Of a stretch of 64,000 nt of DNA, positions 1 through 64,000 are shown one piece after another. The stretch is taken from assembly GCA_023053545.1 (NCBI GenBank), contig JAKZAN010000074.1:100325-164324 (forward strand), given 5' to 3'. Within the stretch, counting starts at the first letter, position 1, and every line of letters starts with the position of its first letter. Position numbers and translations under genes: made by a program. The notes under the pieces are model-generated. The model saw only the letters and a list, made by a program, of their open reading frames with translations. It made no database searches and was not told where the DNA came from. The stretch comes from Lepidurus packardi (lineage: Eukaryota > Arthropoda > Branchiopoda > Notostraca > Triopsidae).

Positions 1-1
1 G

Positions 2-1018
2 AGATGTCCGTTCTGCTCCGGTTCCCATTCCCCCGTTGCCTGTACGTCATACACCAACATGGAAGATAGGCTCAAAATCGCAAAGGAGAAACGTCTTTGC
101 TTTAATTGTCTAGCCGCGAGCGGACATTTGAAGGTCTCCGACTGTCCATCCAAATTTACGTGTCATCATTGCCACAAAAAACACCATACCAGTTTACACT
201 CGCCGAAGAAGACACCTACGCAGCCCAACGAGTCGACAACAGTGATGGTAACTGGTACAGTAAACTGCATACCAAATGGATCATCCCTAATTCGTTCCAT
301 CGCTTGGATTGTTCGGTTTGTTGCGAACTGTCGTGGATCCGGACACTCCGGCCCCTTGTCAACTGAAGAACTAACCAACGCCGAGATCAAATTACTGTTC
401 TACGTGCAAGCTCGCCACCTTTCAGCTGAATTGGATTACCTGAATAATCCCATGAAATCGAACATTCCTTCGCAAGTAAGAACTTTGGATTTGTTCCTGG
501 ATCAAAATGGACTAATTCGAAGTCGTGGACGCCTTTCAAACGCTTCACTTTCTCCAGATGCAAAGTATCCCATATTGATCCCGAAGACTTCACGTCTCGC
601 CAGCTTGATTGTTCGACATTTTCATGCCGTTTCGTTCCATGCCGGAGTAAATACAACTGTTGCAAATCTACGAGAGAATTTCTGGATCCCCTCTGCTCGA
701 CAGGTTGCCAAGAGCACCTTGCGAAACTGCGTCACTTGTCGTAGACACACCGGTCTACCCTATCCTCAACCTGCTACCGCTCCTCTCCCCGAGTTCAGAG
801 TAGCTCCCGCACGCCCATTTGAAGTGTCTGGCGTCGACTTCGCCGGCCCTCTTTTCGTCCGGAACTCCAAATCTAAGTCAACAACGCCAGTGTACCTCTG
901 CCTATTTACGTGTGCCAGCACACGCGCCGTACATCTGGAACTCGTAAGCGATCTGTCCACGAAGACCTTCCTCCTTGCGTTTCGCGTTTCGCCAGTTTAT
1001 ACGACTTTCCACGGTTAA
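2..1018 (+). pseudogene. Gag-integrase fusion ORF, 3' part, BEL-1 copy a
   Basis: This is the C-terminal half of the 663-residue ORF described at 20358-22349, entered at codon 326. It begins at the first Gag zinc knuckle (CPFC...H...C), followed by a second (CFNC...H...C) and a Cys/His-rich CHHC stretch. An abrupt change to pre-integrase linker sequence follows, without protease, RT or RNase H. The integrase zinc domain (His near 617-640, CVTC near 728-739) and the first catalytic Asp (GVDFAGP, near 836) come next. The ORF ends at TAA 1016-1018 because of a frameshift at about 979-991. It is a retroelement fossil, not a host gene. Confidence 0.9.
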
Positions 1019-1908
1019 TGATGTCAGACAACGCCATGACCTTTGTTTCGGCCGCCAGTCAAGTCAAATTCCTCGCCACGGATTCAAATCTACATGATAA
1101 TCTAGCCCAGTTTCATACCTCCTGGCAGTTTATCCCTAAACGCGCGCCGTGGTTTGGAGGAATATGGGAACGGTTAATTGGCGTCACGAAATCACTCTTG
1201 CGAAAGACCTTGGGTCGTTCCCTACTCACCTTTGATGAACTCCGTACCGTTATTATGGAGATTACCACGATCCTGAACGATCGACCTTTGACATATGTAT
1301 CGTCAGACATCAGTGACGATAACGCTGTCACCCCTTCCACTCTCATTTTTGGACGTCGCATTCGTTCACCCATCTTTGCCAACCTGGAAACCACCACTCT
1401 GGACCCTACCTATAATGAATCAGTGCTTCCGAAACGTTTCGTTTTACAAAAACGGTTAATTTCGAAGTATTGGCAACGCTGGAGCGACGAATATTTAAAG
1501 GCATTACGAGAATTTCACATCTGTCGTCCACAATCTGGAAATCGGACCATCCGAGTTGGTGATGTCGTCCTTATCCATTCCGAGAAAAAGCGAATATATT
1601 GGCCTGTCGCGTACGTTGAAAAACTTCTTCCAGGTCCTGACGGGATTGTTCGTGCCGCAATCATTAGCACAGCAAATGGAGTCACCAATCGACCAGTGAC
1701 TAAGTTGTATCCTTTAGAAGTCAATCACCCCGTGATCGAAGAATCCGAGTCTATCCCTGCCCAGTTACCACAAGTTGAAGATCATTCACCTCCCCTACGC
1801 CGGAATCGAAGAGATGCCACTGAACGAGCCCTTGGAAGAATCCGTGAATGGATTAGATATGAAAGGGCGCCCGAGCAGCCCGGCCGGGAGGATGTCGTGA
1901 ATTTCTAG
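985..1908 (+). pseudogene. Integrase core and C-terminal domain in shifted frame, BEL-1 copy a
   Basis: The integrase continues here in the -1 frame relative to the preceding ORF. The second catalytic Asp is in SDNAMTF (near 1027) and the Glu in GGIWERL (near 1168), so the D-D-E triad is split across two frames. The C-terminal part (about 1430-1720), with a conserved WP...PGPDG...R stretch, fits the DUF5641 domain that ends BEL/Pao polyproteins. The stop TAG (1906-1908) lies inside the 3' LTR, so the last five codons come from LTR sequence. No initiating ATG is expected, because this is the downstream half of a broken polyprotein. Confidence 0.88.
1886..1892 (+). other. Polypurine tract of BEL-1 copy a
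   Basis: GGGAGGA directly abuts the TG that opens the 3' LTR. A purine run in this position primes plus-strand DNA synthesis in LTR retrotransposons. The role is inferred from position. Confidence 0.7.
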
Positions 1909-2242
1909 AATGTACTTTAAAATTACCCAGGTTCCTATAATCTAATCGTTTGAAATTCCCGCCCCTTTGCTGTCCCTAGAGTCCCGAACCTCACCAAGGT
2001 TCGGAGAGTTGGCAGCCTTACTCCTTTGTTTTCAAGTTCCGTTTGTTTCTAGATAACTCTCGGACTCTGGCCCCCTCTCAGCCAGCGTGGCATGATAACG
2101 CACGTGTTATTCATCCACCAAGTGATATCAAATAAATTCGTTCAATCGTCAATGGGTCTTAAGTATCATTCATATATCCCACATCAGCACTAATCAAACA
2201 CAACGCAGGAATCATTACATTTATACACCAAGATTAACGACA
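1893..2242 (+). repeat. 3' LTR of BEL-1 copy a (350 bp)
   Basis: It starts TGTCGT and ends ACGACA, a 6-bp terminal inverted repeat. It carries the 3'-type marker bases (TTCCTATA, GAGAGTTGG, TTATACACC) that distinguish it from 5' LTR copies. A polyadenylation-like AATAAA lies at 2131-2136. An 8-bp stem with a 5-nt loop (CCGAACCT / AGGTTCGG) lies at 1984-2004, and an E-box CACGTG is present in the second half. Confidence 0.95.
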
Positions 2243-4073
2243 TTACAAGCATATTTCAACGAAATTTTAATGAAATTTCAGGTAAAATTACAAGCATATT
2301 TCAACGAAATTTCAATGAAATTTCAGTGTAATTTCAATAAGATTTCGAGGAAATGTCAAGTAAAATTACAAGCAAATTTCGAGGAAATTTCATTGAAATT
2401 TCAGGTAAAATTACAAGCATATTTCAACGAAATTTCAATGATATTTCAGTGTAATTTCAATAAGATTTCGAGGAAGTTTCAGGTAAAATTACAAGCAAAT
2501 TTCAAGGAAATTTCATTGAAATTTCAGGTAAAATTAAAAGCATATTTCAACGAAATTTCAATGAAATTTCAGTGTAATTTCAATAAGATTTTGAGGAAAT
2601 TTCAGGTAAAATTACAAACAAATTCCAAGGAAATTTCATTGAAATTTCAGGTAAAATTACAAGCATATTTCAACGAAATTTCAATGAAATTTCAGTGTAA
2701 TTTCAATAAGATTTCGAGGAAATTTCAGGTAAAATTACAAGCAAATTTCAAGGAAATTTCATTGAAATTTCAGGTAAAATTACAAGCATATTTCAACGAA
2801 ATTTCAATGAAATTTCAGTGTAATTTCAATAAGATTTTGAGGAAATTTCAGGTAAAATTACAAGCAAATTTCAAGGAAATTTCATTGAAATTTCCGGTAA
2901 AATTACAAGCATATTTCAACGAAATTTCAATGAAATTTCAGTGTAATTTCAATAAGATTTCGAGGAAATTTCAGGTAAAATTACAAGCAAATTTCAAGGA
3001 AATTTCATTGAAATTTCAGGCAAAATTAAAGCATATTTCAACGAAATTTCAATGAAATTTCAGTGTAATTTCAATAGATTTCGAGGAAATTTCAGGTAAA
3101 ATTACAAGCAAATTTCAGTGTAATTTCAATAAGATTTTGAGGAAATTTCAGGTAAAATTACAAGCAAATTTCAAGGAAATTTCATTGAAATTTCAGGCAA
3201 AATTAAAGCATATTTCAACGAAATTTCAATGAAATTTCAGTGTAATTTCAATAAGATTTCGAGGAAATTTCATTTAAAATTACAAGCAAATTTCAATGAA
3301 ATTTCATTGAAATTTCAGGTAAAATTACAAGCATATTTCAACGAAATTTCAATGAAATTTCAGTGTAATTTCAATAAGATTTCAAGGAAATTTCAGGTAA
3401 AATTACAAGCAAATTTCAAGGAAATTTCATTGAAATTTCAAGTAAAATTACAAGCATATTTCAACGAAATTTCAATGAAATTTCAGTGTAATTTCAATAA
3501 GATTTCGAGGAAATTTCAGGTAAAATTACAAACAAATTTCAAGGAAATTTCATTGAAATTTAAGGTAAAATTACAAGCATATTTCAACGAAATTTCAATG
3601 AAATTTCAGTGTAAATTCAATAAGATTTCGAGGAAATTTCAGGAAAAATTACAAGCAAATTTCAAGGAAATTTCATTGAAATTTGAGGTAAAAATACAAG
3701 CATATTTCAACGAAATTTCAATGAAATTTCATTTAAAATTACAAGCATATTTCAACGTAATTTCAATGAAATTTCACTGTAATTTCGATAAGATTTCGAG
3801 GAAATTTCATTGAAATTTCCGGTAAAATTACAAGCATATTTCAACGAAATTTCAATGAAATTTCAGTGTAATTTCAATAAGATTTCGAGGAAATTTCAGG
3901 TAAAATTACAAGCAAATTTCAAGGAAATTTCATTGAAATTTCAGGCAAAATTAAAGCATATTTCAACGAAATTTCAATGAAATTTCAGTGTAATTTCAAT
4001 AGATTTCGAGGAAATTTCAGGTAAAATTACAAGCAAATTTCAAGGAAATTTCATTGAAATTTCAGGCAAAATT
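2243..4073. repeat. Satellite A array (123-bp unit)
   Basis: Tandem AT-rich repeat. Each 123-bp unit is built from sub-blocks of 45, 33 and 45 bp, themselves made of about eleven 11-bp steps around the palindrome GAAATTTC. Variant units with single-base losses (ATTAAAGC for ATTACAAGC, CAATAGATT for CAATAAGATT) occur near 3020, 3075, 3205 and 3950. There is no gene: the long open frames exist because the unit length is a multiple of three and one frame lacks stops. The array begins at the BEL-1 target duplication and changes to satellite B at about 4074. Confidence 0.97.
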
Positions 4074-4616
4074 CACGAAACGCATTCACGAAATACTGAC
4101 TTAATTCATGAACTACTGACTTAATTCATGAATTAGTTACTTAATTAATAAATTACTGACTTAATTCATAAATTACTGACTTAATTCATAAATTACTGAC
4201 TTAATTAAATAACTAAGGACTTAATTCATGAATTACTGACTTAATTCATGAATTACTGACTTAATTTATGAATTATTGACTTCATTAATGAATTACCGAC
4301 TTCATTAATCAATTCATGAATTACTGACTTAATTCATGAAATACTGACTTACTTCATGAAATACTGACTTAATTTATGAATTATTGACTTCATTAATGAA
4401 TTATCGACTTCATTAATCAATTCATGAATTACTGACTTAATTCATGAATGAAAGACTTAATTAATGAATTACTGAATTAGTTCATGAATTACTGACTTAA
4501 TTCATGAATTACTGACTTAATTCATGAATTACTGACTTAATTAATGAATTGCTGACTTACTTCATAAAATACTGACTTAATTCATGAAGTACTGACTTAA
4601 TTCATGAACTACTTAC

Positions 4617-4761
4617 TGTGATGACGCCACCTAACGGTGGCACATGTCCCCCCTCTCTCTCTCTTGTCTCGCCCCAGTGTCCACATCAGTTTAGCTACCC
4701 AGCCACTTTGTACTCAATTATAATACAAACTCCTCGTAATCTCGTATCCAACATCATCACA
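4617..4761. mobile_element. 145-bp solo LTR-like insertion in satellite B
   Basis: It begins TGTGATGA and ends TCATCACA (8-bp inverted termini, TG...CA) and is flanked on both sides by CTTAC, a 5-bp target-site duplication (4612-4616 and 4762-4766). Inside are an inverted repeat GCCACC-TAAC-GGTGGC, a C-rich run followed by a CT tract, and an AT-rich stretch. TG...CA ends with a 5-bp duplication fit a solo LTR left by recombination of an LTR retrotransposon. A miniature DNA transposon is the alternative. It matches neither BEL LTR in this window. Confidence 0.8.
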
Positions 4762-5260
4762 CTTACTTAATTCACGAATTACTCACTTAATTCATGAATT
4801 ACTCACTCATTTCATAAATTACTAACTTAATTCATAATTACAGACCTAATTCATGAATTACTGACTTAATTCATGAATTACTGACTTAATTTATAATTAC
4901 TGACCTAATTAACTACGGACTTAATTAATGAATTGCTGACTTACTTCATAAATTACTGACTTAATTCATGAATTACTGACTTAATTCATGAATTACTGAC
5001 TTAATTCATGAATTACTGACTTAATTCATGAATTACTGACTTAATTCATGAGTTACTGACTTAATTCATGAAATACTGACTTAATTCACAAAATACTGAC
5101 TTAATTCATGAACTACTTACTTAATTCACGAATTATTCACTTAATTCATGAATTACTCATTTAATTCATGAATTACTCACTTAATTCATGCATTTCTGAC
5201 TTAATTCTTGAACTATTGACTTAATTCATGAATTACTGACTTATTTCATAAATAACTGAC

Positions 5261-8200
5261 TTAATTAATGAATTCCTGACTTAATTCCTGAATTAATGAC
5301 TTAATTCATGAATTACTGACTTAATTCATGAATTACTGACTTAGTTCATGAATTACTGACTTAATTCATGAATTACTGATTTAATTCATGAAATAATTAC
5401 TTAATTCATAAATTACTGACTTAATTAAATAACTACGGACTTAATTAATGAATTGCTGACTTACTTCATAAAATACTGACTTAATTCATGAAATACTGAC
5501 TTAATTCATGAACTACTTACTTAATTCACGAATTACTCACTTAATTCATGAATTACTCACTCATTTAATAAATTACTAACTTAATTCATAATTACTGACC
5601 TAATTCATGAATTACTGACTTAATTCATAATTACTGACCTAATTCATGAATTACTGACTTAATTCATGAATTACTGACTTAATTAACTAATTACTGACTT
5701 AATTCATGAACTCCTGACTTAATTCATGAAATACTGACTTAATTCACGAAATACTGACTTAATTCATGAACTACTGACTTAATTCATGAATTACTGACTT
5801 AATTCATGAATTACTGACTTAATTCATGAATTACTGACTTAATTCATGAATTACTGACTTAATTCATGAATTACTGACTTAATTCATGAATTACTGACCT
5901 ATTTAACGAATTTGTGACTTAATTCATGAAATACTGACTTACTTCATGAAATACTGACTTAATTCACGAAATACTGACTTAATTCATGAACTACTGACTT
6001 AATTCATGAATTACTGACTTAATTCATGAATTACTGACTTAATTCATGAATTAATGACTTAATTCATGAATTACTGACTTAATTCATGAATTACTGACTT
6101 AATTCATAATTACTGACTTAATTCATGAATTGCTGAATTAATTCATGAATTACTGACTTAATTAACTAATTACTGACTAAATTCATGAATTACTGACTTA
6201 ATTCATGAATTAATTACTTAATTAATAAATTACTGACTTAATTAAATAACTACGGACTTAATTCATGAATTACTTACTTAATTCATGAATTACTGACCTA
6301 TTAAACGAATTTGTGACTTAATTCATGAATTACTGACTTAATTCACGAGTTACTGACTTAATTCATGAAATACTGACTTAATTCACAAAATACTGACTTA
6401 ATTCATGAACTACTGACTTAATTCATGAATTACTGACTTAATTCATGAATTACTGACTTAATTCATGAATTACTGACTTAATTAATGAATTGCTGACTTA
6501 CTTCATGAAATACTGACTTAATTCATGAAATACTGACTTAATTCATGAACTACTTACTTAATTCACGAATTATTCACTTAATTCATGAATTACTCATTTA
6601 ATTCATGAATTACTCACTTAATTCATGCATTTCTGACTTAATTCTTGAACTATTGACTTAATTCATGAATTACTGACTTATTTCATGAATAACTGACTTA
6701 ATTAATGAATTCCTGACTTAAATAATGAATTACTGAAACATGAATTAATGAATTGAATCATAAATTACTGACTTATTTAAATAACTACGGACTTAGTTCA
6801 TAAATTACTGACCTAATTCATGAATTACTGACTTAATTCATAATTACTGACTTAATTAATGAATTCCTGACTTAATTCCTGAATTAATGACTTAATTCAT
6901 GAATTACTGACTTAATTCATGAATTACTGACTTAGTTCATGAATTACTGACTTAATTCATGAATTACTGATTTAATTCATGAAATAATTACTTAATTCAT
7001 AAATTACTGACTTAATTAAATAACTACGGACTTAATTAATGAATTGCTGACTTACTTCATAAAATACTGACTTAATTCATGAAATACTGACTTAATTCAT
7101 GAACTACTTACTTAATTCACGAATTACTCACTTAATTCATGAATTACTCACTCATTTAATAAATTACTAACTTAATTCATAATTACTGACCTAATTCATG
7201 AATTACTGACTTAATTCATAATTACTGACCTAATTCATGAATTACTGACTTAATTCATGAATTACTGACTTAATTAACTAATTACTGACTTAATTCATGA
7301 ACTCCTGACTTAATTCATGAAATACTGACTTAATTCACGAAATACTGACTTAATTCATGAACTACTGACTTAATTCATGAATTACTGACTTAATTCATGA
7401 ATTACTGACTTAATTCATGAATTACTGACTTAATTCATGAATTACTGACTTAATTCATGAATTACTGACTTAATTCATGAATTACTGACCTATTTAACGA
7501 ATTTGTGACTTAATTCATGAAATACTGACTTACTTCATGAAATACTGACTTAATTCACGAAATACTGACTTAATTCATGAACTACTGACTTAATTCATGA
7601 ATTACTGACTTAATTCATGAATTACTGACTTAATTCATGAATTAATGACTTAATTCATGAATTACTGACTTAATTAATGAATTACTGACTTAATTCATAA
7701 TTACTGACTTAATTCATGAATTGCTGAATTAATTCATGAATTACTGACTTAATTAACTAATTACTGACTAAATTCATGAATTACTGACTTAATTCATGAA
7801 TTAATTACTTAATTAATAAATTACTGACTTAATTAAATAACTACGGACTTAATTCATGAATTACTTACTTAATTCATGAATTACTGACCTATTAAACGAA
7901 TTTGTGACTTAATTCATGAATTACTGACTTAATTCACGAGTTACTGACTTAATTCATGAAATACTGACTTAATTCACAAAATACTGACTTAATTCATGAA
8001 CTACTGACTTAATTCATGAATTACTGACTTAATTCATGAATTACTGACTTAATTCATGAATTACTGACTTAATTAATGAATTGCTGACTTACTTCATGAA
8101 ATACTGACTTAATTCATGAAATACTGACTTAATTCATGAACTACTTACTTAATTCACGAATTATTCACTTAATTCATGAATTACTCATTTAATTCATGAA

Positions 8201-8447
8201 TTACTCACTTAATTCATGCATTTCTGACTTAATTCTTGAACTATTGACTTAATTCATGAATTACTGACTTATTTCATGAATAACTGACTTAATTAATGAA
8301 TTCCTGACTTAAATAATGAATTACTGAAATAGTTCATGAATTAATGAATTGAATCATAAATTACTGACTTATTTAAATAACTACGGACTTAGTTCATAAA
8401 TTACTGACCTAATTCATGAATTACTGACTTAATTCATAATTACTGAC
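5261..8447. repeat. Higher-order tandem duplication in satellite B (unit about 1,591 bp)
   Basis: Unit 1 (5261-6851) and unit 2 (6852-8447) repeat the same series of 20-bp variants at an offset of 1,591 bp. For example, TTAATTAATGAATTCCTG is at 5261 and 6852, and TTAATTAATGAATTGCTG is at 5441 and 7032. A small indel near 6735/8325 shifts the offset slightly at the end. Module copy 2 has only one such unit (from about 29822). Confidence 0.85.
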
Positions 8448-11006
8448 TTAATTCATGAATTTCTGACTTAATTCACGAGTTACTAACTTAATTCATGAAA
8501 TACTGACTTAATTCACAAAATACTGACTTAATTCATGAACTACTGACTTAATTCATGAATTACTGACTTAATTCATGAATTACTGACTTAATTCATGAAT
8601 TACTGACTTAGTTCATGAATTACTGACTTAATTCATGAATTACTTACTTAATTCATGAATTACTGACTTAATTAATGAATTGCTGACTTACTTCATGAAA
8701 TACTGACTTAATTCATGAAATACTGACTTAATTCATGAACTACTTACTTAATTCATGAATTACTCACTTAATTCATGCATTTCTGACTTAATTCTTGAAC
8801 TATTGACTTAATTCATGAATTACTGACTTATTTCAGGAATAACTGAATTAATTAATGAATTCCTGACTTAAATAATGAATTACTGAAATAGTTCATGAAT
8901 TAATGAATTGAATCATAAATTACTGACTTATTTAAATAACTACGGACTTAGTTCATAAATTACTGACTTAATTCATAAATTACAGACTTCATTCATGAAT
9001 TAACTGACTTAATTCATGAACTACTGACTTAATTCATGAACTACTGACTTAATTCATGAATTACTGACTTAATTCATGAATTACTGACTTAATTCATAAT
9101 TACTGACTTAATTCATGAATTACTGACTTAATTCATGAATTACTGACTTAATTCATGAATTAATGACTTAATTCATGAATTACTGACTTAATTCATGAAT
9201 TACTGACTTAATTCATAATTACTGACTTAATTCATGAATTACTGACCTAATTAACTAATTACTGACTTAATTCATGAATTACTGACTTAATTCATGAATT
9301 AATTACTTAATTAATAAATCACTGACTTAATTAAATAACTACGGACTTAATTCATGAATTACTTACTTAATTCATGAATTACTGACCTATTAAACGAATT
9401 TGTGACTTAATTCATGAATTACTGACTTAATTCATGAAATACTGACTTACTTCATGAAATACTGACTTAATTCATGAACTACTTACTTAATTCACGAATT
9501 ACTCACTAAATTCATGAATTACTCACTTAATTCATGAATTACTGACTTAATTCATGAATTAATTACTTAATTAATAAATTACTGACTTAATTAAATAACT
9601 ACGGACTTAATTCATGAATTACTTACTTAATTCATGAATTACTGACCTATTAAACGAATTTGTGACTTAATTCATGAATTACTGACTTAATTCATGAAAT
9701 ACTGACTTACTTCATGAAATACTGACTTAATTCATGAACTACTTACTTAATTCACGAATTACTCACTAAATTCATGAATTACTCACTTAATTCATGAATT
9801 ACTCACTTAATTCATGAATTACTGACTTAATTCATGAATTACTGACTTAATTCATGAGTTACTGACTTAATTCATGAAATACTGACTTAATTCACAAACT
9901 ACTGACTTAATTCATGAATTACTGACTTAATTCATGAATTACTGACTTAATTCATGAATTACTGACTTAATTAATGAATTGCTGACTTACTTCATGAAAT
10001 ACTGACTTAATTCATGAAATACTGACTTAATTCATGAACTACTTACTTAATTCACGAATTACTCACTTAATTCATGAATTACTCATTTAATTCATGAATT
10101 ACTCACTTAATTCATGCATTTCTGACTTAATTCTTGAACTATTGACTTAATTCATGAATTACTGACTTATTTCATGAATAACTGACTTAATTAATGAATT
10201 CCTGACTTAAATAATGAATTACTGAAATAGTTCATGAATTAATGAATTGAATCATAAATTACTGACTTATTTAAATAACTACGGACTTAGTTCATAAATT
10301 ACTGACTTAATTCATGAATTACTGACTTAATTCATAATTACTGACTTAATTCATGAATTACTGACTTAATTCATGAGTTACTGACTTAATTCATGAAATA
10401 CTGACTTAATTCACAAAATACTGACTTAATTCATGAACTACTGACTTAATTCATGAATTACTGACTTAATTCATGAATTACTGACTTAATTCATGAAATA
10501 CTGACTTAATTCATGAAATACTGACTTAATTCATGAACTACTTACTTAATTCACGAATTACTCACTTAATTCATGAATTACTCATTTAATTCATGAATTA
10601 CTCACTTAATTCATGCATTTCTGACTTATTTCGTGAATAACTGACTTAATTAATGAATTCCTGACTTAAATAATGAATTACTGAAATAGTTCATGAATTA
10701 ATTAGTTGAATCATAAATTACTGACTTATTTAAATAACTACGGACTTAGTTCATAAATTACTGACCTAATTCATGAATTACTGACTTAATTCATGAATTA
10801 TTGACTTAATTCATAATTACTGACTTAATTCATGAATTTCTGACTTAATTCATGAGTTACTGACTTAATTCATGAAATACTGACTTAATTCACAAAATAC
10901 TGACTTAATTCATGAACTACTGACTTAATTCATGAATTACTGACTTAATTCATGAATTACTGACTTAGTTCATGAATTACTGACTTAATTCATGAATTAC
11001 TGACCT

Positions 11007-11271
11007 TGTCGCAGATGGAAACCGCGAGGTACACATGTTTAAACTTCCCGCGGTCCACTGTGACGTAACGGCCAATGGAGACAACGGTCGCCCCCGTAGA
11101 GCCTGGGTTCGGGGCGAACGTTTTTTTTCGTTGTTGGCTGAACAGGCACAGTGAATGAATGTTAACATTTTTGGCTCTTGTTTTTTTGGTGTATTTCATT
11201 TAGTTAAAGACAATAAATTACTCTATTTAAAAGTATAGTTCCCTGTCATCGTAAGTGAATTATCGGTGACA
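11007..11271 (+). repeat. 5' LTR of BEL-2 copy a (265 bp)
   Basis: It runs from TGTCGCAG to GGTGACA, with TGTC/GACA inverted ends. AATAAA at 11212-11217 is a candidate polyadenylation signal. It differs from the 3' LTR by a GCAC insertion, a different T-run after GAACG, and substitutions at GAGGT/GAGGG, AACAT/AACCT and GACAA/GATAA. Confidence 0.93.
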
Positions 11272-11274
11272 TTT

Positions 11275-11292
11275 TGGTGCATCGACCGGGAA
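11275..11292 (+). other. Primer-binding site of BEL-2 copy a (tRNA-Gly type)
   Basis: TGGTGCATCGACCGGGAA lies three bases after the 5' LTR. From memory of animal tRNA-Gly(GCC), whose 3' end reads CCCGGCCGATGCACCA, it is complementary at 17 of 18 positions. Minus-strand synthesis would start here. Confidence 0.75.
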
Positions 11293-11350
11293 ACTAGCTC
11301 GATTGTAGATTCCCTCAGTTACTTTTGGTGAACTATAAAAAGTGTTCGAA

Positions 11351-13668
11351 ATGGCTACTGCTCAAAGTGTTGACGATATTGTGCGTGATGCCGAAAGCGA
11401 TCAAGACGAGCAATTCGACTTGAGCGATCCGGCGACCGTGAAAAGGCTACGCACGGACTCCAAAAAACGGTTGATAAGGCTAACTGAGAAAATCTCTCAA
11501 TTAGTTAGCGATTGAGGCAGTCGCACAGCATTAAAGCTGCTACGAAATCAGCTCGCCACCAACTTAACTGAATGTTCCGAACTGAACAAGAAATATGTGG
11601 AAGTTGGTGGCTCCTTGGAATCTACGGCCGACAAGTATTATGCGGTCGTGGAAAAACTGGTCTCCGACAGCTTTAAGTGTATCGACGAGTACCTGAGAGT
11701 ACGCGCCGACGACCCGACCTCATCCGTGGCGAGTGGTTATGCACAGTCCCTCGCATCCGTGGCCTCAAGGACTTCGCAACTCTCGCAAGCTTCAACCCAG
11801 CTTCGCGAGTCTCAGAGGCATTTGGAGACCGCCGAGCTCCGCATACGTCAGCTGCATGCAGCGATAGCCGAAGAAGAGCAAGACTCAAGACAAATTCGAC
11901 AAGTTCAAGAGGCGCTAGAAGAAGCTGTACGCTCAGTAAGTCTAAATCGGCAAGTACGCTAACAGCGCAACCTCTCCGAGCAGTTGCAGTCGGAGCATGG
12001 GACTCTCGACGAAGGTGAAAGCTTAAGGGTACACTTGGGTCAACCTCTCTTCGCCGAGGGTCAGGACCTTCCGTCTGGATTTACAAACGTTCCTTATCAA
12101 GGCAACCCGATATGGCCTAATTTAACACAATCCGTTAGACCCACTTCCGGGTCACATAAGCTTCAGTCTCCACCTCCGGACGCATGGATTATTAACGCAA
12201 ACGCGAATAACATTCGTCAAGCGGGAGATTCAAACGCCATTAACAATCTCTCGAAAATCCACATCAAACCATTTTCCGGAGATCCCAGGGATTGGCCGTT
12301 ATTCATCGGGCAATTCAAAAGTTTTGTACACGATGTAGTGCCAAACGCTGCCCAGCGAATGGCATACCTCCGCGAATTATTAGCGCCAAACGTGAGGAAA
12401 AGTATCTCCCAAACCCTCATGAATCCTGCAACATATCTAGACTCATTACGAGCACTCCAAAGGAGGTATGGTCACCCGGCATTAGTCTCCGAAGCCTGTG
12501 TCGACGGGTTACTGAAACTACCAAATGTTAAGGTAGGTGATTTCACCTCGTTAGAAACGTTCTTCAATGAACTCCGCGGAGCCGTGACCAGCTTGAGACA
12601 AGCCGGGTATGACGCCGACTTAGCTGCCCTCACAGTAGTGCGCCAGTTACGGGATAAGTTACCGGAACAACTCAGAACGAAGTGGGATGCCCGCGTCCGA
12701 AAACTAAATCGCGCACCGACCCTAATCGACCTCGACACGTGGTTAGACGGCGAAGTCATGGCGGTCGTTCTTGGAAACCGTTCTTCCATTTTCGAGCCAG
12801 ACAGTCAACCAACCAAGAGTAGCGGTCGACAAAGGTACGTAAAGGCAAGGGAGCAACCTCCCACCGTACTCTACACATCAAACATCTCGAGCGAAGCGCA
12901 ACCGAAACCAGACACTTCGTCTCCTGCATGCTGCGTTTGTGGCGAAGCGCATCCGATCGCGCGTTGCCAAAGCTTTAAGTCCCTTACCATAGAGCAACGC
13001 GTCGAACATGTTAGGCGAAACAAGCGATGCTTTAAATGCCTAGCCCCTGGGCATTTCGCCAAAGATTGCAGGCGAAAAACAACTTGTGGGCTCAATGGAT
13101 GTAGAGGTCGCCACAACATTCTCCTCCATGGCGCTGCACAACGTCCAAATCAGAACATAACAAATCCTTCCTCTAGCGCCCGTCAAGGTACCGAAGAAAC
13201 CGAAACAGCTTACGTCGGTACAACCTTGCAGCACCTAAACCCAGTCCTTTTATCGGTGGTTCCAATTGTTATTCGGGCCAACGGTAAGAGTCTGGATAAC
13301 TACGCGCTTCTCGATCCAGGGAGCGAGGTATCCATAATCCTACAAAGTACCGCCGATTCTTTGGGACTGCGAGGTCCGCGGGGTCCATTACGTTTGGGGT
13401 CTTACCATGGACAAGACCCTACGTTCATGAGCTCGCTAGTTGACTTTGAAGTAGCTAGCCGCGACAGCAAAACCAAGATGTCCGTTGTTGGTGCGGTAAC
13501 TGTGCCCATTTTAAACAACAGCCTTCGATCCATCGACTGGCCTAAGGAATAGAAGCGCTGGCCACACCTCTGTAACCTACCAATGGCCCCCCTCGACACG
13601 TCAAAGGTTACAGTCTTGCTTGGAGGCGAATTAGACGACGCGCACGACCAGTTAAAGGTTATTAAACA
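11351..13668 (+). pseudogene. gag: gag and protease region of BEL-2 copy a, broken
   Basis: The start is ATG 11351, the first ATG after the primer site, opening a Gln/Asp-rich N-terminus. Stops at 11513-11515 (TGA), 11960-11962 (TAA) and 13550-13552 (TAG) interrupt one continuous frame. After a coiled-coil-like segment (about 11560-11950), a DUF1759-type Gag domain begins near 12257 (FSGDPRDW) and runs to about 12770. Zinc knuckles follow: CCVCGEAH near 12930, CFKCLAPGH near 13030, CGLNGCRGRH near 13085. A retropepsin/DUF1758-like domain has its catalytic Asp in ALLDPGSE (near 13312). A frameshift at about 13660-13668 separates this from RT. The role was capsid formation and polyprotein cleavage; it is now a fossil. 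Confidence 0.9.
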
Positions 13669-15042
13669 CCTAAAGGAGTTATTGCTCCTCGGGCTGTATT
13701 GACGCCCTTCGGATGGTGTGCCACGGGTAAGCTCCCAGATCGAGCCTCGTTCGGTTCAGTCCGACGAGTGAATCTAATTCGTCAACCGGCCTACGACGAA
13801 ATTAATGACTTAGTAAAACAGTTCTGGCGAACCGACTCAATCGGTGTTAAGGCGTTCAACCCTGTCAAATCGCGAGAAGACGAAAGAGCCCTCGCTATTA
13901 TGGAAAAGACCGCTCGCAACGTTGGTCATCGGTACGAGTGCGGACTCCTTTGGAAAGAAGACAAACCACAATTACCGGACAACCGCTCAATAGCGCTTCG
14001 ACGTTTCTTTGCCCTCGAACGCAAACTCCTAAAGAATCCCGAGTTAGCCAAACGGTACGAACAGACTATTAACGAATATGTCCTGCTCAGGCACGCCAGA
14101 AAACTAGCTCCGGAAGAAGCACAAGTTTCGTCTGACAAAACTTGGTACCTGCCGCACCACGCCGTAACAAACCCAAATAAGCCTGACAAGGTTCGCGTGG
14201 TATTCGACGCCTCCGCCACTCACGGAGATTATTCTCTCAACGGAGCGTTGCTGAAGGGTCCCGATCTGTTGACTAGTTTGTTGGGTGTTCTCCTACGTTT
14301 TCGACGCAACCGAATCCCATTGTCAGCAGACATAGAGAAAATGTATCACCAAGTTCTCGTCAAACAGGACGACCAAACGGCTTTTCGGTTTCTGTGGAGA
14401 AGTCCGAACAGCAACCTAGCTCCGCACACGTACCAAATGCTGGTTCACGTGTTTGGTGCGATATCTTCGCCGTCTATTTGTTTATATGTTCTCCACAGAA
14501 CCGCCAAAGACAATGAATCAAAATTCCCGTGTGTTGCTAACAAAGTTATTGAAAACTTTTATGTCGATAACTTTCTAGACTCCGTCGACACCGAAGAAGA
14601 AGCTACTACGGTTGCTCATCAGCTGATGAGCTTGCTTAAGCTTGGCGATTTCAGATTAACGAGGTGGATAACATCGTCTCGAGAAGTTTTAAGCTCAATT
14701 CCCCCATCAGAAAGAAGTTCTTCGGAATTAAACAAGGATCTGGAGCGACTACCGTGTGAGCGAACTCTTGGCTTGCTCTGGGACTGCGAATCCGACGCGT
14801 TCGTATTCAAGATTATGCGTCCCGCCGAAGTAACCTCTAAGAGACAAGTGCTCCGTCACGTCGCCTCCATTTTTGATCCACTGGGTTTCTTAAGCCCACT
14901 GGTATTCTCGGCCAAAATCTTGTTGCAAGACATATGGAAAGGAGGCTACGATTGGGACGAATCCCTCCCGCGAGATATCCAAACAAGATGGAATGACTGG
15001 GCCGGCGAGTTAAAATTGCTAGAGCAACTCCGTCTGCCATGA
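13666..15042 (+). pseudogene. pol: Reverse transcriptase region of BEL-2 copy a
   Basis: The frame opens just after the frameshift and reads through the family-typical APRAVLTPFGW stretch (from 13684). RT motifs in order: VRVVFDASA (14191), LSADIEKMYHQ (about 14324, catalytic Asp), VFGAISSP (about 14450) and YVDN at 14560-14571, where YVDD is usual. From memory, some BEL/Pao families also carry Asn here, so loss of function cannot be concluded from this alone. The C-terminal part (SIFDPLGFLSPLVF near 14870) is the Peptidase_A17-type region specific to BEL/Pao. TGA at 15040-15042 stops the frame; RNase H follows in the same frame. Confidence 0.92.
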
Positions 15043-16077
15043 TGCCTCAAGTTTCCTCACCAGCCAGTTAAATCGGAACTGCATGTATTTTGCGACGCCT
15101 CGCAACTGGGTTTTGGCGCCGTTGCCTACCTTAGGCATGAGTACACAGACGATCAAATCAGCATACATTTTGTGATGTCGAAAACTCGGGTAGCCCCACT
15201 AAAGCCCATTTCCATACCAAGGCTCGAGCTACAAGCTGCAGTCGTTGGCCTTAGACTTGCCTTGTCTTGCTGCGACGAGCTTCGGCTACAGATGAGTCAA
15301 GTCATCTTTTGGACCGATTCAACTACCGTGCTGCAATGGATCAATTCGTCCACCTGCAAATTCCAGACCTTTGTGAACAACCGGATTGGGGAGATTCTGG
15401 AGGCAAGCAGCTCCAGCCAATGGCGTCACGTAGCAGGGAAAGAAAACCCCGCAGACGACTGTTCACGTGGATTAAACCCGAGACAATTGTCAATAAGCCA
15501 CCGATGGTTCCAGGGCCCGAAATTCTTGAAGACACCCAGTTCCTCGCACCAGACCCCACCGGTTGACGAGCCGGCAAATGACGACCCCGAAGTGGTACGA
15601 ACGGCATGGACGGGAACCCTCAAGGTCTGTGAGAATTCCCTAAGTGACCTCATGGCCAGAACCTCTACGTTTCTCCGGTTGCAGAGAGTGACTGCTCTAA
15701 TAACTAAATTTGGAAAACGCTGTCGAGGCACTAAGCTTACACTCAACATTACGGCCACCGAACTAGAAGAGGCTCTCAGTGTCTGTATTCGTATATGCCA
15801 AGAGGAAAGTTTCTCGGACGACATCGAAGCCAGCAAAATGGGCCGGCCTCTCGCAAAAAACTCGCGTCTCACACACCTCACTCCGTTTCTCGATGATCAC
15901 GGTATCTTTCGTGTAGGTGGTCGATTGGAGCACTCCACTTTAAGTTACGAGGCTCGTCACCCTATCGTACTGCCTGCCTACCTTCGTATAACGGACCTTG
16001 TTATAGAAAACGCTCATCGAGAAGTTGTTCATTCGTCAACAGATAGAACGCTCCATCGAACGCGAGATCGCTACTAG
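15043..16077 (+). pseudogene. pol: RNase H, linker and integrase zinc region of BEL-2 copy a
   Basis: It continues the RT frame after the TGA at 15040. RNase H acidic residues are visible in order: HVFCDAS (Asp near 15094), RLELQA (Glu near 15226) and WTDSTT (Asp near 15313). A linker of about 190 residues leads to DDHGIFRVGGRL (near 15890), which precedes the integrase zinc domain; its histidines are in AHREVVH (16012-16032). TAG at 16075-16077 interrupts the zinc domain before its cysteines. It differs from copy b at base 15983 (T here, A at 38793), giving Leu instead of His. Confidence 0.9.
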
Positions 16078-17109
16078 ATCCTGCGAGGCCGAGCAGCGGT
16101 GAAGAGAGTAGTATGGAAGTGCTCTGTTTGTAAAAGACGCAACGCTAAACCCGTGATACCAATGATGGCCCCTCTGCCCGCTTGCAGAGTAAAGCCTTCA
16201 AGTTCCCCGTTCTCCTTCACAGGAATCGACTATTTCGGGCCTTTCTTCGTACCTGTCCGCAGAAGTTCAGAAAAACGCTGGGTGTGTCTTTACACCTGCT
16301 TAACGACACGCGCTGTTCATTTGGAAATAGCGCGAACCTTAGACACTGACTCTTTCCTCATGAGTTTTCGGCGTTTTGTAGCAAGAAGAGGTGTTCCAGC
16401 CGTTTGATACAGCGACAATGGTACCAATCTTGTATCAGGATGTCAAGAATTGAAGAAAGGCATCGAAGCCTTAAATACCACTAAGATAGCAGACGCCATG
16501 GCTGTCAAGAAAATCGAGTGGCACTTATCTCCGCCGTCCACTCCTCATTTCGGTGGTGCGTGGGAACGCTTAATTCAATCCGCAAAATCGGCGCTGAAGA
16601 AAGTGCTTGGAACTCGAAGCGTCAACGAAGAGATTTTGCACACTGTGCTGGTTGAAGTAGAAGCGCTATTAAACGGCAGGCCCCTTACTCATCTGAGTGT
16701 CAACCCTACTGATCCAGAACCCCTCACCCCTAATCATTTCTTACTAGGTAGAGCGCATCCTAATCTTCCACCCGACATCATAAGCCCAGCCGAAGAATGT
16801 TCCCGAAAAAGGTGGAGAGCTGCTCAAGCCACAGTGAACCACTTTTGGGCTAGATGGATGCGAGAATACCTTCCCTACTTAATAGAGAGAAGAAAGTGGT
16901 CACGACCAGATCGGAACATCCAAGTGGACGACGTCGTCTTAATAGCGGACAACCAGACACCGCGTGGATACTGGCCTGTCGACAGAGTTACCAAGACGCT
17001 ACCTGGACCCGATGGGATAGTGAGAGCTGCAGTCGTGAAAACCAAATCCGGTGAACTTACACGACCTGTAGTTAAACTGTGCATTATTGAAACAAATCCA
17101 GAGGTTTAG
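16078..17109 (+). pseudogene. pol: Integrase core and C-terminal domain of BEL-2 copy a
   Basis: In the same frame as the RNase H part, it opens with the zinc-domain cysteines (CSVC, near 16120). The DDE triad is present: Asp in GIDYFGP (16228), Asp in YSDNGT (16414) and Glu in GGAWERL (16564), with spacing D-61-D-49-E. A TGA at 16405-16407 lies just before the second Asp motif. The DUF5641-type C-terminal domain (about 16800-17090, with YWP...PGPDGIVRAA) matches that of BEL-1 in style. It ends at TAG 17107-17109. Copy b differs at 16442 (G here, A at 39252). Confidence 0.91.
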
Positions 17110-17123
17110 CTGCAGCTAAACCT
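17102..17123. repeat. 22-bp perfect palindrome at the BEL-2 pol stop codon
   Basis: The half-site AGGTTTAGCTG is followed directly by its exact reverse complement, with no loop. It overlaps the integrase stop codon and sits ten bases before the 3' LTR, where a purine tract would be expected; only GGGCCGG is present there. Function unknown. Confidence 0.9.
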
Positions 17124-17133
17124 GGGCCGGCTA

Positions 17134-17398
17134 TGTCGCAGATGGAAACCGCGAGGGACACATGTTTAAACTTCCCGCGGTCCACTGTGACGTAACGGCC
17201 AATGGAGACAACGGTCGCCCCCGTAGAGCCTGGGTTCGGGGCGAACGTTTTTTGTGTTCGTTGTTGGCTGAACAGAGTGAATGAATGTTAACCTTTTTGG
17301 CTCTTGTTTTTTTGGTGTATTTTCATTTAGTTAAAGATAATAAATTACTCTATTAAAAAGTATAGTTCCCTGTCATCGTAAGTGAATTATCGGTGACA
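17134..17398 (+). repeat. 3' LTR of BEL-2 copy a (265 bp)
   Basis: It runs TGTCGCAG to GGTGACA, colinear with the 5' LTR. Candidate poly(A) signal AATAAA at 17339-17344. It is followed by GACTT, the right target flank, and satellite B. Confidence 0.93.
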
Positions 17399-19574
17399 GA
17401 CTTAATTCATAATTACTGACTTAATTCATGAATTAATTACTTAATTAATAAATTAATGACTTAATTAAATAACTACGGACGTAATTCATGAATTACTGAC
17501 CTATTTAACGAATTTGTGACTTAATTCATGAATTACCTGACTTAATTCATGAACTACTGACTTAATTCATGAACTACTGACTTAATTCATGAATTACTGA
17601 CTTAATTCATGAATTAATGACTTAATTCATGAATTAATGACTTAATTCATGAATTAATTACTTAATTCATGAATTACTGACTTAATTCATGTATTACTGA
17701 GTTAATTCATGAATTACTGTCTTAATTCATGAATTACTGACTTAATTCCTGAAATACTGACATAATTCATGAATTACTGACTTAATTCATGAAAAACTGA
17801 CTTACTTCATGAAATACTGACTTAATTCATGAATTACTCACTTAGTTCATGAATTAATCACTTAATTCATTCATTTCTGACTTAATTCCTGAACTATTGA
17901 CTTAATTCATGAATTACTGACTTATTTCATGAATAACTGACTTAATTCATGAATTACTCACTTAATTCATGCATTTCTGACTTAATTCTTGAACTATTGA
18001 ATTAATTCATGAATTACTGACTTATTTCATGAATAACTGACTTAATTCATGAATTACTCACTTAATTCATGCATTTCTGACTTAATTCTTGAACTATTGA
18101 CTTAATTCATGAATTACTGACTTATTTCATGAATAACTGACTTAATTAATGAATTCCTGACTTAAATTATGAATTACTGAAATAGTTAATGAATTAATGA
18201 ATTGAATCATAAATTACTGACTTATTTAAATAAGTACGGACTTAGTTCATAAATTACTGACTTAATTCATAAATTACAGAATTTATTCATGAATTAACTG
18301 ACTTAATTCACAAAATAATGACTTAATTCATGAACTACTGACTAATTCATGAATTACTGACTTAATTCATGAATTACGGACTTAATTCATGAATTAATGA
18401 CTTAATTCATGAATTACTGATTTAATTCATGAATTACTGACTTAATTCATGAATTACTGACTTAATTCATGAATTACTGACTTAATTCATGAATTACTGA
18501 CTTAATTCATGAAATACTGACTAACTTCATGAAATACTGGCTTAATTCATGAAATACTGACTTAATTCATGAACTACTTACTTAATTCACGAATTACTCA
18601 ATAAATTCATGAATTACTCACTTAATTCATGAATTAATCACTTAATTCATGCATTTCTGACTTAATTCTTGAACTATTGAATTAATTCATGAATTACTGA
18701 CTTATTTCATGAATAACTGACTTATTTAATGAATTCCTGACTTAAATAATGAATTACTGAAATAGTTAATGAATTAATGAATTGAATCATAGATTACTGA
18801 CTTATTTAAATAACTACGGACTTAGTTCATAAATTACTGACTTAATTCATAAATTACAGACTTTATTCATGAATTAACTGACTTAATTCATGAACTACTG
18901 ACTTAATTCATGAACTACTAACTTAATTCATGAATTACTGACTTAATTCATGAATTACTGACTTAATTCATGAATTACTGACTTAATTCATGAATTACTG
19001 ACTTAATTCATAATTACTGACTTTATTCATGAAAAACTGTCTTAATTCATGAATTACTGACTTAATTAACTAATTACTGACTTAATTCATGAATTACTGA
19101 CTTAATTCATGAAATACTGACTGAATTCACAAAATACTGACTTAATTCATGAACTACTGACTAATTCATGAATTACTGACTTAATTCATGAATTACTGAC
19201 TTAATTCATGAATTAGTGATTTAATTCATGAATTACTGACTTAATTAATGAATTCCTGACTTAATTCATGAATTCATGACTTAATTCATGAATTACTGAC
19301 TTAATTCATGAATTACTGACTTAATTAATGAATTGCTGACTTAATTCATGAATTACTGACTAAATATAGAATTACTGACTTAATTCATGAATTACTGACT
19401 TAATTAATGAATTGCTGACTTACTTCATGAAATACTGACTTAATTCATGAAATACTGACTTAATTCATTAACTACTTACTTAATTCACGAATTAACACTT
19501 AATTCATGAATTACTCACTTAATTCATGCATTTCTGACTTAATTCTTGAACTATTGACTTAATTCATGAATTAC
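17399..19574. repeat. Satellite B array, right arm, module copy 1
   Basis: 2.2 kb of the 20-bp unit with more divergent variants than the left arm. A block of about 120 bp containing CATGCATTTCTGACTTAATTC recurs near 17960, 18060, 18650 and 19530. The array ends at GAATTAC, which merges into satellite A at a shared ATTAC. No gene seen. Confidence 0.96.
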
Positions 19575-19988
19575 AAGGAATTTCATTGAAATTTCAAGGA
19601 AATTTCAGCTAAAATTACAAGCAAATTTCAAGGAAATTTCAATGAAATTTCGGTTTAATTTCAATAAGATTTCGAGGAAATTTCAGGTAAAATTAGAAGC
19701 AAATTTCAAGGAAATTTCATTGAAATTTCAGGTAAAATTACAAGCATATTTCAACGAAATTTCAATGAAATTTCAGTGTAATTTCAATAAGATTTCGAGG
19801 AAATTTCAGCTAAAATTACAAGCAAATTTCATTGAAATTCCAAGGAAATTTCAAGGAAATTTCATTGAAATTTCAGGTAAAATTACAAGCATATTTCAAC
19901 GAAATTTCAATAAGATTTCGAGGAAATTTCAGGTAAAATTACAAGCAAATTTCAATGAAATTTCATTGAAATTTCAGGTAAAATTACA
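19575..19988. repeat. Satellite A block left of BEL-1 copy b
   Basis: About 415 bp of satellite A with irregular sub-blocks (CAGCTAAAATTAC, AATTCCAAGG). It ends at TTACA (19984-19988), the left target-site duplication of BEL-1. Base 19652 is G here and A in the second module (42462). Confidence 0.96.
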
Positions 19989-20338
19989 TGTCGTGAATTT
20001 CTAGAATGTACTTTAAAATTACCCAGGTTCATATAATCTAATCGTTTGAAATTCCCGCCCCTTTGCTGTCCCTAGAGTCCCGAACCTCACCAAGGTTCGG
20101 AGGGTTTGCAGCCTTACTCCTTTGTTTTCAAGTTCCGTTTGTTTCTAGATAACTCTCGGACTCTGGCCCCCTCTCAGCCAGCGTGGCATGATAACGCACG
20201 TGTTATTCATCCACCAAGTGATATCAAATAAATTCGTTCAATCGTCAATGGGTCTTAAGTATCATTCATATATCCCACATCAGCACTAATCAAACACAAC
20301 GCAGGAATCATTACATTTATCCACCAAGATTAACGACA
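19989..20338 (+). repeat. 5' LTR of BEL-1 copy b
   Basis: TGTCGT...ACGACA. It carries the 5'-type marker bases TTCATATA, GAGGGTTTG and TTATCCACC. AATAAA at 20227-20232. The CCGAACCT/AGGTTCGG stem lies at 20080-20100. Confidence 0.96.
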
Positions 20339-20341
20339 ATT

Positions 20342-20359
20342 TGGTGCCGTGACCAGGAT
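20342..20359 (+). other. Primer-binding site of BEL-1 copy b
   Basis: TGGTGCCGTGACCAGGAT, three bases after the LTR. By position it is the tRNA primer site. I could not assign the tRNA with confidence; it resembles tRNA-Arg-type sites with a one-base difference. It overlaps the gag start codon by two bases. Confidence 0.65.
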
Positions 20360-22349
20360 GGGTCGAACGTCAGGACAACCTCTGGAAAGGTCCAAGACGA
20401 AGTCAAGATTGCTGGAAAGAAGAATCGAGACCACACTAGACGACATTGAGCAACATGAAGGAGGAGAGCCAGAAGTCATGGATCAGCTGTACTCGATAGA
20501 AGCACACCTCCAGGAACTGAAGCTAATTCATCGAGATATTGAAGAGAAAATACCGCTGTCCGAGCTAGAAGAAATCACTGAGAAGCAGCTAGATACGTTT
20601 AGTTCATTTCAAATCAGGCTTATACAAGCCAAGCGACGACATTCCACTCAGTCCTCGAGCCCAACTAGTCAGCCGAGCCCTAATCCCCCCGATACCAGAA
20701 AACATTCCGTATTACCAAAGTTAAGTCTACCAACCTTTGAAGACGATATTTTGCAATGGGCAGAATTCTGGGACGCATTCACTGAAGTACACGAGAGCCC
20801 AGAGATACCCGCCGCTCGCAAATTTAATTATTTGGCTGGGCAGCTCAAAGGAGCCTCTCTGAAAGTCATTGGTGGTCTTTCCCACACCTCGGCGAACTAT
20901 CCCACGGCTGTGGAACTACTCAAAGATCGTTATGCGAAGCCACGTAAGGTGGTAAAGGCGCACATTCGGTCCCTTCTCTTTCTAAAGCAACCAGATCACT
21001 CAACATCCACACTTCGTTCCTTCCTAGAAATCATTTTGACTTCCGTCCGCGCTCTCGAAACCCTCGGGAAAAACTCTGAAGAATTCGGAGAATTCCTAGT
21101 TTGTATTCTGGAAGAGAAGTTGACTTCAATCACCATAAGCAACATGGCAAGATCGTTTGGTTCAACAGATTGGAATCTCGAACAATTCTGTACGCAGTTG
21201 AAGAACGAAATTGAAGTCCTGGAAACAAGTCCCACCTCGCCGTCCGCGAATTCAAGCAGAAAACCACCATCGAAGAACCAACCAACACCTCAATCCTCCG
21301 CTGCAGCTCTCAGTCTCGGTATCAAAGACAAGAGATGTCCGTTCTGCTCCGGTTCCCATTCCCCCGTTGCCTGTACGTCATACACCAACATGGAAGATAG
21401 GCTCAAAATCGCAAAGGAGAAACGTCTTTGCTTTAATTGTCTAGCCGCGAGCGGACATTTGAAGGTCTCCGACTGTCCATCCAAATTTACGTGTCATCAT
21501 TGCCACAAAAAACACCATACCAGTTTACACTCGCCGAAGAAGACACCTACGCAGCCCAACGAGTCGACAACAGTGATGGTAACTGGTACAGTAAACTGCA
21601 TACCAAATGGATCATCCCTAATTCGTTCCATCGCTTGGATTGTTCGGTTTGTTGCGAACTGTCGTGGATCCGGACACTCCGGCCCCTTGTCAACTGAAGA
21701 ACTAACCAACGCCGAGATCAAATTACTGTTCTACGTGCAAGCTCGCCACCTTTCAGCTGAATTGGATTACCTGAATAATCCCATGAAATCGAACATTCCT
21801 TCGCAAGTAAGAACTTTGGATTTGTTCCTGGATCAAAATGGACTAATTCGAAGTCGTGGACGCCTTTCAAACGCTTCACTTTCTCCAGATGCAAAGTATC
21901 CCATATTGATCCCGAAGACTTCACGTCTCGCCAGCTTGATTGTTCGACATTTTCATGCCGTTTCGTTCCATGCCGGAGTAAATACAACTGTTGCAAATCT
22001 ACGAGAGAATTTCTGGATCCCCTCTGCTCGACAGGTTGCCAAGAGCACCTTGCGAAACTGCGTCACTTGTCGTAGACACACCGGTCTACCCTATCCTCAA
22101 CCTGCTACCGCTCCTCTCCCCGAGTTCAGAGTAGCTCCCGCACGCCCATTTGAAGTGTCTGGCGTCGACTTCGCCGGCCCTCTTTTCGTCCGGAACTCCA
22201 AATCTAAGTCAACAACGCCAGTGTACCTCTGCCTATTTACGTGTGCCAGCACACGCGCCGTACATCTGGAACTCGTAAGCGATCTGTCCACGAAGACCTT
22301 CCTCCTTGCGTTTCGCGTTTCGCCAGTTTATACGACTTTCCACGGTTAA
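20358..22349 (+). pseudogene. Gag-integrase fusion ORF, BEL-1 copy b
   Basis: An open frame of 663 residues starting at the ATG that overlaps the primer site; an upstream in-frame GTG lies inside that site and is not used. Residues about 15-95 look coiled-coil (Glu/Leu/Lys-rich). About 120-290 match a DUF1759-type Gag domain (LPTFEDDILQWAEFWDAF). Zinc knuckles start at residues 327 and 358. Near residue 420-430 the frame passes without a break into the pre-integrase linker, so protease, RT and RNase H are deleted in frame. The integrase zinc domain is at 531-571 and the first catalytic Asp at 604. A frameshift at about 22310-22322 ends the ORF early. It would yield Gag fused to a truncated integrase. 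Confidence 0.9.
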
Positions 22350-23239
22350 TGATGTCAGACAACGCCATGACCTTTGTTTCGGCCGCCAGTCAAGTCAAAT
22401 TCCTCGCCACGGATTCAAATCTACATGATAATCTAGCCCAGTTTCATACCTCCTGGCAGTTTATCCCTAAACGCGCGCCGTGGTTTGGAGGAATATGGGA
22501 ACGGTTAATTGGCGTCACGAAATCACTCTTGCGAAAGACCTTGGGTCGTTCCCTACTCACCTTTGATGAACTCCGTACCGTTATTATGGAGATTACCACG
22601 ATCCTGAACGATCGACCTTTGACATATGTATCGTCAGACATCAGTGACGATAACGCTGTCACCCCTTCCACTCTCATTTTTGGACGTCGCATTCGTTCAC
22701 CCATCTTTGCCAACCTGGAAACCACCACTCTGGACCCTACCTATAATGAATCAGTGCTTCCGAAACGTTTCGTTTTACAAAAACGGTTAATTTCGAAGTA
22801 TTGGCAACGCTGGAGCGACGAATATTTAAAGGCATTACGAGAATTTCACATCTGTCGTCCACAATCTGGAAATCGGACCATCCGAGTTGGTGATGTCGTC
22901 CTTATCCATTCCGAGAAAAAGCGAATATATTGGCCTGTCGCGTACGTTGAAAAACTTCTTCCAGGTCCTGACGGGATTGTTCGTGCCGCAATCATTAGCA
23001 CAGCAAATGGAGTCACCAATCGACCAGTGACTAAGTTGTATCCTTTAGAAGTCAATCACCCCGTGATCGAAGAATCCGAGTCTATCCCTGCCCAGTTACC
23101 ACAAGTTGAAGATCATTCACCTCCCCTACGCCGGAATCGAAGAGATGCCACTGAACGAGCCCTTGGAAGAATCCGTGAATGGATTAGATATGAAAGGGCG
23201 CCCGAGCAGCCCGGCCGGGAGGATGTCGTGAATTTCTAG
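22316..23239 (+). pseudogene. Integrase core and C-terminal domain in shifted frame, BEL-1 copy b
   Basis: It continues the integrase in the -1 frame. It holds the second Asp (SDNAMTF) and the Glu (GGIWERL), 47 residues apart, then the DUF5641-type domain (RVGDVVLI...YWPVAYVEKLLPGPDG). The stop TAG lies in the 3' LTR. No slippery heptamer is visible at the frame change, so a mutation is more likely than programmed frameshifting. All four copies in the window share it. Confidence 0.88.
23217..23223 (+). other. Polypurine tract of BEL-1 copy b
   Basis: GGGAGGA immediately before the 3' LTR; plus-strand primer by position. Confidence 0.7.
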
Positions 23240-23573
23240 AATGTACTTTAAAATTACCCAGGTTCCTATAATCTAATCGTTTGAAATTCCCGCCCCTTTG
23301 CTGTCCCTAGAGTCCCGAACCTCACCAAGGTTCGGAGAGTTGGCAGCCTTACTCCTTTGTTTTCAAGTTCCGTTTGTTTCTAGATAACTCTCGGACTCTG
23401 GCCCCCTCTCAGCCAGCGTGGCATGATAACGCACGTGTTATTCATCCACCAAGTGATATCAAATAAATTCGTTCAATCGTCAATGGGTCTTAAGTATCAT
23501 TCATATATCCCACATCAGCACTAATCAAACACAACGCAGGAATCATTACATTTATACACCAAGATTAACGACA
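23224..23573 (+). repeat. 3' LTR of BEL-1 copy b
   Basis: 350 bp, TGTCGT...ACGACA, with all four 3'-type marker bases. It is followed by the TTACA duplication and satellite A. Confidence 0.96.
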
Positions 23574-25404
23574 TTACAAGCATATTTCAACGAAATTTTA
23601 ATGAAATTTCAGGTAAAATTACAAGCATATTTCAACGAAATTTCAATGAAATTTCAGTGTAATTTCAATAAGATTTCGAGGAAATGTCAAGTAAAATTAC
23701 AAGCAAATTTCGAGGAAATTTCATTGAAATTTCAGGTAAAATTACAAGCATATTTCAACGAAATTTCAATGATATTTCAGTGTAATTTCAATAAGATTTC
23801 GAGGAAGTTTCAGGTAAAATTACAAGCAAATTTCAAGGAAATTTCATTGAAATTTCAGGTAAAATTAAAAGCATATTTCAACGAAATTTCAATGAAATTT
23901 CAGTGTAATTTCAATAAGATTTTGAGGAAATTTCAGGTAAAATTACAAACAAATTCCAAGGAAATTTCATTGAAATTTCAGGTAAAATTACAAGCATATT
24001 TCAACGAAATTTCAATGAAATTTCAGTGTAATTTCAATAAGATTTCGAGGAAATTTCAGGTAAAATTACAAGCAAATTTCAAGGAAATTTCATTGAAATT
24101 TCAGGTAAAATTACAAGCATATTTCAACGAAATTTCAATGAAATTTCAGTGTAATTTCAATAAGATTTTGAGGAAATTTCAGGTAAAATTACAAGCAAAT
24201 TTCAAGGAAATTTCATTGAAATTTCCGGTAAAATTACAAGCATATTTCAACGAAATTTCAATGAAATTTCAGTGTAATTTCAATAAGATTTCGAGGAAAT
24301 TTCAGGTAAAATTACAAGCAAATTTCAAGGAAATTTCATTGAAATTTCAGGCAAAATTAAAGCATATTTCAACGAAATTTCAATGAAATTTCAGTGTAAT
24401 TTCAATAGATTTCGAGGAAATTTCAGGTAAAATTACAAGCAAATTTCAGTGTAATTTCAATAAGATTTTGAGGAAATTTCAGGTAAAATTACAAGCAAAT
24501 TTCAAGGAAATTTCATTGAAATTTCAGGCAAAATTAAAGCATATTTCAACGAAATTTCAATGAAATTTCAGTGTAATTTCAATAAGATTTCGAGGAAATT
24601 TCATTTAAAATTACAAGCAAATTTCAATGAAATTTCATTGAAATTTCAGGTAAAATTACAAGCATATTTCAACGAAATTTCAATGAAATTTCAGTGTAAT
24701 TTCAATAAGATTTCAAGGAAATTTCAGGTAAAATTACAAGCAAATTTCAAGGAAATTTCATTGAAATTTCAAGTAAAATTACAAGCATATTTCAACGAAA
24801 TTTCAATGAAATTTCAGTGTAATTTCAATAAGATTTCGAGGAAATTTCAGGTAAAATTACAAACAAATTTCAAGGAAATTTCATTGAAATTTAAGGTAAA
24901 ATTACAAGCATATTTCAACGAAATTTCAATGAAATTTCAGTGTAAATTCAATAAGATTTCGAGGAAATTTCAGGAAAAATTACAAGCAAATTTCAAGGAA
25001 ATTTCATTGAAATTTGAGGTAAAAATACAAGCATATTTCAACGAAATTTCAATGAAATTTCATTTAAAATTACAAGCATATTTCAACGTAATTTCAATGA
25101 AATTTCACTGTAATTTCGATAAGATTTCGAGGAAATTTCATTGAAATTTCCGGTAAAATTACAAGCATATTTCAACGAAATTTCAATGAAATTTCAGTGT
25201 AATTTCAATAAGATTTCGAGGAAATTTCAGGTAAAATTACAAGCAAATTTCAAGGAAATTTCATTGAAATTTCAGGCAAAATTAAAGCATATTTCAACGA
25301 AATTTCAATGAAATTTCAGTGTAATTTCAATAGATTTCGAGGAAATTTCAGGTAAAATTACAAGCAAATTTCAAGGAAATTTCATTGAAATTTCAGGCAA
25401 AATT
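23574..25404. repeat. Satellite A array, module copy 2
   Basis: Colinear with 2243-4073 at an offset of 21,331 bp, including the same rare variants (ATTAAAGC, CAATAGATT and the CGATAAGATT variant near 25118). No difference was noticed by eye. No gene. Confidence 0.96.
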
Positions 25405-25947
25405 CACGAAACGCATTCACGAAATACTGACTTAATTCATGAACTACTGACTTAATTCATGAATTAGTTACTTAATTAATAAATTACTGACTTAATTCAT
25501 AAATTACTGACTTAATTCATAAATTACTGACTTAATTAAATAACTAAGGACTTAATTCATGAATTACTGACTTAATTCATGAATTACTGACTTAATTTAT
25601 GAATTATTGACTTCATTAATGAATTACCGACTTCATTAATCAATTCATGAATTACTGACTTAATTCATGAAATACTGACTTACTTCATGAAATACTGACT
25701 TAATTTATGAATTATTGACTTCATTAATGAATTATCGACTTCATTAATCAATTCATGAATTACTGACTTAATTCATGAATGAAAGACTTAATTAATGAAT
25801 TACTGAATTAGTTCATGAATTACTGACTTAATTCATGAATTACTGACTTAATTCATGAATTACTGACTTAATTAATGAATTGCTGACTTACTTCATAAAA
25901 TACTGACTTAATTCATGAAGTACTGACTTAATTCATGAACTACTTAC

Positions 25948-26092
25948 TGTGATGACGCCACCTAACGGTGGCACATGTCCCCCCTCTCTCTCTCTTGTCT
26001 CGCCCCAGTGTCCACATCAGTTTAGCTACCCAGCCACTTTGTACTCAATTATAATACAAACTCCTCGTAATCTCGTATCCAACATCATCACA
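25948..26092. mobile_element. 145-bp solo LTR-like insertion, copy 2-1
   Basis: Same sequence as 4617-4761, with the same TGTGATGA/TCATCACA ends and the same CTTAC flanks. The identical target site shows it was copied with the surrounding satellite, not inserted anew. Confidence 0.8.
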
Positions 26093-27558
26093 CTTACTTA
26101 ATTCACGAATTACTCACTTAATTCATGAATTACTCACTCATTTCATAAATTACTAACTTAATTCATAATTACAGACCTAATTCATGAATTACTGACTTAA
26201 TTCATGAATTACTGACTTAATTCATGAAATACTGACTTAATTCATGAATTACTGACTTAATTAATGAATTGCTGACTTAATTCATGAATTACTGACTTAA
26301 TTCATGAATTACTGACCTATTTTACGAATTTGTGACTTAATTCATGAATTACTGACTTAATTCATGAAATACTGACTTACTTCATGAAATACTGACTTAA
26401 TTCATGAAATACTGACTTAATTCATGAAATACTGACTTACTTCATGAATTACTGACCTAATTCATGAATTACTGACTAAATTCATGAATTACTGACCTAT
26501 TTAACGAATTTGTGACTTAATTCATGAACTACTGACTTAGTTCATGAAATAATGACTTAATTCATGAAATACTGACTTAATTCATGAATTACTGACTTAA
26601 TTCATAATTACTGACTTAGTTCATAAATTAATGACTTAATTCATGAATTACTGACTTAATTAACCAATTACTGACTTAATTCATGAATTACTGACTTAAT
26701 TCATGAATTAATTACTTAATTAATAAATTACTGACTTAATTAAATAACTACGGACTTAATTCATGAATTACTGACTTAATTTATGAATTATTGACTTCCT
26801 TATTGAATTACCGACTTCATTAATGAATTCATGAATTAATGACTTAATTAATGAATTACTGACTTAATTCATGAATTACTGACTTAATTCATGAATTACT
26901 GACCTATTTAACGAATTTGTGACTTAATTCATGAATTACTGACTTAATTCATGAAATACTGACTTACTTCATGAAATACTGACTTAATTCACGAAATACT
27001 GACTTAATTCATGAACTACTGACTTAATTCATGAATTAGTTACTTAATTTAATTACTGACTTAATTCATTACTGACTTAATTCATTACTGACTTAATTCA
27101 TAAATTACTGACTTAATTAAATAACTAAGGACTTAATTCATGAATTACTGACTTAATTCATGAATTACTGACTTAATTTATGAATTATTGACTTCATTAA
27201 TGAATTACCGACTTAATTTATGAATTAATTCATGAATTACTGACTTCATTTCAATTCATGAATTACTGACTTAATTCATGAAATACTGACTTACTTCATG
27301 AAATACTGACTTAATTTATGAATTATTGACTTCATTAATGAATTATCGACTTCATTAATCAATTCATGAATTACTGACTTAATTCATGAATGAAAGACTT
27401 AATTAATGAATTACTGAATTAGTTCATGAATTACTGACTTAATTCATGAATTACTGACTTAATTCATGAATTACTGACTTAATTAATGAATTGCTGACTT
27501 ACTTCATAAAATACTGACTTAATTCATGAAGTACTGACTTAATTCATGAACTACTTAC

Positions 27559-27703
27559 TGTGATGACGCCACCTAACGGTGGCACATGTCCCCCCTCTCT
27601 CTCTCTTGTCTCGCCCCAGTGTCCACATCAGTTTAGCTACCCAGCCACTTTGTACTCAATTATAATACAAACTCCTCGTAATCTCGTATCCAACATCATC
27701 ACA
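27559..27703. mobile_element. 145-bp solo LTR-like insertion, copy 2-2
   Basis: Identical by eye to the other copies, with CTTAC on both sides; part of the 1.6-kb higher-order unit. Confidence 0.8.
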
Positions 27704-29197
27704 CTTACTTAATTCACGAATTACTCACTTAATTCATGAATTACTCACTCATTTCATAAATTACTAACTTAATTCATAATTACAGACCTAATTCATGAAT
27801 TACTGACTTAATTCATGAATTACTGACTTAATTCATGAAATACTGACTTAATTCATGAATTACTGACTTAATTAATGAATTGCTGACTTAATTCATGAAT
27901 TACTGACTTAATTCATGAATTACTGACCTATTTTACGAATTTGTGACTTAATTCATGAATTACTGACTTAATTCATGAAATACTGACTTACTTCATGAAA
28001 TACTGACTTAATTCATGAAATACTGACTTAATTCATGAAATACTGACTTACTTCATGAATTACTGACCTAATTCATGAATTACTGACTAAATTCATGAAT
28101 TACTGACCTATTTAACGAATTTGTGACTTAATTCATGAACTACTGACTTAGTTCATGAAATAATGACTTAATTCATGAAATACTGACTTAATTCATGAAT
28201 TACTGACTTAATTCATAATTACTGACTTAGTTCATAAATTAATGACTTAATTCATGAATTACTGACTTAATTAACCAATTACTGACTTAATTCATGAATT
28301 ACTGACTTAATTCATGAATTAATTACTTAATTAATAAATTACTGACTTAATTAAATAACTACGGACTTAATTCATGAATTACTGACTTAATTTATGAATT
28401 ATTGACTTCCTTATTGAATTACCGACTTCATTAATGAATTCATGAATTAATGACTTAATTAATGAATTACTGACTTAATTCATGAATTACTGACTTAATT
28501 CATGAATTACTGAAATATAATTTAACGAATTTGTGACTTAATTCATGAATTACTGACTTAATTCATGAAATACTGACTTACTTCATGAAATACTGACTTA
28601 ATTCACGAAATACTGACTTAATTCATGAACTACTGACTTAATTCATGAATTACTGACTTAATTAATAAATTACTGACTTAATTCATAAATTACTGACTTA
28701 ATTCATAAATTACTGACTTAATTCATAAATTACTGACTTAATTCATAAATTACTGACTTAATTCATGAATTACTGACTTAATTAATTAAATAACTAAGGA
28801 CTTAATTCATGAATTACTGACTTAATTCATGAATTACTGACTTAATTTATGAATTATTGACTTCATTAATGAATTACCGACTTCATTAATCAATTCATGA
28901 ATTACTGACTTAATTCATGAAATACTGACTTACTTCATGAAATACTGACTTAATTTATGAATTATTGACTTCATTAATGAATTATCGACTTCATTAATCA
29001 ATTCATGAATTACTGACTTAATTCATGAATGAAAGACTTAGTTAATGAATTACTGAATTAGTTCATGAATTACTGACTTAATTCATGAATTACTGACTTA
29101 ATTCATGAATTACTGACTTAATTAATGAATTGCTGACTTACTTCATAAAATACTGACTTAATTCATGAAGTACTGACTTAATTCATGAACTACTTAC

Positions 29198-29342
29198 TGT
29201 GATGACGCCACCTAACGGTGGCACATGTCCCCCCTCTCTCTCTCTTGTCTCGCCCCAGTGTCCACATCAGTTTAGCTACCCAGCCACTTTGTACTCAATT
29301 ATAATACAAACTCCTCGTAATCTCGTATCCAACATCATCACA
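29198..29342. mobile_element. 145-bp solo LTR-like insertion, copy 2-3
   Basis: Identical by eye to the other copies, with CTTAC flanks. Its right flank (from about 29440) is the one that matches the right flank of the single copy in module 1. Confidence 0.8.
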
Positions 29343-32300
29343 CTTACTTAATTCACGAATTACTCACTTAATTCATGAATTACTCACTCATTTCATAAAT
29401 TACTAACTTAATTCATAATTACAGACCTAATTCATGAATTACTGACTTAATTCATGAATTACTGACTTAATTTATAATTACTGACCTAATTAACTACGGA
29501 CTTAGTTCATAAATTACTGACTTAATTCATGAATTACTGACTTAATTCATGAATTACTGACTTAATTCATGAATTACTGACTTAATTCATGAATTACTGA
29601 CTTAATTCATGAGTTACTGACTTAATTCATGAAATACTGACTTAATTCACAAAATACTGACTTAATTCATGAACTACTTACTTAATTCACGAATTATTCA
29701 CTTAATTCATGAATTACTCATTTAATTCATGAATTACTCACTTAATTCATGCATTTCTGACTTAATTCTTGAACTATTGACTTAATTCATGAATTACTGA
29801 CTTATTTCATAAATAACTGACTTAATTAATGAATTCCTGACTTAATTCCTGAATTAATGACTTAATTCATGAATTACTGACTTAATTCATGAATTACTGA
29901 CTTAGTTCATGAATTACTGACTTAATTCATGAATTACTGATTTAATTCATGAAATAATTACTTAATTCATAAATTACTGACTTAATTAAATAACTACGGA
30001 CTTAATTAATGAATTGCTGACTTACTTCATAAAATACTGACTTAATTCATGAAATACTGACTTAATTCATGAACTACTTACTTAATTCACGAATTACTCA
30101 CTTAATTCATGAATTACTCACTCATTTAATAAATTACTAACTTAATTCATAATTACTGACCTAATTCATGAATTACTGACTTAATTCATAATTACTGACC
30201 TAATTCATGAATTACTGACTTAATTCATGAATTACTGACTTAATTAACTAATTACTGACTTAATTCATGAACTCCTGACTTAATTCATGAAATACTGACT
30301 TAATTCACGAAATACTGACTTAATTCATGAACTACTGACTTAATTCATGAATTACTGACTTAATTCATGAATTACTGACTTAATTCATGAATTAATGACT
30401 TAATTCATGAATTACTGACTTAATTCATGAATTACTGACTTAATTCATGAATTACTGACTTAATTCATGAATTACTGACTTAATTCATGAATTACTGACT
30501 TAATTCATGAATTACTGACCTATTTAACGAATTTGTGACTTAATTCATGAAATAACTGACTTAACTTACTTAATTCACTGAAATTACTGACTTAATTCAC
30601 TGAAATTACTGACTTAATTCATGAACTACTGACTTAATTCATGAATTACTGACTTAATTCATGAATTACTGACTTAATTCATGAATTAAACGAATTTGTG
30701 ACTTAATTCATGAATTACTGACTTAATTCACGAGTTACTGACTTAATTCATGAAATACTGACTTAATTCACAAAATACTGACTTAATTCATGAACTACTG
30801 ACTTAATTCATGAATTACTGACTTAATTCATGAATTACTGACTTAATTCATGAATTACTGACTTAATTAATGAATTGCTGACTTACTTCATGAAATACTG
30901 ACTTAATTCATGAAATACTGACTTAATTCATGAACTACTTACTTAATTCACGAATTATTCACTTAATTCATGAATTACTCATTTAATTCATGAATTACTC
31001 ACTTAATTCATGCATTTCTGACTTAATTCTTGAACTATTGACTTAATTCATGAATTACTGACTTATTTCATGAATAACTGACTTAATTAATGAATTCCTG
31101 ACTTAAATAATGAATTACTGAAATAGTTCATGAATTAATGAATTGAATCATAAATTACTGACTTATTTAAATAACTACGGACTTAGTTCATAAATTACTG
31201 ACCTAATTCATGAATTACTGACTTAATTCATAATTACTGACTTAATTCATGAATTTCTGACTTAATTCACGAGTTACTAACTTAATTCATGAAATACTGA
31301 CTTAATTCACAAAATACTGACTTAATTCATGAACTACTGACTTAATTCATGAATTACTGACTTAATTCATGAATTACTGACTTAATTCATGAATTACTGA
31401 CTTAGTTCATGAATTACTGACTTAATTCATGAATTACTTACTTAATTCATGAATTACTGACTTAATTAATGAATTGCTGACTTACTTCATGAAATACTGA
31501 CTTAATTCATGAAATACTGACTTAATTCATGAACTACTTACTTAATTCATGAATTACTCACTTAATTCATGCATTTCTGACTTAATTCTTGAACTATTGA
31601 CTTAATTCATGAATTACTGACTTATTTCAGGAATAACTGAATTAATTAATGAATTCCTGACTTAAATAATGAATTACTGAAATAGTTCATGAATTAATGA
31701 ATTGAATCATAAATTACTGACTTATTTAAATAACTACGGACTTAGTTCATAAATTACTGACTTAATTCATAAATTACAGACTTCATTCATGAATTAACTG
31801 ACTTAATTCATGAACTACTGACTTAATTCATGAACTACTGACTTAATTCATGAATTACTGACTTAATTCATGAATTACTGACTTAATTCATAATTACTGA
31901 CTTAATTCATGAATTACTGACTTAATTCATGAATTACTGACTTAATTCATGAATTAATGACTTAATTCATGAATTACTGACTTAATTCATGAATTACTGA
32001 CTTAATTCATAATTACTGACTTAATTCATGAATTACTGACCTAATTAACTAATTACTGACTTAATTCATGAATTACTGACTTAATTCATGAATTAATTAC
32101 TTAATTAATAAATCACTGACTTAATTAAATAACTACGGACTTAATTCATGAATTACTTACTTAATTCATGAATTACTGACCTATTAAACGAATTTGTGAC
32201 TTAATTCATGAATTACTGACTTAATTCATGAAATACTGACTTACTTCATGAAATACTGACTTAATTCATGAACTACTTACTTAATTCACGAATTACTCAC

Positions 32301-33816
32301 TAAATTCATGAATTACTCACTTAATTCATGAATTACTGACTTAATTCATGAATTAATTACTTAATTAATAAATTACTGACTTAATTAAATAACTACGGAC
32401 TTAATTCATGAATTACTTACTTAATTCATGAATTACTGACCTATTAAACGAATTTGTGACTTAATTCATGAATTACTGACTTAATTCATGAAATACTGAC
32501 TTACTTCATGAAATACTGACTTAATTCATGAACTACTTACTTAATTCACGAATTACTCACTAAATTCATGAATTACTCACTTAATTCATGAATTACTCAC
32601 TTAATTCATGAATTACTGACTTAATTCATGAATTACTGACTTAATTCATGAGTTACTGACTTAATTCATGAAATACTGACTTAATTCACAAACTACTGAC
32701 TTAATTCATGAATTACTGACTTAATTCATGAATTACTGACTTAATTCATGAATTACTGACTTAATTAATGAATTGCTGACTTACTTCATGAAATACTGAC
32801 TTAATTCATGAAATACTGACTTAATTCATGAACTACTTACTTAATTCACGAATTACTCACTTAATTCATGAATTACTCATTTAATTCATGAATTACTCAC
32901 TTAATTCATGCATTTCTGACTTAATTCTTGAACTATTGACTTAATTCATGAATTACTGACTTATTTCATGAATAACTGACTTAATTAATGAATTCCTGAC
33001 TTAAATAATGAATTACTGAAATAGTTCATGAATTAATGAATTGAATCATAAATTACTGACTTATTTAAATAACTACGGACTTAGTTCATAAATTACTGAC
33101 TTAATTCATGAATTACTGACTTAATTCATAATTACTGACTTAATTCATGAATTACTGACTTAATTCATGAGTTACTGACTTAATTCATGAAATACTGACT
33201 TAATTCACAAAATACTGACTTAATTCATGAACTACTGACTTAATTCATGAATTACTGACTTAATTCATGAATTACTGACTTAATTCATGAATTACTGACT
33301 TAATTCATGAATTGCTGACTTACTTCATGAAATACTGACTTAATTCATGAAATACTGACTTAATTCATGAACTACTTACTTAATTCACGAATTACTCACT
33401 TAATTCATGAATTACTCATTTCATGCATTTCTGACTTATTTCGTGAATAACTGACTTAATTAATGAATTCCTGACTTAAATAATGAATTACTGAAATAGT
33501 TCATGAATTAATTAGTTGAATCATAAATTACTGACTTATTTAAATAACTACGGACTTAGTTCATAAATTACTGACCTAATTCATGAATTACTGACTTAAT
33601 TCATGAATTATTGACTTAATTCATAATTACTGACTTAATTCATGAATTTCTGACTTAATTCATGAGTTACTGACTTAATTCATGAAATACTGACTTAATT
33701 CACAAAATACTGACTTAATTCATGAACTACTGACTTAATTCATGAATTACTGACTTAATTCATGAATTACTGACTTAGTTCATGAATTACTGACTTAATT
33801 CATGAATTACTGACCT

Positions 33817-34081
33817 TGTCGCAGATGGAAACCGCGAGGTACACATGTTTAAACTTCCCGCGGTCCACTGTGACGTAACGGCCAATGGAGACAACGGTCG
33901 CCCCCGTAGAGCCTGGGTTCGGGGCGAACGTTTTTTTTCGTTGTTGGCTGAACAGGCACAGTGAATGAATGTTAACATTTTTGGCTCTTGTTTTTTTGGT
34001 GTATTTCATTTAGTTAAAGACAATAAATTACTCTATTTAAAAGTATAGTTCCCTGTCATCGTAAGTGAATTATCGGTGACA
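33817..34081 (+). repeat. 5' LTR of BEL-2 copy b
   Basis: 265 bp, TGTCGCAG...GGTGACA, carrying the same 5'-type differences (GCAC insertion, longer T-run) as copy a. Confidence 0.93.
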
Positions 34082-34084
34082 TTT

Positions 34085-34102
34085 TGGTGCATCGACCGGG
34101 AA
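34085..34102 (+). other. Primer-binding site of BEL-2 copy b (tRNA-Gly type)
   Basis: TGGTGCATCGACCGGGAA, three bases after the LTR, unchanged from copy a including the single mismatch to tRNA-Gly. Confidence 0.75.
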
Positions 34103-34160
34103 ACTAGCTCGATTGTAGATTCCCTCAGTTACTTTTGGTGAACTATAAAAAGTGTTCGAA

Positions 34161-36478
34161 ATGGCTACTGCTCAAAGTGTTGACGATATTGTGCGTGATG
34201 CCGAAAGCGATCAAGACGAGCAATTCGACTTGAGCGATCCGGCGACCGTGAAAAGGCTACGCACGGACTCCAAAAAACGGTTGATAAGGCTAACTGAGAA
34301 AATCTCTCAATTAGTTAGCGATTGAGGCAGTCGCACAGCATTAAAGCTGCTACGAAATCAGCTCGCCACCAACTTAACTGAATGTTCCGAACTGAACAAG
34401 AAATATGTGGAAGTTGGTGGCTCCTTGGAATCTACGGCCGACAAGTATTATGCGGTCGTGGAAAAACTGGTCTCCGACAGCTTTAAGTGTATCGACGAGT
34501 ACCTGAGAGTACGCGCCGACGACCCGACCTCATCCGTGGCGAGTGGTTATGCACAGTCCCTCGCATCCGTGGCCTCAAGGACTTCGCAACTCTCGCAAGC
34601 TTCAACCCAGCTTCGCGAGTCTCAGAGGCATTTGGAGACCGCCGAGCTCCGCATACGTCAGCTGCATGCAGCGATAGCCGAAGAAGAGCAAGACTCAAGA
34701 CAAATTCGACAAGTTCAAGAGGCGCTAGAAGAAGCTGTACGCTCAGTAAGTCTAAATCGGCAAGTACGCTAACAGCGCAACCTCTCCGAGCAGTTGCAGT
34801 CGGAGCATGGGACTCTCGACGAAGGTGAAAGCTTAAGGGTACACTTGGGTCAACCTCTCTTCGCCGAGGGTCAGGACCTTCCGTCTGGATTTACAAACGT
34901 TCCTTATCAAGGCAACCCGATATGGCCTAATTTAACACAATCCGTTAGACCCACTTCCGGGTCACATAAGCTTCAGTCTCCACCTCCGGACGCATGGATT
35001 ATTAACGCAAACGCGAATAACATTCGTCAAGCGGGAGATTCAAACGCCATTAACAATCTCTCGAAAATCCACATCAAACCATTTTCCGGAGATCCCAGGG
35101 ATTGGCCGTTATTCATCGGGCAATTCAAAAGTTTTGTACACGATGTAGTGCCAAACGCTGCCCAGCGAATGGCATACCTCCGCGAATTATTAGCGCCAAA
35201 CGTGAGGAAAAGTATCTCCCAAACCCTCATGAATCCTGCAACATATCTAGACTCATTACGAGCACTCCAAAGGAGGTATGGTCACCCGGCATTAGTCTCC
35301 GAAGCCTGTGTCGACGGGTTACTGAAACTACCAAATGTTAAGGTAGGTGATTTCACCTCGTTAGAAACGTTCTTCAATGAACTCCGCGGAGCCGTGACCA
35401 GCTTGAGACAAGCCGGGTATGACGCCGACTTAGCTGCCCTCACAGTAGTGCGCCAGTTACGGGATAAGTTACCGGAACAACTCAGAACGAAGTGGGATGC
35501 CCGCGTCCGAAAACTAAATCGCGCACCGACCCTAATCGACCTCGACACGTGGTTAGACGGCGAAGTCATGGCGGTCGTTCTTGGAAACCGTTCTTCCATT
35601 TTCGAGCCAGACAGTCAACCAACCAAGAGTAGCGGTCGACAAAGGTACGTAAAGGCAAGGGAGCAACCTCCCACCGTACTCTACACATCAAACATCTCGA
35701 GCGAAGCGCAACCGAAACCAGACACTTCGTCTCCTGCATGCTGCGTTTGTGGCGAAGCGCATCCGATCGCGCGTTGCCAAAGCTTTAAGTCCCTTACCAT
35801 AGAGCAACGCGTCGAACATGTTAGGCGAAACAAGCGATGCTTTAAATGCCTAGCCCCTGGGCATTTCGCCAAAGATTGCAGGCGAAAAACAACTTGTGGG
35901 CTCAATGGATGTAGAGGTCGCCACAACATTCTCCTCCATGGCGCTGCACAACGTCCAAATCAGAACATAACAAATCCTTCCTCTAGCGCCCGTCAAGGTA
36001 CCGAAGAAACCGAAACAGCTTACGTCGGTACAACCTTGCAGCACCTAAACCCAGTCCTTTTATCGGTGGTTCCAATTGTTATTCGGGCCAACGGTAAGAG
36101 TCTGGATAACTACGCGCTTCTCGATCCAGGGAGCGAGGTATCCATAATCCTACAAAGTACCGCCGATTCTTTGGGACTGCGAGGTCCGCGGGGTCCATTA
36201 CGTTTGGGGTCTTACCATGGACAAGACCCTACGTTCATGAGCTCGCTAGTTGACTTTGAAGTAGCTAGCCGCGACAGCAAAACCAAGATGTCCGTTGTTG
36301 GTGCGGTAACTGTGCCCATTTTAAACAACAGCCTTCGATCCATCGACTGGCCTAAGGAATAGAAGCGCTGGCCACACCTCTGTAACCTACCAATGGCCCC
36401 CCTCGACACGTCAAAGGTTACAGTCTTGCTTGGAGGCGAATTAGACGACGCGCACGACCAGTTAAAGGTTATTAAACA
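34161..36478 (+). pseudogene. gag: gag and protease region of BEL-2 copy b, broken
   Basis: From ATG 34161 the same frame is cut by TGA 34323-34325, TAA 34770-34772 and TAG 36360-36362, and by a frameshift near 36470-36478. The DUF1759-type Gag domain starts near 35067, zinc knuckles lie near 35740, 35840 and 35895, and the protease Asp (ALLDPGSE) near 36122. The translation is identical to copy a between the breaks. No sign of selection after duplication can be judged from so few differences. Confidence 0.9.
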
Positions 36479-37852
36479 CCTAAAGGAGTTATTGCTCCTC
36501 GGGCTGTATTGACGCCCTTCGGATGGTGTGCCACGGGTAAGCTCCCAGATCGAGCCTCGTTCGGTTCAGTCCGACGAGTGAATCTAATTCGTCAACCGGC
36601 CTACGACGAAATTAATGACTTAGTAAAACAGTTCTGGCGAACCGACTCAATCGGTGTTAAGGCGTTCAACCCTGTCAAATCGCGAGAAGACGAAAGAGCC
36701 CTCGCTATTATGGAAAAGACCGCTCGCAACGTTGGTCATCGGTACGAGTGCGGACTCCTTTGGAAAGAAGACAAACCACAATTACCGGACAACCGCTCAA
36801 TAGCGCTTCGACGTTTCTTTGCCCTCGAACGCAAACTCCTAAAGAATCCCGAGTTAGCCAAACGGTACGAACAGACTATTAACGAATATGTCCTGCTCAG
36901 GCACGCCAGAAAACTAGCTCCGGAAGAAGCACAAGTTTCGTCTGACAAAACTTGGTACCTGCCGCACCACGCCGTAACAAACCCAAATAAGCCTGACAAG
37001 GTTCGCGTGGTATTCGACGCCTCCGCCACTCACGGAGATTATTCTCTCAACGGAGCGTTGCTGAAGGGTCCCGATCTGTTGACTAGTTTGTTGGGTGTTC
37101 TCCTACGTTTTCGACGCAACCGAATCCCATTGTCAGCAGACATAGAGAAAATGTATCACCAAGTTCTCGTCAAACAGGACGACCAAACGGCTTTTCGGTT
37201 TCTGTGGAGAAGTCCGAACAGCAACCTAGCTCCGCACACGTACCAAATGCTGGTTCACGTGTTTGGTGCGATATCTTCGCCGTCTATTTGTTTATATGTT
37301 CTCCACAGAACCGCCAAAGACAATGAATCAAAATTCCCGTGTGTTGCTAACAAAGTTATTGAAAACTTTTATGTCGATAACTTTCTAGACTCCGTCGACA
37401 CCGAAGAAGAAGCTACTACGGTTGCTCATCAGCTGATGAGCTTGCTTAAGCTTGGCGATTTCAGATTAACGAGGTGGATAACATCGTCTCGAGAAGTTTT
37501 AAGCTCAATTCCCCCATCAGAAAGAAGTTCTTCGGAATTAAACAAGGATCTGGAGCGACTACCGTGTGAGCGAACTCTTGGCTTGCTCTGGGACTGCGAA
37601 TCCGACGCGTTCGTATTCAAGATTATGCGTCCCGCCGAAGTAACCTCTAAGAGACAAGTGCTCCGTCACGTCGCCTCCATTTTTGATCCACTGGGTTTCT
37701 TAAGCCCACTGGTATTCTCGGCCAAAATCTTGTTGCAAGACATATGGAAAGGAGGCTACGATTGGGACGAATCCCTCCCGCGAGATATCCAAACAAGATG
37801 GAATGACTGGGCCGGCGAGTTAAAATTGCTAGAGCAACTCCGTCTGCCATGA
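36476..37852 (+). pseudogene. pol: Reverse transcriptase region of BEL-2 copy b
   Basis: Same as copy a: APRAVLTPFGW from 36494, VRVVFDASA near 37001, LSADIEKMYHQ near 37134, YVDN at 37370-37381, and the Peptidase_A17-type C-terminal region. It stops at TGA 37850-37852. The translation is identical to copy a. Confidence 0.92.
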
Positions 37853-38887
37853 TGCCTCAAGTTTCCTCACCAGCCAGTTAAATCGGAACTGCATGTATTT
37901 TGCGACGCCTCGCAACTGGGTTTTGGCGCCGTTGCCTACCTTAGGCATGAGTACACAGACGATCAAATCAGCATACATTTTGTGATGTCGAAAACTCGGG
38001 TAGCCCCACTAAAGCCCATTTCCATACCAAGGCTCGAGCTACAAGCTGCAGTCGTTGGCCTTAGACTTGCCTTGTCTTGCTGCGACGAGCTTCGGCTACA
38101 GATGAGTCAAGTCATCTTTTGGACCGATTCAACTACCGTGCTGCAATGGATCAATTCGTCCACCTGCAAATTCCAGACCTTTGTGAACAACCGGATTGGG
38201 GAGATTCTGGAGGCAAGCAGCTCCAGCCAATGGCGTCACGTAGCAGGGAAAGAAAACCCCGCAGACGACTGTTCACGTGGATTAAACCCGAGACAATTGT
38301 CAATAAGCCACCGATGGTTCCAGGGCCCGAAATTCTTGAAGACACCCAGTTCCTCGCACCAGACCCCACCGGTTGACGAGCCGGCAAATGACGACCCCGA
38401 AGTGGTACGAACGGCATGGACGGGAACCCTCAAGGTCTGTGAGAATTCCCTAAGTGACCTCATGGCCAGAACCTCTACGTTTCTCCGGTTGCAGAGAGTG
38501 ACTGCTCTAATAACTAAATTTGGAAAACGCTGTCGAGGCACTAAGCTTACACTCAACATTACGGCCACCGAACTAGAAGAGGCTCTCAGTGTCTGTATTC
38601 GTATATGCCAAGAGGAAAGTTTCTCGGACGACATCGAAGCCAGCAAAATGGGCCGGCCTCTCGCAAAAAACTCGCGTCTCACACACCTCACTCCGTTTCT
38701 CGATGATCACGGTATCTTTCGTGTAGGTGGTCGATTGGAGCACTCCACTTTAAGTTACGAGGCTCGTCACCCTATCGTACTGCCTGCCTACCATCGTATA
38801 ACGGACCTTGTTATAGAAAACGCTCATCGAGAAGTTGTTCATTCGTCAACAGATAGAACGCTCCATCGAACGCGAGATCGCTACTAG
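37853..38887 (+). pseudogene. pol: RNase H, linker and integrase zinc region of BEL-2 copy b
   Basis: RNase H acidic residues lie near 37904, 38036 and 38123, followed by the linker and zinc-domain histidines near 38822-38842, and the stop at TAG 38885-38887. Base 38793 is A (copy a has T), so the residue before RITDLV is His instead of Leu. Confidence 0.9.
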
Positions 38888-39919
38888 ATCCTGCGAGGCC
38901 GAGCAGCGGTGAAGAGAGTAGTATGGAAGTGCTCTGTTTGTAAAAGACGCAACGCTAAACCCGTGATACCAATGATGGCCCCTCTGCCCGCTTGCAGAGT
39001 AAAGCCTTCAAGTTCCCCGTTCTCCTTCACAGGAATCGACTATTTCGGGCCTTTCTTCGTACCTGTCCGCAGAAGTTCAGAAAAACGCTGGGTGTGTCTT
39101 TACACCTGCTTAACGACACGCGCTGTTCATTTGGAAATAGCGCGAACCTTAGACACTGACTCTTTCCTCATGAGTTTTCGGCGTTTTGTAGCAAGAAGAG
39201 GTGTTCCAGCCGTTTGATACAGCGACAATGGTACCAATCTTGTATCAGGATATCAAGAATTGAAGAAAGGCATCGAAGCCTTAAATACCACTAAGATAGC
39301 AGACGCCATGGCTGTCAAGAAAATCGAGTGGCACTTATCTCCGCCGTCCACTCCTCATTTCGGTGGTGCGTGGGAACGCTTAATTCAATCCGCAAAATCG
39401 GCGCTGAAGAAAGTGCTTGGAACTCGAAGCGTCAACGAAGAGATTTTGCACACTGTGCTGGTTGAAGTAGAAGCGCTATTAAACGGCAGGCCCCTTACTC
39501 ATCTGAGTGTCAACCCTACTGATCCAGAACCCCTCACCCCTAATCATTTCTTACTAGGTAGAGCGCATCCTAATCTTCCACCCGACATCATAAGCCCAGC
39601 CGAAGAATGTTCCCGAAAAAGGTGGAGAGCTGCTCAAGCCACAGTGAACCACTTTTGGGCTAGATGGATGCGAGAATACCTTCCCTACTTAATAGAGAGA
39701 AGAAAGTGGTCACGACCAGATCGGAACATCCAAGTGGACGACGTCGTCTTAATAGCGGACAACCAGACACCGCGTGGATACTGGCCTGTCGACAGAGTTA
39801 CCAAGACGCTACCTGGACCCGATGGGATAGTGAGAGCTGCAGTCGTGAAAACCAAATCCGGTGAACTTACACGACCTGTAGTTAAACTGTGCATTATTGA
39901 AACAAATCCAGAGGTTTAG
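38888..39919 (+). pseudogene. pol: Integrase core and C-terminal domain of BEL-2 copy b
   Basis: CSVC near 38930, catalytic Asp near 39038, stop TGA at 39215-39217, second Asp near 39224, Glu near 39374 and a DUF5641-type C-terminus. Base 39252 is A (copy a has G), changing one residue between the stop and the Glu motif from Cys to Tyr. It ends at 39919. Confidence 0.91.
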
Positions 39920-39933
39920 CTGCAGCTAAACCT
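39912..39933. repeat. 22-bp perfect palindrome at the BEL-2 copy b stop codon
   Basis: Exact duplicate of the palindrome at 17102-17123, overlapping the pol stop. Confidence 0.9.
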
Positions 39934-39943
39934 GGGCCGGCTA

Positions 39944-40208
39944 TGTCGCAGATGGAAACCGCGAGGGACACATGTTTAAACTTCCCGCGGTCCACTGTGA
40001 CGTAACGGCCAATGGAGACAACGGTCGCCCCCGTAGAGCCTGGGTTCGGGGCGAACGTTTTTTGTGTTCGTTGTTGGCTGAACAGAGTGAATGAATGTTA
40101 ACCTTTTTGGCTCTTGTTTTTTTGGTGTATTTTCATTTAGTTAAAGATAATAAATTACTCTATTAAAAAGTATAGTTCCCTGTCATCGTAAGTGAATTAT
40201 CGGTGACA
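39944..40208 (+). repeat. 3' LTR of BEL-2 copy b
   Basis: 265 bp, TGTCGCAG...GGTGACA, followed by GACTT and satellite B. Confidence 0.93.
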
Positions 40209-42384
40209 GACTTAATTCATAATTACTGACTTAATTCATGAATTAATTACTTAATTAATAAATTAATGACTTAATTAAATAACTACGGACGTAATTCATG
40301 AATTACTGACCTATTTAACGAATTTGTGACTTAATTCATGAATTACCTGACTTAATTCATGAACTACTGACTTAATTCATGAACTACTGACTTAATTCAT
40401 GAATTACTGACTTAATTCATGAATTAATGACTTAATTCATGAATTAATGACTTAATTCATGAATTAATTACTTAATTCATGAATTACTGACTTAATTCAT
40501 GTATTACTGAGTTAATTCATGAATTACTGTCTTAATTCATGAATTACTGACTTAATTCCTGAAATACTGACATAATTCATGAATTACTGACTTAATTCAT
40601 GAAAAACTGACTTACTTCATGAAATACTGACTTAATTCATGAATTACTCACTTAGTTCATGAATTAATCACTTAATTCATTCATTTCTGACTTAATTCCT
40701 GAACTATTGACTTAATTCATGAATTACTGACTTATTTCATGAATAACTGACTTAATTCATGAATTACTCACTTAATTCATGCATTTCTGACTTAATTCTT
40801 GAACTATTGAATTAATTCATGAATTACTGACTTATTTCATGAATAACTGACTTAATTCATGAATTACTCACTTAATTCATGCATTTCTGACTTAATTCTT
40901 GAACTATTGACTTAATTCATGAATTACTGACTTATTTCATGAATAACTGACTTAATTAATGAATTCCTGACTTAAATTATGAATTACTGAAATAGTTAAT
41001 GAATTAATGAATTGAATCATAAATTACTGACTTATTTAAATAAGTACGGACTTAGTTCATAAATTACTGACTTAATTCATAAATTACAGAATTTATTCAT
41101 GAATTAACTGACTTAATTCACAAAATAATGACTTAATTCATGAACTACTGACTAATTCATGAATTACTGACTTAATTCATGAATTACGGACTTAATTCAT
41201 GAATTAATGACTTAATTCATGAATTACTGATTTAATTCATGAATTACTGACTTAATTCATGAATTACTGACTTAATTCATGAATTACTGACTTAATTCAT
41301 GAATTACTGACTTAATTCATGAAATACTGACTAACTTCATGAAATACTGGCTTAATTCATGAAATACTGACTTAATTCATGAACTACTTACTTAATTCAC
41401 GAATTACTCAATAAATTCATGAATTACTCACTTAATTCATGAATTAATCACTTAATTCATGCATTTCTGACTTAATTCTTGAACTATTGAATTAATTCAT
41501 GAATTACTGACTTATTTCATGAATAACTGACTTATTTAATGAATTCCTGACTTAAATAATGAATTACTGAAATAGTTAATGAATTAATGAATTGAATCAT
41601 AGATTACTGACTTATTTAAATAACTACGGACTTAGTTCATAAATTACTGACTTAATTCATAAATTACAGACTTTATTCATGAATTAACTGACTTAATTCA
41701 TGAACTACTGACTTAATTCATGAACTACTAACTTAATTCATGAATTACTCACTTAATTCATGAATTACTGACTTAATTCATGAATTACTGACTTAATTCA
41801 TGAATTACTGACTTAATTCATAATTACTGACTTTATTCATGAAAAACTGTCTTAATTCATGAATTACTGACTTAATTAACTAATTACTGACTTAATTCAT
41901 GAATTACTGACTTAATTCATGAAATACTGACTGAATTCACAAAATACTGACTTAATTCATGAACTACTGACTAATTCATGAATTACTGACTTAATTCATG
42001 AATTACTGACTTAATTCATGAATTAGTGATTTAATTCATGAATTACTGACTTAATTAATGAATTCCTGACTTAATTCATGAATTCATGACTTAATTCATG
42101 AATTACTGACTTAATTCATGAATTACTGACTTAATTAATGAATTGCTGACTTAATTCATGAATTACTGACTAAATATAGAATTACTGACTTAATTCATGA
42201 ATTACTGACTTAATTAATGAATTGCTGACTTACTTCATGAAATACTGACTTAATTCATGAAATACTGACTTAATTCATTAACTACTTACTTAATTCACGA
42301 ATTAACACTTAATTCATGAATTACTCACTTAATTCATGCATTTCTGACTTAATTCTTGAACTATTGACTTAATTCATGAATTAC
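40209..42384. repeat. Satellite B array, right arm, module copy 2
   Basis: Colinear with 17399-19574 at offset 22,810. One substitution was noticed (41750 C, 18940 G). It ends in the same ATTAC junction with satellite A. No gene. Confidence 0.96.
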
Positions 42385-42798
42385 AAGGAATTTCATTGAA
42401 ATTTCAAGGAAATTTCAGCTAAAATTACAAGCAAATTTCAAGGAAATTTCAATGAAATTTCAGTTTAATTTCAATAAGATTTCGAGGAAATTTCAGGTAA
42501 AATTAGAAGCAAATTTCAAGGAAATTTCATTGAAATTTCAGGTAAAATTACAAGCATATTTCAACGAAATTTCAATGAAATTTCAGTGTAATTTCAATAA
42601 GATTTCGAGGAAATTTCAGCTAAAATTACAAGCAAATTTCATTGAAATTCCAAGGAAATTTCAAGGAAATTTCATTGAAATTTCAGGTAAAATTACAAGC
42701 ATATTTCAACGAAATTTCAATAAGATTTCGAGGAAATTTCAGGTAAAATTACAAGCAAATTTCAATGAAATTTCATTGAAATTTCAGGTAAAATTACA
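42385..42798. repeat. Satellite A block left of the BEL-1 tandem
   Basis: Duplicate of 19575-19988 with one substitution (42462). It ends in TTACA (42794-42798), the left target duplication of the BEL-1 tandem. Confidence 0.96.
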
Positions 42799-43148
42799 TG
42801 TCGTGAATTTCTAGAATGTACTTTAAAATTACCCAGGTTCATATAATCTAATCGTTTGAAATTCCCGCCCCTTTGCTGTCCCTAGAGTCCCGAACCTCAC
42901 CAAGGTTCGGAGGGTTTGCAGCCTTACTCCTTTGTTTTCAAGTTCCGTTTGTTTCTAGATAACTCTCGGACTCTGGCCCCCTCTCAGCCAGCGTGGCATG
43001 ATAACGCACGTGTTATTCATCCACCAAGTGATATCAAATAAATTCGTTCAATCGTCAATGGGTCTTAAGTATCATTCATATATCCCACATCAGCACTAAT
43101 CAAACACAACGCAGGAATCATTACATTTATCCACCAAGATTAACGACA
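42799..43148 (+). repeat. First LTR of the BEL-1 tandem (5' type)
   Basis: Carries TTCATATA, GAGGGTTTG and TTATCCACC, as the 5' LTR of copy b does. Confidence 0.96.
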
Positions 43149-43151
43149 ATT

Positions 43152-43169
43152 TGGTGCCGTGACCAGGAT
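43152..43169 (+). other. Primer-binding site of BEL-1 copy c
   Basis: TGGTGCCGTGACCAGGAT, three bases after the LTR; tRNA not assigned. Confidence 0.65.
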
Positions 43170-45159
43170 GGGTCGAACGTCAGGACAACCTCTGGAAAGG
43201 TCCAAGACGAAGTCAAGATTGCTGGAAAGAAGAATCGAGACCACACTAGACGACATTGAGCAACATGAAGGAGGAGAGCCAGAAGTCATGGATCAGCTGT
43301 ACTCGATAGAAGCACACCTCCAGGAACTGAAGCTAATTCATCGAGATATTGAAGAGAAAATACCGCTGTCCGAGCTAGAAGAAATCACTGAGAAGCAGCT
43401 AGATACGTTTAGTTCATTTCAAATCAGGCTTATACAAGCCAAGCGACGACATTCCACTCAGTCCTCGAGCCCAACTAGTCAGCCGAGCCCTAATCCCCCC
43501 GATACCAGAAAACATTCCGTATTACCAAAGTTAAGTCTACCAACCTTTGAAGACGATATTTTGCAATGGGCAGAATTCTGGGACGCATTCACTGAAGTAC
43601 ACGAGAGCCCAGAGATACCCGCCGCTCGCAAATTTAATTATTTGGCTGGGCAGCTCAAAGGAGCCTCTCTGAAAGTCATTGGTGGTCTTTCCCACACCTC
43701 GGCGAACTATCCCACGGCTGTGGAACTACTCAAAGATCGTTATGCGAAGCCACGTAAGGTGGTAAAGGCGCACATTCGGTCCCTTCTCTTTCTAAAGCAA
43801 CCAGATCACTCAACATCCACACTTCGTTCCTTCCTAGAAATCATTTTGACTTCCGTCCGCGCTCTCGAAACCCTCGGGAAAAACTCTGAAGAATTCGGAG
43901 AATTCCTAGTTTGTATTCTGGAAGAGAAGTTGACTTCAATCACCATAAGCAACATGGCAAGATCGTTTGGTTCAACAGATTGGAATCTCGAACAATTCTG
44001 TACGCAGTTGAAGAACGAAATTGAAGTCCTGGAAACAAGTCCCACCTCGCCGTCCGCGAATTCAAGCAGAAAACCACCATCGAAGAACCAACCAACACCT
44101 CAATCCTCCGCTGCAGCTCTCAGTCTCGGTATCAAAGACAAGAGATGTCCGTTCTGCTCCGGTTCCCATTCCCCCGTTGCCTGTACGTCATACACCAACA
44201 TGGAAGATAGGCTCAAAATCGCAAAGGAGAAACGTCTTTGCTTTAATTGTCTAGCCGCGAGCGGACATTTGAAGGTCTCCGACTGTCCATCCAAATTTAC
44301 GTGTCATCATTGCCACAAAAAACACCATACCAGTTTACACTCGCCGAAGAAGACACCTACGCAGCCCAACGAGTCGACAACAGTGATGGTAACTGGTACA
44401 GTAAACTGCATACCAAATGGATCATCCCTAATTCGTTCCATCGCTTGGATTGTTCGGTTTGTTGCGAACTGTCGTGGATCCGGACACTCCGGCCCCTTGT
44501 CAACTGAAGAACTAACCAACGCCGAGATCAAATTACTGTTCTACGTGCAAGCTCGCCACCTTTCAGCTGAATTGGATTACCTGAATAATCCCATGAAATC
44601 GAACATTCCTTCGCAAGTAAGAACTTTGGATTTGTTCCTGGATCAAAATGGACTAATTCGAAGTCGTGGACGCCTTTCAAACGCTTCACTTTCTCCAGAT
44701 GCAAAGTATCCCATATTGATCCCGAAGACTTCACGTCTCGCCAGCTTGATTGTTCGACATTTTCATGCCGTTTCGTTCCATGCCGGAGTAAATACAACTG
44801 TTGCAAATCTACGAGAGAATTTCTGGATCCCCTCTGCTCGACAGGTTGCCAAGAGCACCTTGCGAAACTGCGTCACTTGTCGTAGACACACCGGTCTACC
44901 CTATCCTCAACCTGCTACCGCTCCTCTCCCCGAGTTCAGAGTAGCTCCCGCACGCCCATTTGAAGTGTCTGGCGTCGACTTCGCCGGCCCTCTTTTCGTC
45001 CGGAACTCCAAATCTAAGTCAACAACGCCAGTGTACCTCTGCCTATTTACGTGTGCCAGCACACGCGCCGTACATCTGGAACTCGTAAGCGATCTGTCCA
45101 CGAAGACCTTCCTCCTTGCGTTTCGCGTTTCGCCAGTTTATACGACTTTCCACGGTTAA
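43168..45159 (+). pseudogene. Gag-integrase fusion ORF, BEL-1 copy c
   Basis: 663 residues, same sequence as the ORF at 20358-22349: coiled coil, DUF1759-type Gag domain, zinc knuckles, in-frame loss of protease/RT/RNase H, integrase zinc domain and first catalytic Asp. The ORF is cut short by the shared frameshift near 45120-45132. Confidence 0.9.
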
Positions 45160-46049
45160 TGATGTCAGACAACGCCATGACCTTTGTTTCGGCCGCCAGT
45201 CAAGTCAAATTCCTCGCCACGGATTCAAATCTACATGATAATCTAGCCCAGTTTCATACCTCCTGGCAGTTTATCCCTAAACGCGCGCCGTGGTTTGGAG
45301 GAATATGGGAACGGTTAATTGGCGTCACGAAATCACTCTTGCGAAAGACCTTGGGTCGTTCCCTACTCACCTTTGATGAACTCCGTACCGTTATTATGGA
45401 GATTACCACGATCCTGAACGATCGACCTTTGACATATGTATCGTCAGACATCAGTGACGATAACGCTGTCACCCCTTCCACTCTCATTTTTGGACGTCGC
45501 ATTCGTTCACCCATCTTTGCCAACCTGGAAACCACCACTCTGGACCCTACCTATAATGAATCAGTGCTTCCGAAACGTTTCGTTTTACAAAAACGGTTAA
45601 TTTCGAAGTATTGGCAACGCTGGAGCGACGAATATTTAAAGGCATTACGAGAATTTCACATCTGTCGTCCACAATCTGGAAATCGGACCATCCGAGTTGG
45701 TGATGTCGTCCTTATCCATTCCGAGAAAAAGCGAATATATTGGCCTGTCGCGTACGTTGAAAAACTTCTTCCAGGTCCTGACGGGATTGTTCGTGCCGCA
45801 ATCATTAGCACAGCAAATGGAGTCACCAATCGACCAGTGACTAAGTTGTATCCTTTAGAAGTCAATCACCCCGTGATCGAAGAATCCGAGTCTATCCCTG
45901 CCCAGTTACCACAAGTTGAAGATCATTCACCTCCCCTACGCCGGAATCGAAGAGATGCCACTGAACGAGCCCTTGGAAGAATCCGTGAATGGATTAGATA
46001 TGAAAGGGCGCCCGAGCAGCCCGGCCGGGAGGATGTCGTGAATTTCTAG
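45126..46049 (+). pseudogene. Integrase C-terminal half in shifted frame, BEL-1 copy c
   Basis: Second Asp, Glu and DUF5641-type domain as in copy b. The stop lies inside the middle LTR, so the last codons come from the mosaic LTR, which is 3'-type at that point. Confidence 0.88.
46027..46033 (+). other. Polypurine tract of BEL-1 copy c
   Basis: GGGAGGA abutting the middle LTR. Confidence 0.7.
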
Positions 46050-46383
46050 AATGTACTTTAAAATTACCCAGGTTCCTATAATCTAATCGTTTGAAATTCC
46101 CGCCCCTTTGCTGTCCCTAGAGTCCCGAACCTCACCAAGGTTCGGAGAGTTGGCAGCCTTACTCCTTTGTTTTCAAGTTCCGTTTGTTTCTAGATAACTC
46201 TCGGACTCTGGCCCCCTCTCAGCCAGCGTGGCATGATAACGCACGTGTTATTCATCCACCAAGTGATATCAAATAAATTCGTTCAATCGTCAATGGGTCT
46301 TAAGTATCATTCATATATCCCACATCAGCACTAATCAAACACAACGCAGGAATCATTACATTTATCCACCAAGATTAACGACA
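46034..46383 (+). repeat. Middle LTR of the BEL-1 tandem (recombinant)
   Basis: The marker at 46076 is C (3' type), 46148 and 46152 are A and G (3' type), and 46366 is C (5' type). The left part therefore derives from a 3' LTR and the right part from a 5' LTR, with the exchange between 46152 and 46366. This is the product expected from unequal crossing over between the two LTRs of sister or allelic copies. Confidence 0.93.
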
Positions 46384-46386
46384 ATT

Positions 46387-46404
46387 TGGTGCCGTGACCA
46401 GGAT
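46387..46404 (+). other. Primer-binding site of BEL-1 copy d
   Basis: TGGTGCCGTGACCAGGAT, three bases after the middle LTR. Confidence 0.65.
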
Positions 46405-48394
46405 GGGTCGAACGTCAGGACAACCTCTGGAAAGGTCCAAGACGAAGTCAAGATTGCTGGAAAGAAGAATCGAGACCACACTAGACGACATTGAGCAACA
46501 TGAAGGAGGAGAGCCAGAAGTCATGGATCAGCTGTACTCGATAGAAGCACACCTCCAGGAACTGAAGCTAATTCATCGAGATATTGAAGAGAAAATACCG
46601 CTGTCCGAGCTAGAAGAAATCACTGAGAAGCAGCTAGATACGTTTAGTTCATTTCAAATCAGGCTTATACAAGCCAAGCGACGACATTCCACTCAGTCCT
46701 CGAGCCCAACTAGTCAGCCGAGCCCTAATCCCCCCGATACCAGAAAACATTCCGTATTACCAAAGTTAAGTCTACCAACCTTTGAAGACGATATTTTGCA
46801 ATGGGCAGAATTCTGGGACGCATTCACTGAAGTACACGAGAGCCCAGAGATACCCGCCGCTCGCAAATTTAATTATTTGGCTGGGCAGCTCAAAGGAGCC
46901 TCTCTGAAAGTCATTGGTGGTCTTTCCCACACCTCGGCGAACTATCCCACGGCTGTGGAACTACTCAAAGATCGTTATGCGAAGCCACGTAAGGTGGTAA
47001 AGGCGCACATTCGGTCCCTTCTCTTTCTAAAGCAACCAGATCACTCAACATCCACACTTCGTTCCTTCCTAGAAATCATTTTGACTTCCGTCCGCGCTCT
47101 CGAAACCCTCGGGAAAAACTCTGAAGAATTCGGAGAATTCCTAGTTTGTATTCTGGAAGAGAAGTTGACTTCAATCACCATAAGCAACATGGCAAGATCG
47201 TTTGGTTCAACAGATTGGAATCTCGAACAATTCTGTACGCAGTTGAAGAACGAAATTGAAGTCCTGGAAACAAGTCCCACCTCGCCGTCCGCGAATTCAA
47301 GCAGAAAACCACCATCGAAGAACCAACCAACACCTCAATCCTCCGCTGCAGCTCTCAGTCTCGGTATCAAAGACAAGAGATGTCCGTTCTGCTCCGGTTC
47401 CCATTCCCCCGTTGCCTGTACGTCATACACCAACATGGAAGATAGGCTCAAAATCGCAAAGGAGAAACGTCTTTGCTTTAATTGTCTAGCCGCGAGCGGA
47501 CATTTGAAGGTCTCCGACTGTCCATCCAAATTTACGTGTCATCATTGCCACAAAAAACACCATACCAGTTTACACTCGCCGAAGAAGACACCTACGCAGC
47601 CCAACGAGTCGACAACAGTGATGGTAACTGGTACAGTAAACTGCATACCAAATGGATCATCCCTAATTCGTTCCATCGCTTGGATTGTTCGGTTTGTTGC
47701 GAACTGTCGTGGATCCGGACACTCCGGCCCCTTGTCAACTGAAGAACTAACCAACGCCGAGATCAAATTACTGTTCTACGTGCAAGCTCGCCACCTTTCA
47801 GCTGAATTGGATTACCTGAATAATCCCATGAAATCGAACATTCCTTCGCAAGTAAGAACTTTGGATTTGTTCCTGGATCAAAATGGACTAATTCGAAGTC
47901 GTGGACGCCTTTCAAACGCTTCACTTTCTCCAGATGCAAAGTATCCCATATTGATCCCGAAGACTTCACGTCTCGCCAGCTTGATTGTTCGACATTTTCA
48001 TGCCGTTTCGTTCCATGCCGGAGTAAATACAACTGTTGCAAATCTACGAGAGAATTTCTGGATCCCCTCTGCTCGACAGGTTGCCAAGAGCACCTTGCGA
48101 AACTGCGTCACTTGTCGTAGACACACCGGTCTACCCTATCCTCAACCTGCTACCGCTCCTCTCCCCGAGTTCAGAGTAGCTCCCGCACGCCCATTTGAAG
48201 TGTCTGGCGTCGACTTCGCCGGCCCTCTTTTCGTCCGGAACTCCAAATCTAAGTCAACAACGCCAGTGTACCTCTGCCTATTTACGTGTGCCAGCACACG
48301 CGCCGTACATCTGGAACTCGTAAGCGATCTGTCCACGAAGACCTTCCTCCTTGCGTTTCGCGTTTCGCCAGTTTATACGACTTTCCACGGTTAA
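46403..48394 (+). pseudogene. Gag-integrase fusion ORF, BEL-1 copy d
   Basis: 663 residues with the same translation as copies b and c, including the in-frame deletion of the middle of pol. It ends at the shared frameshift (about 48355-48367). It lies directly downstream of the mosaic LTR, which would act as its 5' LTR. Confidence 0.9.
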
Positions 48395-49284
48395 TGATGT
48401 CAGACAACGCCATGACCTTTGTTTCGGCCGCCAGTCAAGTCAAATTCCTCGCCACGGATTCAAATCTACATGATAATCTAGCCCAGTTTCATACCTCCTG
48501 GCAGTTTATCCCTAAACGCGCGCCGTGGTTTGGAGGAATATGGGAACGGTTAATTGGCGTCACGAAATCACTCTTGCGAAAGACCTTGGGTCGTTCCCTA
48601 CTCACCTTTGATGAACTCCGTACCGTTATTATGGAGATTACCACGATCCTGAACGATCGACCTTTGACATATGTATCGTCAGACATCAGTGACGATAACG
48701 CTGTCACCCCTTCCACTCTCATTTTTGGACGTCGCATTCGTTCACCCATCTTTGCCAACCTGGAAACCACCACTCTGGACCCTACCTATAATGAATCAGT
48801 GCTTCCGAAACGTTTCGTTTTACAAAAACGGTTAATTTCGAAGTATTGGCAACGCTGGAGCGACGAATATTTAAAGGCATTACGAGAATTTCACATCTGT
48901 CGTCCACAATCTGGAAATCGGACCATCCGAGTTGGTGATGTCGTCCTTATCCATTCCGAGAAAAAGCGAATATATTGGCCTGTCGCGTACGTTGAAAAAC
49001 TTCTTCCAGGTCCTGACGGGATTGTTCGTGCCGCAATCATTAGCACAGCAAATGGAGTCACCAATCGACCAGTGACTAAGTTGTATCCTTTAGAAGTCAA
49101 TCACCCCGTGATCGAAGAATCCGAGTCTATCCCTGCCCAGTTACCACAAGTTGAAGATCATTCACCTCCCCTACGCCGGAATCGAAGAGATGCCACTGAA
49201 CGAGCCCTTGGAAGAATCCGTGAATGGATTAGATATGAAAGGGCGCCCGAGCAGCCCGGCCGGGAGGATGTCGTGAATTTCTAG
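48361..49284 (+). pseudogene. Integrase C-terminal half in shifted frame, BEL-1 copy d
   Basis: Second Asp (SDNAMTF), Glu (GGIWERL) and DUF5641-type domain as in the other copies. The stop TAG lies in the last LTR. Confidence 0.88.
49262..49268 (+). other. Polypurine tract of BEL-1 copy d
   Basis: GGGAGGA abutting the last LTR. Confidence 0.7.
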
Positions 49285-49618
49285 AATGTACTTTAAAATT
49301 ACCCAGGTTCCTATAATCTAATCGTTTGAAATTCCCGCCCCTTTGCTGTCCCTAGAGTCCCGAACCTCACCAAGGTTCGGAGAGTTGGCAGCCTTACTCC
49401 TTTGTTTTCAAGTTCCGTTTGTTTCTAGATAACTCTCGGACTCTGGCCCCCTCTCAGCCAGCGTGGCATGATAACGCACGTGTTATTCATCCACCAAGTG
49501 ATATCAAATAAATTCGTTCAATCGTCAATGGGTCTTAAGTATCATTCATATATCCCACATCAGCACTAATCAAACACAACGCAGGAATCATTACATTTAT
49601 ACACCAAGATTAACGACA
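49269..49618 (+). repeat. Last LTR of the BEL-1 tandem (3' type)
   Basis: All four 3'-type markers. It is followed by TTACA and satellite A. Confidence 0.96.
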
Positions 49619-52600
49619 TTACAAGCATATTTCAACGAAATTTTAATGAAATTTCAGGTAAAATTACAAGCATATTTCAACGAAATTTCAATGAAATTTC
49701 AGTGTAATTTCAATAAGATTTCGAGGAAATGTCAAGTAAAATTACAAGCAAATTTCGAGGAAATTTCATTGAAATTTCAGGTAAAATTACAAGCATATTT
49801 CAACGAAATTTCAATGATATTTCAGTGTAATTTCAATAAGATTTCGAGGAAGTTTCAGGTAAAATTACAAGCAAATTTTAAGGAAATTTCATTGAAATTT
49901 CAGGTAAAATTAAAAGCATATTTCAACGAAATTTCAATGAAATTTCAGTGTAATTTCAATAAGATTTTGAGGAAATTTCAGGTAAAATTACAAACAAATT
50001 CCAAGGAAATTTCATTGAAATTTCAGATAAAATTACAAGCATATTTCAACGAAATTTCAATGAAATTTCAGTGTAATTTCAATAAGATTTCGAGGAAATT
50101 TCAGGTAAAATTACAAGCAAATTTCAAGGAAATTTCATTGAAATTTCAGGTAAAATTACAAGCATATTTCAACGAAATTTCAATGAAATTTCAGTGTAAT
50201 TTCAATAAGATTTTGAGGAAATTTCAGGTAAAATTACAAGCAAATTTCAAGGAAATATCATTGAAATTTCAGGTAAAATTAAAAGCATATTTCAACGAAA
50301 TTTCAATGAAATTTCAGTGTAATTTCAATAAGATTTTGAGGAAATTTCAGGTAAAATTACAAACAAATTCCAAGGAAATTTCATTGAAATTTCAGGTAAA
50401 ATTACAAGCATATTTCAACGAAATTTCAATGAAATTTCAGTGTAATTTCAATAAGATTTCGAGGAAATTTCAGGTAAAATTACAAGCAAATTTCAAGGAA
50501 ATTTCATTGAAATTTCAGGTAAAATTACAAGCATATTTCAACGAAATTTCAATGAAATTTCAGTGTAATTTCAATAAGATTTTGAGGAAATTTCAGGTAA
50601 AATTACAAGCAAATTTCAAGGAAATTTCATTGAAATTTCAGGCAAAATTAAAGCATATTTCAACGAAATTTCAATGAAATTTCAGTGTAATTTCAATAGA
50701 TTTCGAGGAAATTTCAGGTAAAATTACAAGCAAATTTCAGTGTAATTTCAATAAGATTTTGAGGAAATTTCAGGTAAAATTACAAGCAAATTTCAAGGAA
50801 ATTTCATTGAAATTTCAGGCAAAATTAAAGCATATTTCAACGAAATTTCAATGAAATTTCAGTGTAATTTCAATAAGATTTCGAGGAAATTTCATTTAAA
50901 ATTACAAGCAAATTCCAAGGAAATTTCATTGAAATTTCAGGTAAAATTACAAGCATATTTCAACGAAATTTCAATGAAATTTCAGTGTAATTTCAATAAG
51001 ATTTCGAGGAAATTTCAGGTAAAATTACAAGCAAATTTCAAGGAAATTTCATTGAAATTTCAGGTAAAATTACAAGCATATTTCAACGAAATTTCAATGA
51101 AATTTCAGTGTAATTTCAATAAGATTTTGAGGAAATTTCAGGTAAAATTACAAGCAAATTTCAAGGAAATTTCATTGAAATTTCAGGTAAAATTAAAAGC
51201 ATATTTCAACGAAATTTCAATGAAATTTCAGTGTAATTTCAATAAGATTTTGAGGAAATTTCAGGTAAAATTACAAACAAATTCCAAGGAAATTTCATTG
51301 AAATTTCAGGTAAAATTACAAGCATATTTCAACGAAATTTCAATGAAATTTCAGTGTAATTTCAATAAGATTTCGAGGAAATTTCAGGTAAAATTACAAG
51401 CAAATTTCAAGGAAATTTCATTGAAATTTCAGGTAAAATTACAAGCATATTTCAACGAAATTTCAATGAAATTTCAGTGTAATTTCAATAAGATTTTGAG
51501 GAAATTTCAGGTAAAATTACAAGCAAATTTCAAGGAAATTTCATTGAAATTTCAGGCAAAATTAAAGCATATTTCAACGAAATTTCAATGAAATTTCAGT
51601 GTAATTTCAATAGATTTCGAGGAAATTTCAGGTAAAATTACAAGCAAATTTCAGTGTAATTTCAATAAGATTTTGAGGAAATTTCAGGTAAAATTACAAG
51701 CAAATTTCAAGGAAATTTCATTGAAATTTCAGGCAAAATTAAAGCATATTTCAACGAAATTTCAATGAAATTTCAGTGTAATTTCAATAAGATTTCGAGG
51801 AAATTTCATTTAAAATTACAAGCAAATTTCAATGAAATTTCATTGAAATTTCAGGTAAAATTACAAGCATATTTCAACGAAATTTCAATGAAATTTCAGT
51901 GTAATTTCAATAAGATTTCAAGGAAATTTCAGGTAAAATTACAAGCAAATTTCAAGGAAATTTCATTGAAATTTCAAGTAAAATTACAAGCATATTTCAA
52001 CGAAATTTCAATGAAATTTCAGTGTAATTTCAATAAGATTTCGAGGAAATTTCAGGTAAAATTACAAACAAATTTCAAGGAAATTTCATTGAAATTTAAG
52101 GTAAAATTACAAGCATATTTCAACGAAATTTCAATGAAATTTCAGTGTAATTTCAATAAGATTTCGAGGAAATGTCAAGTAAAATTACAAGCAAATTTCG
52201 AGGAAATTTCATTGAAATTTCAGGTAAAATTACAAGCATATTTCAACGAAATTTCAATGATATTTCAGTGTAATTTCAATAAGATTTCGAGGAAGTTTCA
52301 GGTAAAATTTCAAGCAAATTTCAAGGAAATTTCATTGAAATTTCAGGTAAAATTAAAAGCATATTTCAACGAAATTTCAATGAAATTTCAGTGTAATTTC
52401 AATAAGATTTTGAGGAAATTTCAGGTAAAATTACAAACAAATTCCAAGGAAATTTCATTGAAATTTCAGGTAAAATTACAAGCATATTTCAACGAAATTT
52501 CAATGAAATTTCAGTGTAATTTCAATAAGATTTCGAGGAAATTTCAGGTAAAATTACAAGCAAATTTCAAGGAAATTTCATTGAAATTTCAGGTAAAATT

Positions 52601-55600
52601 ACAAGCATATTTCAACGAAATTTCAATGAAATTTCAGTGTAATTTCAATAAGATTTTGAGGAAATTTCAGGTAAAATTACAAGCAAATTTCAAGGAAATT
52701 TCATTGAAATTTCAGGCAAAATTAAAGCATATTTCAACGAAATTTCAATGAAATTTCAGTGTAATTTCAATAGATTTCGAGGAAATTTCAGGTAAAATTA
52801 CAAGCAAATTTCAGTGTAATTTCAATAAGATTTTGAGGAAATTTCAGGTAAAATTACAAGCAAATTTCAAGGAAATTTCATTGAAATTTCAGGCAAAATT
52901 AAAGCATATTTCAACGAAATTTCAATGAAATTTCAGTGTAATTTCAATAAGATTTCGAGGAAATTTCATTTAAAATTACAAGCAAATTTCAATGAAATTT
53001 CATTGAAATTTCAGGTAAAATTACAAGCATATTTCAACGAAATTTCAATGAAATTTCAGTGTAATTTCAATAAGATTTCAAGGAAATTTCAGGTAAAATT
53101 ACAAGCAAATTTCAAGGAAATTTCATTGAAATTTCAAGTAAAATTACAAGCATATTTCAACGAAATTTCAATGAAATTTCAGTGTAATTTCAATAAGATT
53201 TCGAGGAAATTTCAGGTAAAATTACAAACAAATTTCAAGGAAATTTCATTGAAATTTAAGGTAAAATTACAAGCATATTTCAACGAAATTTCAATGAAAT
53301 TTCAGTGTAATTTCAATAAGATTTCGAGGAAATTTCAGGAAAAATTACAAGCAAATTTCAAGGAAATTTCATTGAAATTTGAGGTAAAAATACAAGCATA
53401 TTTCAACGAAATTTCAATGAAATTTCATTTAAAATTACAAGCATATTTCAACGTAATTTCAATGAAATTTCACTGTAATTTCAATAAGATTTCGAGGAAA
53501 TTTCAAGTAAAATTACAAGCAAATTTCAAGGAAATTTCATTGAAATTTCCGGTAAAATTACAAGCATATTTCAACGAAATTTCAATGAAATTTCAGTGTA
53601 ATTTCAATAAGATTTCGAGGAAATTTCAGGTAAAATTACAAGCAAATTTCAAGGAAATTTCATTGAAATTTCAGGCAAAATTAAAGCATATTTCAACGAA
53701 ATTTCAATGAAATTTCAGTGTAATTTCAATAGATTTCGAGGAAATTTCAGGTAAAATTACAAGCAAATTTCAAGGAAATTTCATTGAAATTTCAGGCAAA
53801 ATTAAAGCATATTTCAACGAAATTTCAATGAAATTTCAGTGTAATTTCAATAAGATTTCGAGGAAATTTCATTTAAAATTACAAGCAAATTTCAATGAAA
53901 TTTCATTGAAATTTCAGGTAAAATTACAAGCATATTTCAACGAAATTTCAATGAAATTTCAGTGTAATTTCAATAAGATTTCAAGGAAATTTCAGGTAAA
54001 ATTACAAGCAAATTTCAAGGAAATTTCATTGAAATTTCAAGTAAAATTACAAGCATATTTCAACGAAATTTCAATGAAATTTCAGTGTAATTTCAATAAG
54101 ATTTCGAGGAAATTTCAGGTAAAATTACAAACAAATTTCAAGGAAATTTCATTGAAATTTAAGGTAAAATTACAAGCATATTTCAACGAAATTTCAATGA
54201 AATTTCAGTGTAATTTCAATAAGATTTCGAGGAAATTTCAGGAAAAATTACAAGCAAATTTCAAGGAAATTTCATTGAAATTTGAGGTAAAAATACAAGC
54301 ATATTTCAACGAAATTTCAATGAAATTTCATTTAAAATTACAAGCATATTTCAACGTAATTTCAATGAAATTTCACTGTAATTTCAATAAGATTTCGAGG
54401 AAATTTCAAGTAAAATTACAAGCAAATTTCAAGGAAATTTCATTGAAATTTCAGGTAAAATTACAAGCATATTTCAACGAAATTTCAATGAAATTTCAGT
54501 GTAATTTCAATAAGATTTCAAGGAAGTTTCAGGTAAAATTACAAGCAAATTTCAAGTAAATTTCATTGAAATTTCAAGAAAAATTACAAGCATATTTCAA
54601 CGAAATTTCAATGAAATTTCAGTGTAATTTCAATAAAATTTCGAGGAAATTTCAGGTAAAATTACAAGCAAATTTCAATGAAATTTCATTGAAATTTCAG
54701 GTAAAATTAAAAACATATTTCAACGAAATTTCAATGAAATTTCAGTGTAATTTCAATAAGATTTCGAGGAAATTTCAGGTAAAATTACAAGCAAATTTCA
54801 AGGAAATTTCATTGAAATTTCAGGTAAAATTACAAGCATATTTCAACGAAATTTCAATGAAATTTCAGTGTAATTTCAATAAGATTTTGAGGAAATTTCA
54901 GGTAAAATTACAAGCAAATTTCAAGGAAATTTCATTGAAATTTCAGGCAAAATTAAAGCATATTTCAACGAAATTTCAATGAAATTTCAGTGTAATTTCA
55001 ATAGATTTCGAGGAAATTTCAGGTAAAATTACAAGCAAATTTCAGTGTAATTTCAATAAGATTTTGAGGAAATTTCATTTAAAATTACAAGCAAATTTCA
55101 ATGAAATTTCATTGAAATTTCAGGTAAAATTACAAGCATATTTCAACGAAATTTCAATGAAATTTCAGTGTAATTTCAATAAGATTTCAAGGAAATTTCA
55201 GGTAAAATTACAAGCAAATTTCAAGGAAATTTCATTGAAATTTCAAGTAAAATTACAAGCATATTTCAACGAAATTTCAATGAAATTTCAGTGTAATTTC
55301 AATAAGATTTTGAGGAAATTTCAGGTAACATTACAAGCAAATTTCAAAGAAATTTCAGTGTAATTTCAATAAGATTTCGCGGAAATTTCAGGTAAAATTA
55401 CAAGCAAATTTCAGGGAAATTCCAAGGAAATTTCAAGGAAATTTCATTGAAATTTCAGGTAAAATTACAAGCATATTTCAACAAAATTTCAATGAAATTT
55501 GAGTGTAATTTCAATAAAATTTCAAGGAAATTTCATTGAAATTTCAGGTAAAATTACAAGCATATTTCAACGAAATTTCAATGAAATTTCAGTGTAATTT

Positions 55601-58600
55601 CAATAAGATTTCGAGGAAATTTCAGGTAAAATTACAAGCAAATTTCAGTGTAATTTCAATAAGATTTTGAGGAAATTTCAGGTAAAATTACAAGCAAATT
55701 TCAAGGAAATTTCATTGAAATTTCAGGCAAAATTAAAGCATATTTCAACGAAATTTCAATGAAATTTCAGTGTAATTTCAATAAGATTTCAAGGAAATTT
55801 CAGGTAAAATTACAAGCAAATTTCAAGGAAATTTCATTGAAATTTCAAGTAAAATTACAAGCATATTTCAACGAAATTTCAATGAAATTTCAGTGTAATT
55901 TCAATTAGATTTCGAGGAAATTTCAGGTAAAATTACAAACAAATTTCAAGGAAATTTCATTGAAATTTAAGGTAAAATTACAAGCATATTTCAACGAAAT
56001 TTCAATGAAATTTCAGTGTAATTTCAATAAGATTTCGAGGAAATTTCAGGAAAAATTACAAGCAAATTTCAAGGAAATTTCATTGAAATTTGAGGTAAAA
56101 ATACAAGCATATTTCAACGAAATTTCAATGAAATTTCATTTAAAATTACAAGCATATTTCAACGTAATTTCAATGAAATTTCACTGTAATTTCAATAAGA
56201 TTTCGAGGAAATTTCAAGTAAAATTACAAGCAAATTTCAAGGAAATTTCATTGAAATTTCAGGTAAAATTACAAGCATATTTCAACGAAATTTCAATGAA
56301 ATTTCAGTGTAATTTCAATAAGATTTCAAGGAAGTTTCAGGTAAAATTACAAGCAAATTTCAAGTAAATTTCATTGAAATTTCAAGTAAAATTACAAGCA
56401 TATTTCAACGAAATTTCAATGAAATTTCAGTGTAATTTCAATAAAATTTCGAGGAAATTTCAGGTAAAATTACAAGCAAATTTCAATGAAATTTCATTGA
56501 AATTTCAGGTAAAATTAAAAGCATATTTCAACGAAATTTCAATGAAATTTCAGTGTAATTTCAATAAGATTTCGAGGAAATTTCAGGTAAAATTACAAGC
56601 AAATTTCAATGAAATTTCATTGAAATTTCATGTAAAATTACAAGCATATTTCAACGAAATTTCAATGAAATTTCAGGTAAAATTACAAGCATATTTCAAC
56701 GTAATTTCAATGAAATTTCAGTGTAATTTCAATAAGATTTCTAGGAAATTTCAAGTTAAATTACAAGCAAATTTCAAGGAAATTTCATTTAAATTTCAAG
56801 TAAAATTACAAGCATATTTCAACGAAATTTCAATGAAATTTCAGTGTAATTTCAATAAGATTTTGAGGAAATTTCAGGTAACATTACAAGCAAATTTCAA
56901 AGAAATTTCAGTGTAATTTCAATAAGATTTCGCGGAAATTTCAGGTAAAATTACAAACAAATTTCAAGGAAATTTCATTGAAATTTCAGGTAAAATTAAA
57001 GCATATTTCAACGAAATTTCAATGAAATTTCAGTGTAATTTCAATAAGATTTCAAGGAAATTTCAGGTAAAATTACAAGCAAATTTCAAGGAAATTTCAT
57101 TGAAATTTCAAGTAAAATTACAAGCATATTTCAACGAAATTTCAATGAAATTTCAGTGTAATTTCAATAAGATTTCGAGGAAATTTCAGGTAAAATTACA
57201 AACAAATTTCAAGGAAATTTCATTGAAATTTAAGGTAAAATTACAAGCATATTTCAACGAAATTTCAATGAAATTTCAGTGTAATTTCAATAAGATTTCG
57301 AGGAAATTTCAGGAAAAATTACAAGCAAATTTCAAGGAAATTTCATTGAAATTTGAGGTAAAAATACAAGCATATTTCAACGAAATTTCAATGAAATTTC
57401 ATTTAAAATTACAAGCATATTTCAACGAAATTTCAATGAAATTTCAGTGTAATTTCAATAAGATTTCGAGGAAATTTCAAGTAAAATTACAAGCAAATTT
57501 CAAGGAAATTTCATTGAAATTTCAGGTAAAATTACAAGCATATTTCAACGAAATTTCAATGAAATTTCAGTGTAATTTCAATAAGATTTCAAGGAAGTTT
57601 CAGGTAAAATTACAAGCAAATTTCAAGTAAATTTCATTGAAATTTCAAGTAAAATTACAAGCATATTTCAACGAAATTTCAATGAAATTTCAGTGTAATT
57701 TCAATAAAATTTCGAGGAAATTTCAGGTAAAATTACAAGCAAATTTCAAGGAAATTTCATTGAAATTTAAGGTAAAATTACAAGCATATTTCAACGAAAT
57801 TTCAATGAAATTTCAGTGTAATTTCCATAAGATTTCGAGGAAATTTCAGGAAAAATTACAAGCAAATTTCAAGGAAATTTCATTGAAATTTGAGGTAAAA
57901 ATACAAGCATATTTCAACGAAATTTCAATGAAATTTCATTTAAAATTACAAGCATATTTCAACGTAATTTCAATGAAATTTCACTGTAATTTCAATAAGA
58001 TTTCGAGGAAATTTCAAGTAAAATTACAAGCAAATTTCAAGGAAATTTCATTGAAATTTCCGGTAAAATTACAAGCATATTTCAACGAAATTTCAATGAA
58101 ATTTCAGTGTAATTTCAATAAGATTTCGAGGAAATTTCAGGTAAAATTACAAGCAAATTTCAAGGAAATTTCATTGAAATTTCAGGCAAAATTAAAGCAT
58201 ATTTCAACGAAATTTCAATGAAATTTCAGTGTAATTTCAATAGATTTCGAGGAAATTTCAGGTAAAATTACAAGCAAATTTCAAGGAAATTTCATTGAAA
58301 TTTCAGGCAAAATTAAAGCATATTTCAACGAAATTTCAATGAAATTTCAGTGTAATTTCAATAAGATTTCGAGGAAATTTCATTTAAAATTACAAGCAAA
58401 TTTCAATGAAATTTCATTGAAATTTCAGGTAAAATTACAAGCATATTTCAACGAAATTTCAATGAAATTTCAGTGTAATTTCAATAAGATTTCAAGGAAA
58501 TTTCAGGTAAAATTACAAGCAAATTTCAAGGAAATTTCATTGAAATTTCAAGTAAAATTACAAGCATATTTCAACGAAATTTCAATGAAATTTCAGTGTA

Positions 58601-61600
58601 ATTTCAATAAGATTTCGAGGAAATTTCAGGTAAAATTACAAACAAATTTCAAGGAAATTTCATTGAAATTTAAGGTAAAATTACAAGCATATTTCAACGA
58701 AATTTCAATGAAATTTCAGTGTAATTTCAATAAGATTTCGAGGAAATTTCAGGAAAAATTACAAGCAAATTTCAAGGAAATTTCATTGAAATTTGAGGTA
58801 AAAATACAAGCATATTTCAACGAAATTTCAATGAAATTTCATTTAAAATTACAAGCATATTTCAACGTAATTTCAATGAAATTTCACTGTAATTTCAATA
58901 AGATTTCGAGGAAATTTCAAGTAAAATTACAAGCAAATTTCAAGGAAATTTCATTGAAATTTCAGGTAAAATTACAAGCATATTTCAACGAAATTTCAAT
59001 GAAATTTCAGTGTAATTTCAATAAGATTTCAAGGAAGTTTCAGGTAAAATTACAAGCAAATTTCAAGTAAATTTCATTGAAATTTCAAGAAAAATTACAA
59101 GCATATTTCAACGAAATTTCAATGAAATTTCAGTGTAATTTCAATAAAATTTCGAGGAAATTTCAGGTAAAATTACAAGCAAATTTCAATGAAATTTCAT
59201 TGAAATTTCAGGTAAAATTACAAGCATATTTCAACGAAATTTCAATGAAATTTCAGGTAAAATTACAAGCATATTTCAACGTAATTTCAATGAAATTTCA
59301 GTGTAATTTCAATAAGATTTCGAGGAAATTTCAAGCAAAATTACAAACAAATTTCAAGGAAATTTCATTGAAATTTCAGGTAAAATTACAAGCATATTTC
59401 AACGAAATTTCAATGAAATTTCAGTGTAATTTCAATAAGATTTCGAGGAAATTTCAGGAAAAATTACAAGCAAATTTCAAGGAAATTTCATTGAAATTTG
59501 AGGTAAAATTACAAGCATATTTCGACGAAATTTCAATGAAATTTCAGTGTAATTTCAATAAGATTTCGAGGAAATTTCAGGTAAAATTACAAGCAAATTT
59601 CAATGAAATTTCATTGAAATTTCATGTAAAATTACAAGCATATTTCAACGAAATTTCAATGAAATTTCAGGTAAAATTACAAGCATATTTCAACGTAATT
59701 TCAATGAAATTTCAGTGTAATTTCAATAAGATTTCGAGGAAATTTCAGGTAAAATTACAAGCAAATTTCAATGAAATTTCATTGAAATTTCAAGTAAAAT
59801 TACAAGCATATTTCAACGAAATTTCAATGAAATTTCAGTGTAATTTCAATAAGATTTCGAGGAAATTTCAGGTAAAATTACAAGCAAATTTCAAGGAAAT
59901 TTCATTGAAATTTAAGGTAAAATTACAAGCATATTTCAACGAAATTTCAATGAAATTTCAGTGTAATTTCAATAAGATTTCGAGGAAATTTCAGGAAAAA
60001 TTACAAGCAAATTTCAAGGAAATTTCATTGAAATTTGAGGTAAAAATACAAGCATATTTCAACGAAATTTCAATGAAATTTCATTTAAAATTACAAGCAT
60101 ATTTCAACGTAATTTCAATGAAATTTCACTGTAATTTCAATAAGATTTCGAGGAAATTTCAAGTAAAATTACAAGCAAATTTCAAGGAAATTTCATTGAA
60201 ATTTCCGGTAAAATTACAAGCATATTTCAACGAAATTTCAATGAAATTTCAGTGTAATTTCAATAAGATTTCGAGGAAATTTCAGGTAAAATTACAAGCA
60301 AATTTCAAGGAAATTTCATTGAAATTTCAGGCAAAATTAAAGCATATTTCAACGAAATTTCAATGAAATTTCAGTGTAATTTCAATAGATTTCGAGGAAA
60401 TTTCAGGTAAAATTACAAGCAAATTTCAAGGAAATTTCATTGAAATTTCAGGCAAAATTAAAGCATATTTCAACGAAATTTCAATGAAATTTCAGTGTAA
60501 TTTCAATAAGATTTCGAGGAAATTTCATTTAAAATTACAAGCAAATTTCAATGAAATTTCATTGAAATTTCAGGTAAAATTACAAGCATATTTCAACGAA
60601 ATTTCAATGAAATTTCAGTGTAATTTCAATAAGATTTCAAGGAAATTTCAGGTAAAATTACAAGCAAATTTCAAGGAAATTTCATTGAAATTTCAAGTAA
60701 AATTACAAGCATATTTCAACGAAATTTCAATGAAATTTCAGTGTAATTTCAATAAGATTTCGAGGAAATTTCAGGTAAAATTACAAACAAATTTCAAGGA
60801 AATTTCATTGAAATTTAAGGTAAAATTACAAGCATATTTCAACGAAATTTCAATGAAATTTCAGTGTAATTTCAATAAGATTTCGAGGAAATTTCAGGTA
60901 AAATTACAAACAAATTTCAAGGAAATTTCATTGAAATTTAAGGTAAAATTACAAGCATATTTCAACGAAATTTCAATGAAATTTCAGTGTAATTTCAATA
61001 AGATTTCGAGGAAATTTCAGGAAAAATTACAAGCAAATTTCAAGGAAATTTCATTGAAATTTGAGGTAAAAATACAAGCATATTTCAACGAAATTTCAAT
61101 GAAATTTCATTTAAAATTACAAGCATATTTCAACGTAATTTCAATGAAATTTCACTGTAATTTCAATAAGATTTCGAGGAAATTTCAAGTAAAATTACAA
61201 GCAAATTTCAAGGAAATTTCATTGAAATTTCAGGTAAAATTACAAGCATATTTCAACGAAATTTCAATGAAATTTCAGTGTAATTTCAATAAGATTTCAA
61301 GGAAGTTTCAGGTAAAATTACAAGCAAATTTCAAGTAAATTTCATTGAAATTTCAAGAAAAATTACAAGCATATTTCAACGAAATTTCAATGAAATTTCA
61401 GTGTAATTTCAATAAAATTTCGAGGAAATTTCAGGTAAAATTACAAGCAAATTTCAATGAAATTTCATTGAAATTTCAGGTAAAATTACAAGCATATTTC
61501 AACGAAATTTCAATGAAATTTCAGGTAAAATTACAAGCATATTTCAACGTAATTTCAATGAAATTTCAGTGTAATTTCAATAAGATTTCGAGGAAATTTC

Positions 61601-64000
61601 AAGCAAAATTACAAACAAATTTCAAGGAAATTTCATTGAAATTTCAGGTAAAATTACAAGCATATTTCAACGAAATTTCAATGAAATTTCAGTGTAATTT
61701 CAATAAGATTTCGAGGAAATTTCAGGAAAAATTACAAGCAAATTTCAAGGAAATTTCATTGAAATTTGAGGTAAAATTACAAGCATATTTCGACGAAATT
61801 TCAATGAAATTTCAGTGTAATTTCAATAAGATTTCGAGGAAATTTCAGGTAAAATTACAAGCAAATTTCAATGAAATTTCATTGAAATTTCATGTAAAAT
61901 TACAAGCATATTTCAACGAAATTTCAATGAAATTTCAGGTAAAATTACAAGCATATTTCAACGTAATTTCAATGAAATTTCAGTGTAATTTCAATAAGAT
62001 TTCGAGGAAATTTCAGGTAAAATTACAAGCAAATTTCAATGAAATTTCATTGAAATTTCAAGTAAAATTACAAGCATATTTCAACGAAATTTCAATGAAA
62101 TTTCAGTGTAATTTCAATAAGATTTCGAGGAAATTTCAGGTAAAATTACAAGCAAATTTCAAGGAAATTTCATTGAAATTTAAGGTAAAATTACAAGCAT
62201 ATTTCAACGAAATTTCAATGAAATTTCAGTGTAATTTCAATAAGATTTCGAGGAAATTTCAGGAAAAATTACAAGCAAATTTCAAGGAAATTTCATTGAA
62301 ATTTGAGGTAAAAATACAAGCATATTTCAACGAAATTTCAATGAAATTTCATTTAAAATTACAAGCATATTTCAACGTAATTTCAATGAAATTTCACTGT
62401 AATTTCAATAAGATTTCGAGGAAATTTCAAGTAAAATTACAAGCAAATTTCAAGGAAATTTCATTGAAATTTCCGGTAAAATTACAAGCATATTTCAACG
62501 AAATTTCAATGAAATTTCAGTGTAATTTCAATAAGATTTCGAGGAAATTTCAGGTAAAATTACAAGCAAATTTCAAGGAAATTTCATTGAAATTTCAGGC
62601 AAAATTAAAGCATATTTCAACGAAATTTCAATGAAATTTCAGTGTAATTTCAATAGATTTCGAGGAAATTTCAGGTAAAATTACAAGCAAATTTCAAGGA
62701 AATTTCATTGAAATTTCAGGCAAAATTAAAGCATATTTCAACGAAATTTCAATGAAATTTCAGTGTAATTTCAATAAGATTTCGAGGAAATTTCATTTAA
62801 AATTACAAGCAAATTTCAATGAAATTTCATTGAAATTTCAGGTAAAATTACAAGCATATTTCAACGAAATTTCAATGAAATTTCAGTGTAATTTCAATAA
62901 GATTTCAAGGAAATTTCAGGTAAAATTACAAGCAAATTTCAAGGAAATTTCATTGAAATTTCAAGTAAAATTACAAGCATATTTCAACGAAATTTCAATG
63001 AAATTTCAGTGTAATTTCAATAAGATTTCGAGGAAATTTCAGGTAAAATTACAAACAAATTTCAAGGAAATTTCATTGAAATTTAAGGTAAAATTACAAG
63101 CATATTTCAACGAAATTTCAATGAAATTTCAGTGTAATTTCAATAAGATTTCGAGGAAATTTCAGGAAAAATTACAAGCAAATTTCAAGGAAATTTCATT
63201 GAAATTTGAGGTAAAAATACAAGCATATTTCAACGAAATTTCAATGAAATTTCATTTAAAATTACAAGCATATTTCAACGTAATTTCAATGAAATTTCAC
63301 TGTAATTTCAATAAGATTTCGAGGAAATTTCAAGTAAAATTACAAGCAAATTTCAAGGAAATTTCATTGAAATTTCAGGTAAAATTACAAGCATATTTCA
63401 ACGAAATTTCAATGAAATTTCAGTGTAATTTCAATAAGATTTCAAGGAAGTTTCAGGTAAAATTACAAGCAAATTTCAAGTAAATTTCATTGAAATTTCA
63501 AGAAAAATTACAAGCATATTTCAACGAAATTTCAATGAAATTTCAGTGTAATTTCAATAAAATTTCGAGGAAATTTCAGGTAAAATTACAAGCAAATTTC
63601 AATGAAATTTCATTGAAATTTCAGGTAAAATTACAAGCATATTTCAACGAAATTTCAATGAAATTTCAGGTAAAATTACAAGCATATTTCAACGTAATTT
63701 CAATGAAATTTCAGTGTAATTTCAATAAGATTTCGAGGAAATTTCAAGCAAAATTACAAACAAATTTCAAGGAAATTTCATTGAAATTTCAGGTAAAATT
63801 ACAAGCATATTTCAACGAAATTTCAATGAAATTTCAGTGTAATTTCAATAAGATTTCGAGGAAATTTCAGGAAAAATTACAAGCAAATTTCAAGGAAATT
63901 TCATTGAAATTTGAGGTAAAATTACAAGCATATTTCGACGAAATTTCAATGAAATTTCAGTGTAATTTCAATAAGATTTCGAGGAAATTTCAGGTAAAAT
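49619..64000. repeat. Large satellite A array running off the window end
   Basis: 14.4 kb, roughly 117 units of 123 bp. It starts like 2243 and 23574 but gains two extra 123-bp units near 50250-50500. Variant units with one-base losses (ATTAAAGC, CAATAGATT) recur near 50646, 50823, 51560, 51737, 52720, 52898, 53690, 53806, 54953, 55734, 56995, 58192, 58313, 60330, 60458, 62600 and 62725, marking higher-order blocks of uneven length. A disturbed patch lies at 55330-55560. Open frames of up to 429 codons are by-products of the period. No gene or insertion is seen. Confidence 0.97.
58339..64000. repeat. Higher-order repeat of satellite A, about 2.15 kb (two full units and a partial third)
   Basis: Landmark unit starts at 58339, 60484 and 62752 give periods of 2,145 and 2,268 bp. 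The difference is exactly one 123-bp unit, visible as a duplicated block near 60781-61026 in the second unit. A related start at 53828 shares the first 730 bp. The third unit is cut by the window end. Confidence 0.9.

What the first reader, a model, noticed from the sequence alone, without database searches (positions are those of the whole stretch)
46034..46383. Mosaic middle LTR records an unequal crossover inside a retrotransposon
The 5' and 3' LTRs of BEL-1 differ at four positions. The middle LTR of the tandem has the 3' type at the first three and the 5' type at the last, locating the exchange between 46152 and 46366. Only one target duplication surrounds the tandem. This fits crossing over between the 3' LTR of one chromatid and the 5' LTR of the other. 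Integration or rolling amplification of a one-LTR circle is an alternative, but it does not by itself explain sharing of the same target site with copy b.
Basis: partly seen in the sequence, partly recalled or inferred. Interest (0 to 1): 0.7.

Follow-up and report, generated by a model that had tools for sequence, protein, structure and literature searches.

The report
Doubled retrotransposon sharing one middle LTR
One copy of a damaged retrotransposon has been doubled so that two copies share a hybrid middle repeat, most likely by recombination between its end repeats; this is a well-known kind of event, and the hybrid pattern by itself does not single out the exact route.

Summary
In detail: LTR-int-LTR-int-LTR (42799-49618), one TTACA duplication, middle LTR 3'-type at LTR columns 43, 115, 119 and 5'-type at 333. 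Outside this contig, 14 of 15 aligned LTR sequences at each marker carry the middle LTR's state, the other having a gap. So the middle LTR is ancestral, and an unmutated LTR would look the same as a "mosaic". Other evidence rescues recombination: three single copies carry the same 5' and 3' types, and the tandem's two internal regions are identical (0 of 2885), where an old tandem predicts about 22 differences (P about 2e-4; about 1e-3 if two neighbouring changes were one event). The doubling is therefore recent and joined a 3'-LTR start to a 5'-LTR end. Exchange within one element on sisters or homologues is likeliest. Exchange between neighbouring ~21-25 kb units, a circle, a cDNA or an assembly misjoin would give the same LTR, and the shared TSD cannot separate them because the units are copies of one insertion. 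New member of a known kind.

The parts
42794..42798 (.). left target-site duplication TTACA
   Evidence: flanks of u4 5' LTR
42799..43148 (+). 5' LTR of the tandem; derived at LTR columns 43, 115, 119
43149..46033 (+). left internal region, 2885 bp; DUF1759 and Integrase_H2C2/DUF5641 parts present, protease/RT part deleted
44415..44421 (+). junction of the ~2.3 kb internal deletion (7 bp not aligned to relatives) in the left copy; same junction in the right copy at 47650-47656
46034..46383 (+). middle LTR: 3'-type at 46076, 46148, 46152 and 5'-type at 46366; equals family state at all four
46153..46365 (+). 213-bp identical stretch within which the 3'-LTR-to-5'-LTR join lies
46384..49268 (+). 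right internal region, identical to the left one
49269..49618 (+). 3' LTR of the tandem; derived at LTR column 333
49619..49623 (.). right target-site duplication TTACA
19989..23573 (+). single copy of the same insertion in the neighbouring unit (copy b, u3), same LTR types, identical internal region
1..2242 (+). right part of a further single copy (u2; starts at C63:98982, before the window); its 3' LTR is 1893-2242
42379..42798 (+). satellite A (123-bp repeat) left of the insertion
49618..64000 (+). satellite A right of the insertion, running to the contig end; first 260 bp after the LTR equal the other units, then a longer array

Best explanation
A non-autonomous, internally deleted BEL/Pao element inserted once into satellite A, making the TTACA duplication. 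Its LTRs then diverged (three changes in the 5' LTR, one in the 3' LTR). A ~21-25 kb block carrying it was amplified into at least four units. In the right-most unit on the contig, homologous DNA exchange joined the beginning of a 3' LTR to the end of a 5' LTR inside a 213-bp identical stretch. This doubled the element and left one shared, recombinant middle LTR. Likeliest partners are the two LTRs of the same element on sister chromatids or homologues, misaligned by 3.2 kb; a 3' LTR x 5' LTR exchange between neighbouring units gives the same product and is counted within this explanation (about 0.49 and 0.25). Shown: anatomy, marker states, their polarity, single TSD, identity of the internal regions, unit structure. 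Inferred: DNA-level exchange, its partners, and the order of amplification and doubling.
For: Markers run 3'-type to 5'-type from left to right, the order an LTR x LTR exchange requires. The same 5' and 3' LTR types occur in the three single copies on the contig. Five internal regions, two of them in the tandem, are identical over 2885 bp and share one ~2.3 kb deletion that none of the five other copies aligned across that interval has, so both halves of the tandem descend from this one insertion. An old tandem predicts about 22 left/right differences and 0 were seen, P about 2e-4 with rate uncertainty. One TSD outside, none beside the middle LTR. The array has recombined: units differ in spacing (24687, 21331, 22810 bp) and in satellite length. 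Mild support for a same-unit event: the left flank of the tandem carries 4 changes in 9346 bp not found in the other three units, and its right flank is a satellite array unlike that of the others, so both sides look like one separate unit.
Against: The middle LTR is ancestral at all four markers, so the mosaic is not independent proof of exchange. The test against an old tandem rests on only four LTR changes; columns 115 and 119 are 4 bp apart, and if they were one event P rises to about 1.4e-3, with two events in all to about 9e-3. No reciprocal solo LTR flanked by TTACA was seen. No variant separates same-unit exchange from inter-unit exchange, circle reinsertion or cDNA recombination, because the five internal regions are identical. 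The assembly was not checked against reads. The unit network is unrooted, with the tandem-bearing unit at the end of its longest branch, so it does not say whether doubling or loss came last.
Confidence: 0.74

Rival explanations
1. Inter-unit exchange: the 3' LTR of one ~21-25 kb unit recombined with the 5' LTR of the next unit, deleting the spacer between them and leaving the doubled element. It is a sub-case of LTR x LTR exchange (its 0.25 is part of the 0.74 above) that the reader did not consider.
For: The contig holds four head-to-tail units with the same insertion. Because the units are copies of one insertion, the product keeps TTACA on both sides and the same mosaic LTR, so the usual TSD test (PMC1950507, one section read) cannot exclude it.
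Against: The left flank of the tandem carries 4 private changes in 9346 bp, while u1, u2 and u3 have none there; an interior unit joined to the last one might be expected to match u1-u3. This is weak evidence.
Confidence: 0.25
2. cDNA or one-LTR-circle route: a transcript of this element, reverse transcribed in trans, or a circle excised from it, recombined into the resident element. A cDNA LTR takes U3 from the 3' LTR and U5 from the 5' LTR (general knowledge), so its LTR is 3'-type on the left and 5'-type on the right without any LTR x LTR crossover on the chromosome.
For: Marker 333 lies about 90 bp after the only AATAAA of the LTR (column 239), so it is probably in U5; markers 43-119 could be in U3. 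The pattern fits. Relatives that keep the protease/RT region exist as possible helpers. Integrase-independent tandem formation in yeast is cited in PMC11899658 (passages).
Against: The element lacks the protease/RT region, so it needs expression and a helper. The cDNA would have to enter one specific unit. If transcription starts upstream of column 115 (a TATAA lies at column 44), R would include columns 115 and 119 and should be 5'-type, which it is not.
Confidence: 0.12
3. Assembly artefact: the assembler stepped from a 3' LTR into a 5' LTR through the identical 213 bp and duplicated the element.
For: A misjoin would make exactly this mosaic. The contig is 164 kb long, ends in satellite, and its units share ungapped blocks of 12-17 kb that are more than 99.9% alike.
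Against: Two other contigs fetched from are over 13 Mb long, which suggests long reads; 213 bp, or one 3.2-kb copy, is easily spanned by long reads. The units differ in length and satellite structure, so they were resolved as distinct.
Confidence: 0.08
4. Old tandem: the element was inserted as, or soon became, a doubled element; the middle LTR is an unmutated survivor, and single copies arose by loss through LTR x LTR exchange.
For: The middle LTR has the family state at all four markers (14 of 15 outside LTR sequences at each, the other a gap). Loss by LTR exchange would readily give pure 5'-type and 3'-type LTRs in the singles (66% and 95% of exchange positions). Template-switch tandems with TSDs are proposed in PMC1950507.
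Against: The left and right internal regions are identical over 2885 bp; about 22 differences were expected, P about 2e-4 with rate uncertainty, or 1.4e-3 if the four LTR changes were three events. It needs internal homogenisation that spared the LTRs, plus a loss.
Confidence: 0.03

Closest known systems
Tandem LTR-retrotransposons with shared internal LTRs in plants (PMC11899658; abstract and passages seen)
   Same: Two internal regions and three LTRs, flanking TSD, internal regions 94-99% alike in the two loci described; both recombination and complex insertion considered as origins.
   Different: Those are plant elements, mostly gypsy in rice.
Complex LTR elements of Triticeae (PMC1950507; one section read)
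   Same: Internal LTR described as a chimera of a 3' LTR and a 5' LTR after recombination.
   Different: There, matching TSDs argue for a single integration and against recombination between neighbours. Here the neighbours are copies of one insertion, so that test does not discriminate.
Wukong TRIM tandems of maize (PMC4528315; abstract and passages)
   Different: 532-bp elements; no marker-based polarity in the passages seen.
Ty1 circular DNA with chimeric LTRs in yeast (PMC4751563; passages)
   Same: Breakpoints modelled as LTRs that begin as the downstream LTR and end as the upstream one, the same order as here.
   Different: Extrachromosomal circles, not an integrated tandem.
Kangaroo centromeric LTR tandems (known here only as described in PMC11899658)
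   Same: Tandem LTR elements sharing LTRs, attributed to LTR exchange between sister chromatids or homologues.
   Different: Centromeric repeats; here one doubling only.

Membership tests
BEL/Pao LTR retrotransposon (as a deletion derivative) | BEL/Pao-type protein domains in the internal region | tested here: met
   DUF1759, Integrase_H2C2 and DUF5641 above Pfam cut-offs in the window copy. In the C4 relative the same domains flank Peptidase_A17, 'Pao retrotransposon peptidase'.
BEL/Pao LTR retrotransposon (as a deletion derivative) | family carries the Pao-type peptidase and a reverse transcriptase | tested here: met
   Met in the relative on C4: Peptidase_A17 9.3e-42; RVT_1 5.6e-6, below its cut-off. 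The window copies lack this part through a ~2.3 kb deletion and are non-autonomous.
BEL/Pao LTR retrotransposon (as a deletion derivative) | LTRs TG...CA with a 5-bp target duplication | tested here: met
   TGTCGT...ACGACA and TTACA.
tandem LTR-retrotransposon with shared LTR | LTR-int-LTR-int-LTR in one orientation | tested here: met
tandem LTR-retrotransposon with shared LTR | one target duplication outside, none at the middle LTR | tested here: met
product of LTR x LTR exchange | middle LTR begins as a 3' LTR and ends as a 5' LTR | tested here: met
   but all four states are also ancestral.
product of LTR x LTR exchange | reciprocal solo LTR in the population | not testable with these tools
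   Only one assembly is held; no TTACA-flanked solo LTR among its 25 LTR matches.
product of cDNA recombination | switch of LTR type at the border set by the transcript's ends (U3/R) | tested here: inconclusive
   The switch lies between columns 119 and 333; the transcription start is unknown.

The most novel reading that the evidence does not exclude
The middle LTR is not a chromosomal crossover product but the footprint of reverse transcription (U3 from the 3' LTR, U5 from the 5' LTR): a cDNA of a non-autonomous, deleted BEL element, made with a helper's enzymes, entered its own parental copy by homologous recombination. That would be a sequence-readable case of cDNA recombination in a BEL/Pao element.
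Probability: 0.1. Interest if true: 0.45.

Novelty: new member of a known kind. Interest (0 to 1): 0.24.

Why it matters
The locus is a tidy teaching case: four units of one insertion, one of them doubled, with polarised LTR markers and family outgroups. It shows that a mosaic LTR and a shared TSD do not separate chromosomal crossover from an ancestral LTR, inter-unit deletion, cDNA recombination or misassembly when the surroundings have themselves been amplified. The useful evidence is the comparison of internal divergence with LTR divergence.

Tried and rejected
A self-BLAST of the contig timed out on the satellite and was replaced by k-mer offsets and ungapped runs. The higher divergence of the tandem's right flank (9 differences from u2 and u3 and 8 from u1 in 780 bp, against 4 private ones in 9346 bp on the left) looked at first like a hybrid of two units. 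The right flank proved to be satellite A in shifted register, with near-perfect matches elsewhere in the array, and its first 260 bp equal the other units, so I did not use it as evidence for an inter-unit join. A second apparent tandem (C16:670812-686660) was examined as a parallel. It is a 4958-bp segment of flank, LTR and partial internal region present three times, with breakpoints outside the LTRs, so it is not LTR-mediated (the far end of its first copy was not fetched). The C155 LTR pieces look like one element whose 3' LTR is interrupted, not a tandem. No tRNA gene was found in the window when I looked for a possible primer source. The organism was not identified: the rRNA search failed twice on a machine error. 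Two cited papers were not held. Literature searches were made; I saw in their listings no report on this locus that I recognised, but without the species that says little. PMC12368964 (passages) was looked at and not used. In the polarity count one of the 16 LTR matches outside C63, the 81-bp C254 piece, was left out of the alignment; one search shows it 100% identical to the middle LTR over columns 270-350, so it agrees at 333. The 15 outside LTR sequences come from about seven loci and are not independent.

Full report
What was checked. The window is C63:100325-164324, the right end of a 164-kb contig of a 108.6-Mb genome in 344 contigs. The claimed tandem is real: LTRs at 42799-43148, 46034-46383 and 49269-49618, spacing 3235 bp, TG...CA ends, TTACA on both outer sides, and no duplication beside the middle LTR.

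What the element is. The internal region has DUF1759, Integrase_H2C2 and DUF5641 domains. A relative on C4 has, between these, Peptidase_A17 ('Pao retrotransposon peptidase') and an RVT_1 match below its cut-off. Against five other copies aligned across the region (on C16 twice, C142, C155, C4) the window copies lack about 2.3 kb at one junction. In a genome search across that junction (18 matches) only the five C63 copies matched without a break. It is therefore a non-autonomous deletion derivative of a BEL/Pao element.

The surroundings. The same insertion occurs at four places on C63 (74295-77879, 98982-102566, 120313-123897 and the tandem at 143123-149942), and exact 25-mers of the LTR occur nowhere else on the contig. 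They lie in head-to-tail units spaced 24687, 21331 and 22810 bp. Long blocks are nearly identical, for example 2 differences in 17007 aligned bases between the first two units, with satellite length differences between units. The tandem is in the right-most unit of the contig. Its left flank differs from u3 at 4 and from u1 and u2 at 5 of 9346 positions, while u1 and u2 do not differ. Its right flank equals the others for 260 bp and then runs into a long satellite A array, up to the contig end, instead of the junction to a next unit.

With 15 LTR sequences from outside C63 as outgroups, all that have letters at a marker (14 of 15 at each) carry the state of the middle LTR. So the 5' LTR carries three derived changes, the 3' LTR one, and the middle LTR none. 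A middle LTR that had simply not mutated would show the same 'mosaic'. The pattern is also not improbable under exchange: a join anywhere between columns 119 and 333, about 61% of the LTR, gives it.

Why exchange is still the best reading. If the tandem were as old as the LTR changes, the left and right internal regions should differ at about 22 positions. They differ at 0 of 2885, with a probability of about 2e-4 when the uncertainty of a rate taken from only four LTR changes is included. If columns 115 and 119 changed in one event this becomes 1.4e-3, and with two events in all 9e-3. The five internal copies on the contig are identical and share nine substitutions not seen in the other copies compared (6 of 1265 columns in the 5' part, 3 of 1612 in the 3' part); some of these may predate the insertion. 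The three single copies already carry the 5' and 3' LTR changes. So the doubling most likely happened after the LTRs diverged, from this insertion's own lineage, and the middle LTR had to be built from a 3' LTR start and a 5' LTR end, unless the internal regions were later homogenised.

What cannot be told. Same-element exchange between chromatids, exchange between the 3' LTR of one unit and the 5' LTR of the next, reinsertion of a one-LTR circle, and recombination with a cDNA (U3 from the 3' LTR, U5 from the 5' LTR; general knowledge of reverse transcription) all predict this LTR. TSD agreement, used in the literature to exclude recombination between neighbours (PMC1950507), fails here because the neighbours are copies of one insertion. 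An assembler stepping through the 213-bp identical core would also produce it. A weak hint for a same-unit event is that both flanks of the tandem look like one separate unit, with 4 private changes on the left. The unit network is unrooted with the tandem unit at the end of its longest branch, so gain against loss is settled only by parsimony (one event against two; inference).

Known context. Tandem LTR elements sharing LTRs are common: 266 in a rice pangenome (PMC11899658 abstract), with the origin left open between exchange and complex insertion (passages). Three-LTR Wukong elements in maize were taken to suggest unequal crossing over (PMC4528315). Chimeric LTRs beginning as the downstream and ending as the upstream LTR were modelled for yeast circles (PMC4751563). 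This case is a new member of that kind.

Noticed in passing
window about 33814-40209: A second, different BEL/Pao-like element (DUF1759, zf-CCHC, RVT_1, Peptidase_A17 in two pieces, DUF5641) lies between 20-bp satellite arrays in the left part of the unit; 96-99% copies of most or all of its 35500-39500 stretch lie on C6, C4, C217 and C1.
   Followed up: partly
L017/L018 (C16:670812-686660): Another copy of the same family has a 4958-bp segment (flank, 5' LTR, part of the internal region) present three times with breakpoints outside the LTR: a doubling route that does not use LTRs.
   Followed up: partly
L019/L020 (C155:5532-16458): A family member whose 3' LTR appears split by about 5 kb of other sequence, with LTR columns 204-219 present on both sides; TSD CCTGA outside.
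   Followed up: no
L024 (C49:14910-15258): Solo LTR whose flanks read like the 20-bp satellite, without matching target duplications; possibly a product of exchange between different elements.
   Followed up: no
L025 (C254:22202-22282): An 81-bp end piece of the LTR whose right flank (12 bases read) equals that of the C4 copy's 3' LTR, so it may be a partial duplicate of the C4 locus.
   Followed up: no
C63:77649: The 3' LTR of the left-most unit has one private change at LTR column 120, the only difference seen between corresponding outer LTRs of the four units.
   Followed up: partly
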